Source: Umbilicaria muhlenbergii
Lineage: Eukaryota > Ascomycota > Lecanoromycetes > Umbilicariales > Umbilicariaceae
Direction of reading: 5' to 3'
DNA length: 64,000 bases
Assembly (NCBI GenBank): GCA_000611775.1
Contig: KK106981.1
Coordinates: forward strand, 2,603,211 to 2,667,210
Shown: positions 1-64,000 of the stretch, one piece after another
Position numbering within the stretch: position 1 is the stretch's first letter
Layout: every line of letters starts with the position of its first letter
The notes under the pieces: generated by a model
Databases searched by the model: none
Told to the model about the DNA's origin: nothing
What the model saw: only the letters and a program-made list of their open reading frames with translations
Translations under genes and position numbers: made by a program

Positions 1-506
1 ACAGTGATGACAAGGTCACATAACAAGATTTCTGTAGTTGATGATACAGTCAGTCAGGTGAAAGTGATGAATTAAGAATTAAACAATCTTTCTGTCACTG
101 AAGTAAGACATGAGGGGCTTTTGATTTCTGAGGATGAAAACCTTGTGAGAGGATCTAATGTTATGACTTAATCAAGACAGTACTTGAAAGTATGCACTTG
201 CAGTGAACAGTTGATATCAATCAAAGTGATCAAGGTGAGTGAGGGCTTGAACACTTCAATTACCTCAATCAGGGTAATCAAGCTGTTTGAAGTGATTGAG
301 GATTCAATCATTATGATCACCTCAATCATATGAGTCTCCTATAGTCTATATAATCACAGGTAGATTCATAGTTAGAAGCTCATGCTCAACTCATATATTA
401 AAGGCAATCTATTAATTCTATCTTCTAAGTTCTATTCTTTCATCATGATATCAATAGTTCAGTGAATGACAGTATTACTTCAGTCATTATGACATTACCT
501 GTTACA
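1..506 (+). mobile_element. 3' end of a Ty3-like LTR element (family E)
   Basis: Bases 1-158 are the last internal part of an element whose body lies left of the window; a purine-rich tract just before 159 fits a polypurine primer site. The 3' LTR is 159-506, starting TGTTATGAC and ending CTGTTACA. The whole stretch matches the reverse complement of 61,151-61,660, which fixes both ends. It sits inside a family B element: the B sequence resumes at 507. A decayed fossil; family assignment rests on the pol remains of the related copies at 7,304 and 61,496. Confidence 0.8.
159..506 (+). repeat. LTR of family E (348 bp)
   Basis: Bounded by TG..CA ends and defined by comparison with the inverted copy 61,151-61,495. 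A more diverged relative ends at 10,039. It contains several short TGATTGAGG-like and AATCACCT-like subrepeats and a TATATAA-like stretch near 355. Confidence 0.8.
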
Positions 507-719
507 GAAGGCTTGCAACTGTGAATATCATCATACTCATGAAAGCATGAGTTTTTAAAGAGAGGAGGCAATGTGAGCATCTGATGTATGAAACTCATCA
601 GGTGCTAATTCAGAATAAGAAAGATTATATTTAACAACAACACAATCTTATGAAAATAACTTTCACTAATGAATCAACTTTATGAAGAAACTCAGTCAAT
701 AAACATCACTTTTAACACT

Positions 720-949
720 TATCAGGACTATGCAGATTATGAATTAATGCATATGTTTTAATAGCTGACATTTAGCTACAGAGAAGAATTCTAATCTAAG
801 GAGCAAAAGGAAGAAAAAGCATGAAGATTAAAGTCTTTATGTGCATGTTAAGTTCATTAGTTTAATCACTGTTAACCTGTTCAGTCATTCAGTTTGATAC
901 ATCATTCAGATCATTCAGTTCAATTTAATGTTTAAACATAAATCTGACA
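720..949 (-). repeat. LTR of element D (3' LTR)
   Basis: 230 bp, the same length as the partner at 6,762-6,991. The differences seen by eye are all C/T or A/G. The element is on the minus strand, so this left copy is the 3' LTR. Confidence 0.88.
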
Positions 950-2408
950 TTACCTTCTTCTTTATTTAGTGAACTTCATGAGCTGATCATCTACTTTTCT
1001 GCTTTGTCATTGATGTATTCAGTGACTCAGCTGACTTATTTGAGTATCTCTCATGAAATACCTCTTTCAGTTCAAGTGAGTGTTTAAACTCATCAGCATT
1101 GTATCAGGTCTTATCAGATAAATATTCTTTTCATGTCACTTTGTACTGTAATCTGTTTTTTCATCAACAGTTATCATTAATCTGTTCAACTTCTTATTTC
1201 AGTTCAGCCTGTTCAGTTATTACTGATGACAGTGATGGCTCAATTTGTTCAAGCAAAAGATCATTCACAGTGAGTTATAATAAAAAGATGTGAAATACAG
1301 GGTGTATTTTCATTGATTCAGGCAGTTCAAGTTCATATGCTTAAGCTGATACTTTCTTCTTAATTCAGAAAGGTCCTTCATTCTTGTGATTCAACTTTTT
1401 AAACAGATGAGTCATTCAAATATTCTTTATTAACAATCATATCAGGTCTCTCACTTGATATGTTGAGGTTAATATTTAAATTTTATTCATGAAGTCTTCT
1501 TGCTGAAGTTGTGCTGCTGTCATGTTTTCTTGTAACATCACATGTAAAACTTTCATGTGATTTGTTATGAAATCAGTCTTTTCCTTCAGAATTCATTCTC
1601 TTGTCAGCAGAGGTGAGGTGATCAATCATTCAAAGTTAAAACTCATTCAGAGGTGATATCCCTTATTAGCAAAGAATGATGAGACTTTGATGAAGTCAGA
1701 ATCTGCATTGTTGACTGTAAACTCAGTCATTGATAATTATTTTGCTCAGTCATCTTGCTGATAGTTCACAAATGCTTTAAGGTAGCATTTAATATTCATA
1801 TTTGCATTTTCAGACTGCCTGTCTGTCTTTGAATGAAAAGCGGTTGAAGGTTTCAATCTGATTCAGAGTTGTTCACACAGGTATTTTCAAAGTAATATTA
1901 TAAACTGTGATCCTTAGTCTGATGTAATCATCTGTGATAATTCATGAAATCTTCACACATTGTGAAGTAATAATTTTGTGATGTATTTTGTTGATGTTCC
2001 CTCCTTTTTATCTGTTGAACAAGAAATATAATGCCTCTTCTTGATTAATCTGCAAATGATTGTTAAGATTACATTGAATCTTTCACTTTCTGATAATTCA
2101 GTAATCAAGTTGAGTGAAATATCTTGTCATGAACAGCTTGAAATTAAAAGTGATTTCAGGGCTCCTTGATACTGCTCATTCATGTTCTTTGTTCAGCGGC
2201 AGATGTGACAATTTTGAACAAAATGACTGACTATTCAGTTCATTCAGAGTTAATAGTAAAATTATGCAAGTATTTTTAATGTCTTTTGATGACTTATATG
2301 TTTTATAATCAGTTGTTCATGTGCTTCTTGAATCAGTTGAAGTTGTAACTCATTTTTATCTGAATCATTGTCAACTTCTAAGACTCATACATGTTCTTGA
2401 TAAAGCAG

Positions 2409-2666
2409 TCAGCCTGCATCCTCAGTGCAGTCATTAAGAGAGATTTTTATTAAATATCTTGCTCTGATCTGTAATAAGTTTAAAATTTCCTGGCAGAAGT
2501 CATCTGCTTTCACATAATAAGTAATCAACTCATTTAAAGTTTCATTCAAGGCCTGTTCAGCTGATTCATTCAGAGTTGATTCATTCAGGGTTGATTTTAA
2601 ATGATGAGGAGCTTTTTTCTTTTGTTCAGCAATGATGCATGAGTTTAAGCAGTGACTCAGTAGCAT
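2409..2666 (-). pseudogene. RNase H-integrase linker fragment of element D with LNES repeats
   Basis: An 85-residue open stretch of D pol carrying short repeats of the form STLNESTLNES and AEQALNE. By position it joins the RNase H and integrase regions. The matching stretch in copy 2 (57,817-58,080) has a different number of repeats. Part of a retroelement fossil, not a host gene. Confidence 0.5.
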
Positions 2667-2701
2667 GATTTAAAATTGATATTGTAATCACTCATCATTT
2701 T

Positions 2702-2911
2702 CATTCTTCTTTAATTGATCACTTGAGTATTTAATGAGTGCATTCACCTTTTCATTTTCCTTGCCTGTTCAGTATGTGATCACAAAGTTGAATTATGAGA
2801 GAAATTCATTCTTCTTTAATTGATCACTTGAGTATTTAATGAGTGCATTCACCTTTTCATTTTCCTTGCCTGTTCAGTATGTAATCACAAAGTTGAATTA
2901 TGAGAGAAATT
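2702..2911. repeat. 105-bp tandem duplication inside element D copy 1
   Basis: Two near-identical 105 bp units start at 2,702 and 2,807. Copy 2 of the element has a single unit here (about 58,114-58,220). A second, looser duplication follows: the motif AAAGTACTTCAG recurs near 2,955 and 3,318 with similar downstream sequence. Confidence 0.8.
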
Positions 2912-3875
2912 TAACTCATCTGACTTGTCTGTGAGTCAATTTCTTGATCATTATAAAGTACTTCAGGGCTTTATAATCTGTTAAAATTTAAATCAGATCC
3001 TCTGTTCCTGTCAGTTCAGCACATCATTCTTTTAAACTTTAAATGATAGTTAACAGTTCCTTGTCATAGATTTCATAATTGCATTCAGCTGATATGAGTT
3101 TCTTAAAGAAAAATGCCACTGAATGCATTAATTTTTAATTATCTTTCTGAGATAGTACTCCTGCGGATACCAGATCAGATGAGTCACATTTAAGATAACA
3201 TGTTCAAGTTCAGTTGAAGTGTTATAATACTGACATGTTAATCAGTCAGTTCTTTAGTTCATTAAACGCTTGAAGACACTGTTCAGTTTACATATTAAAG
3301 AGTATGTTTTTGCCTGTCATAAAGTACTTCAGGACTTTATGATTTGTTAAAACATAAATCTCATAATTACATTCAGCTGATATGAGTTTCTTAAAGAAAA
3401 ATGTCACTGAATGCATTAATTTTTAATTATCTTTCTGAGATAGTACTCCTGCGGATACCAGATCAGATGAGTCACATTTAAGATAACATGTTCAAGTTCA
3501 GTTGAAGTGTTATAATATTAACATGTTAATCAGTCAGTTCTTTAATTCACTAAATGTTTGAAGACACTGTTCAGTTTGCATATTAAAAGGTATGTTCTTG
3601 CCTGTTAATCTGATTAAAGGTTTTGTGATTTTAGAATATTCCTCTATGAATTGTCAGTAGAAGTTGCAAAAACCTAAAAATGCTTACAGCTGTTTTAAAT
3701 TAATCAGTATCTCTCAAGCCTTAATGACTGTGATCTTTTTAAAGTTCACTCAGATGTCATGACGTTCTATGATTAATCTTAAGTATTGAGTTTCAGTCTT
3801 ATGAAATTCACACTTCTTGATTTCAGTTTGTAAATTTGCCTTTCTCAGTCGTTCTAAAATGATTTAAACATGAGT

Positions 3876-4079
3876 TCAGTGTTCAGACAGGGACTCTGAA
3901 TAGATCAGAATATTATTCAAATATGTTGTACAACAGATGTTCAATAAATTGAATAATACATTATTAATAAAGTGCTGAAAGGTGACTGATCTGTTAATGA
4001 GTTTAAAAGGCAAGATCTTATATTTGTAGAAATTATGCCTTGTTTGAAAGGTTGTCAGGTCTTCAGAATCAGGATTCAT
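3876..4079 (-). pseudogene. Reverse transcriptase fragment of element D
   Basis: A 67-residue open stretch with Ty3-type RT palm features: TTFQTRHNFYKYKILPF, then a catalytic-motif region read as TYLNNILIYS. The same stretch occurs in copy 2 at 58,897-59,100. This is what places family D among Ty3-like elements. Confidence 0.8.
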
Positions 4080-4382
4080 TCATATGCAGTGAAATGCCTG
4101 TTGTATATTAATCTTGATGAAGTATTTTGTCTTTGAAATCTGAGTCAGGGTTTCCTCAATCAAAGACAATAAGTATTAATCTTTCTTCATAATTGAATTC
4201 AGCTTTCAGTAGTTAATGCACAGTTATAAAGACTCATCTTTCTTTTATATGAACAGAATTAATAAGGCTACTGATGATTGACTGACTTCAATGAAACTCT
4301 TTTGCAAGTTATCTTCTATGTAGTTCTTCACTGCTATCAGTTCTTCATGTGACATATTATAGAGGAGTGTGTATTCTAGCTT

Positions 4383-4739
4383 TTACTCACCCTTTAAAAT
4401 AATCTTATGATCATAGAGTTGATGTGAAGAGAGTTCATTTGCAGCCTTTTTAGAAAAAACATCAATCAAGTCATGATATTCAGAAGGAAGAATCACCTTG
4501 ATATTTAATTCACTTAACTTTAATTCAAGATTCAATGCTTTCTTAATCTGTTGAATAAAGATAACAAAGATTTCATTGTCTTTCTTCATATTTAATGTGA
4601 ACAGTGCTGCATCAATCATCTTGATATTAACTGCATATGCAGGATTATTATCCTTTGATGCAGAGGCTGATTCAGGATCTGCTTTTGTGATGAATTTCTT
4701 CAGGATCTGATAAGTTTTCAGTGATTCAAGTTCAATCAT
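4383..4739 (-). pseudogene. Protease-RT junction fragment of element D
   Basis: 118 residues including ILPSEYHDLIDVFSKKAANE and then HQLYDHKIIL, the stretch that in Ty3-like pol precedes the RT fingers. Paralogue at 59,404-59,724. A short pyrimidine/TTCAG-rich low-complexity stretch lies just to its right (4,740-4,840). Confidence 0.75.
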
Positions 4740-6212
4740 TCAGTTTGTTCATTCATTCAGTGTTCAGTTCTTCAGTTCAGTTTATTTATTCAGTTCAGTT
4801 CAGTTGTTTGATTCAGTTCATTCATTCATTCAGTGAGAAAATCACTACCTGATTCACAGGGTCAATTAAAATCCAGGTGTGATTCATTCAAAAAAGTTTC
4901 AATATAATGTTGAGATCTTTCATGTCTACAATTATCATGAGGGTGAATCACTGAGAATGATCACAGACCTTCATAGTTGAATAAATCATGTGTGTAACTC
5001 ATCTCACTATCTTTTTCTGGAAATTGTGTAGAGTTCAGAGCTTTGACAGTGATACTGCCTCAATTTCAGATCATTCAATCAGAGTCTTTATCAGGTTAGC
5101 ATTAATGAATGCATATTCAATTGACTCAATATTAAGTAAGACCTTGACTCATAGCTTGACCTCATTTAAAGTGAGCTTGCAATTCACTTTGAATGATGTT
5201 CAGGTGAACAGCATGTCTTCATTAATCATTAATATTAATATCACAAGGGGATTATCATTAATCCTTATCATGACTTTGATAAGAGAACGCCTTTTCCTGA
5301 ATTTAATTCAAAATCAAAATCAGGATTGAATATGATTCATTGCATGCATCTTAATACTGAAGTCTCTTTCTTTTTGTTCTTGTTTAATTAATTTAAGGCA
5401 AGGTGCTTCTGTTTATTATATTTAAAACAACATCTTTTCTTCATCTGTTGTTCTTTGACAGCGTCTGAGTGTGACATTCAGTTCAGTGTTCAGGGAACTG
5501 ACTCAGTGATCATTCAAGTAGTTGATTTTAAGGTTTCAATAAAATATTCAGTCCTTGTATGAGTTTAACTTGTGAAGAGGGATGTTTAATTCAATTGAAG
5601 TTTACTGATCTTCTTTGCATCAAGCAGTCATAAGGTCTGATTGATTCACTGACAGCACTTAATGAGTTCATAAAGATCTTCAAGTCTGTTGTTGTCAGTG
5701 TTTAATTATTATTGAATGATGCTGTTCACCTTGTTCAGAAGTTCTCCTATTCAGTATAAATTAAAAAACTCATTCAGTTCAGTAACATATCACTGAAAAT
5801 CAGCTCAGAAGGACGGGAAGTCTTTGAATTCTTAATAAAGCTTATGAAATTCATTAATGATGATATGTTTTCAATCTGAGTCTCTGTAGATTTAGGTCAA
5901 ATGTTTTAGCAGTTCAGTAATGTTTAAATAAGCTGTTCAAGATGCTGAATTCATTTGAGGTCTTATGTGTTTAACAGAGTCATTCTCAACTCTTGTCTTC
6001 ACATATGTTATCTTCATCTGTTCAGTGAAGTATTATTCATTCATTGCTAGTAAGTAGTTTCTGATCTTCACTACTCATTCATCATATTTTGAACAGTCAC
6101 TGAAGAACATCAGTGAATCAGAAAGCTTTAATAATCTGAAGTTAAATGATTCTTCAACTGTGAGTTGAGGAGAATCAGGTCAGAGGGTGCTTATGAAGAT
6201 GATTATGATTCA

Positions 6213-6506
6213 TTATTCAAGGTATATTATTACATCAGCTTGTTCAGTGACTTTCTTCTTCAGTTTCTTGTTCTTGTCTTTCATTCTTTCAAAGTTCACT
6301 TGTAGTTCTTCATGTGCCTTTATAACAATGTTGATTTCATTCAAAGACTGCTCATGATCAGTGATCAATTGTTGAAGAGCAGTCATTGCTTCAGAGGAAT
6401 ATTCTTGTAAGAGATTAATCAAGATCTCTGCAGTTAAAGCAGTTAAAATCTGATTAATCAGGTTTTTATTCAAGGTGAATTGTTCATCATTCACAGAAGT
6501 CAACAA
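6213..6506 (-). pseudogene. gag-like coiled-coil fragment of element D
   Basis: 97 residues rich in Leu, Glu and Lys with heptad-like spacing (FERMKDKNKKLKKKV), about 250 bp downstream of the 5' LTR. The location and coiled coil fit the amino-terminal part of gag. No zinc knuckle is visible here. Confidence 0.5.
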
Positions 6507-6761
6507 AGACTCTTTAATTTATGAGTAAACTCTGCTATCAGCTCCTCTGATCATCATGATTAATTTTTAATTCAGGTTTTGATTCTGATTTTAATTCTGA
6601 TTTTAATTCTGATTTTAATTCTGATTCTGATTTTAATTTTAATTTTAATTTTGATTTTGATTCTGATTCTAATGTGTTGATCATCTGACTTCAGTGTCAA
6701 TCTGATTCAGAATTCATTCAGGATGCCTTGCAGCAGGAGATAAAGAATAAGATTAAAATAA

Positions 6762-6991
6762 TGTCAAGACTATGCAGATTATGAATTAATGCATGTGTTT
6801 TAACAGCTGACATTTAGCTACAGAGAAGAATTCTAGTCTAAGGAGCAAAAGGAAGAAAAAGCATGAAGATTAAAGCTTTTGTGTGCATGTTAAGTTCATT
6901 AATCTAATCACTGCTAACCTGTTCAGTCATTCAGTTTGATACATCATTCAGATCATTCAGTTCAGTTCAACATTCAGATGTAAACCTGACA
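6762..6991 (-). repeat. LTR of element D (5' LTR)
   Basis: Starts TGTCAAGACTATG and ends AAACCTGACA; it keeps more C and G than its partner. A third copy is at 45,802-46,022. Confidence 0.88.
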
Positions 6992-7303
6992 ACACTTCAT
7001 GAAAGTGATTAAAGAAGTTAACATCATTGATGACACTTTATAAAGATGTGATTCAGCAATGAACACTTTATGAAGACAGTTTCATTGAGATGACTGCTTC
7101 ATGAGATTTTCCTCAGGCAGGCTAGCTTCAAAAGAGATATATTATGAGGTTAAAGTGTATCTCATTATTTTTCTTAGCAATAATTCTTTACCTACTAACA
7201 ATATCATACTATTGCAAATCATCAACTATAAGCTTAAGCTATTATTGTCACATAGCTTCATAATTCCTTAGTTAAGATATTACCTCATGATAGTATGCTT
7301 ACA

Positions 7304-10039
7304 GTTTTGACCCTGAGAAGTTTATTACGCTTGAGATAAACACATCAGATGAAGTTATAAAAGTATGTATTAATCAGCAAGATGATAAAAGATGTCTGCA
7401 TTCAATAACTTATTACTCATAAAAGTTAACAGGCGCTGAAACAAGCTATGAAATACATGATAAGAAGTTGTTAATGATTGTTGATGCATTTAAACAATGA
7501 CGTGTATATCTCAAAGGACTGAAACATAAGGTTTAAGTGTATTCAGATCATAAGAATTTATTATACTTTACAACAACAAAAGTTTTAAACTGAAGACAAG
7601 TTCATTGATCAGAAAAATTGTCACAGTATAATTTCAAGATTCATTATCAAAAGAGATCTGAGAACATCAAGATGAATGCTCTCAGCAAATAAATTAATTA
7701 TTTATAAAAGAAATCAATCATGAATTAAGTTATCCTTCAAGAAGATGAGCAAGAGAGCATAATTTACAACTGAGAAGTTAACTTCATGATAAAAGTTGAC
7801 AATAATATTTTCAAAAAACAAATACAAAAAGCATTGAAGGATGATAAATTAATGTAATAAATTCTTTAAAACATTAATGATCATGAAAGTTTTAAAAAGT
7901 GAAAAGATTTTTTATTTTTTCAAGGCTTAATTTATGTCCTGATCAGATTAAGGGAAGCACTGATAGAAGAAAGTCATTTCAATCAGATGTATGAACATTA
8001 AGGAATTAATAAAACAATGAAACAACTCACATGAACATACTATTTCTCATGCATGAGGAAAAAGGTCAAGAAGATCATTTAAAAGTGTGATACTTGCTGA
8101 AAAAACAAAGCTGAACAATATAAGTCATATGAATTACTAAAGTCATCATCAACACTAATACAGCCTTGATCAAGCATCACATTAAACTTTATGATAAAAT
8201 TATCAAAGTCAAAAGAACCTCTGATGAAAGTATTATATGATGTGATAATTGTTATAACAGATTAACTTATGAAGTATGAGTACTTTTTATCTTATAAAAA
8301 ATCATCATCAGCAGAAAAACTTGCATACACATTTTTAAAAATCATCACAGTGAATCACAGATTATCAGAAGAAATAATCTCAGATTGAGATAAACTTTTT
8401 ACATCAAAGTTCTGAAAGTCACTAGTGAATCAGTTAAGAATTTATTATAAACTATTCATCATATACCACCTGCAAACAGACAGATAAACTGAGTGTTTAA
8501 ATTAAACATTAAAGCAATACTTAAGATACTATGTCAATTACCAATAAAACAATTGAGTAGAACTACTATCAGTAGTGTAACTCATGTATAACACAGCAAT
8601 AACAGAAGTCATGAGAGTATCATTATTTTACATCAACTACAGCTTCAACTCAGTCATGAGTGAATTAAGAGGTTTAGCAACAATAGTACAGAGGATCAGT
8701 GTACATGTTAATAAACTGAAGAATTTACATGAAGAACTTCAGAAGAACATAAAATTCATGTTTAAATAATCAACAATATATCATAATAAGAAAAGAGATA
8801 AAGAACTTACTCTTGAAGAGAAGAGTAAAGTATATCTTTTATGTCACAACATCAAGACAACATGATCAAGCAACAAATTAAATCACAAGAAGTTGAAATC
8901 TTTTCAAATTACAAAGAAAAAGAAAAGTGTTAACTATGAACTTGAACTTTCATCATCTATGAGAATACATTCAGTATTTCATGTGTCTTTACTCAAATCA
9001 GCAGATCAGGAAACACTGTTATAAATTAATTCATCAAAAATTAATCTGAAAAGTCAAGATGCTGAGTTCAAAGTAAAAGAAATCTTAAATCAGTAAGAAG
9101 TTAATGATGAGCTTTGTTACTTAATTAAATGAAAAGAATATGACACAGCAGGAAACACATGAGAATTAAAGAAGAATCTCACTCATTATGCAGCAAAATT
9201 ACATCAGTTTTGTCAGAGGAACCTGAGCCTCAGAAGTCATTCAATGCAGAGAAATTAAAAAACTCAGAAGTAATGTTCAAAGTTGAAGCTTTCACTTGCT
9301 TATGCTTCTTCACCTTTAACTCTTTGATGTTCATAAATTCATGGAATATGAAATCTCTTTGATGATGTTGCAACAGTCTTTTCTGTTTTTAAAGGTGAAT
9401 CAGCTTGACTGATGCCTCAGTAATTACTTCCTTAGCAGTGAAAGTTTTCTTTTTCAAGGAAGTCAGTTCAGCTTTTATCTTCTCTCAGTCAGCACTGCTG
9501 AAAGATAAATCACAGAACTTTTTAATCTGTATGCAGATGACACACTTATTAAAATTAATACTCATATGATAATCTTTTATGCCATCAACACATCACTTAC
9601 ACAATCACATGATGAAAGGAGTGAGGTTGAGCCTGTGAAGAAGATTACAACAACATTAAGTAAAGTTCAGTTTCTTTTGAACTCAGGGAGAAGGCATGAA
9701 GATGTTTAAGTTTTCAAGAATAAAAACTTTAAGAAGAAAGTTAATGTTACAGCTTCTGCACTATAATATTAACAAAGTATGCAGTGCACATAAATATATG
9801 ATATTACTCATCATGCTCACTCTGCTCACTGAGGTAAGCAAGGTGAGCACATAAAGCACATGAGTTTTTTATAATTTATATAATCAACAGGTAAATTTAT
9901 AGTTAAGAGTTCATGCTCAACTCATATATTAAAGATAATCTACTAGTTTTATCTTCTAAAATCATTCATGATTACTTGTGATATAAACAGTTCAATGAAT
10001 AATAATATTATTTTAATCATTATGACATTATTTATTATA
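7304..10039 (+). mobile_element. Truncated Ty3-like chromovirus, family E (older copy)
   Basis: Begins abruptly in the RNase H region at the edge of the B LTR. RNase H-like sequence spans 7,304-7,690, integrase about 7,950-8,770 and a chromodomain-like stretch about 9,060-9,180, then an AT-rich 3' region and a diverged 3' LTR ending at 10,039 (left end near 9,760, uncertain). All parts read on the plus strand. Its minus-strand relative is at 61,151-64,000. It is strongly decayed, with many breaks, and the 5' half is not in this window. Confidence 0.75.
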
Positions 10040-10752
10040 CCTGTAATGCTTCTTAAAAACACAATGTGACTTGTAATTTATAACTCAATTTTAGATAAAC
10101 TCAAGCACAGCAGAAATTATAATCTGTTAACATAAATCTTTAATTTTTTATCACAGTGAGCTTTAATACTGTTTAATGTGTTATTATAATTGATGTATAA
10201 AAAATAAAAATAAACTGAGTTTAAATAATTTGAATCATAAATGAGCTACTTCTAAAGATTATTTATATACACATATAAACAAGTCTTATTTGTGACTTCT
10301 TTATTCTTTATATATTAAAAGAAAAACTTGTTTAATACATAATTTACTCATTAAAGATACTTTATCTCTTTAATAAAAATCACAGAGACACTGTAAACCT
10401 TTTTAATTATTTTATAATTATCTTTAAAAACATTATTCACTAAAGTTATAATGACAAGAAGTATTATAAAATACATGCTGAGATAATTATTAAAGTCTTT
10501 ATGCAGTGAGTATATTATTTTATTAAGCTGTCAGTAATTATACATTCAAATCTCATATATTCAGAGAGTTTACAATTCTCTCTTATAATATAAACTCTTC
10601 TTGAAATGAAAATTTATTTAAATATTAAAGTTAAACTCTGCACCTTCTGATTTAAAGTTGTGTCATTTGAGAAGTTTAATGTTTTTGTAAAGTAAAACTT
10701 TATCAGTTTTTTTAATTTCTTCAGTGTTACTTTTTATGATTATTTTTGATCT
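10040..10752. other. AT-rich spacer, no gene recognised
   Basis: Very AT-rich with long A and T runs and no convincing open frame. It ends with the sequence GATCT at 10,748-10,752, which is the left target duplication of the next element. It may be an old, unrecognisable repeat. Confidence 0.5.
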
Positions 10753-11207
10753 TGTAAGTGTACTACTATAAGGTAATATTTTAACTAAGGAATTATGAAG
10801 CTATGTGACAATAATGACTTAAACTTATAATTGATGATTTGCAATAATATGATATTGCTAGTAGGTAGAGAATTATTGCTAAGAAAGAAAATAAAACATG
10901 TTTTAACCTCATAATATATCTCTTCTGAAGTTAACTTGCTTAAGGAAGATTTCATGAAGCAGTCACCTTGATGAAGCTGTCTTCATAAGATGTTCATTAC
11001 TGAATCACATCCTCATGAGATGTCATCAATGGTGTTAACTTCTTTAATCACTTTCATGAAGTGTCAGAAGTGATGTTTATTGATTGAGTTCTCTCATGAG
11101 ATTAATTCATTAATGAAAGTTACCTTTGCAAGGCTGTGTTGTTGTTAAATATAATTTTTCCTATTCTGAACTAGCACCTGATGAGTTTCATACATTAAAT
11201 GCTCACA
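10753..11207 (-). repeat. LTR of family B (3' LTR)
   Basis: 455 bp. On the plus strand it starts TGTAAGTGTACTAC and ends ATGCTCACA. Other copies: 26,006-26,460 (same orientation), 572-7,303 split (opposite), and a 222 bp fragment at 41,713-41,934 (opposite). Confidence 0.9.
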
Positions 11208-11326
11208 TTGCCTCTCTTCTTTAAAAACTCATGCTCTCATGAGTATGATGACATTCACAGTTGCAAGCCTTTACTGAGAAGTACTTCACAATACATCAAT
11301 AACAGTAAAAAAAATGACCCTGTAAG

Positions 11327-11615
11327 TGTAAGAGGGTGAGTGTACAACAGTCATCATAATGATGTTTGAATGAGATGTCACAGGCAGTAAAGTCATGATA
11401 AGATTAATGCAGTGATTATACATCTTTTATTTAATAATTAAACTGATCATTGAGAAAGCAGGTTTCTGCATCTTCTTGTGAAGAGTTTTCACTTGATGTC
11501 AAGGCGCTAAGCGCTGAGTCATCATATTTAAGCTATAGTGTTGTATCATAATGTTGTATTATAGTGTTGTATCATAGTGTTGTATTGTCATACTATATAT
11601 ATGATGACCTTGACA
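11327..11615 (-). repeat. LTR of element C (3' LTR)
   Basis: 289 bp, starting TGTAAGAGGGTGAG and ending ACCTTGACA. It holds short subrepeats of the form ATAGTGTTGTAT. The partner is exactly 8,176 bp to the right. The unit GGCGCTAAGCGCT near 11,504 is one of few CpG-bearing stretches left. Confidence 0.9.
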
Positions 11616-12415
11616 CAGTATTCCTCTTCTCATGATGCTGTCTCTGATGTTAATTGACTTTGAATCTGTCATCATAAACATCATCATGATAACCTGATAG
11701 GTGATTGATCATGTAGAGTGAGGATGTGAAATCATGTTAAAGTAAGACTGATCACATGCTCTTGTTTAATTGTGATGATATCATGCCTGACAGTAAGTTC
11801 TTCTTCTTAACATAAACATCAAAATTAAAATGTTTATTGTAAGTTTAAAACATTCTTCTCTTGTGTTTCTTCTTTGTCATCTCTCTTATAACATGTTGTT
11901 GTACTTCTCATAATTTTTTCACAGCTCATTAAGTGACCTGATGACTTCATGACATCATTCCTCATTGCAGAGGTGTTCACCTCATGAAGAGAGCATTGTG
12001 AAGCTTACAGCTCATACTTCATTTATGATGTCATACTTCCTGTCATACATCATATGAATGCTAACATGATATATAAGCAATCAATACTCAAAATCTCAAA
12101 AACATGATCATGAACAATGATGAAGACTCATCTCTGCCAGGGAAGCCTGTTGATCTTCAGGCTCAATGTGATGAGAAGGGCTCTGAGTCAGAGTTGATGA
12201 ATAAAACTGTGATGATCAACACCTTCAGAAAGAGATGAGGAAACAGAATGATAAAACTGACTATTCAACATTTGAAGAGAATCAGGTGTTTATCTTTAAA
12301 TGATGTCTTCAGCAGCAGTTTCTGCTCTGTGTGATGTCATGATGATACCTTGCTGCCAGCGCGTATGCAGCAGGGTCATCATCATGAGCATGTGATTTAA
12401 GAGAACCTCAATCAC

Positions 12416-12643
12416 ATGCTGTCAAGTACTGCTCACTGTGACTCTTGCAGAAGAGCTGAAGTTGATCAGTGCTTCATGTTGCAGATTAATTCAGCCTGCA
12501 CTCATTGCATGTCACTCTGCAATCCTCATGATCAATGCATGATGAAGTCTCTGATCATCACTGCCTCAGTCTCTGAGAGCTCTGATGTTGTTGTTTCATG
12601 CACATGTGCTTATGATGACAGAAGGAATGACAGCACACTGTAA
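12416..12643 (+). other. Cys-rich open frame antisense to element C
   Basis: A 75-residue open frame on the strand opposite to pol, between integrase and the 3' LTR. It contains CDSCRRAEVDQC and then ACTHCMSLCNPHDQC, a spacing of C-x2-C-x7-C-x8-C-x2-C that recalls fungal Zn2Cys6 clusters without matching the exact consensus. It could be a remnant of an extra retroelement gene read from the opposite strand, a captured host fragment, or chance. Function unknown. Confidence 0.35.
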
Positions 12644-15282
12644 ATCTGCTTTTTTTTAATTCTTTTTTATTTTGTTTCATTTAGTATGACATTGTTGTAC
12701 CTGTCATACATATGACATTTTTGTCATACTGTCATACTGTCATACTATTAGTATGTTAATTGCATATAGCACTCAACAGCTGATTAATTCCTCACTGCAT
12801 CATTTTTTACTGATCATTACTGACATCCTTCACACCCCCCGCAGCTGTTCCTCAACGTGAGTCTCATGACATTCACAATGAGGTGATTAGTGTTAATTCA
12901 GTAATCTTGAGGAGCTCATTCAAGCTCTTGCTGTTTTGCTGAAGAGCACTGCTCATGCTCTCTGCATCCTTAATGCTCATCAATCTCATCATCATCAAGA
13001 GTACATTGAACTCTGTGAGTGCTGATGCATTAAGGAGATGAGGTTGAAGGCTTCATTAAACAGCAGTGAAGAAAAGTTTAAGATGATGAAAGACAAGTAA
13101 ATAAATGAGAATGACTTGACATGACACTGATGAGGAATTAAATGCAAGATGTTGATTTTAAGTTCATTTTAATCTTTAAACCTGAAATGAAATGCTTCTG
13201 CACTTGAGTGTTCTCTGCAATGTAACATGTCTGTGATAATGTAGTTCATGCAGTAATCTTATTAAAGATTTCATCATAATGTTGTAATGTCATAACCTCT
13301 GTTGTATTCTTATCATAAGGCACAGGCTCTGTCATAAAAGATCAGGTTAACAAAGCTGACAAAGTTTTCAATTCTTAAGACTCATGACTTTTGTGACAGC
13401 TTCTCAATCAACCTTGAAGAGTCATATCTTAAAGCTCATGACTTTTGTGACAGCTTTTTAATCAACCTCAAAGGGTCACATCTTAAGACTCATGACTTTT
13501 GTGACAGCTTCTCAATCAACCTTGAAGGATCACATCTTAAGACTCACTTGAATTTTAATTTGTCAAGGTTGTCAGCATGAAATTTTCACATTTTTATCTT
13601 TACATTGCAGATGAAGTGTGTTGATTCTCATGTGTCATCTCACACCTGATTCATCAGCTTTCATTTAATGAGGTATTGAAGCCTGCTGTCATGAACACAG
13701 TTATTCACAATTGCCTCAACTTCTCACTTATCATCTCAGTTGAGTAGTAGGTCTTTTCCTGCTAATGCAGAGAACATATAACATGTGCCTTGAAATGACT
13801 TCAATAGAGTGACATTGAACATGTTATAGATATTTCAATCCTCTGAGAAGTCAAGTTCATATGATGATCAACTTATCACACATCATATCTTGAATGAGTT
13901 GAGTTTTTTTCAATGCAGTTTCTTCATCTGCTTGTTCACTGACACATTTTTTTCATTGATCAGTACTAAATCACCTTCTTTGAATATTATCTCTGTTCAG
14001 CATTGATTATAATAATTTACATATGTCTCATTAACCTGTCATAGCTGCTCTTAAGTTGTTGCAATTTGATCTTGAAGCTGCTGTGCATCTGCATAAGGTT
14101 TTATTTGTTCATGTGAGTGTTGTATAAGTGATCTACTTAGGCTCATCTGAGGTCTCACTTTAAGTTAAGTTGAAAGGGGCTCTTTTCTGTAGCAGCATGT
14201 ATGAAGTTGTTGTATGAGAACTTCATGCAGAGTAGAAGCTTAACTCAGTCCTCTTACTACTCATTAATGAATATGTGTAAATACATCTTCAGGGACTGAT
14301 TCTGCCTCTTTGTTTGATCATCAGTTTGCGGGTGAAAAGCTGTTGACATGTTATGACAGCATCACATGTGAAAGCAGAAGCTGATTCATTGCTTCAACAT
14401 AAAAAACTTGTCTCTGTCTGTGATTAAAACTTTTGACACATCATGATGCTTGATAATGTCCTGAATAAACACTTCAATGAAGTCAGCAACTGACATTGTC
14501 TTCTGTACAGAAATATAATGAGTCATTTTAATCAACTTATCAATTATGATGAGGATTGAATTTCATGTCATACTTTCATATGTGCTGCTCAGTGGCAGGT
14601 TCATAATGAAGTTCATTGTCACTGTATGTCATGACACTTCTGAGACTGGTAATGAGTTTAATAATTCATATGATTTGTGATGAGCTGACTTCACCTTTTG
14701 ACATTCAACACAGTCATGACAGTAATATCATATATCTCTGACAGCATCAGGTCAGTCATAAGATCACTGCATTAATTCTGTAATTCTTGACTTCCTGAAA
14801 TGATCTGCAAAGACATCATCATGAAATTGACTGATCATCACATTGTGAAGGGCAGAGTTCTGTGAAATGTAAATCTTATCATTATAATATATGACATCCT
14901 CAATTTCCTCTCAACATTTCATTATGTCAGAGAGTATTGTTGTCATATTTGTCATTTCTGACTCAGTCAAGTTGTTTTTATCCTTGAGAGGGGTAGCTAA
15001 TCCCTGTCATACTCATCATACTAAACTATCTTTCAACTGTTTAATATGAATTGTACATTTAAGTTGTTTGATAAACATTCTTATATAAGCTGTTATCTCC
15101 TCATTTAGGGGTGAGTGAGTAGACATGAGCTGAAGCGCTTTAACAGTGTCAACAGAAGAAGTGTTATCCTCAATTTAAAGATTAATAAAAATGTGACTTG
15201 TGTCACTGTTCATAATTACAGTGCTTGCTGCATTATTCTTAATTGAGTGCTGCTCAGATTCTGCATACTCAGGTTTTCTCAT

Positions 15283-15738
15283 TCAGTCATGACTTGCTTC
15301 TTGAGCATATAGGTCATGAACTGCTGATGTTTCAGTCATATCATCAACTTCAGTATTCATTATATTAATATGTTCATCACGGCTTGCTTCTTGAGCATGT
15401 AAGTCATGAACTGCTGATGTTTCAGTCATGTCGTCAGCTTCAGCATATGTCATATTGATATATTCATCATGACTTGCTTCTTGAGCATGTAGGTCATGAA
15501 CTGCTGATGTTTCAATCATGCTGTCAACTTCAACATATATTGTATTGACATATTCATCACAGCTTGCTTCTTGAGCATGTAAGTTATGAACTGCTGATGT
15601 TTCAGTCATGTCATCAGCTTCAGCATATGTTGTATTAACATATTCATCACAGCTTGCTTCTTGAGCATGTAGATCACAGACTGCTGATGTTTCAATCATG
15701 CTGTCAACTTCAATATTCATCATACTCATATTATTCAT
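15283..15738 (-). repeat. Five-unit 90-bp tandem repeat in element C pol linker
   Basis: The units start near 15,291, 15,381, 15,471, 15,561 and 15,651 at an exact 90 bp period. The minus strand is open through all five, encoding 30-residue units with the core ETSAVHDLHAQEAS followed by HDEYIN. It is acidic, lies between the RNase H and integrase regions, and varies between units mainly by transitions. A coding minisatellite within a retroelement fossil. Confidence 0.85.
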
Positions 15739-16674
15739 TGTGACAGGTATGACATTCTTTTGTTATAACCTCTGTCATACTGAGCGTCTTGACTGCAGTG
15801 TCATTGCAGCAAGCATGTATAATTTCTTCTGCATTGACTTATAGTCCTTGCTTCCTAAATGAAAGGACTGTCACATTATTTCAGCAGCAGTTAAGGTACT
15901 GACAGCTTTCAGCAGTTCATAATCAGGTCATTTTGATAAATCATCAACAGAGTTCTTCTTGTCCTCTTAATATGTGATCTTAAAGTCATATTCAGTGAGC
16001 TGCCTTCATGTGAGGTTTGAGGTAGTCATAAATCAAACAAGGTTTACATGATCAGTCAATATGATGATCAGGTGCTTAATGCCTCAACAGTAATGTCATT
16101 AATGATGTATGATTTTCATGATGACAAGGAGCTCTTGCTCATTTATATCATATCAAGTCTCAGTATCTAGCAGCTTCTTACTGTAGTAAGTAATTAATAA
16201 TCAGTGCAATTGATCATCAACCTTGAAGCATTGCATCAAGATTTCATCAATTGTGAATTCAGAGGCGTTCATTTCAACCCTCATGAGTTTGTTTTCATTG
16301 AAATAATGTAGTAATGAAGCACTCATGAAGGTCTTCTTCAAAGCATTAAATGCTTTCAATGTGACTTCTGAAAGTGAAAAAGAGGCAGGTATGATGTTTT
16401 CTTGTTGTAACTTTTCTCTGACTTGCAGATTACATGCTGAATACTTTGTATTAAACCTTCACAATGAGGTCAGGCTGTTCCACTTTTCTTTAATAACAGT
16501 TCATTGAGATTAAAGAGGAGATGTTAATGTATCCTCAGTCTTCTTTTTATTCTTTCCTGTTTTCAGGAGATTTAACAGTGATGTTGTTATACAGCAATAA
16601 TTTTTTATGAACCTTCAGAAGAAGTTCACAAAGCTTAAAAAGACTTGCAGTTCATGAATGTTCACTGAGGGTAG

Positions 16675-16974
16675 TCATTTTTTGACAGCATGAATTCTTT
16701 CTGAACTCATATGTATGCTTTCAGTATTGATCTTAAACCCTAGGAAGTTCACTTTCATTGCATTGAATGAGCATTTGCTGATCTTAAGGTGAAGATCATG
16801 ATGTTGTAATGCAGTTAATACTTGTTGTACATGCTCCTCATGTTTGAATTCATTCTTGCTGAAGATCAGGATATCATCTAGATAAATCATGCAAATTATA
16901 TCAAGGAACTCATCAAGAGTCTTATCAATAAAGGCCTGAAACATAGCAGGAGCATTCATGAGACTGAAAAGCAT
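16675..16974 (-). pseudogene. Reverse transcriptase palm fragment of element C
   Basis: 99 residues, the best preserved RT stretch in the window: SLMNAPAMFQAFIDKTL, then the catalytic motif MIYLDDILIFS, then CSFNAMKVNFLGFKI. Clearly Ty3-type. Upstream pol continues at 17,185-17,592. Confidence 0.9.
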
Positions 16975-17184
16975 GATAAGATATTTAAACAGGCTGAATC
17001 ATGTTCAGAATGCTGTTTTTCACTCATCTTCACACTTGATTAATATTCAATTATATGCATTCTTGCAGTTCAGCTTAGTGAACTTCTTAGCTCCTTGAAG
17101 ATGATTCAACATATCTGATATGAGTGATAGAGGATATCAGTTCTTAATGATAATGTCATTTAATCACTTATAATTAATGACTAG

Positions 17185-17592
17185 TCACAGGCTTTCATCT
17201 GATTTAAGCATGAACATGACAGGTGAAGCTGCAGATGATATTAATTTACAAATTATGTTTACCTTCATAACATCATCTAAATATACTTTCAGTACATCAA
17301 GCTCAGCTGAAGACATTGAGTATAACTTTCTGAATGAGGATTGCTGCTCTGATTTCAAGTCAATGACATGATCATGTGAATCTCTCTCAAGCAGAGTTTG
17401 CTTCTCAGCTGCCTGAAATATGTCTGTGTACTCATGATATTCAGATGATAATGTGTCATACACATCACTACTTCTGTTATACTGTAATGAGTTCATCTGA
17501 AGGGTATATTTTTTCATATCAGTCACTAAGTCCATCAGCCCTATGAAGTGATCAATAATAATGAGGTTGTTCATACATAGAACATTCTTCAA
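17185..17592 (-). pseudogene. RT amino-terminal fragment of element C
   Basis: 135 residues with LSSEYHEYTDIFQAAEKQTL and HDHVIDLKSEQQ, the acidic approach to the RT fingers in Ty3-like pol, ending in SPVMFMLKSDESL. It is adjacent to the palm fragment at 16,675. Confidence 0.75.
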
Positions 17593-19502
17593 TACCTTTT
17601 TTTCATTAATGATGAATATTTAATGCATGATAATATGTCTTGACTTCCTTCATAGGAATTTACCTGTATCATAGTAGTGATTTGAGTTTGCATGTACTAG
17701 AAATGATAGCTTGAGGACAAAAGAAGCTGATGTGTTGTCTTGTGTGATAAAGAAGTAATTGCTATAGTGGTAAGAGTAATCATCAGTGTCATACATTGTT
17801 ATCATCAGTATGACAGACTCTGATAGCTCAATCACATTACCTCATGCATTACCTTGAGCCTCATAGGATTCAGTCAGTAGAGACAGCTTATTGACAACAT
17901 CTCATGTGATTATATTGCCCTGACTGCCGTTGTTGATAATATATGAATATTGTGAGGATTTGCTTGTCATATCACTCATTGTTGTTATGTGCAGTTCCAC
18001 CTCTAGCTGCCCTGATATCAGATGTGAGATATCATCAATAATTAATAATAAGACAAACTGAAGGTGATTCATGAATCATTTATTCACATTAACTGTGATG
18101 AAGACAGCTGTAGATCATTCAGTCATATAATCATTTATTCAGTGACTGATGACTTCACATTTAATGCAGAGACCTGCTGACCTTCATGCATTCACTTCAT
18201 TCCTTGAGATGAAGTCTCCTTGTCAGCGTGAGGGGGTTATGAATATTCATGTCATCATTGTAGTTGCTCCTTCAGTGATTGATATATGATTGAGATTCTG
18301 ACTCTGATTGCAGCCACTTTCACAGTAGAAACCTCATGAGTTGTTTTCTCTTTCACAGCTGAATTGAGTGAATTGAGTGCAGATTGTTTATTATTTGATG
18401 AGAGATTTTTTTCTGTCATAATATGACATCTGTGTCATTCTTTTGTTGTTATTGTCAGTTTTGCTTTAATGATCCTTTTTGGTGTCTGAGCGGCTTCAGA
18501 ATGATTCATGATTAATGATGATGTCAAGATGTGTTGAAATTTCCTGCACTGACTATCTTGCAACCTGCGTCAGATCTCAACATCATAGTTCAATTAAAAC
18601 ATGATGAGGAAGCCTTGATCATCAGTGATTTTAAATGAGCATTTCACTGATTTCCTTATGTGAAGCTGAAAGGAAGCAGTAGAGTTCTGATAATTTATTA
18701 TATCAGAAGATGATTATATCATGACTGCAGAGTTCAGCTGCATTGAAGATGATGATATTTCATTCATTCATGTCTTCATCAGAGGATAGATTCTTCTTTA
18801 AAATTTTTAAAAAGTTGTTGTAAATAATTCAAGTGTAATCATGCTGCTTCTTTTGCTTTCATCAGTTGCTTATGATTATTTTCTCAAGGTAAATGCCTGC
18901 TCAGATGATGAAATCTCATTTGATAGAAAATTGCTCTGACATCAGCTCCTGATTCTGATTGATTTCATTCAAGTATTCTTGAAGTTTTCATCTCATGACT
19001 TTAACACCTCCTGCATAAAGATGAGGCTCTCATGACTTTATAAGGTGTTGAAAAGGGGGAGGTGTGATATCTGTCATAATTTAACATCATAATTCATGTG
19101 ATGAACCTGCATCATTTCTTGAGTTTATCATAGTTGAAGGATCTTCTTGCAGATGTTGATTAAGCTCTCAGAGCTTCCTTTTATTATCTTTAAACTCAAT
19201 TTCTTGTCATACTCATCATAATTGTAGTCACTGACACTTGATGACTTCTTGATTGTGAGCAGTGACTGCTTCAAGATTATTAATGAAGTCATCAGAGTTA
19301 CCTGCATTGATATGTTCATTGTTGTCATTGATGATGTCAGAAGCAGGAGTGTCAACAGTTAATAATGTAAACTTGTTAATTAAAGGCCCTGATTCAGCTT
19401 GATTGACTGTTTCACTGACTTGATGAGATTGAAGTGTTGATGCCATCATGTCTTATTTGCTTTCAACATGACCGTTCGCCTGAAGGTACTGAGTGATCAG
19501 TA

Positions 19503-19791
19503 TGTAAAAAAGTGAGTATATGATGATTGTTGTAATGATGTTTGAACAGGGTGTCACAGGCAGTAAAGTCATGATAAAGTTAATGCAGTGATTATACATC
19601 TTCTATTTGATGATCAAACTGATCACTGAGGAAGCAGGTTTCTGCACTTCCTTGTGAAAAGTTTTCACTTGATGTCAAGGCGTTAAGCGCTGAGTCATCA
19701 TATTTAAGTTATAATGTCATATCATAGTGTCATATTATAGTGTCATATCATAGTGTTGTACTGTCATACTATATATATGGTGGCCCTGACA
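19503..19791 (-). repeat. LTR of element C (5' LTR)
   Basis: 289 bp partner of 11,327-11,615. Where the left copy reads GTTGTA three times, this copy reads GTCATA at the homologous sites (CA at 19,718, 19,731 and 19,744). Confidence 0.9.
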
Positions 19792-19796
19792 GTAAG

Positions 19797-21400
19797 TTGA
19801 AAAAAAAAAATTGTTGCAGAGCTCATTAAAACTCAATGAGAAAAAAAGTCTCCCTTCACAAGATGTTTGTGAAGTTGTAATTAATTTATACATTGATTTA
19901 ATGTTCATGATGATTATTATTTATTTGTGAGCCTGTTCAGCTGTTCATGAGGTCATTCAGATTCACTTTGTTAAACATCATGAATGACTCAGCTTACATC
20001 ATAAGGTCAGAGTTTTTGCTGTTAATAATTTTTACAACTTCAATCCTCTCACCTCTTATTAAGTAAATTTATAATAATGATTCTTGTAATACACTCTTGT
20101 AATATTTGCTCTCATGATACTTGTCTTCATGATGCTTGCCTTTATGATACTTGCCTTCATAATGCTTTTTTATTAACAGTGATACAGCTCATCATGTTTC
20201 ACATTAATTATATAATTAATGTTTTTAAATAAATCATTTATGATTTTTATTTGTTTCCTTCCTTTGTACAGGCTGTTGACAGAGCCTCATGCAATCATAC
20301 TTCTCATGAGGTAACTTTTCATGAGAAGGCTCAACTTCATGATTATATCATCTTGCAGCAGCTTATTTAACTTATTAATTATGAATAAAATTATAAAGTG
20401 ATCTGTAAGTATTCTTCATGATCACTTTTTATGAGAACGCTTCATGACTGATCTTCATGATAATAATCATAAAGATTAAAAATATTTTCTCTTAAGTCTG
20501 TGAGTCATGTGTCACTGCTGCTGTAAACTGTGATTTTAATCATTTTGAGGGTTGTTTCCTCTCCCCTCATGCAATGAAGTGCATGAAGTGTCATCAGCAC
20601 ATAAACAAGACCTGTATCTTCTTGTGTATAATTTTATGATGCATTTTTGTAAAGCACTTTTGATTAACTGTGTTGCAGCTCTGTTTTTATCATCTTCAAC
20701 TTTATCTTCTTCCTTTGTGCTGTCTTCTTCACAGAAATTAAGTTTATCTTCATTTTTATCTTCACTCCTGCTCAACCCTGACCCTGAGGGTTACAAGAAG
20801 GCGTGCAAAGCATGTAAGCAGAAGAAATGCTGAGTGAGCAGAGCTCATAAAGCTGCTGTAATCACTGCTTAAGATTGACACTGCTGTGAAGATGAAAGCT
20901 CATGAGCTTCATTGAAGAGAAATACTGCTGTGACAAACTGATGATGATTAAAACATTTAAATTCTTTTAAAGGTAAATATCAGCTCCTGTGAGAGTTTAT
21001 TCCTCACAGGAGTTTAACTCTGAGTTGAATCTCTTCATGATGTTAAAGATTAATAAGTCTTGACAGGTTAAAGTCAGCATAATTCATTTCTTCATGAGCT
21101 TTCAAGCTTTGTGAAGTGATTTCACTTTTAATCCTCTGATAGCTTAATGCTCTGAGGAGCAGAAAAGACCTTAGCCCTTTATTTAATTTTCTCATGAATA
21201 TGTATCAGCATTGATTATGACTCACAAAGCCTCAAAGAAGTTCTCATGAAACTTTTTAATTAATTTCTTAAAGTTGCAGATGTTATTTACAAGCTTTTAA
21301 ATGATCTCTGAGGATTTCTTTCACACAATGCAGTATTATAAGACAGGTTTATCCTCAGAGCTGATCACAATTCATGAAGCTGTTATAATCTCAACCTCTC
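19797..21400. other. Family B internal region between the C insertion and integrase
   Basis: This is the 3' third of the minus-strand B element. On the plus strand, 20,552-20,833 is open for 93 residues and ends in YKKACKACKQKKC, again a Cys-rich patch antisense to pol. The opposite strand of the same segment is also open and acidic. Neither is recognised. A long A run lies at 19,800-19,812. Confidence 0.35.
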
Positions 21401-23579
21401 ACTCTTTTTCAGTTGAGTTTTTTGTGAGGTGAAGTAATTTAAACTCTGATGTATTCTCACCTGCTCATGATTTATGATCATGAAGCAGGTTAACATGAAA
21501 CACATTATGAATATAAAGTTCTTTCAGTAGTTTCAGTTGATAAGCAACATTCTTAATCTTCTTTATAATCTGAAAGGGTTCATAACACTGTTAGTTCAAC
21601 TTTCATAATAATCACTTCAGTGTTATGTTCTTAACCTTTAATCAGATTAACTATTCAACTCTATAAATCACATCAAGGTGAGATTAATTATAATGATTAA
21701 CTTGATACTCTTGAGACTTCATAAGAGCTCTGCAGACTTTTATTTAAGTTTTATGAAAACACTTTACAAGCTGCTCAGCTTCAGTGATAATTTCTTTAAC
21801 TGTAAAGTACTTCATGAGTTCCTCTGCAGTGAGCATATTCAATCTAGGTATGAAGTCATAAATAACCTCAAATGATGCCTTTTCAGTAAAAGAGTGTAAG
21901 CTCATGTTATACATAAACTCAGTTAATATTAAAAGTGAGGCTCAATTGTTCTGATAATAATTAACATAACTTCACAGGTACTGTTTCAGCATGTTATTTT
22001 ATTATTCAGTCTGCTTATCAATTTGTGAATGAAAGGCAGTGCTCAATTAATGATTAATCTTCAACATGAACATTAAGTTGACTCAGAGTCATGAGGTAAA
22101 AACAGATTCATGATCTGAAATTAAAGTTTAAATGACTTCATATAATTTAACAATCTCTTTAATAAAGGTTTTTATAAATTAATCAGCAGTTCAGTCCTTC
22201 CTGATTAAAGTATAATGTGTTATTTTTGAGAATTTACACATTATCATTAATATGACATCTTACACACCCTCATAAGCATAACTCTCTGAAAGATTAATTA
22301 TAAAGTTTAAGATAAGTATCTCTCAAGGTTTCTTCAGGATAAGTATGAGCTGTAATAATTTAAGTTATCTTTTATGAATGACTCTTACTCTCTGACAGAC
22401 AAGATAAGAATTGCAGTATTTCTGAATTTACTTCTGCATGTTCAGTCAGTAGTACTTTGCACATATCAGAGCAAAGGTTTTCTCTGTCATGAGGTGACTT
22501 GCAAGTGACTCATCATGATGCTTCTTAATAATCTCAAGTCATAACAACTTCACATGAGGTATATAAAGCATTGAGTTAAAGTATAAAAGATCATCTCTTC
22601 ATGATCAAAGTAAGTAAAAACTTAACATTTTTAAATTAACTTCATGAGCAGTGATCTGTTTCAGCATATACTTCATGAGAAGATCAATCTGCAAGAATTC
22701 AGATAATATTTTAATAAGAGAGATATTAACCTCTTTATAAGATTCTTTATTTAAAACAGCCTCAGAAGCCTGTTTCTGTTGATTTCACTGTTAAAGACTT
22801 GTTGTGCCTGCAATTAATACCTCATAAAAGTGTACCTTCTGAGTTAATAAATCATCTTTAAATTTAACTGAAATTAAAACTACTGTCAGAAACAGTACTT
22901 GTTGTAATATTAAAATATCCTCAGTCTGATTCTCTTGTTTCACTTCATATTAATGATCAGGCCTCTGTGAAGAACTGTTAATAGAATTCACATTTCTCTT
23001 TTAATAAATAATAATAAAATCATAAGTTGATAAATTCAATGCTCATTGAACCTGTCTTCATGAGAGCTTATGAGTAATTATAAAGCTTCACAAGCTTAAA
23101 TGATCTGATAATACCTCAACTGAATGAGTGAATTCTTTTAAATAGTGCCGTCAATGACAAAAACTCTCAACTATCATAAGCAGTTTTTCATCATGAGTTT
23201 TATACTTTCATTTCATGAGTATCATCTTTCATGAGAAATAGGCTATAACTCTTCACTCATTAAGATGCTTTTGTGAGAAAATGCTTAAAATTGCATACTC
23301 TGAAGCATCTGTTTTAAGCTGTATTGATAATATGATATTAAAATGCTACAGGAACAGAGCAGTAGTGAAAGTTTACATAAAAATTTTAAAAGCAGTTTGC
23401 ATCTTTGAAGACAGAAAGCTTACTCTCTGTGAAATTAACTTCTTATTTAATTTTGCATTAAACCCTTCAGTGGTCTTTATGAGAGATGCAGTAATACATG
23501 AGAAGCTCTGTATGAACCTTCAGTAATAATTCATGAAGCTCAGAAATGTTTACACTTCATGTATATTTTCTGACTTTGA

Positions 23580-23897
23580 TCAGTTGATAATGATGAATAT
23601 GTGATTCATCTTCATTTCAACCCCTGTATTTATGATAACATATCTCAGGAAGGGCACACGCTTCACATTAAATAAATATTTAAAAAGCTTTGTGAACAAC
23701 TCTGTCATGAGTAAAGTTTTCAAGATAATCTGAATATGCTGTTCATATTGACTCTCTTTCATTGAGTAAATCAGGATATCATTCAGGAATATAATCATGA
23801 AGATGTTTAAATGTTCATGAAGAACTTCATGAATGTAAGACTGAAAACTCACAGAAGCATTGATAAGCTCAAAAAATATAATTAAATATTCATACAA
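23580..23897 (-). pseudogene. Reverse transcriptase fragment of family B
   Basis: 105 residues with IIFFELINASVSFQSYIHEV, then a catalytic-motif region IIFLNDILIYS. It has Ty3-type order and confirms that the outer element is separate from the nested one. Confidence 0.8.
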
Positions 23898-26005
23898 TTT
23901 GTACCTGATATAAAATGCTGTCTTTCACTCATCATCCTCATGTATATGAATGTGATAATAAGTGTTTTTGACATCAATCTTCATAAAGATCTGAGCATCA
24001 TAAACATGATTCATGATCTCATTAATTAATGATAAAGAGTATCAGTTCTTTTAAGTAATAATATTTAATCTCTGATAATTCATGCAGAGCTGCAAGCCTT
24101 CATCATTTTTAAATGCAAAGAGCACTGATGCTCCTGTAGAAGATTATGATGATTGAATAAATTCATTCATGAGATTGATATTTAAATACTTCTGTAGTAC
24201 AGTCAACTCCTTCATGAAAAGATTGTACATAAAGTTAAAAAATGATGTTGTCTTCTTCAACAAGTTAATTGAGTGATCTTCTTTGCAATGAGGAGACAGA
24301 GTTTTCACTTAAATCTTTAAAAAGACCTTCATAAAGCTCTTGTAAACTTCAGAAATCAGATTCATGAAGTTTTTTAATTCATTAAGATTTATTACCTGTA
24401 ATCTCTGCATCATGTAATTCATCTTAAGGTCTTTAAGTTTTCTCACAAGGCCTTTTATGATGATCTTTTTTAACAGTGAAGTTGTTAAAAAGTTCTCTGC
24501 ATCTGATCTTCATTGTACTGTAAGATTAGTGAAGTCAACCTTCAGATTATTTCATCATAATCATGATAATTTTAAGATCACTGACATCTTTAAGTCAGCA
24601 GAGGTAAAAGGTTCATGAGTTTATTTTTAAACTTTAAAAGAGTCTTGAACCTCTACTACTTCATGATAAATAAAATAAGTCTGCAAGGTATCTCCTTCAG
24701 CATGATGAAGTGATAACATTTTAAAAATTGAAGATAAGCCCTTCACAATATCCTTGCAAAGGAGATTGAGGTCATTAATATTGTTAAGAACAGTTGAAAG
24801 TGATTTTTCTGCAAGATGTATTATGAATCATAACTGTGTCTTCATTTTAAATAATGCACTCTTCTTTAATCTTGACTTCATGATGATCTTCATGATAATC
24901 TCAGAGACTGCTGTGACATGATTACTGTTGTTAACTGAATCACTTAATAAAGTCTTGCTCACAGTGTTGTCTGATATCTTCTTAAAACAGTTCAGTTCTT
25001 TATGTCTGCACTTATCACAGTAGTTGCAGTCTTTATTAAAGAATGCTCCTCATGAAGATTTTAAATCATGTGATGTAATGATGATAAATGTTATAAATTT
25101 ATGATTCTTCTGCTTCATGATGTTCACAGAAGTGCTTTCACTGAAGTCATTATTCACAGTTGTTGCTTATGAGTGAGTTTCAGTCCTGATGCTGAGATGA
25201 AGTTTCTTCATGAGTGTAATCAAATCTTCACAAGAGTTTAAAAACACAGAGTGTTTATAAATCTTCTGCTTCATGATGTGATTTAAACCCTTGAAGAAGA
25301 TCATTAATTGAATTTAATGATAATCCTTCACCTCATTTTTTATTTAAATCAGAAGTTCATCTGACCTGCAAAGATACTCATCATCAGATTCACTGCTTAA
25401 CTTGTGATAATTTATTTAATTCATTCATGTATTATACACTTGATTATCACAATTTTTTAAAAGAGACTTTAAAAAGTTCTTTTAACTTTCTCAGGTATCT
25501 TTCAAGCTCTTTTTTTCATGATGTGTGACTCATCATTTCATGATTTTGTAGTTCAGATAATGATTTAACACTTTAAAACAGAGCTCTGCAGGAAGGTGCT
25601 CAATTTAATGTACATATTATTAAAAGTGAGGATAATCCTTCATACAGTAAAGGTTTTTATCTTTGACTCACTTTTTATAACAGGTGTGTTTCAGAGTTGA
25701 AGATGAATTTAATGTAAACTGTTCATGAATTTTAAGCTCAATCTGCTTAGTTTGTTCCTTCTCACTCATGAGTTGAATCTTCACAAGTTGAATTCTGATA
25801 TTCATCATGATGAACTCCTCAGAGAATGTAGGAGTGATGTGTCATGACTGAGAATTAAAGATAATAAAATCATCTTAAATTGTTGCTTGTGAGGTTTCTG
25901 AAGTGATTAATGAAACTATTGTGAAGACTCACTGATTAAGGAGTTTATGAGTTTTTAATCATTCTTGCTGAACAGCATCCTTACAATGAATTGAAGCAAT
26001 AAAAC

Positions 26006-26460
26006 TGTAAGTGTACTACTGTGAGGTAATATCTTAACTAAGGAATTATGAAGTTATGTGACAATAATGACTTAAGCTTATAGTTGATAATTTGCAATAG
26101 TATGATATTGCTAATAAGTAGAGAATTATTGTTAAGAAAGAAAATGAAACATGCTTTAATCTCATAATATATCTCTTTTGAAGTTAGCCTGCTTGAGGAA
26201 GATTTTATAAAGCAGTCACTTTAATGAAGCTGTCTTCATAAAATGTTTATTGCTGAATCACACCTCTGTGAGGTGTCATCAATGATGTTAACTTTTTTAA
26301 TCACTTTCATGAAGTGTCAGAAGTGATGTTTATTAGCTGAGTTTTCTCATGAAGTTGATTCATTAATAAAAGTTACCTTCACAAGATTGTGCTGTTGTTA
26401 AATATAATCTTTTCTATTCTGAACTAGCACTTGATGAGTTTCATACATCAGATGCTCACA
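26006..26460 (-). repeat. LTR of family B (5' LTR)
   Basis: 455 bp partner of 10,753-11,207, followed by the target duplication GATCT. The differences I checked between the two are transitions. Confidence 0.9.
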
Positions 26461-26465
26461 GATCT

Positions 26466-27300
26466 TTTAAATATAAATGCAGTCAACAACACAAAATAAA
26501 ACAATTGAACTTTTTTTTTTAATAAATAATGATAAATATCAGTTGATTAAAAGTATTTAATAACATATTTTAAATTATCTGTTTTTATAAAAAGTTAATA
26601 TGATATTTCTTTAATAAGTTTACAGGTCTATTATATGTTATTTTTAATAATTAAGTTAATAATTAACACAATGAAAAATGTTCTTAAACTTGTTATTTAA
26701 TATCTTTTACAGTTTAACTTGTGACACTATTCATCTTGTGCTCAGCCTTGAACTTGTAAAGTAATTAAATTTGATAAATATATTTATTGCAATATTTAAC
26801 TTTATGATAATACTGTTGTTTAAACTTCACTTTATGAAATTGCACAAAGTATTCACAGTGACTGTTTTAAGAAAATTCAATGAGTTTAAAGATTTTAAAG
26901 GATCCCTGATATATGTATAATATTTAAAAAACACTGAGTCAGATGAGTGTAAAGCATAAAAGATGCACAATTTACTGTTACAATTTGCATAAAGTTCCTT
27001 CATAAGTGAACTTGTTAAATGAAGTGAGTTTGTCAAACCTGTTTCTATGACACTGAGTGACAGGCTTGACTTTTTAAATAATGCTCTGAGCTCTTGATCA
27101 AGTGTTCTGATAGAGGTTCAGTCGGATCTGTCATAACTTGCATGATGCAATCAGTGGCTAAGCTAAGCAATCTAGGAGCAGCAAGGAGTGAGGATGTTGA
27201 GTTGAAGGAGGATGCTGAAGTTGAAGATGAAGCATTCAAAAGTAGCATGTTGACATGCTGAACTGAAGGCATCAGCAGGAACTAATGGAAAGCTGTCAAG
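26466..27300. other. AT-rich margin of the repeat block
   Basis: No recognised gene or repeat. AT content falls off gradually after about 27,040, and CpG reappears near 27,300, marking the left edge of the gene island. Short open frames here have no coding features I trust. Confidence 0.5.
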
Positions 27301-27936
27301 ACACAGCCGCTTTAACAGAACGCTAAGCTTGATCAAGCAAAAAAGTACACTTGCCATACAAGAGTCAGACCCACGAGACGCCCAATTCTCTTGAGTCTGT
27401 GGTCGTATGTGACAGTTTATGGTTCCATAACAATATATGACGGGTCAAAGTATCCACGTGGTTGATGGTTGTACCACTTAGCAGCAAGCCAAGATGGGTT
27501 TTTAATACTAAACAAGAGTGTTGGAGTGTGGTGGAATAGCGAGCACGAAGAAGTAGATCAATTCAAACATGTGGGACATCATTCGATTTGTGGCAGATGT
27601 GGACGTGAGAGGCGATAAAGCCCTAGGTAGTAGCAGGTGATAATCGTCGGCAAAACACACGGGAACCAAATGAGATGTGGAGTTTCCGACATTAATTCCC
27701 CCTACCTATTGAGCTGGTCAGAGGTGAGAAGTCAATGTTCGCCTCGCATAACACGGCCTCCTCCCACTGAAAGCATCCACTTTATTCATTCTTTTGATGT
27801 CGCAAATCCAGCCATCCTCCGTCCCATAAATTCCGACAAGATAAAAGGTAGAAAACCTGGCTCTTTGGGCCTGAAACGCCGTCTTAATGCATGTAGTTCA
27901 TCACATATCATCCTCCCGACCTCGGCGGTCATGACA
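27301..27936. other. Left intergenic of the gene island
   Basis: Unique-looking sequence of balanced composition downstream of the MMtag gene. I see no convincing gene; plus-strand frames from 27,637 are low-complexity shadows of the Arg-rich gene on the other strand. Confidence 0.5.
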
Positions 27937-28852
27937 CTACCTCCTCCTCCTCTCCTCCTCTCTGCTATCCCTCCTCCTCGCAACCGGAGACCGAGTGCGC
28001 TCGCGCCGGCTGGGTCTCTCATCTCTCTCGCGTCGTCGCTCATAGCTTCTCGACCTATCGCGCCTTTGTCGCTCCCCTCTCGATCTCTCTCGTGATCTCT
28101 CTCTCCTTCTATCACCCCTCGACCGCGACCTAGATCGATGCCGCCGATGATACCGCCGTTGGTCGCGCCTATCATGATCGTGCTCCTCTTCCCTCCTCCT
28201 CCTCCGATGTGCATGTCTTCTCTCCCCATCCCCATCCCTATCCCTATCCCTCCTGCCCTCCCGATCCCTTCTCCCCTCGAGCGCCCCATCCCCATCCCTC
28301 CCCTNNNNNCTTCCCCTCCCCATCCCCCTCCCCTTCCACCGTCTCCCTCACCGCCCTTTCCACCTCCCCCTTCCCCACCGCGCCCCCATTATTCCCTAAA
28401 ACCCCCCGCTCCACCGGCGCAAACCCCAACGCCGCGCTCAGCGCCTCCTGCTCCGCGACTTTGATCTGGCGGATCTCCTCGGCGCGGAGAGCGGCTGCAG
28501 AGGCAAGGGCGTCCGCGGGGGTATTGGAGGAGGAGGAGGCGTACCAGGAGAGGTCGCGGTTTTTCTGCCAGCGCCCCACGGCTGTTGCGTGGCTGTTAGG
28601 TAAGAGAAGAAAACTTTGCACGGGGAGTGGGGATGATGGGAGGGACGTACGAGCCATGAGGGAGTGGCCGAGGTAGTTCTCGCGGTGCTGGTCATCTTTT
28701 ACGTCTTCCCATTTGAAAGAGGCGCGGCCGCCGCTGGGGAAAGGGGGGGGTGGTTAGTAAGGAGTTCTTTGAGTTTGAGGATTGTGGAATGGGGAGCACG
28801 GGAGGGGGGGGTACCGGCTGCCTTCTTTGCGAACACCGGCAACGAGATCCAT
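27937..28852 (-). CDS. MMtag-domain protein with Arg/Ser-rich tail
   Basis: Likely homologue of human MMTAG2 (C1orf35) and its fungal relatives, nuclear proteins of poorly known role. Exon 1 is 28,815-28,852 (MDLVAGVRKEGSR), exon 2 is 28,651-28,733 (FKWEDVKDDQHRENYLGHSL), exon 3 begins at 28,581 (PVGRWQKNRDLSWYA, then a helical EEIRQIKVAEQEALSAALGF stretch). Together these match the conserved MMtag block. Introns are 81 and 69 bp; the first has a TACTAAC-like branch site. The tail is dense in Arg, Asp and Ser (for example HRSRSRSRGDRRRERSRER), like splicing-associated proteins, and ends at a TAG at 27,937-27,939. A 5-N gap at 28,305-28,309 lies inside exon 3 and the frame differs on its two sides, so the true gap length is probably not 5. 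The domain call is strong; the joint across the gap is uncertain. Confidence 0.82.
28305..28309. other. Assembly gap (5 N)
   Basis: Five N bases inside exon 3 of the MMtag gene, in a C-rich simple-sequence stretch on the plus strand. The open frames left and right of it are in different phases. Confidence 0.99.
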
Positions 28853-29413
28853 GCTGGAGAGATGGGGTATGGAAGGGTTGAGTTGAACGGCGGTGGTGGT
28901 AGGTTGGCAGTGAGGGAGGCGGGAGATGGAGAGTACAAGTGTTGAAGAGGAAAGTTAGCCGAGGGCGCCGAGTCAACCGTGTTTTGAGACTTATTCCATA
29001 GTCAAGTTCTCGTAGGACATTGGAACCAGTTGTTACCACTGATTACCGCTAGTTACCAGTCAAGCCCGCAGTCACTATCTTTTGAAAACCGCCTTAAAAG
29101 GAAACGTGCTTGCACGCCTTATCCATCACCATCAACGTCCAGTCTCGAAAAACTTTACATGCAAAAATACATGGGCGCCAAATTACCTGCGCAAGTTGCT
29201 AAACCCTATTAACCCTCAAGTGGTCTGGATGCGGACCTTATGCTGGAGCACTGGTGCGTGGACTGCTATTGTTGGGTAGTGGCATAACTCTGCATTTCAT
29301 TAAGCATTATCTAGAGCAGAAGTGGCGGTTTCACAATGATAATACCGAAGGTAAACATGTCACAGTCTAGGTCCAGCACGGGACGATCAAGCAGTACTTT
29401 TGGTATATGTGCA
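28853..29413. promoter_or_regulatory. Intergenic: upstream of the MMtag gene, downstream of glucosidase I
   Basis: 561 bp between two minus-strand genes. It should hold the MMtag promoter and the glucosidase 3' UTR. I see no TATA box that I would assign and no RNA gene. Confidence 0.45.
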
Positions 29414-32263
29414 CTACAACTCACTGCGGTCTTGCTTGCCGCTACTTAGATCCGGCATCGTCATCAAGTTGACCACTAAGCTCGTCCAGCCAGTGAAGTG
29501 CTGCGTCCGCTGTCCCGCTCCTGTGTCGGGGTTGTATTGTTCCCACGCGAAACCCGTCCGCTCCCACTCGTTGTACACATTCTCCACCAGATTCTTCCGT
29601 AACTTGGTGTAAATATCACGCGCTTGCTCTTGGTGCGGCCCCTTTTGAAGGGCAACGTCCTATCGAGTAATTAGCCTTTCCTCGTTGATGCGGTTCTGGA
29701 AAACAGAAGGGATAGTTTACCAGTAAGCTTTTAACAGCCAAGTAATTGATATTGATCCATATAGGACTCCTCCAGTAATTTTCGCCTGTTGCGTAAAATT
29801 CGTCCTTTTTGCTCAAACTCCTTAGACCGTAAGGCGTCCACAACTCTTTCGGGTTGCTGATCAAATCCAGTACTGCTTTTAGCCGCGGACTGTCTGCCGG
29901 CAGTAGTCCAGTCAAAAACGGGAAAATCGAAATATATCCTTTGTGGCACACATGTACACTTTCTTCGTAGTCATCGATAGTTGCATCGCAATATGTTTGT
30001 TCTTTCTCGTCCCAATGTAAATCGTCAATGTTCCTGATGATAGCAGTCTCGTAGCCTTGGAATTGCATGGCATCGTCCTCTTCTCCAATGGTTTTGGCAA
30101 TCCGACGGATTGACCTGGTCATCATACCCATCCAGCTTATCAAATCAGTATGGAGCTCACCGGGATGCGGTGGTTGCGGTCGGGGATAGTCATCGAGACC
30201 AGATGGGAGGATGTGTTCTGGTGTTCGGCCCCGCCAACGGTACGCCTCTTTAGTGGAGTAAGCTTCCCTATCGTAAGTCTTGATATCTCCCCATTGAGTT
30301 CCACGCATCCAGAAGTAGTGGCGTTTCAGCAGCGGGTAAAGCTCTCGTAGGTAGCCAATTGCAGACCCCTCTTGTAGAAGTGTGCTACGGATCGGGTCGA
30401 TAGGCTCGGTTGGAGAACCGTTAGCGCCTGCTAAAGTCTCCATTCTGTCTATGAGGGTTTCCAGAACGAGGAAAAGTGTTGGGGCATTAGCGTAGTGTGG
30501 GTATTGAACCTGGAACTCCTGCGGTACTTTACTGCGAGCTTCTGGACCCAATATCTGCTCACGTGGAATCCAGCCGTCCTCATCAATCGTGTTGAACCAG
30601 CTTTTCACGATGTCAAGCCTGTTGATTGTCAGCGTAAAGAAAACAGACGTTGAGTCTCAGGCTTACGCCAGATCAATATCCCAGTCTACAACGGGTAACA
30701 AATGAAAACCTTCATCCCACAGAAAACCCCGAGGGAAGAAGGGTCTTGATGGAATACTGGTAAATAATTCTGAAGGGCCTTCGAGTTCGTGATTACCCCG
30801 GCTTCGAACCTCGGCCGTCTCCTCCCAGAATCCCTCATTCTCTTCTTCGTATTCTGGTGCATATGACCTGTCGACGACATAGTCCCCGTGAAAGTAGCCA
30901 ATTCCACCAATGAGATTGGACAGCATCGATTTTCCAAACTTGAGGTATTTCGATTTCGTGAAAGGGGCTTGTGGCGCCAATACCTTGGAGAAGCGATCCG
31001 AGAACGACTTGGCGACAGCCGTTATTTCTCGAGTCATGTCATCCGCTGAGGCAAATTAGCTCTATCGCACACAGGAAGCTTGCTCAAGTACATACAAGTA
31101 ACGGTCTCAGGAGCAGAACCAGACGAGAAGATGATATCGAACTGGATTCAACGGTCAACAAACATTCGCCATGTCGTCTAGAAGTTTTCACTAACCTCGA
31201 ACGCCCCCATAAACACCTTCTGCATCAAATGCAGATTCCCCTCTCGTATTTCATTGCCGATTGTAAACACCTGCCACGGTGGCGGCGGGTTGTCTTCGCC
31301 GTACTTCCCAATATAGGCGTCAACCTGCTCTTTCATATGGGTAAACAGTAGAGCTATACGTCTAGTCAGTACTAATCCACGTAAAGCGCTCAAGGCTTCC
31401 TACAGCCGCATCATCTGATGAGATGCGCCAACGTACGTTTTGTCTGCCATATAGCTTCTTCCGGTACCTGGAAGCTTGCTACCATTGTCCGATCAAGCGG
31501 TTTCTCGGCGTAGGAATCATGAGTAGCTGGTGGGTGCATGTTCGTGCTTGGGCCTTCTGTTATGTCGATCTTGAAATCACCCAGCTCAGTACTTTGCCCA
31601 TTCAGAGTCACAGTTCCTTCTAATCCCAGCTCATCTATCTCATTCGCAACCTCGAGACTTCCAAAGCCCTCCATAGCAGTGTAGAAAATCACGGCGCTCA
31701 TCAGTTTAGCAGGCGCATCTTCTCTTGGCGTGCCTCTTACACGAACGCCCCAGCTTCCACCATGGCGCCCGCCCAGAAACTTCACAAACTCGGTGGTGAT
31801 GTCGACCTTGTTATTTTCGTCGTGAATTGTTTGGCGGCCACCATCGCGGACATCATATTCTTCCCAGCCATAGCCGGCCATGTTCTCGCCCTGCTCACAC
31901 GTGTGCCGGAAGTCTATAGAAATTGTGCTATTAGCAATTGAACCTTTGATATGACTAATGTAGTCCAAGTCCAGGTTATGGACAGGAGCAGCGACTCTCG
32001 GACGTACTGTGCTGCACACTCTGGTAGTCATCCACCTTGGCCCACATCAGGCCCGTCAGCAAGCTCTTTGGTATGCGTGGTCGAACACCAAAGTACAGAT
32101 TTGGCCTGTAGGGACCCCATAGCAGCGATTCGTTCGACGGTCTTGCTGCTCCTGGCGCAAGAAGTGTTTCGTCGTCGACCCCATGCGTCTGAGCATCGCT
32201 GAGCGAAAGAAACGCTATAAACAAGGCTGCAATGAGCGCTGGAAAACGCAAGACGTCAAACAT
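29414..32263 (-). CDS. CWH41: Mannosyl-oligosaccharide glucosidase (glucosidase I, GH63)
   Basis: ER enzyme that removes the outermost glucose from the glycan newly transferred to proteins, the first trimming step of N-glycan processing. Seven exons: 32,008-32,263, 31,437-31,913, 31,196-31,353, 31,096-31,141, 30,667-31,045, 29,721-30,618, 29,414-29,659, all in phase and giving 819 residues, the usual fungal length. The introns are 48-94 bp. Residues 7-22 form a hydrophobic signal anchor, as expected for a luminal type II protein. The amino-terminal GH63 domain has [19 protein letters not shown]. The catalytic (alpha/alpha)6 domain carries [12 protein letters not shown] (416-427), [10 protein letters not shown] (480-489) and [11 protein letters not shown] (593-603), which aligns with the known glucotriose-binding signature, and the end has [13 protein letters not shown]. 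The divergent neighbour is a BBE-like oxidase with 706 bp shared upstream. No defects seen. Confidence 0.96.
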
Positions 32264-32969
32264 GGTGCCAGAAAAGGATGGACGAGAAGAGAGAGTCGAG
32301 AAGCTCCGATGAGTGATGGAGCTTCACGGCTGCGCGACTTGCGGCATAGGGCCCGAAATGTTGTGAACACGAACACGCTACATTTCGTGAAGAAAGCAGA
32401 AACGACATGGGTCGGATAGGCTCTTGGCAACGCCCAAGCTTCTACGCGTACAACATAGAGTAGGAGTTACTTTAGTTAGGCGAGGTAGGACCCTTAGGCC
32501 CGTAGGCGTACCTTGCTCCAGGCGGTCCCGGGGTCCGAAAGTCAATTTCCTCGGGCCCTGTTTAACAGGCTCACAGGCTGGCAAGGTGTGGTTACGCGCA
32601 TCGACGGATCCACGCATTTCTCCACGCTACCTGAACCACTGGGCTCCCCTCCCCTATCAACACAATTAAGTACGGAATGGCAAAACGAAGTCATGGCGTA
32701 CGCACGTTCGAATCCTACGTCCTCAAGGCTATGGCCGCGAATCGTGAAGCTACCAGGCAGCGAGCCAGGGTCGACCGAGACAAGGATATCGGTCAGACCC
32801 AATCCGCTGCTGTTCCTCTCCGCTGGATAAGATACATCCTCCACTCTTGCGGCATTTCTTGCCTGGCATTGATGCCTCTGCTTGTCCATCCTACCCATGC
32901 GGTTCTTGACCGACGTTGCATTTTGCAGTGTCTTTCCTCATAGCTGATCTCAGTGTTAATTGGTTGATC
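32264..32969. promoter_or_regulatory. Shared divergent upstream region
   Basis: 706 bp between the start codons of glucosidase I (minus) and the FAD oxidase (plus); both promoters must lie here. No long open frame that looks real. A GTTCGAATCC at about 32,706 resembles a tRNA B box, but no cloverleaf can be drawn around it. Confidence 0.5.
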
Positions 32970-35073
32970 ATGGTCTCGGTAACTTTGTCACTACTGAGCT
33001 TTGCTCTTGCTATTGCTCAAACATCTGCCTATCCGAAGATCTGCAAATGTGTGAGTTTTCGAAGGACCGCTGCTGCTGTTGATCGTAGCAATCGAGCATC
33101 TGACGTGACAATGAACATGAAAGGTTCCAGAGGACGCCTGCTGGCCGTCAACAGCTACATGGGATGCATTGAACCAATCACTTGCCGGCAATCTTATCAA
33201 AACTATCCCGCCCGCTGCGGCCTGCTACCCAGGACCGGAGCAGAATGCTGATGTCTGCGCATTTGTCGACGCTCAGTGGAGCAATTCAACCTTCCATGCC
33301 AATGACCCTACCAGCATCGACTACCCCGAATGGGCCGGTTCACCTTGCTTGCCCGTCAATGCATCGGCCGGTCAGAACGCGATTGGGACATGTGAAGTTG
33401 GGGGGTATCCAGTATATTCGGTGAATGCCACAGAGGTCATGCACATATCCAAGGGCATTGGCTATGCCAGAAAACATAATATCAGATTAGTGGTCAAGAA
33501 TACTGGCCACGATCTTCTGGGGAGGTGCGGCGCTCTCCTTGTACCTTCTTAGTCTCATTTTTGTCATCTGACCCTTCGACTTCATTGCAGATCCAACGGC
33601 TATGGCAGCCTGAACATCTGGGTGCGGCATCTCAGACAAGGCGTTACATTTCAGCAGATCTACCAGCCAAGGAACAGCTGCTCAAAGAGCGAGTGGCATG
33701 GCAGTGCGTTCGTAATCAGAGGGGGATATACATGGAATGATATCTATGGAGAGGCCGCAGATAGGGGCGTCATCGTCGCTGGGGGCGGAGACCCAGTATG
33801 TGACCACGCAGGCCTACGTTGAACCAGAGTCGTGATTTTCTTCAGCTCTAATACATCTCTAGAGTGTCGCATGTCTGGGTGGCTGGATGCAAGGTGGTGG
33901 TCATTCACCCGCCACTCACGATTACGGCTTAGGGGCCGATCAAGTCCTTGCAGCTCAAGTCGTACTGGCAAACGGAACGCTAGTCAATGCCAGCCCATGC
34001 GAGAACCCCGATCTTTTCTTCGCCATCCGTGGTGGTGGTGGAGGCACCTATGGTGTGGTCGTCTCCACTACCATCAAAGCGTACCCAACCACAAACGTGG
34101 TCGGCCAGACGCTTGCCATCACACCCCTTACCACCAGCGCCAACGGCACCAACGCCCTCTTCGACGCCATCGCGCTCATGTACTCCGAGTTCCCCAATCT
34201 GTCAGACGCCGGCTACTCCGGCTACGGCTCCTGGACCACGCACGGCTACGAGCCCATCGCCAACAACAGCACTTCCGGCTACATCCACGACATCGCCATC
34301 TTCGGCACCTCCCTCCCAGCCTCCGAGTCGATCTTCGCCCCCGTTGCCGCCAAGCTTTCCCACTGGAACACCACCTCCCTATCCATCACCACAAGCTACA
34401 CCTCCTTCCCCACCTACTCGGACTACTACACCCACCAATCCGGCGTCCAAGGCCCCGTCGGCTCCAACGCCGCCCTCGGCTCCCGCCTCCTCAACCGCGC
34501 CGCTCTTGCCTCCCGCCGGGATAAACTACGACAAACACTGCAGACACTAGCGGGCACGGCAGAACAGTTCACCTCCATCAACATCGTCTTCGTCGGCGGC
34601 GGCCAAGTCGCCAAAGATCGAGAGGACATCTACTCCGGCGTCAACCCCGCCTGGCGTGACGCGTACGTGCACAACATCGTCGCGCGCGGCTGGGCCGACG
34701 GGACGGACGCGGCGACGATTGAGGGTATTAGGGATGATATCACCTATACGAAAGTGCAGGCGATGAAGGAGTTGGCGCCGGAGACGGGGTGTTATATGAA
34801 CGTAAGGGAGCCGGACCTTTTGCATCCCCCGCTTCATTCTCCCCCCAAAGGGGGGAAAAAAGGCTTTCATCGTTGCTGATGCGGGCAACCATCTGATGAC
34901 AGGAAGCCGATCGTTTCGACCCGGACTACGAGGTCGATTTCTACGGTGCGCATTTTGCGCGGTTGGCGGCGGTTAAGGACATGTATGATCCGCAGCACGT
35001 CTTTTACTGCCCCACGTGCGTCGGTAGCGAACGGTGGACGGAGTGGCCGAACGGGACGTTGTGTATGGTTTGA
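32970..35073 (+). CDS. Secreted FAD-linked oxidoreductase (BBE-like, VAO family)
   Basis: Flavin-dependent oxidase of the berberine bridge enzyme-like group, related to fungal isoamyl alcohol oxidase-type proteins; the substrate cannot be told from sequence. Five exons: 32,970-33,050, 33,133-33,524, 33,591-33,795, 33,863-34,801, 34,903-35,073, giving 595 residues. The first ~20 residues are a signal peptide (LSLLSFALAIAQTSA), so it is probably secreted. The FAD-binding domain has VVKNTGHDLLGRS; His153 here is the likely covalent flavin ligand. It then has GGWMQGGGHSPATHDYGLGA (233-252) and FFAIRGGGGGTYGVV. The C-terminal BBE segment reads MYDPQHVFYCPTCVGSERW. The Cys that makes a second flavin bond in bicovalent relatives is not at its usual place. 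The exon 2 acceptor at 33,132 was chosen because it keeps the frame; one 2 bp upstream would not. The gene converges on formate dehydrogenase. Confidence 0.92.
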
Positions 35074-35541
35074 AGCAATGGAATTGTTGGTTTTTTGGGG
35101 GTTTGGGGAGCCTGCCTGTTCTGGCGAGATAAAGTCGTCGGTTGTGGAAGACTTGAACGAGGGTCCACTGTTGTGGGGGCAGTAGGGCATCAACTTCCAC
35201 AGCAACTCGAACCCAGGACCAAGCTAGCTAGTCTTCGACTACGATAACGACACCCAGGCCACGACTGGCGGACGTAGAGGTGAATTCCGGCTTGTGGGGG
35301 TCACGTGCGGCGATTGGCCGAGACTTGTTCCATCTACCTGCCAGTCTCAAAATGAAACCGTAGTGGCTGTTAATTTGCAAGAGCAGCACTTATTCCCATC
35401 CAATCATAGCCAAGGCTGAAAATTGAATTTCTCATATTCTCCAATCCGCTATCTTGAATTGTCTTGGATATTTAAAAAAAACACCCCCCGCCTCCCCTCC
35501 CCTTCCCTTCCCTTCCCACCCCCAGCCTATCCCACTTCCCC
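35074..35541. terminator. Convergent 3' intergenic region
   Basis: 468 bp between two converging genes, to be shared by both 3' UTRs and polyadenylation sites. A long C/T tract at about 35,484-35,540 (plus strand) is a GA-rich tract for the formate dehydrogenase transcript just past its stop codon. Confidence 0.45.
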
Positions 35542-37025
35542 CTATTTCTTGTTCGTCCTCTGCCCATAAGCCTTAGTAGCATACTCGCCCTTATGCACAA
35601 TCAAATCCTCCGGCTTATAGTCCTCCTTGCCGCTAAAGTAGCTTTCGAGAATCGCCTTCGTGCCCGCCGCGTAGCGCTTCTGCGCGTCGATGGACGTGCC
35701 CGACATGTGCGGCACCATGGCGTTGCCGCCGCCGAAGGGGTTCTTGGCGTAGCGGAGCGGGTGGTCTTTGGGCGCCGGTTGCGGGAACCAGACGTCGCCG
35801 CCGTAGCCGCGCAGTTGGCCGGACTTGAGGGCTTCGGCGACGTCTTCTTTGACGACGATGGCGCCGCGGGCGGTGTTGACGAGCCAGGAGCCTGGGGTTG
35901 GATTTGTTAGTATGCTGGATCGGGGGGGTGGGCCGGGGGGTGGGGAGAGGGCTGGGTGGGGAAAGAAGCATACCCTTCTTCATCTTGGAGATCAACTCTT
36001 TGTTGAAGAGACCCTTGGTTTTTTCGTGGAGAGGACAGTTGATGGTGACGACGTCGCATTGTCCCAACATCTCCTCCAAGGTGTCGACGCGCCTGCACCC
36101 GATTTCCTTTTCGATCTCCGGCTTGAGCGGTTGGTAGTCGAAGTAGAGCAGCTCCTTGCAGTCAAAGGCCTTCAGTCTCCGCAGCACTCGTTCGCCGATG
36201 CGGCCGACGGCGACGGTGCCGACGACTTTGTTCTCGAGGTCGTATTCGTTCTTAGCGACGGCGGCGACGTTCCAGTCGCCGGCTTGGATCTGTTCGTGGG
36301 CGGGGACGAAGTTGCGGACGAGGGTGAGGATGGTCATGACGACGTGTTCGGCGACGGAGACGACATTGGAGCCGGTGACTTCGGCGACGGTGATGCCGCC
36401 GTTGGTGGTGTTGGCGGCGTTGAGGTCGACGTGGTCGGAGCCGATGCCGGCGGTGATGGCGATCTTGAGGTTCTTCGCTTTGGCGAGACGCTCAGCGGTC
36501 AGGTAGCCCGGGTGGAAGCTGTAGATTGAAGGATTGTTAGTCGGTGGACTGGGGGAGCTTCATCAAGCTTCAATGGAAGCTAGTCGGCCTCCATTGATGG
36601 TTGGAGTGATCGGGAGCACTCACGGCGTGGTGATGATGACTTCAGCGTCCACCAATTCCTGGTCAAACTTGGAGTTCTCGCCCTCCTTGTCGGACGTGGT
36701 GACCAAAGTGTGGCCTTGGTCCTCGAGCCATTTCCGGATGCCTAGCTCGTTCTCGGTCGTGCCCAGCAACTCCGGGACATCACGAGCGTGCTCGCCGCCA
36801 TCGTACAGAACGAGTAGAACCTGCAGCGGTCAGGACCAAAAGGCCGTTGTTGGTCTCGCTGGAGGTTGAGGTGGAAGTTACCTTGCCCTGTTGCGGTGCA
36901 GTCGCTGTTAGCGTGCGTACCCCGCCAAAGCGCTGCAACTTCGAAGTCACAGCCGGAGTGCGGGTCGTAGAGAGAAGGGAAGAGGCAGGGCGGGACAACC
37001 GCGAGACGGAGCGAAGAAATACCAT
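35542..37025 (-). CDS. FDH1: NAD-dependent formate dehydrogenase
   Basis: Oxidises formate to CO2 with reduction of NAD+; in fungi it detoxifies formate and feeds NADH metabolism (A. nidulans AciA type). Four exons: 36,882-37,025, 36,624-36,820, 35,974-36,518, 35,542-35,891, giving 411 residues. The introns are 61, 105 and 82 bp, the last with a CTAAC branch site. The first ~45 residues are rich in Arg, Ser and Thr without acids, a mitochondrial presequence. Visible residues: formate-binding Asn165 in [11 protein letters not shown] motif GTVAVGRIG (214-222), Asp241 in FDYQP which selects NAD+ over NADP+, Arg304 in NTARG, Gln333 in FPQPAP and catalytic His357 in VPHMSGTS. All key residues are present. 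The short C-terminal tail after YATKAYGQ is normal. The body starts [16 protein letters not shown] right after the presequence exon. Confidence 0.97.
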
Positions 37026-38247
37026 TTTGAAGAGGAAGAGGAAGAGGAAGAAGAAGAAGGACGATTATGAAATGGCAATGGAGCACTCAATGGCTTTGTC
37101 GAGAGGTCGAGCTGTAGTTATGCCAGAGGTGAGGCCTTTTCTCGGCTCGAGGGAAGTGTGGAGAGGGAGGTACCTCTCTGATCTGCCGGTGCAGCAACAG
37201 TAAGGTAAGCTAGTGAGCTACGTAATGATAGCTGCCACCTTTTCCGGACGTGCCTGGGAACTTACCGGTCTGGGATAGGAGCCAGGAGCGTGGAAGCGGT
37301 GCGCGGAGATAGCACAGATAGGGAAATCAAGGTGTGTGCGGATGGGATCGCATCAAGCGCCAGAGGGAGGGCGGGACTATTTATTCTACTTGGATTCTAG
37401 AGTCTCCCTCTTCCAATTCACTCATCCAGTTGTATGTCGTCAGATCGAGATGGCCGTCCCCTCAGACCTCCACCCAGCGGACCCCCCAGCAACGGGTGAC
37501 TAACACGATCCGGGAGCTACGTGGAGACTTTCCTCCTGGTCGTGAGCGTGGGTTGCTGCCATTCGTGCTTGGTGCCCAAAACCCCACTTTCTTGGTGTTT
37601 CTTGTATCGAAGGTCAGACGGGGTCCCGCACTGGAGCCAAACTCAATTGCGGGGTCATGCACGCCGCCACCAGGAAGAAGGAAGAAGTCAGATGTCAGCA
37701 CGGCATCTGCAGGGCGCACTTGATCCGGGAACACGCCCCGATGAGTTGGAATGGAAAGCGTGTGCCAGTGCTAATGGCAAAGCATCGGTAGGCCGAAGAC
37801 ACCTCCGGCCGATTTCCTAGCTGTGGGTGGTGCAACGTCACTGGGCCTGGGTGGGCTCATTGCTGTTTACGCTTCCTCGGGCAATTCTAGAACACTTGTT
37901 TTGTGGGTTTGGATCAACCCATTTGGCCGAAGTTCGGCGGGGAGACCGCTGCGATGTCGGCGTGGGTGAGGCTCTTGAATGCTCACGTGCTCTAGTTCCT
38001 CAGGATTTCTAATTCCGAAAGCTGGACTGGCTCACAAAAGCGGTATTTCGTTGCTTGATGTCAAGCTTTCATGGAGTGCCGTGAACCGAGAACGAACCTA
38101 GCTTGCTACAGAAAGAGGTATCACTATCCAGCACAGACCGCTAACGTTCTAGCCATACAACGCCTCTCCACAAGTTACCCTGGATCCATCATCAATCGCC
38201 AATTCGAGTATGAACATCTTGTAGCATGGCAAGACCCCTCCCTCGTC
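37026..38247. promoter_or_regulatory. Upstream region of formate dehydrogenase; 1.2 kb without a clear gene
   Basis: It contains a GA-rich purine run (plus strand 37,028-37,062) directly before the start codon and an AATAAATAG stretch (minus strand, about 37,379) that might be TATA-like. Open frames of 90-130 codons occur on both strands between 37,334 and 37,820 but overlap each other and match nothing I know. Confidence 0.45.
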
Positions 38248-39596
38248 TTAGGCACCCGACTCACCGAAGTAGAGCTTATGCCAAGATTGAAACACGCCAT
38301 CGTTCCAGCCTATAATCGCCCCTCGAATCCCCGGTGTTAGAAGCACCCCAGTGTAGATCGCCGGCCGGCCGGCCTTCGTCACCACCCACACTCTCTCCGT
38401 GATCCCTGACGGCAGCGAAGACGCATGCATGATGCCACAAATCAAAATCACCCCCAGCACCGCCAGTCCACCGAACATCGTGAACCAAGGCCGCCGCATC
38501 TTCACTCCTCTCCAGCGCGCGCTCCCATGTACCACTGCCAAGATGCCAATGTCGATGGCTTCAAAGATGAGGCTGAGTGAAATCCCAGCCACGGTAGCTT
38601 TGAGCCATGCCTTCTGTCGGACTCCAGGGAGGTCGATGCAACCGATGCCTTTGCTGAAACTTTGTTCAACACTGTAGAGGTCGCAATTGCCGTCAAGAAC
38701 AGCGATCCCAAATGGCTGGAAGATTGGAGAGCACTAGGATACCATCGGTGCTTCTGAAGCTTTACTAGCCGAAACTGCGCGTGCCAGCCCTAGGATCTGA
38801 ACGACCACCACTGCAATTAGCAGCACTAGGGCTGCGCCAGCTACCCAGATGGTGGAGTCTTTTAGTATGTCTTCCAGGCTGGGCTCGAGGAGATCCTCCG
38901 TCCGATCGACTATTTCATTTATGCCGACGTTGAAGCTGTCGCGCTTCGCGGGGTCGAATGGGTCCATTTCATATCTGCCCTCCTCGACGGCATGGCCTTC
39001 TAAAATCCAGTCAGTCCAAGAAGCACCGCGAAGCATTGGAGATTCTAAATACCGGGATTTGAACTGTTTCTCTGCATCTGGGCCAGCAATGCATTATCCT
39101 TGGCCTTCTTGGATGCGAAGAGCGCTTTCGCAAAGCGGCTCAAAAGTCTTTTATCTTCGACAATAAGAAACAGGACTTGAGCCATGCTTCCAGCATCGAT
39201 GACCAGGAGCAAAGGCGTCCATGTGAGGACCTTCTCGGCCTGGAACTTCGTGGAGACGTAGGCCTGCACAGTCACGATAACGGTGAGTAACGTAGCTGCC
39301 ATGCACCATGTCTGCACCGCCTCCCATCGAACCACTCGAATCACGACGACGGGAATATGGACAATGATGACGACCGCCGTGTACACCCAGGGCATCAGCG
39401 CTCCACCAATGTCTGGGCGCAGGTAGGAAGCGCCATTGAACTCGAGGATAGTCTGGCTCAGGACCTCGCCCCATGTGACATTGGATGTGAAGATTTTATC
39501 CGTCGCATTCAGAGGGCAGAGGTCGAGCGACGATGCTAAGGACTACTGTAGGAAAGAGAAGGAGAAGAGCGCAAAAAGTACTGACTTGTTTGCCAT
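38248..39596 (-). CDS. Multi-pass membrane protein, unknown function (frame not clean)
   Basis: I do not recognise the function; the layout resembles a widespread Pezizomycotina family of hypothetical integral membrane proteins. Start taken at 39,594-39,596; a 46 bp intron (about 39,535-39,580, GTACTT to TTAG) would bypass a TAG and give a luminal-type segment with two N-glycosylation sequons (NATD, NVTW). Hydrophobic helices follow at PWVYTAVVIIVHIPVVVI, MAATLLTVIVTV, LLLVIDAGSMAQVLFLIV, then an acidic loop (MLRGASWTDWILEGHAVEEG), WVAGAALVLLIAVVVVQIL, and a last part with ISLSLIFEAIDIGILAVV and FGGLAVLGVILICGIM. The frame shifts by one near 39,045-39,060 with no good intron, and a TAG near 38,745 needs a weak-donor 60 bp intron (GTTTCG..CAG). 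Either odd introns or an early pseudogene. Confidence 0.5.
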
Positions 39597-39710
39597 AAGC
39601 TGGCAAAAATTTGAGTGCGGGTTAAACTTAAAGGCAACACCTGGAGACTTGAAAGATTGCGACGATGAGACGTAGATGTAAGAAATGAGAAGAGACTAGA
39701 TGGAGGATAC

Positions 39711-39720
39711 CCTATATATT
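39711..39720 (-). promoter_or_regulatory. TATA-like box of the membrane-protein gene
   Basis: AATATATAGG on the minus strand, about 115-125 bp before the proposed start codon at 39,596. Confidence 0.35.
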
Positions 39721-40020
39721 GAAGCTCGAGCTCGAGTCTCGAACGCAACCCGACCGCCTCACTTCAGGGCGGCAAGGGGTTTCAGGCGTAACCGGATCAG
39801 TAGTACGTGTAGCGGGAGAAGTGGCGAGAAGGTGGCACTTTCTCGACGTTATGGTACAGTGTGGGTGTGGTAGTGGTTAGTTGGTTGGTTGGTTGGTTTA
39901 TTTATAGACCGTCCCAGCTCCCTAAGGGTGCTATGCGGCGTGTCCCTACAGGGGTGAGGGGGTAAGGGCTTTCTCCAGTTACGGTGCCAAGCTTTTTGGC
40001 CTGGCACTCACAGCTGAGAA
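39721..40020. other. Right margin of the gene island
   Basis: GC-balanced sequence with a short TTGG run (39,881-39,897) and then GGGGTGAGGGGG-type purine stretches. Composition drops to AT-rich at about 40,020, the right edge of the island. No gene seen. Confidence 0.5.
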
Positions 40021-40280
40021 GCCTGGAACAAAGAAGCAATTTTAATGCTGAAATTCAGTGCAAAATCCCTTAAAGTCTTATTGTCCCTGCAGTTTATTTA
40101 TAATCATTTTTATTTCAATTATTAATCTGTACTCTTATGATCTTGAGCTCATGCTGCCTTTGTATAATGATATATCTTTCAGTTGAGTCTGCTGTTAAGT
40201 GTGACTGCACTCAGCTTTGCTGACATGTCCCCTCAGTGACTTACAAAGCAGATGTCAGAAGTCAGCATAATCTTGTTTTA

Positions 40281-40422
40281 ATCACTTAAACTCCTCTGCC
40301 TCAGTTAAGATTAACTAAGTCTTAATGCCCTTTGAGATTAACTACAAATACTGATTGTGTGCATTTTTCAGGGAGGATCTGAGGGCGTAATCTTAAAAAC
40401 AAGTTAAAAAATACTTCATGTT
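40281..40422 (+). repeat. Dispersed repeat H, copy 1
   Basis: About 142 bp matching 42,546-42,686 in direct orientation, sharing GATTAACTACAAA and TTTTTCAG cores. Weaker similarity continues right for some 250 bp in both copies. Unknown element, perhaps an old LTR. Confidence 0.65.
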
Positions 40423-40810
40423 AAAATCTCAAGTCATGAAGGCACAACAGTCACATAAAATTAATTATAATTTTGTTATTCAATATTATAATTATAATAG
40501 ATTATATAATAATCACTTTATTTAATGCTGTAATCAGTATTTTAAAAAGTGTCTTGTTATTAAACAGTTTTTTAAGTTTTCACAGAGTGTACTTTTCAGT
40601 TTAAAACAGTGATCTTATATCTTAAAAACTAAATGATCACACTCTCTCAAAATTACTTTATCATTTAAACTCATTGATAGCAGCCTTCAGATTAGATTAT
40701 ATAAAAATCCTTAGCACTGAATCTTCTATGTAATGAAAATGTTAAGATTTTGCATAACTTCTGCATAGTGATGTGCATAACATGCACAAAACTTACACGC
40801 GTAAAAAACA

Positions 40811-41712
40811 ACAGAGAAAACAGCAGCAAAAACAGCAGTGAAAATAACAGCAAAAACAGCAGCAAAAACAGCAGCAAAAACAGCAGCAAAAACAGCAGCA
40901 AAAACAGCAGCAAAAACAGCAGCAAAAACAGCAGCAAAAACAGCAGCAAAAACAGCAGCAAAAACAGCAGCAAAAACAGCAGCAAAAACAGCAGCAAAAA
41001 CAGCAGCAAAAACAGCAGCAAAAACAGCAGCAAAAACAGCAGCAAAAACAGCAGCAAAAACAGCAGCAAAAACAGCAGCAAAAACAGCAGCAAAAACAGC
41101 AGCAAAAACAGCAGCAAAAACAGCAGCAAAAACAGCAGCAAAAACAGCAGCAAAAACAGCAGCAAAAACAGCAGCAAAAACAGCAGCAAAAACAGCAGCA
41201 AAAACAGCAGCAAAAACAGCAGCAAAAACAGCAGCAAAAACAGCAGCAAAAACAGCAGCAAAAACAGCAGCAAAAACAGCAGCAAAAACAGCAGCAAAAA
41301 CAGCAGCAAAAACAGCAGCAAAAACAGCAGCAAAAACAGCAGCAAAAACAGCAGCAAAAACAGCAGCAAAAACAGCAGCAAAAACAGCAGCAAAAACAGC
41401 AGCAAAAACAGCAGCAAAAACAGCAGCAAAAACAGCAGCAAAAACAGCAGCAAAAACAGCAGCAAAAACAGCAGCAAAAACAGCAGCAAAAACAGCAGCA
41501 AAAACAGCAGCAAAAACAGCAGCAAAAACAGCAGCAAAAACAGCAGCAAAAACAGCAGCAAAAACAGCAGCAAAAACAGCAGCAAAAACAGCAGCAAAAA
41601 CAGCAGCAAAAACAGCAGCAAAAACAGCAGCAAAAACAGCAGCAAAAACAGCAGCAAAAACAGCAGCAAAAACAGCAGCAAAAACAGCAGCAAAAACAGC
41701 AGCAAAAACAGC
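40811..41712 (+). repeat. 12-bp satellite array, about 72 perfect units
   Basis: The unit AGCAAAAACAGC is repeated without a visible mismatch from about 40,846 to 41,712; a degenerate lead-in (40,811-40,845) shows ACAGCAGTGAAAATAACAGC-like variants. Because 12 is divisible by 3, most reading frames stay open, giving 290-340 codon frames on both strands made only of repeats such as KNSS or KTAA; these are not genes. It ends directly at a truncated family B LTR. Confidence 0.97.
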
Positions 41713-41934
41713 TCACTGAGGTGACTGCTTCATGAGACCTTCCTCAGGCAGGCTAGCTTCAGAAGGAATATATTATGAGGTCAGAGTGTGTCTCACTTTC
41801 TTTCTTAGCAATAATTCTCTACCTACTAGCAATATCATACTATTGTGAACCATCAACTATAAGCTTAAGTCATTATTGTCACATAGCTTCATAATTCCTT
41901 AGTTAAGATATTACCTCACGGTAGTACGCTTACA
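41713..41934 (+). repeat. Truncated LTR of family B (222 bp)
   Basis: Matches the last 222 bp of the plus-oriented B LTR (7,082-7,303) and ends CGCTTACA. The left 233 bp are missing, replaced by the 12-bp array. It keeps more CpG and CC/GG than any other B copy, so it is the least decayed one. Confidence 0.88.
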
Positions 41935-43900
41935 TATAAAATCATTAAGTTTTTATAACTGCTCTCTGCTCTTATAATTCTGTCACAGCATTTAAAGAGC
42001 AGGCTTTCTTTTAATCAGCTGCTCACAGACAGCAGCAGCAAAAGTGACAGTAATAACTTTAAAACCTCTGTACACATATTAATCAGATGCTTATAACTTG
42101 TATTATCTACATGTTGAATAATCAAAATGAGGCGTTCAAAATGACTGATATATGAGGCTGAAATATGAGGCTAAAAAACAAGTGCAAAAAATTAAGATAA
42201 TATGATGATGTTAACTGCTTAATAAAGTCTAAAGTGATTTCTCACTTATAATTTAATATGTAAATGAGTTAACTCACTTTAATTAAGTGATGTTGAGTAA
42301 CTGAGTTGATTTTAGTGTAATTGTGTGAATATTATCATTTGATAACCTTGAAACAAGCTGACCTTTACTTCACCTAGTGCTCATTAAAGGACATAACTTT
42401 GTGAAAGTTAATAAATGCTTCTTTAATCTTTTTAACTTAACTCATTTCACCTCCTTGAAAGTAACTTATTGAGAGGAATAACTTGACTGTCATATGATTG
42501 CATTACCTCTATATTTGAGCTTTACTGTTATGTGAATTTGCCTCAGTCACTTAAATCCCTCTGCCTCAGTCAGATCTAATCAAGCTTTAATACTTTTTAA
42601 GATTAACTACAAACATTAACTGTGTGTATTTTTCAGAGAGGGTCTAAGGGTGTAATCTTAAAACAAGTCAGAAAACGCTTCACATTATAATAAATACATA
42701 GAAAACACTTTACATTGAATTCTTTACCTATTCATCACTGATGATATAAAAGCGTCAATAACATCATTATAATTATATATTTATATGTGAAGTTGATTAT
42801 ATAACACCTGTTTTATCAAACTCTGCAGTTAAATTTGAAATTACATATGAATTATTTCCTGTGAGAGCGTGTGTTCTCAATATTATTGAAAAACCTTGAC
42901 TCAATATCTTTAAAATTAAATAATCACATTAACTTAAAGTTTTTTCAGTACTTTTTATACTCTTAAGCAACCTTTAAGTTAATTTGTAAACAAATACTTA
43001 ATATTAATCTTGTCATATATATTATAAGTTTGCTGTCTTGTACTTGATAACTTTTTAAATTAACTTAATATAATGCTGATTATTAATCTTCAATCATATG
43101 AAGTTATCTTAAGATAAACTTAAAGACTTGTCAGGTACTTAAAAACATTAAGTTTTAAAAATCATTATTAATAATGTGAGATTATTATATTAAGTTAAGC
43201 ATAAAGCTTTTAACTATATAGAAGTTAAGTTTTCTTATATAATAATTTATAAACTCTCTACTCATGATGATTAAAATAATTAAAGTCTTAATCACCTTGA
43301 CTGTCTCAATTATCTCATGATTATAAAGGTTGAAGTGATTAAAGTCTTAATTAATTCAATTATTTTAATCACTTTGAATCATAATTATTTTAATTTAAAT
43401 AATTAATCAATTCTGTTAATTAAGCTCATTATAATATTAAGTCTCTCTTTAAAGTTTTTTGTTTTAAAAATCAATAATTCTTTCTATATTATGCAGATGT
43501 TTTATGATCACAAATTTATTTATAAACTCAACTTGTATTATCAGTATCTGATGAATTTTATTATGAAATTTAAAGTTGTTATAATGTGTTTTTATGATTA
43601 TTATATTTAATTTAATCATAAATACAAGGTTTTTGATGATTTTAATCATTGTAAAGAGTGTATTTATTTTAATATATTTTATGAGTTAACTGTTTCTTCT
43701 TAAGAGTTTTTTTATGTCAGTAAGAAAATACTTTATCTACATAATGAAAAATAAGTTTTATTTATTTAAAAACAAACTTGAAAGCAAAAACTGCTTAAAA
43801 TTAAGATAAAAAAGAAAAAACTTTATAAATAATTATTACTACTTAAAAAGTAACAAAGTAAACTTATATGAACAAAGCTTTACAATATAAAGAAGTTAAA
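41935..43900. other. AT-rich block with repeat H copy 2 and LTR-like remnants
   Basis: No gene recognised. A stretch at about 43,290-43,420 with repeated AATCACCTTGA and GAAGTGATTAAAG motifs resembles the family E LTR (61,300-61,430) after heavy AT shift. The rest is too decayed to place. Confidence 0.45.
42546..42686 (+). repeat. Dispersed repeat H, copy 2
   Basis: Direct partner of 40,281-40,422. The 12-bp array and the truncated B LTR lie between the two copies. Confidence 0.65.
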
Positions 43901-45801
43901 AATTAAAAGACTGCTGCTGTTGCTGATGTAATTAATTCTTTCATGATTATTCTCTCACTTTCTTTTAATAATATTAATATTATATTAATTTTATCATTTT
44001 AAGAAGACCTGACTTCTGCTGATAAAACTACTGAAGAGACTTTAAAGAGTTAAAGCTTTCTTATGACTCTTATGTTGTTTTGATATCTTGATACTTTTTT
44101 CACTTTATTAAGTAATAAAGCTGATCATTTATTTCTTGTGTATTTGAAATCCTTTTAACTTTATACTTTTAATTTTATTCATTGTTGAAGTTTAATAGAT
44201 ATAACTGTACTGATATTTCTGAATAAGCTGATTTTAATAAGAAAATATGAAATATCAGATATATTTTCATCTCACTTAATTATTAAAGTTTATAATTACT
44301 TTTCCCTTTTACCTACTTGATTTTAAAAGGTCTCAGTTTTGTATAATTTAATTTCATACTTAATCTTGTTATTTTAATATTTTTTTAAAAAAGACATATT
44401 TTATTCTTCTTTACGCTGCACCATGGGTTGGGTTTGGGTTTTTTTTGGGTTGGGTCACACTGGGTTGGGTTTTTTTGGGTTTGGGTTGGGTTTTTCACTG
44501 GGTAACCCAGTTCAAGTTCACGTATGTCTCATCCAAACAGCTTTCAAAGCAGCTTCCAAAACGGCTTCGATGACGGCCTCAAAAAGCGGCTTCCAAAACG
44601 GCCTTGAAAAACAGCTTCCAAAACAGCTTCCAAAATGGCTTTGATGACGGCCTCAAAAAATGACCTTGAAAATAACTTGAGAAGGCGCCTTTTGAACGGA
44701 CTTTTTTGACTACCATAAAGACTACCATAACTATTTGTATGTACTGGGTTAACTCAGAATTTTCTGAGTTTGGGTTAAATGGGTTGAGTTTTTTCTGAGT
44801 TGGGTTTCAGCATGTATAACCCACCTCAAAACCCAACCCAAACTCAACCCAAACTCAAACTCACTGAGTAAAACTCAACTCATGGTGCAGTGTTGTCTTC
44901 TTCTTAAAAGTAAGTCTTTTACTCTTTTTTTGTTATAATATATAATTAATTATTATAATAGAAATATAATATCTTTATTAATTATTTATGCACTGTTTTT
45001 AGTAGTTTTACATTCACTTATACTTGATTTATTATTAATTATAACTCTCTCAGTTCCTTTGTTATATTTAAATAAAAATCATAATTAACATAAAACAGTG
45101 AGTATTCCGTTGTAGTAACTTTTAAGGTATTATATATTAATTGTGTGATTAATAATAAAGTAACTCAGTTTTCTTGTTGATAATTAATATAACACTATAA
45201 GTATTATTTTAACATCTGATTTAACTATTTTATCTGCTTATTTATTTGTAAATAATAAGCTATGAATAACTTATAACATATACTTAACTGATTTATAAGT
45301 GACCTTTAAAATTTAAATATAAATAACTTATTTTAATCTGATATAAATTCCTCAGGTATATTATGTTCTGCAGTAATTATTTTTAAAAATATATAAGTTA
45401 ATTGTTCTGCTGTAATTGTTTCATTATATGAGATGAATTTACTGTATTTTATTAATTTATCTGTGATAATTAATATAAAATTATAAACAACTTTGATTAA
45501 GGAGTTCTTGAATTTCAATAACTTAATTATGAAGTTTAATACTACTGACTTTTAAAGTCTTATTAATACTTAAAGTGATTAAAGTTCTTCATATAATTTA
45601 TATTTTTCATGTTTTATTCTCTGATAAATATTATACTTTCTTATATATTCTTTGATTTATTATTATATGTATGAGAAGTAATATGTTTTGATAAACTTTT
45701 TAAAATTTTATCTATTTCTTAATGTTTTTAAGTTTTATCATTATGATATAATTATATAAGCTTTATTTTTTCCTTGTTTGAGATGTAAATTAATTTGTTG
45801 A
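43900..45801 (-). mobile_element. Very AT-rich fossil of family E (pol part), split by a MITE
   Basis: Runs parallel to 61,960-63,100 of the better preserved E copy: for example TGAATAAGCTGATTTTAATA here against TGAATCAGCTGATTCAAGTA there, and TTGATAATTAATATAACA against TTGATAATTAACATAACA. It covers the integrase and downstream part of a minus-strand element. It carries far fewer C and G than the other copy, so it is the older or more mutated one; no long frame survives. Ends are approximate. Confidence 0.6.
44412..44894 (-). mobile_element. hAT-like MITE, family G, copy 1 (483 bp)
   Basis: Terminal inverted repeats TACGCTGCACCATGGG and, at the right, CATGGTGCAGTGTT. The flanking 8-mers TTCTTCTT (44,404-44,411) and GTCTTCTT (44,895-44,902) agree at 7 of 8 positions. 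The ends carry GGGTTGGGTTT-type runs and the centre has CAAAACGGCTTCGATGACGG-like repeats. It is inverted relative to copies 2 and 3 and encodes nothing. It keeps several CpGs unlike its surroundings, so it is a later arrival. Confidence 0.85.
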
Positions 45802-46022
45802 TGTCAAGACTATGCAGATTATGAATTAATGCATGTGTTTTAACAGCTGACATTTAGCTACAGAGAAGAATTCTAGTCTAAGAAGCAAAAGAAGAAAAGA
45901 GTGCAAAGGTTAAAACCTTTGTGTGCATATTAAACTCATTAGTCTAATTGCTGCTAACTCATTCAGTCATTCAGTTCAGTATAATGTTTAGTTCAATAAC
46001 ATGTTCAGGTGTAAACCTGACA
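45802..46022 (-). repeat. LTR of family D (copy 2, 3' LTR)
   Basis: 221 bp, TGTCAAGACTATG to AAACCTGACA, closely matching 6,762-6,991 apart from small length differences. A pyrimidine tract (TTCTTCTCTTT, 46,026-46,036) beside it is the minus-strand polypurine tract. Confidence 0.88.
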
Positions 46023-46799
46023 TTATTCTTCTCTTTATTTAGTGAGCTCTGTGAGCTGATCATCTACTTTTCTGCTTTGTCATTAGTGTATTCAGTGACT
46101 CAGTCAGCTTATTTGAGTACCTTTCATGAAATGCCTCTTTCAGTTCAGGTGAGTGTTTGAATTCATTAATATTGTATCAGATCTTGTCAGGTGAGTACTT
46201 TTTTCATGTCACTTTATACTGTAATCTGTTTTTTCATCAACAGTTATTATTAATTTGTTCAACTTCTCATTCTGATTCAGCCTGTTCAGTTATTACAGGT
46301 GACGGTGGTGACTCAATTTACTTAAATAAAGAATCATTCACAGTGAGTTACAATAAAGAGGTGTGAAATACAGAGTGTATTTTCATTAACTCAGGCAGTT
46401 CAAGTTCATATACTTAAGCTGATACTTTCTTCTTGATTCAAAAAGATCCTTTGTTCTTGTGATTCAGCTTTTTGAACAGATGAGTCATTTAAATGTTTTT
46501 TATTAACAATCATATCAGATCTTCTACTTGATATGTTGAGGTTAATATTTAAGTTCAGTTTGTGAAGTTTTTCTGCTGAAGTTGTGCTGCTGTCATGTTC
46601 TCTTGTAACATCACATGTAAAGTTTTCATATGATTTATTATGAAATCAGCTTTTTCCTTCAGAATTCATTCTCTTGTCAGCAGAGGTGAGGTGATCAATC
46701 ATTTAAAGTTAAAGCTCATTCAAGAGTGATATCCTTTATTCATAAAGAATGATGAAACTTTGATGAAGTCAAAATCTGCATTGTTAACTGTAAACTTAA

Positions 46800-46927
46800 T
46801 GTTGTGACTTTATCAGAGCCTCATCACCCCTTATCTTAACTTAATGTAGCTTAATGAAGCTTAATGAAGTCAGCATAAAAGCTGACTTCTTAGTAGATAA
46901 AATATGACATCTTTATCACTCACAACA
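46800..46927 (+). repeat. LTR of element F (5' LTR)
   Basis: 128 bp with the internal short repeats AGCTTAATGAAGCTTAATGA and an inverted pair GAAGTCAGC/GCTGACTTC. The partner at 55,877 carries a MITE. Confidence 0.85.
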
Positions 46928-49900
46928 AAAATGATAGCAATATCATCATAAATGATCATTAAGGCATCATAGACTGCTTTAACAGCTAGGTCTTCTTACT
47001 TAGCATCAGTCTTAATAAAGCTTTAACTTTACCATGTAAATCATCAATCTGATATTCATATTAAACATCAACTGACTGACTCTAGATCAAACTATGATAG
47101 CACTCAGTTATCAACTTCAGGACTTCATCAACTCAGATCATCATTAAGCTGAAGACATCTCAACTGTCAGGAAACAAGTCATCACCTGTGTTGTTTAAGA
47201 AAACATCAGATCAGCAGATGCTCAATTAAAGAAATTTATTCAATTCATTAAAGCAGGATCTTGAAAATCCCTCACTTAATTACCTGAGTGAGTCATAGAT
47301 AAATCATGATTAAATCATGATATCTGCAAGCTTTTAGAAGCTGTTTCAGCTGCTGCACCCTCTTATATACAACATCAGAGCTCATGAGAATGAGAACATC
47401 ATTCCTCAACAGAACATCATCCTGACTCTTTTATTCACAGCTCATTCACATCAGGATCATTCAATGAGCTCATTACTTAACAGATCACAAGTGAAACTGA
47501 GTTAATACATGATGAATGAAGGTCATCTCATGATTCAAGCATGATAAACAATGATGAAGGAATCTCTTGAGAAGAGATGCAGCAGCTTATTTAAGTTAAT
47601 GTTCAAGCAGCAGTAACAGCAGTCATGATCAATATACAAGCAGACCTGCAAGACTCATCAAGATCATCAGGTGAAGCTGAACTTCTTAACTCTGTTGATT
47701 CAATAAATGACAGAATCAGGAGTAACTCAGCATTTAAACTCTGAGATATCAGTTACTTTGACCTCAATTCAGATGTTGAATCAGTTGAAGTCAAGGAAAA
47801 TCATCAAATCTATCATAATGTGTTCAGCTTCATCAATCATCTACGCGTCAAAGCATTCATCATGAATGTGATTTTGCTTAAACAAAACTTGAACATCTGC
47901 CTGCTAGAAAAGGTGAACATCTGATACACAGAGGAACTCACTCACCTTTCTCATATAAGCTTGAGGAACAACAACAATGAGGTATTCAAATGATGTAATG
48001 CTTTGAAAGTCAAATTTTAAAATAGCTCTGATAAAGCTCTGACAGCTTTAAAGACTTTATGATACACTGTTCAAAACATTAAACATCATCAAGATTCAAT
48101 CTTTTATATACAGTTCATCATTCTGCATGAGAAGAACACTGAAATCATCACAACAGAGGCAGCTCAAGTTTTAATCACTTATAAGCATTTAAATATTGAG
48201 TTACACCTACATCTACCTCACCTCACATCAAACTCTACCATAGTGACCCTTATCAAGGACGTTAATTACCAGAAAAATATTTAATTTAACATGTACATCA
48301 AAGATCAAGGATCTAGTCATGATAATATCTTTAATGATCAATGAGAACACTAGCCAGGCAATTAATAAGACAAGCAACATTTCAATCATTCATCTCAGTT
48401 TCAATTTCAAGGGAACAATCATTTCTCATTTTTTAATATTGATTATTCTGTCAATAACCCTTCCTTTCATAATGCTGAGTGATTTAATAAAAGATATGAC
48501 TGCTATCCTGTATATCAAGATCAGAGAAATTCTAACAATGCACAGGCACAAGGTCAAATCATAATCATATTTCAACTTGAAGAAATACATCAATTACTCA
48601 TAATCACAAACAGAAACAGAAAACCGTCCACTGATGTAAATCAATCACTGAATCAAAACACTGAAAACAAGAACTCTTTTTAATATTAACAGTTTAATCA
48701 TTCCTGAGCCTATCATGAAGAGCTTAATGAAGATGAGCAGGCATCTTATCAGAAGTGAGAAGATAATTTCTATGAGCAGGTTTATCAACAAGATGCTGAA
48801 GACATCTACATATTAAGTTTTGATGAATATAATGAGCAAGACGGCCAAGCCGTGAAAGAATTAAAAGAAGAATCAGAAAACTTGAATATAAATCATTATA
48901 CATTCTCCCTCTCCTGCTGAAACTGTCATGAGGAATTTCAGTCAAACAATAAACTGCATAATCATGTTCAGAAAGGCTGTCTATCAGCAGTTAATCATAA
49001 GTTTATTAAGAGCTCACTTAATCACCTTATCATAATGAGCTCAAGCAAGTCAAAGTAGCCTATGCAAGAATATGCTTTTCAAGGTTGATGATACATCACA
49101 GTGAAGGTAAAATTCAATGAAAAGCTGAATACACCTGCAGAGTCAGTCTGCATTAATAACAGATGCATTATGAGCCTCATTAACAAGCAGTTCTTTCATA
49201 AATTAACCTTGAATAAGACTTGCAAGGTGAAGTGAACAGCATCATCAATTTCAGTTCACAGCCTTGAGACTGCAACTCATCAAGCAAATGAGTATGTCAC
49301 TCTGAATATTTACCTCCCAGGGACTGACGGCAGGACAGCTCACGTCAACAGTGAATTTCACTTAATTAACAACCTCAAAGCAAACATGCTTATTGAGATG
49401 AATATATTGACAGCAAAGGAGGTCACAGTCAAGCTGTGATTAAAAAACTCAGTGACTGTGATAAAAAGCTGTCAAAATATCATCATTTCACTACATGTAA
49501 TGACTAAATCTAACACTCAGATGAATAAAATAATGATGTTTAATAAATACACTGTGATTTCATCACAGGCTTAAATTGCAGTACTCATTACCTCATTTCA
49601 TGAAATTGAACTCCTCAAGGACAGAGACCTCTTATTTAAACCTGATAATATTACCATTGAACTCATGATGTACACTCACATCATCAATCATGTGATGTCT
49701 GAAGTATTGATCTATAATGAGTCTGAAAAGCCTGTGATTCTACCTCAGAAGACTCACTTAAATCAGGTAATGAAATATAAAGCAGACAGCTGTTACTCAA
49801 CTCACTTGAACATTTTAATGCTTGCTGCTCAGAAGACTTGCTCAAGAGATAATGAGAACTGAGCATGCTGAAGTTGTCAAAGCATTCTAACTGCAGTCAT

Positions 49901-50038
49901 GGCATTCAATGTAGTCATGAACAGTTTATTCACAGGAAACTCCTCATTTTCATCATAATCATCTGCAGAGAGCCTGCTACTGAATGAAATCACTGTGTGC
50001 AGTGATGTGAGCACCATGTACTGAATTACTGAAGTTAT

Positions 50039-50651
50039 TACGCTGCACCATGGGTTGGGTTTTACCCAGTGGGTTTGGGTTTGGGTTGGGTTTGAGTTGG
50101 GTTTTGGGGTGGGTTATACATGTTGAAACCCAACTCAGAAAAAACCCAACCCATTTAACTCAAACTCAGAAAATTCTGAGTTAACCCAGTACATACAAAT
50201 AGTTATGATAGTCTTTATGATAGTCAAAAAAGTCAGTTCAAAAGGCGCCTTCTCAAGTCATTTTCAAGGTCATGTTTTAAGGCCGTCATCAAAGCCATTT
50301 TGAAAGCTGTTTTTCAAGGCTGTCATTGAAGCTGTTTTGAAAGCTGTTTTTTGAGGCTGTCATTGAAGTTGTTTTGAAAGCTGTCTTTTGAGGCTGTCGT
50401 TGAAGCTGTTTTGAAAGCTGTTTTTCAAGACTGTTTTTCAAGGCTGTTTTGAAAGCTGTTTTGAAAGCTGCTTTGAAAGCTGTTTGAATGAGTCATATAC
50501 GTGAACTTGAACTGGGTTACCCAGTGAAAAACTCAACCCAAACTCAAAAAAACTCAACTCAGTGTGACCCAACCCAAAAAAAACCCAACCCAGTCTGAGT
50601 TGGGTCACAATAGTCAAAACCCAACCCAAACCCAACCCATGGTGCAGCGTA
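50039..50651 (+). mobile_element. hAT-like MITE, family G, copy 2 (613 bp)
   Basis: Ends TACGCTGCACCATGGG and CATGGTGCAGCGTA; 8-bp target duplication GAAGTTAT (50,031-50,038) and GAAGTCAT (50,652-50,659), one transition apart. It sits inside element F just before its RT region. The interior has GGGTT-rich arms, a GGCGCC palindrome near 50,244 and a variable run of TTTTGAAAGCTG units. Nothing is encoded. Confidence 0.9.
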
Positions 50652-51236
50652 GAAGTCATCAATCAATACCCTCAGCTATGAGAAGATCAAGGCAACATCA
50701 TTGATATTTTAAAGTTAAAGTGAATGAACATATCACTTCTTGATAACTGAAGAGAGCTCTACAAGGTCAGGCAAGTCAAGGTATACTCATTAAAGAAGCA
50801 AGACAAGAAGTTAATTAATAAAACATTCAACAAATTACATGCTGAGAATCACCTTGAGTGAGCATTAACAATCACGCCATTTACATATCTTTGCTTTGTC
50901 ATGTGAAGAGACACTCAAGAAGGCTGTAAAGGCAGAGTGATCATGAATATATGAGCTTTAAATAAAATAATGATGTCAGACATCTACTCAGTGTCATCTC
51001 AAGCTGAAATCTTAGCAGCAGTACATGGGTTCAACTACATATTAACAGTAGACTGCAGCAGCTTCTTTCATCAATGAAGAGTAAAATCAGAGGCATGTCA
51101 CAAGCTTATCATGTCCTCTCACTGAGGCCAGGAAGTATTCAAAGTGATGATAATGAAATATAAAAACTCATCAGCTTATATACAAAGAATGATAAACAAA
51201 GTCCTTTGAGAGCAACACAAATTCACATGAGTTTAC

Positions 51237-51659
51237 ATGAATAACATTGTTATATTCTTCAACATGTTGAATGAGTACCTGCATCACCTAGATAATGTAT
51301 TCAGAGTGCTAGTGAAGAAGAATATTTGTCTCTCTCTCAAGAAGTCATTTCTTGATTATCCCTCAATAAAGCTCCTTGATCAAAGAGTTGATGCTCTGAG
51401 ATTAATCACAACAATGAAGAAACTTGTAATCATAATATGTCTGAAGTTCTTAAGATCACTGAGCACTCTTGAGAAATACCTTGATCTTACTGAGTATCTT
51501 CAACAGTACATACTGAAGTACGCAGTCATTTCAAAGCCACTTCAGGAACAGAAAATGCTGCTAAATAAAATCATTGAAGAGCAGTCAGGTAAGTCAGTCA
51601 AAGGCACAGTGAGAAAAAAGATCATTAAAAGAGTAAAGATAAACATGTCAACTTCATAA
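51237..51659 (+). pseudogene. Reverse transcriptase carboxy-terminal fragment of element F
   Basis: 140 residues: an IVIFFNMLNEYLHHLDNVF stretch just after the catalytic motif region, then SLSLKKSFLDYPSIKLLDQR and YLDLTEYLQQYILKYAVISK, the RT connection typical of fungal Ty3-like elements. It defines the strand of element F. Confidence 0.88.
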
Positions 51660-54292
51660 GAGCTTTAAGCATTTAATTAATTGCAAGTAATGTTCTCCTG
51701 ATTAATCATATTAATGCACTTTAACTCAGCCTGTCAGCTGTATGTCAACCTAGATGTGTTGAAAGAATTCAGGTTCAGTGCTCATGTTTATCACTGCTGA
51801 AGTGACAGTGAAACCAAGGGAGAATCAGCTTCAGAGGTGAAACAGAAGAACATGAAGCTTATATGTTTCCTCAGCAGATTACTAATGAATGTGAAGACTA
51901 AATACTGATTCACAGAACTGAAAGTGACAGGTTTAATATGAGTTGTTCAGAAAATACAACACATGATTGAATCAACAGTCAAAGTGACAATCATATACAC
52001 TGATCACTCAGCCATGATTAACATTGTATGCCAGTCAAGCCTATTAATGACATTGACTGAGAAGATGAACTTACATCTTATTTAAGCATCTGAATACCTT
52101 CAACACTTCTGCCTTGATGTTCACTACAAGCCTGATAAATTTAATGTTATATCAGACGCGTTGTTGAGACTAGCAGAGTGAAATTATCATCAGAAATCAG
52201 ATACATCAACACTTAATGCTCTTTATATGACTTCAACTTATAACAGTGACTCAGCCGTGTACCTGATATCATTAGTGAAGTTGAATACAGAGTTTTGAGA
52301 ACGCCTGATGAATGAATACACTCAGGATGTTTGATGAATCAGAGTCAAGATCATGATAAAGATGAACATCAAACTGAGAGAGAATGTCATGACTTTATCA
52401 TATAAGTTGATAAACAGGTTAATATACTACAAGAATCTGAAATACAGCCTTCAGCTGAGTATCTTAATAATAAAGAACTTAAAAAAGGACCTGTTTCAGC
52501 AAGCACATGATGAGCTGAGTCACTCAAAGTACATGAGAACACATGAGCATTTAATGAAAGAATTATATTTCTTCAATATTTTAAAGAAACTTCATGAGTT
52601 TATTTGTTCATACCCTCAATGCCAGCTCTGTTAAACACTTAAGCATAAATCATACAGTGCTCTTCAATCAATTCTGATGTCTTCACAGCCTTTTCACATC
52701 ATTTCATTAAACTTCATACTGAGACTGCCTGTAACACCCCTGCTGAAAGAATATGACTGCATAATGTCTTTAATAGACAAATTCAGCAAAGTGATAAGTT
52801 TTATCCCTGGCAAAATCACATGAAAGAGTGCACAATGAGTCATAAAGTTTTTTGACTGTTTAACTCTTATGAACTGAGGCCTCCTCAAGGCAATCTTGAT
52901 AAACAGGGACTCAAAATTCATGACAGGAATATGAAAGAGCATCTTTAAGCAGTTAAAAGTTAAATCACTACTTTCAATAATGTATCACCCTCAGACAGAT
53001 AATAACTCTGAAATTATAAATTAAATAACAGAAATCACTCTATGATACTTCCTGATGACATTGAAGGACATCAGTGATTGAGTTATAATATTATCAAGAA
53101 TGCAGGCAGCTCTGAACAACTTTATAAAATATTTCAACATCATTAAAACCTCAACTGAAGTCCTTTATGAATTCTGAATTAAAGAAGCACTCAACCTTTT
53201 ATGAGTCAACAAGAACAGTGACTCTACAAATAAGACAACCTCAAGAAATATTCAAGATGTTAATTCTACAGACTCAATGACAGTAATGATGAAATACAGA
53301 TCAACAGCAGTTGATGTAAAGAACATCATTATCTTCACTGTCATACACATGAAGGAGTACTACAACAGCAGACATATATTAAAATTCTTTAAGATCAGTG
53401 ACATGATCAACTTATGATTACACTGAGGATACACTATATCAGGCATTCAGAACAAGAAGATTAAACAGCAGTTCATGAACTCATTTAAAATCATCAAGAG
53501 AATCAGATGCTTGACTTATAAGTTAAATCTCTCTCCTCATTAATAAATTCATGACATCATATCAATAGCTCACCTGAAAGGTGTAATCACAGCTGACTCA
53601 TATAATCAGCTGAGGTCAAATCACTCATTATTGATGATGATGAATAATGACTTAAATCACTATGAAATTAAACATCTGCTCAAGAAGAGAACAAGGTGCT
53701 CTGAATACAATGATCATGAAATAATCACTGAATACCTTGTATGATGAAAAGGCTACAGCTTTGAACATGACATGTGATATAACATCAAGAATCTGAGAAG
53801 CGCAAGAGATTTCACAAAGACATATAATGATGCACACTCAAGAGCTCAGGTTGAAGCACTGATGATTAATGATGAAAGCTGACACCTTCAAGGAGAAATC
53901 AATAGAAGATCTTCTGAAATCTTTTAAATTCTCATCACATGACTCTGATTGCTTCACGTGTTATGAATAACACTTAGTGAAGCATACTTATCATATTACA
54001 AAGCATCATACATGACATGCTCAGAGAAATCCCTCACTGAATGATGTGCAGAGTCAGAATAATTCACTGTCTCATCATTGAACAGTGAATTCTACACCTC
54101 ACTTCCCTCACTGCTTAATACATTATGTCAGAAAACCTCACTTTTTTTGTCACAACTACTGCAGTGAACCTTCTCTTGTTTTTAAATGACACAACATCAT
54201 CACATATCAACCTGCTCAATATTTTACAATGAGCCTTAAATCAACCACCAGTTATCTACCACTACTCATCACTCATAACACAAGAAATAATC

Positions 54293-54502
54293 ATGGCAGA
54301 ATCACATGATGTTGTGATGAGAGATCAACTCACAGCACAGATCTATCACATGAGCACATTAAGCAAGCATAACTTTAAAAACCTTTATTATAATAATGAA
54401 GATGAAGTAAACCCTGATGATGAAGTTCAGTACTATGCAGATGAAGATGAAGGCTCATGTAACTTATATGATGAAGATGATGAGCTCATTGAGATTAACT
54501 GA
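54293..54502 (+). other. Acidic open frame downstream of element F integrase
   Basis: 69 residues starting MAESHDVVMRDQLTA and becoming strongly acidic (NNEDEVNPDDEVQYYADEDE). It lies about 450 bp past the chromodomain-like end of pol and about 1.4 kb before the 3' LTR, on the pol strand. Standard Ty3 elements have no gene here. Not recognised; possibly the start of an additional element-encoded protein. Confidence 0.35.
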
Positions 54503-55991
54503 CCTGATGAAATCACAGTCAATTCACAGAAAGTTATCATGAGTGCTTTTACAAAAGTGACAGCAGGGCTGATCACAGCTGAGTAAATCACAGAGAACAT
54601 CAATAATGATGATGATAACAACAAGCTTTTAAAATTAATTAAAATGTCACTCAACATCATCTGTGATAAAATTAGCTGACGTAGAGCTTGATTGAGGGCA
54701 AATGAACACAGGGAGAAGGATTTCAGCATTGATGAAATGATGCAGATAATAAATGAGGATATGAAGAAAGTTGTTTAAACTCTGATAAATTCATTCTGAA
54801 GAATGAACTTGAAGGAAGGAGGATGACTACACATGAACATAAAAAAATATGAGCATGAGTGAATAATTTAATATTTATCTGATGTATATAAGTTTATAAT
54901 CACAGCACTCTTTCTCCTGCTCAGTCTTTCATCAGTTGTAGCAGAGAATGCCTTGAAGTCTTCCTCAGTGAAATCAAAAAAAAATGTAATGATTTTAAGA
55001 GTTTCATGTGACGTCATTCATGACAGACAAACTCACAAGCAGTGAAAGAAGCTGAAGAAAGAGAATAAAAAAGTTACAAAATATTAAGTCTTCATCAGTC
55101 ATATAACTTACCTGATGATAAGGGATACAGGCTTTAAGATCACTGATGAATTCAAGAATTCAACATGAGACATGCAGATCACATGCAAGTATCATATATT
55201 AAATGTGTCAAGATTACTCATCATGAAGGACAAAGTTATCTGACTTATAAACTTTCAAATCAAGGATATGCACGCCACTCACTTCATACAGATGTGTAAT
55301 AATCACTGCACATGACTTTATCAAGCTTACATCAAGTGGTGAAGAGACTGAATCACTTTTATCAAAATATGAATGACCTGAAAATGAAACTTAATGCAAA
55401 GAGAATGAACTGTGAGTCTCTGTCAGGTAAAGTTTCCTGATGATATAATTAATGTTAATATCAACACTTGTGCATCAAACAAGCTTAATTATTAAAGCAG
55501 AGTTGTGAGGATCTTCAAGAAGAATGAGCATAAACTTAATAATTCATTTTTAATTTAATCATGCAGTCATTAATAATGATCACTGTCAGCATCATCATGC
55601 ACTCCTCATCAATGCTGACAGAAAGCTCTTGTATGAAAGTTAATGAAAAATGTTTCTGAGCATCATTTAACATCATGAACTTTCCTTCTTTCTACTTTTT
55701 AATCCTTAAGACTTCTCTCTCTCCTGTCTTGAATTTTCTATGTAATCAGTGATTGCTTTACTAGCAGCATAATATCATCATGCATAACCTCAGATGACAC
55801 TCTAGATAGAGTGAAACATGTTTTTAGAGAAATGACAGACTCATAGAGGCTATGAGCATGTTTAAAAAGAAGCACTTATTGTGACTTTATCAGAGCCTCA
55901 TCACCTCTTATCTTAGCTTAATGTAGCTTAGTGAAGCTTAGTGAAGTCAGCATAAAAGCTGACTTCTTAGTAGATAGAATATGATATCTTT

Positions 55992-57108
55992 TATGCTGCA
56001 TCATGAGTTGGGTTTTACCCAGTGGGTTTGGGTTTGGGTTGGGTTTGGGTTGGGTTTTGAGGTGGGTTATACATGTTGAAACCCAACTCAGAAAAAACCC
56101 AACCCATTTAACTCAAACTCAGAAAATTCTGAGTTAACTCAGTACATACAAATAGTTATGGTAGTCTTTATGGTAGTCAAAAAAGTCAGTTCAAAAGGCG
56201 CCTTCTCAAGTCATTTTCAAGGTCATGTTTTGAGGCCGTCATCAAAGTCATTTTGAAAGCTGTTTTTCAAGGCTGTCATTGAAGCTGTTTTGAAAGCTGT
56301 TTTTTGAGGCTGTCATTGAAGCTGTTTTGAAAGCTGTTTTATGAGGCTGTCATCAAAGCTGTTTTGAAAGCCGTTTTGAAAGCTGTTTTTTGAGGCTGTC
56401 ATTGAAGCTGTTTTGAAAGCTGTTTTATGAGGCTGTCATCAAAGCTGTTTTGAAAGCCGTTTTGAAAGCTGTTTTTTGAGGCTGTCATTGAAGCTGTTTT
56501 GAAAGCTGTTTTATGAGGCTGTCATCAAAGCTGTTTTGAAAGCCGTTTTGAAAGCTGTTTTTTGAGGCTGTCATTGAAGCTGTTTTGAAAGCTGTTTTAT
56601 GAGGCTGTCATCAAAGCTGTTTTGAAAGCCGTTTTGAAAGCTGTTTTTTGAGGCTGTCATTGAAGCTGTTTTGAAAGCTGTTTTATGAGGCTGTCATCAA
56701 AGCTGTTTTGAAAGCCGTTTTGAAAGCTGTTTTTTGAGGCTGTCATTGAAGCTGTTTTGAAAGCTGTTTTATGAGGCTGTCATTGAAGCTGTTTTGAAAG
56801 CTGTTTTTTGAGGTTGTCATTGAAGCTGTTTTGAAAGCTGTCTTTTGAGGCTGTCATTGAAGCCGTTTTGGAAGCTGTTTTTCAAGGCTGTTTTTCAAGG
56901 CTGTTTTGAAAGCTGTTTTGAAAGCTGCTTTGAAAGCTGTTTGAATGAGTCATATACATGAACTTGAACTGGGTTACCCAGTGAAAAACTCAACTCAAAC
57001 CCAAAAAAACCCAACCCAGTGTGACCCAACCCAAAAAAAACCCAACCCAGTCTGAGTTGGGTCACAATAGTCAAAACTCAACTCAAACTCAACTCATGAT
57101 GCAGCGTA
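55992..57108 (+). mobile_element. hAT-like MITE, family G, copy 3 (1,117 bp)
   Basis: Ends TATGCTGCATCATGAG and CTCATGATGCAGCGTA, with a perfect 8-bp duplication ATATCTTT (55,984-55,991 and 57,109-57,116) in the F LTR. The F 5' LTR shows the empty site, ACATCTTT once. It is longer than the other copies because of an 86-bp minisatellite. Confidence 0.92.
56341..56770 (+). repeat. 86-bp minisatellite inside MITE copy 3 (5 units)
   Basis: Units start at 56,341, 56,427, 56,513, 56,599 and 56,685, with a partial sixth at 56,771; they read the same by eye. Each begins ATGAGGCTGTCATCAAAGCT and includes one CpG (GCCGTTTTG). The basic building block is the shorter TTTTGAAAGCTG unit also present in copies 1 and 2. 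Confidence 0.93.
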
Positions 57109-57816
57109 ATATCTTTATCACTCACAACACTCAGTTATTAATAATCATTTTGCTTAATCATCTTGCTGATAGTTCACAAATGCTTTAAGGTAGTGTTTGA
57201 CATTTGCATTCACATTTTCAGACTGCTCATCTGTCTCAGAATGAAAAGCAGTTGAAGATTTTAATCTGATTTAAAGTTATTCACATAAGTGTTTTCACAG
57301 TAATGCTACAAACTGTGATTCTCAGTCTGATGTAATTGTCTGTGATAATTCATGAAATTTTTATACATTGTGAAGTAATAGTTCTGTGATGTATTCTGTT
57401 GATATTCCCTCATTCTTATTTATTGAATAAGAGATATAATGTCTCTTCTTAATCAGTCTGCAAATAACTGTTAGGATTGTGTTGAATCCTTTGTTTTTAA
57501 ATAACTTGATAATCAAGTTAAGTGAAATATCTTGTCATGAATGACTTGAAATTAAAAGTGATTTCAGGGCTCCTTGATACTGCTCATTCATGTTCTTTGT
57601 TCAGCAGCAGATGTGGCAATTTTGAACAAACTGACTTATTGTTCAGTTCATTCAGAGTTAGTAGTAGAAGCATACAAGCAGTTTCAGAGTCTTTTAATGT
57701 TTAATATGTTTTACTGCTGACTGTTCATGAGCTTCCTGAATCAATCATCATCATAATTTATTTTAATTCAGATTATTATTAATGCCTGAGACTCATATAT
57801 ATTCTTGATAAAGCAG

Positions 57817-58080
57817 TCAGCCTTTGTCCTCAGTGCAGTCATTGAGAGAGATCTTTATTAAATGTCTTGCCTCAGTTTGTAATAAGTTTAAAATTTGCTG
57901 ACAGAAATCATCTGCTTTCACATAATGAGTAATTAACTTGTTCAAAGTTTCATTCAGGGCCTGTTCAGTTGATTCATTCAGAGCTTGTTCAGCTGATTCA
58001 TTTAAAGTTGATTCATTCAGGGTTGATTCTTTCTTTTGTTCAGCAATGATGCGTGAGTCTAAGCAGTGACTCAGTAGCAT
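57817..58080 (-). pseudogene. RNase H-integrase linker fragment of element D copy 2
   Basis: 87 residues paralogous to 2,409-2,666, with the repeats STLNESTLNES, AEQALNES and TEQALNE in a different number and order. Confidence 0.5.
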
Positions 58081-58896
58081 GATTTAAGATTGATATCATA
58101 ATCACTCATCATTCTCATTCTTCTTTAATTGATCACTTAAGTATTTAATGTGTGCATTCACCTTTTCATTTTCCTTTCCTGTTTGATAGGTGATCACAAA
58201 GTTGAATTATAAGAGAAATTCAGCTCATTTGACTTGTCTGTGACTCAGTTTCTTGATCATCATAAAGTACTTCAGAGTTTTATAATCTGTTAAAATTTAA
58301 ATCAGATCCTTTATTTCTGTTAATTCAGCACATCATTTCTTTAAACTTTAAATGATGATTAACAATTCTTTGTCATAAATCTCATAATTGCATTCAGCTG
58401 ATATGAGTTTCTTAAAGAAAAATGTCACTGAATGCATTAATTTTTAATCATCTTTCTGAGATAGTACTCCTGCAGATATCAGATCAGATGAATCACATTT
58501 AAGATAACATGTTCAAGTTCAGTCAAAGTGTTGTAATACTGACATGTTAATCAATCAGTTTTTTAGTTCACTAAATGCTTAAAGACATTGTTCAATTTAC
58601 ATATTAAAGAATATGTTCTTGCCTGTCAGTCTGATTAAAGATTTTGTGATTTTAGAATATCCCTCTATGAATTGTCAGTAAAAGTTACAAAAACTTAAAA
58701 ATGCCTGCAGCTGTTTTAAATTAATCAGTACTTTTTAAGTCTTAATGACTGTGATCTTTTCAAGGTTCACTCAGATGTCATGATGTTTTATGATCAGTTT
58801 TAAGTATTGAGTTTCAGTCTTGTGAAATTCATACTTCTTGATTTCAGCCTGTAAATTTGCCTTTCTCAGTCATTCTAGAATGATTTAAACATGAGT

Positions 58897-59100
58897 TTAA
58901 TGTTCAGACAGAGAGTTTGAATAGATCAGAATATTATTTAAATATGTTATACAACATGTGTTCAATAAATTGAATAATATGTTGTTAATAAAGTGCTGAA
59001 AGATGACTGATCTGTTAATGAGTCTGAAAGGCAAGATCTTATATTTGTAGAAATCATGCCTTGTTTGAAAGGTTGTCAAGTCTTCAGATTCAGGATTCAT
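58897..59100 (-). pseudogene. Reverse transcriptase fragment of element D copy 2
   Basis: 67 residues matching 3,876-4,079 almost throughout (TTFQTRHDFYKYKILPFRL; TYLNNILIYSNSLSEH). Confidence 0.8.
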
Positions 59101-59403
59101 TCATATGCAGTGAAATATCTGTTGTATATCAATCTTGATGAAGTATTTTGTCTTTAAAATCTGAGTCAAGGTTTTCTTAATTAAAGGCAATGAGTATCAG
59201 TCTTTCTTCATAATTGAATTCAGCTTTCAGTAATTGATGCACAGTCATAAAGACCTGTCTTTCTTTCATATGAACAAAATCAGTGAAGCTACTGATGATT
59301 AATTAACTTCAATAAAACTTTTTTGCAAGTTATCTTTTATGTAGTTCTTCACCGCTATCAGTTCTTCATGTGACATATTATAGAGGAGTGTGTATTTTAA
59401 CTT

Positions 59404-59724
59404 TTATTCATCCTTTAAAACAATCTTGTGATCATAAGGTTGATGCAGAGAGAGTTCATTTGCAGTCTTTTTAAAAAAGACATCAATCAGGTCATGATAT
59501 TCAGAAGGAAGAATCACTTTGATATTTAATTCACTTAACTTTAATTCAAAGTTCAATGCTTCCTTAATCTGTTGAATAAAGATAACAAAGATCTCATTGC
59601 CTTTCTTCATATTTAATGTGAATGATGCTGCGTCAATCATCTTGATATTGACTGCATGTGAGGAGTTATTACTTTTTGATGCAGAGGCTGATTCAGGATC
59701 TGTTTTTGTGATAAATTTCTTCAA
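59404..59724 (-). pseudogene. Protease-RT junction fragment of element D copy 2
   Basis: 106 residues parallel to 4,383-4,739, including ILPSEYHDLIDVF. To its right (59,756-59,910) is a TTCATTCAGTTCAG-type low-complexity stretch, longer than in copy 1. Confidence 0.75.
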
Positions 59725-61150
59725 GATCTGATAAGATTTCAGTGATTTAATTCAGTCATTTGATTCATTCATTCATTCAGAATTCAATTCTTCAGTTCAG
59801 TTTGTTCATTCAGTGTTCAGTTGTTCAGTTCAGCTCATTCATTCAGTTCAGTTCAGTTCATTCATTCAACTCAGTTCATTCATTCAGTTTAATTCATTCA
59901 TTCAGTGAGAAAATCACTACCTGGTTCACAGAGTTGATTAAAATCTGAGTGTGATTCATTCAAGAGAGTCTCAGTATAATGTTGAGATCTTTCATGTTTA
60001 CAATCATCATGAGAGTGAGTCACTAAGAATGACTGCAGACCTTCATAATTAAATAAATCACATGTGTAACTCATTCACTGTCTTTTTCTGAAAATCATGT
60101 AGAGTTTAAGGCTTTGGCAGTGATACTGCCTCAATTTTAAGTCATTCAATCAGAGTCTTTGTCAGATTAGTATTGATAAATACATATTCAGTTGACTTAA
60201 TATCAAGTAAGACCTTGACTCATAACTTGACCTTATTCAGAGTGAGCTTGCAATTCACTTTAAATGATGTTCAGGTGAACAGAATATCTTCATTAATTAT
60301 TAATATTAATATCACAAGAGGATTATCATCATTCTTTATCATGACTTTAATAAAGGAACGCCTTTTCCTGAGTTTAATTTAAAATCAGAATCAGAATTGA
60401 ATATGATTTGTTGCACACATCTTGATGCTGAAGTCTCTTTCTTTTTATCCTTGTTTAAACAGTTTAAGGCAAGGTGTCTCTGTTTATTATATTTAAAACA
60501 TCATTCTTCCTTTATCTGTTGTTCTTTGACGGCGTTTGAGTGTGACATTCAGTTCAGTAATCAGGGAACTGACTCAGTGATCATTCAGGTAGTTGATTTT
60601 AAGGTTTTAATGAAACATTCAATCCTTATATGAGTTTAGCTTGTGAAGGAGAGTGTTTAATTCAGTTAAGATCTGATGATCTTCTTTGCATCAAGCAGTC
60701 ATAAAGTCTGATTGATTCACTGACAGTGCTTAATGAGTTCATAAAGATCTTCAGGTCTATCATCATCAGTATTTAATTATCATTGAATAATGTTGTTTAC
60801 CTTGTTCAGAAGTTCTCCTATTCAGTATAAATTAAAGAACTCATTCAGTTTAGTAACATATCACTGAAAATCAGCTCAGAAGGACAGGAAGTCTTTAAAT
60901 TCTTAATAAAGTTTATGAAATTCATTAATGACAGTACATTTTTGATCTGAGTCTCTGTAAATTCAGGTCAAATGTTTTAGCAGTTTAATAACATTTAAAT
61001 AAGCTGTTCAGGATGCTGAATTCATTTGAGGTCTTATGTGTTTGACAGAGTCACTCTCAACTCTTGTCTTCACATATATTATTTTCATCTGCTCAGTGAA
61101 GTATCATTTGTTCATTGCTAATAAGTAGTTTCTGATCTTCATTACTCATT

Positions 61151-61495
61151 TGTAACAGGTGATGTTGTAGTGATTAAAGTAATACTGTCATTCATTGAAC
61201 TGTTCAAGTCATGATTGAATAGTACTTAGAAGATAGAATTAATAAATTGCCTTTAATACATGAGTTGAGCATGAGCTTCTAACTATGAATCTACCTGTGT
61301 TTATATAAACTTTAGGAGACTCATGTGATTGAGATGATCATAATGATTGAATCCTTAATCACTCTGAACAGCTCAATCACCTTGATTGAGGTGATTGAGG
61401 TATTTGAGTCTTCACTCATCTTGATCACTTCAATCAGTATCAGCTGTTCACTGCAAGCATGTACTTTTAAGTACTGTCTTGATTAAGTCATAACA
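61151..61495 (-). repeat. LTR of family E (3' LTR, 345 bp)
   Basis: Starts TGTAACAGGTGATG and ends AAGTCATAACA; inverted counterpart of 159-506. Confidence 0.85.
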
Positions 61496-64000
61496 TTAGC
61501 TCCCCTCACAAGGTTTTCATCCTTGGAAATCAAAAGCCCCTCATGCTTTACTTCAGTGACAGAAAGATTGCTTAATTCTTAATTCATCACTTTCACTTGA
61601 CTGACTGTATCATTAATTACAATAATCTTGTCATGTGATCTTGTTATCACTGTGTCTCTGATGACTGTGAGTGTTTTGTGTCTTCAGAATTCAACTGTTG
61701 CAGTTCTTATGTTCAGTCAGGTGTTGCTTGTGATCTTGTAATTTCTTCAGCTGAGTTGAATTATATTGAGGAGGAACTTCTTCATTTATAAAAGAAAAAG
61801 ACAGATGTTTCTGCTAGAAAGTGAAAGTTGAAGATGAAGAAAAAGAGACTTCATAAACAGATCACTCTCCTTGAGAAGTGATAAACAGATTTGATTTATA
61901 CTGAGCTTCAAAACATTAAAGAACTGAAGCAGGAGGAGTCAATTTAAAGTTAAATTATTAATTTTTTTTCTGACTTCTTTAAATCTTTCATCATTTTTGA
62001 TGACTGATTGACAGCAGGTTCCTCTGATGAAATTGATGTAATTTCACTGAATAATGAGTAAGATTCTTCATTGATTCTCATGTGTTCTCAGTCATGTCAT
62101 AACCTTTTCACTTGATCAGATAGTGAAGCTTATCATTTATCTCTTGCTGATTTAAAATATCTTCTACTTTGAACTCAACATCTTGACTTTCAGAGTTAAT
62201 CTCAGGTGAATTATCTTATAATGATGTTTCTGAATCAGCTGATTCAAGTAGGAACACATGAAATACTGAATGTATTCACATAACTGATGAAAGTTTAAAT
62301 TCATAATTGACACTTTCTTTTTTCTTCAAAATGTGAAAAGGTTTCAGCTTCTTGTGATTCAATTTGTTGCTTGATCATTTTATCTTGATGTTGTGACACA
62401 GAAGGTATACTTTGTCTCTTTCTTTAAAAGTAAGTCCTTTATCTCTTTTCTTATTATGATATACTGTTGACCTTTCAGAGATAAATTTTATGTCTTGTTG
62501 AAGTTCTTGATGAAGGTCCTTTAGGTGGTTCACTTATACTTTCACTTTTTATGTTATCATTATCAGCCCTCTTACTTTATTCATAGGTGAGTTGAATTTG
62601 TAATTAATGTAAAATAATGATACTCCTGTTGATTCTGTTGTTGTTGTATTGTAAATTAACTGAGTTATCAGTAAGAGCTCTACTCAATTGATTTGTTGAT
62701 AATTAACATAACAGTGCAAGTATTGTTTCAATGTCTGATTTAAGTGTTCAATCTGTCTGTTCATCTGAGGATAATATGCAGTGAACAGTTTATGATGAAT
62801 TCCTAACTGATTCACTAATGACTTTCAAAATTTAAAAGTGAAGAGTTTATCTCTATCTGAGATTATTTCTTCTGATAGCTCATGATTGATTGTTATAATT
62901 TTTAAAAACATATATGTTAGTTCTTCTGCTGATGATGATTCTTTATATGACAAGAAGTACCCGTACTTTGTGAGTCAGTCTGTTATAACAAGTATTGCAT
63001 CATATAATACTTTCATCAAGGGTTCTTTTGACTTTAATAATTTTATCATAAAGTTTAGTGTGATGCTCAACCATGATTGTGATGATGTTGATGATGATTT
63101 TAATAATTTATATGATTTATGATGTTCTGCTTTGTTCTTTCAGCAGGTATTGCACTTTTAAATGATTTCTTCAACCTTCTTCCTCAATCATGAGAAGTAG
63201 TATGTTCATGTGAATTGTTTCACTGTTTTTTTGATTCCTTGATGCTCATTCATTTTGTTGAAATGATATTCTTCTATCAGCATCTCTCATAGACTGACTG
63301 ATACATAAATTAAGTCTTAAAAAAGTAAGAGACCTTCTTGCTTTTTAAAGTTTTCATGATCATTAATATTCTGAAAGACTTACTGTGCTAACTTGTCATT
63401 CTTCAACACTTTTTGAACTCAACTTTTGAAGGTGTTATTTTCAACTTTTATCATAAAGTTGACTTCTCTGTTGTATGTTATGCTCTCTTGCTCATCCTCT
63501 CAGAGGATAATTTAATTTATGATTGACTTCTCCTGTAGGTAGTTAACTCATCTGCTGAAAGTATTCACTTTAATGTTTTCTGATCCTTTTCAATAATGAA
63601 TTTTGAAATTATACTGTGACAATTCTTCTGATCAATAAACTTGTCTTCAGTTCAGGACTTTCATTGTCATGAAGTATAATAAATTCTTATGATTTGAATA
63701 CACTTAAACTTCATGCTTTGATCCTTTGAGATATACACATCATTGTTTAAATGTGTTAACAATAGTTAACAACTCCTTGTCATGTATCTCATAACTTTGT
63801 TCAGCGCTTAAAAGCTTTCATAAGTAGTAGATTATTGATTACAGATATCTCTTATTATTTAATTAATTAATGCATGCTTTTATAACTCTGTCTGACGCAT
63901 TCATCTTGAGCATAATAAGTTTCTCAGGGTTGAAACTCATGAGAATTGATTATGATGTGAAGTGCTTCTTCAGCTCTTTGAAGGATCTCTGTGCTTCAAT
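61151..64000 (-). mobile_element. Ty3-like chromovirus, family E (3' part, runs off the window)
   Basis: Minus-strand element with 3' LTR at 61,151-61,495, a purine-rich tract (minus strand) at 61,496-61,512, then from left to right the 3' internal region, integrase about 62,400-63,500 and RNase H about 63,550-64,000. It interrupts D copy 2 at 61,150. It parallels 7,304-9,180 in reverse and 43,900-45,801 in the same orientation. Decayed, with many breaks. Confidence 0.85.

Follow-up and report, generated by a model that had tools for sequence, protein, structure and literature searches.

The window analysed here, a 64,000-nucleotide stretch of Umbilicaria muhlenbergii contig KK106981.1, contains an LTR-bounded element (element C) within AT-rich DNA and, further along, an island of genes. 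The features of element C are as follows, with strand given where one applies:

11322..11326: left 5-bp target-site duplication GTAAG, matching the 5 bases that follow the right LTR
11327..11615, minus strand: left LTR, the 3' LTR, aligned without gaps to 19503-19791
11345, 11348, 11352 and 11355: reciprocal sites within 11345..11372 of the LTR alignment, CA in the left LTR and TG in the right
11371 versus 19547: reciprocal site in the same interval of the LTR alignment, TG left and CA right
11505..11513: two resistant GCGC CpGs in the LTR, with CG retained in 23/40 and 34/40 copies
11542, 11555 and 11568 versus 19718, 19731 and 19744: reciprocal sites within 11542..11569, TG left and CA right, all GTCGTA
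16675..16974, minus strand: open reverse transcriptase piece (PF00078, E 5.5e-16; YLDD motif)
19503..19791, minus strand: right LTR, the 5' LTR, aligned without gaps to the left LTR
19792..19796: right target-site duplication, GTAAG as on the left

An Rfam search of the window gave no match. Among protein comparisons made to place the genome within the Pezizomycotina, a FAS beta fragment scored 2,472 bits against 4v58 (Thermomyces lanuginosus) and 2,274 against 7q5s (Chaetomium thermophilum), an acetyl-CoA synthetase matched 7kq6 (Coccidioides) and 7kdn (Aspergillus) almost equally well, and those with homoserine dehydrogenase and GH63 pointed to no particular group.

The LTR pair of element C and its relatives

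Because the reverse transcriptase relic, which with its YLDD motif we take by inspection to be Gypsy-like, reads on the minus strand, the left LTR is the 3' LTR and the right LTR the 5' LTR. Each is 289 bp long, and the two align at an offset of 8,176 with no gaps. By the logic of LTR replication the two LTRs of one element start out identical, and the presence of GTAAG at both flanks therefore indicates a single insertion, at which the two were still identical, as the original prediction had supposed. They now differ at 43 of 289 positions, and all 43 differences are transitions, with no transversions, so that what had been claimed for a subset of the differences holds for the full alignment.

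The three sites that drew attention to this pair, TG on the left and CA on the right exactly 8,176 bp away, are present as described, and five further reciprocal sites bring the total to 8, four in each orientation. When 43 transitions are placed at random, the simulated mean is 1.1 reciprocal sites and the maximum 7, with 8 or more in 0 of 20,000 trials, in agreement with a CpG ancestor mutated on one strand or the other. The three sites at 11542, 11555 and 11568 are not three independent sequence contexts, because they are spaced 13 bp apart in one short tandem repeat and have the same GTCGTA context. Reciprocal sites account for 16 of the 43 differing bases; the remaining 27 comprise 17 at CpT, 6 at CpC and 4 at CpA, so that most changes in the pair lie outside CpA.

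In the genome searched (34.8 Mb, 7 contigs) there are at least 41 matches to the element C LTR (40 scored of 396 first-look candidates), which differ from one another by indels. Forty distinct copies were counted, with one copy (L014, identical to L015) left out. CpG columns were chosen as those with TG and CA each in at least 3 copies, and 1 messy column of 15 was omitted, leaving 14. Across these columns TA occupies 14 of 554 cells, versus 92.8 expected with independent strands, and mutation of the two strands of a CpG is therefore nearly exclusive. CG is retained in only 79 of the 554 cells, and at the 12 columns outside GCGC no CG is left in 25 of the 40 copies, one in 9, two in 5 and three in 1.

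Ten candidate LTR pairs were available, from which we kept the six that have matching 5-bp target duplications and align without gap columns, 1,724 bp in all. Their transitions number 43, 35, 30, 30, 34 and 17 (189), against 0, 1, 0, 0, 0 and 0 transversions (1), and they contain 27 TG/CA reciprocals versus 0 for the reversed dinucleotide GT/AC, which serves as a GpC control. The four pairs without target duplications, left out of these totals, have 36, 31, 26 and 34 transitions and 5, 0, 1 and 4 transversions. Near-exclusive C:G to T:A transition is one of the marks of repeat-induced point mutation (RIP), and the ratios of 189:1 and 27:0 together point to active hypermutation and not to slow decay of methylated CpG.

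A three-base target context

Mutation follows the context C-[G>C>T>A]-A, defined by the bases 3' of the cytosine, and is weakly disfavoured by a G at -1. The original prediction that CpG is the mutated context is thus right about the leading target but incomplete, since changes at CpC and CpT also clearly exceed the level set by transversions, an A at +2 matters, and CpG within GCGC is largely spared. Within the six LTR pairs the fraction of C/T positions over C/T plus C/C is 39/73 for CC, 60/224 for CT and 22/292 for CA, placing CpA, the preferred target in Neurospora, lowest. With A at +2 the corresponding fraction is 61/125 versus 74/436 otherwise (odds ratio 4.7, p 5e-12). The increase holds whichever base stands at +1, so that the target spans three bases.

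The same context is found in repeats more generally. After exclusion of alignments shorter than 200 bp or more than 99.5% identical, 184 repeat alignments were kept, from which a non-overlapping set of 26 (31.3 kb, with those below 70% identity excluded) yields 4,079 transitions, 619 transversions and 456 TG/CA reciprocals versus 46 GT/AC. A logistic model of this set, with reciprocal sites excluded, assigns effect ranges of 1.64 to +1, 1.45 to +2, 0.47 to -1 and 0.49 to +3, with T at -1 mildly favoured; the contrast between 1.45 at +2 and 0.47 at -1 is not that of the Pucciniomycotina type, in which T precedes the mutated C. The profile of 239 C>A transversions is different and flatter (range 0.45 at +2), although its largest ranges, 0.74 at +1, 0.71 at +4 and 0.69 at -2, make it a noisy control. 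Taken alignment by alignment, the rate is higher with A at +2 in 20 of the 21 that have at least 20 such sites and tied in 1, the other 5 of the 26 being skipped for having fewer than 20. A TpCpG reading was at one point suggested by a table of residual CpGs (which kept bins containing N) and looked like avoidance of TCG, but strand-resolved counts and the regression shift most of the effect to the +2 A: at ACGA sites, mutation is on the CGA strand in 20 cases versus 8 on the TCG strand.

In the 26 alignments, two reciprocal sites share their orientation in 0.74 of site pairs at 2-6 bp (35 site pairs) and in 0.46 at 7-12 bp (52), orientation being random at distances above 6 bp. When single transitions are compared in pairs, those in one copy share a strand at a frequency of 0.455-0.513 at every distance tested, those in different copies at 0.606 for 1-6 bp and near 0.5 farther apart. 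With no strand memory over more than 6 bp, the process therefore either treated each site separately or went through many rounds. Processive strand runs, which the order of sites in the left LTR (four CA, then four TG) had brought to mind, were rejected, the correlation extending only to 15 bp or less in the 40 copies (p 0.0015) and to 2-6 bp in the 26 alignments. Neurospora RIP in a single cross is strand-asymmetric and leaves long one-strand runs of mutations; runs of that type are absent here.

Composition, repeat borders and methyltransferase genes

The three-base context is also visible in bulk composition. Between 195 AT-rich and 260 gene-rich bins of 500 bp, all of them taken from the window or from 20 stretches of contig C1 and with bins containing N dropped, observed/expected ratios (AT-rich/gene-rich) are 0.01/0.99 for CGA, 0.13/1.14 for CCA, 0.30/0.71 for CTA and 1.04/1.28 for CAA, while CAG and CTG stand at 2.35/1.13 and TCA and TGA at 2.36/1.17. 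CGA is thus depleted about 100-fold and CCA 9-fold in AT-rich DNA. A hold-out of 13,155 bp on contigs C2, C4 and C7, new for composition only because the same loci enter the 26 alignments, has 0 CGA, with CCA at 0.05, CTA at 0.24 and CAG at 2.25. At positions 1-26000 of the window, CpG has an observed/expected ratio of 0.06, CA of 1.58 and TG of 1.41, the preference for CpG with a rise of CA and TG that characterises Onygenales and Tuber. Simulated composition correlates with that observed at r 0.94 under the three-base rates, 0.83 under rates that depend on +1 only, 0.79 under a CpG-only scheme and -0.45 under a Neurospora-like one, a consistency check since the rates come from the same sequences and those for CGN (and CCG) were set by hand.

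With CGA changing to TGA and TGG changing to TGA, TGA is expected as the prevailing nonsense codon. RVT_1 relics (150 scored of 877 candidates) contain 682 TGA, 15 TAG and 106 TAA (803 stops), with TGA in the majority in 139 of them, and 55 RVT_2 matches contain 231 TGA, 4 TAG and 97 TAA (332 stops), TGA outnumbering the other two together in only 35; these counts are not independent, because the matches are related copies with common stops. Both sets include matches free of stops, 1 of the 150 RVT_1 and 2 of the 55 RVT_2 matches.

The gene island provides an unmutated neighbour, and the features at its borders are:

26450..27415: repeat ending at the island's left edge, 966 bp with 6 CpG, 5 of which fall in the final 108 bp
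27416..39982: gene island, with CpG observed/expected of 0.92 over 27500-40000, containing GH63 glucosidase exons and a D-2-hydroxyacid dehydrogenase exon
39983..40282: CpG-free stretch of about 285-300 bp with no repeat match listed, adjoining a repeat that starts near 40267-40282

The CpG ratio of 0.92 in the island compares with 0.06-0.09 in the flanking AT-rich DNA. At the left border, 27415 is the last position covered by genome-wide repeat matches, and CpGs are common from there on; at the right border the last CpG of the island is at 39982 and repeat matches begin near 40267-40282, the CpG-free stretch between being possible leakage. A search for other copies of the island, made at its two edges, returned none, and three other AT-rich stretches or edges that were searched proved to be repeats, wholly or partly. 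For this one island and its two borders, mutation is therefore restricted to repeated DNA, as in RIP, and its limits agree with the repeat ends to about 0.1-0.3 kb. Duplicated genes are less clear-cut. A pair of gene paralogues at 79% identity (L011 and L012) is not clearly hypermutated, with 70 C>T plus G>A changes versus 54 in reverse, and with CG changed to TG or CA at 19/53 sites one way and 7/43 the other. A recent 3.3-kb duplication between contigs C7 and C1 (L003 and L004) has 1 mismatch in 3,289 and probably offers few targets.

A PF00145 profile search of the genome returned four matches. One is a DIM-2-like gene that also has a DUF7893 match, a BAH match just below the cut-off and a long match (E 3.5e-157) to chain 9bap, which we take to be Neurospora DIM-2. 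Another is RID-like (L010), with no BAH match and with EQT at motif VI, a hallmark of RID, so that a methyltransferase of the RID/Masc1 class associated with RIP is encoded; its reading frame is broken within a GGTAAGT...TTTAG stretch resembling an intron. The third is DNMT5-like and is followed at about 2.7 kb by an SNF2 domain, and the fourth is a degenerate relative of the DNMT5-like gene.

Explanations and known systems

Taken together, these observations make it probable, in our view, that element C is a dead LTR retrotransposon and that an active, RIP-like C-to-T mutator directed at repeats acted on each copy of its family once that copy had inserted. Against this reading stand the missing long strand runs, the L011 and L012 paralogues, the nearly identical duplication between C7 and C1 (probably poor in targets) and the lower share of TGA among RVT_2 stops. 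Mutation of a CpG on one strand would give TG or CA, leave the remaining C in a poor CpA context and so freeze the site, and two copies hit on opposite strands would then show TG against CA. By homology with RID, a cytosine-5 methyltransferase of that class, perhaps together with DIM-2, may recognise CNA, the base being deaminated afterwards, presumably in many rounds that precede meiosis. Deaminases of the APOBEC type take their context from the 5' side of the C and methyltransferases theirs from the 3' side, so the 3' context found here fits a methyltransferase better than an APOBEC-like deaminase. The stronger proposition, that the RIP machinery of this lineage recognises three bases, C-[G>C>T]-A, on the 3' side of the target cytosine, and so writes TGA instead of TAA or TAG, would be the first demonstration for any lineage of Pezizomycotina that the RIP target is set by the +2 base; to us the case for and against it is evenly balanced.

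CpG as the top context, the choice of strand site by site and the presence of a DNMT5-like gene would all be accounted for if CpGs in repeats were simply kept methylated, for example by DNMT5, and their 5-methylcytosine deaminated spontaneously over long times, as in vertebrates; the available part of PMC4352252 cites Clutterbuck 2011 for such a view of CpG targets. Such passive decay is nonetheless improbable, because it should have left an ordinary background of transversions, and a single transversion in 1,724 bp, set against the loss of CG from all but the few cells noted above, implies that spontaneous deamination at known rates could not have removed most CpGs. The implied CpG hazard, which is inflated because the columns were chosen as variable, exceeds the per-site rate of transversion by a factor of about 6,700, or of at least about 1,200 at the Poisson upper limit; in vertebrates the excess is tens-fold. 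Nor does passive decay explain why CpC and CpT mutate so far above transversions, and neither the +2 A effect nor the resistance of GCGC is a property of deamination alone.

A mitotic mutator driven by DIM-2, as in Zymoseptoria tritici but with another context and with no sexual stage needed, seems to us rather unlikely. Dim2-dependent C-to-T change in repeats during mitosis is reported in the accessible text of PMC8016269, a DIM-2-like gene is present here, and the absence of strand runs fits slow accumulation; yet more than 98% of the changes in Z. tritici are at CA (same source), which is here the poorest context. Gene conversion or recombination between copies that had already diverged, in place of mutation after insertion, might be suspected from the three sites lying in a 13-bp tandem repeat and from the finding that the nearest copy is the LTR's own partner for only 1 of the 12 LTRs of the six pairs. 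Independent mutation of each LTR in a common context explains this star-like pattern, however, and conversion is very unlikely given six pairs with perfect target duplications and no gaps in a family whose copies differ by indels; it also gives no reason for differences that are transitions only. Chance or alignment artefact, in favour of which nothing was found, has a negligible claim, being refuted by the random trials (0 of 20,000) and by the GpC control (0 vs 27).

The repeat-directed mutator that we favour has practical consequences. Common RIP indices presuppose CpA targets, and the product index TpA/ApT is 0.65 in AT-rich DNA versus 0.71 in the gene island, so that such an index would be expected to miss the hypermutation here entirely. 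A three-base target also ties the mutation spectrum to methyltransferase sequence and could be mapped as a character on the phylogenies of RID and DIM-2, making directly testable which enzyme sets the RIP context.

The original prediction set this pattern apart from the CpA-targeted RIP of most Pezizomycotina. CpA is indeed the poorest context, but CpG-biased RIP within the Pezizomycotina is already on record in the literature available to us for Uncinocarpus reesii, Coccidioides and Tuber. In the portions of these sources available, PMC4352252 surveys CpA, CpT and CpG signatures and Dnmt1 classes and names CpG also for A. niger and A. fumigatus; PMC4014442 describes repeat mutation in Coccidioides as CpG-biased; PMC7862722 notes the rise of CA and TG in U. 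reesii, and a table row there marks three methyltransferase classes for that species, which we read as Dim-2, RID and DNMT5; PMC4165359 gives the CG preference of U. reesii and treats Tuber too; and a legend in PMC8016269 names CGA and CGC as the preferred 5mC sites within CG. The +2 base is not mentioned in connection with RIP in the accessible portions of PMC10234303, PMC6180176, PMC7296669 (which lists a trinucleotide-context datasheet), PMC10787394, PMC3248453 or PMC5555474. The preference for A at +2 is accordingly a variant of CpG-type RIP for which the literature searched, in its incomplete coverage, shows no earlier report in ascomycetes, and our claim to novelty is limited to that extent.

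Several known systems, as far as the accessible texts describe them, share some features with this process and differ in others. It resembles the RID-dependent RIP of Neurospora crassa in its C-to-T change in repeats, its sparing of a gene island and its RID homologue, but N. crassa prefers CpA (PMC4352252, PMC7862722), whereas here CpA comes last, +2 A matters, GCGC resists and long strand runs are missing. The Zymoseptoria mutator (PMC8016269) shares a repeat-associated C-to-T change linked to a methyltransferase, but is CA-specific. The TpCpG hypermutation of Microbotryum and other Pucciniomycotina (PMC5381629) is likewise RIP-like with a three-base context around CpG, except that there a T precedes the mutated C, while here A stands at +2 and non-CpG cytosines are also hit. 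The transposons of Tuber melanosporum, which combine CpG with a second context in a genome with both RID/Masc1 and Dim2 classes, have CpA as that second context (PMC4352252), and Tuber methylation has been interpreted as MIP (PMC4165359). The CpG-biased RIP of the Onygenales U. reesii and Coccidioides has the same preference of CpG over CpA and the same rise of CA and TG; the difference is that CpC and CpT followed by A are also targets here, a three-base context not found in the available accounts of Onygenales.

Repetitive tracts in and around element C

Element C is a dead LTR retrotransposon on the minus strand, and four repetitive tracts were recorded within it or elsewhere in the window:

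11542-11581: 13-bp tandem repeat in an LTR of element C, enclosing the three sites (11542, 11555 and 11568) that read TG in the left LTR and CA in the right, together with a fourth unit
15283-15738, minus strand: four 90-bp tandem units within element C, which together form an open frame of 151 aa
40660-41860: 12-bp units arranged in an array, in which GC dinucleotides are numerous, CG is nearly absent and CAG is frequent
42300-44200: very AT-rich stretch (~24% GC)

No family match above its cut-off was found for the 151-aa frame. Across 26 non-overlapping repeat alignments, CAG is the context best protected from C-to-T change (49/963). The AT-rich stretch is matched piece by piece by short, diverged copies across the genome.

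Related copies elsewhere in the genome

L012 (C1:6527376), a degenerate relative of the DNMT5-like gene (79%), shows no clear hypermutation when compared with that gene. Loci L003 (C7:1503059) and L004 (C1:1071006), on separate contigs, differ at 1 base across 3,289-bp stretches; this stretch, which carries one LTR of element C's family, is a recent duplication. Among the matches listed, several reverse-transcriptase relics on separate contigs have equal scores and equal stop counts, which suggests recent exchanges or duplications; the like-scoring pairs lie on C1/C5, C3/C5 and C4/C7, some of them close to contig ends.
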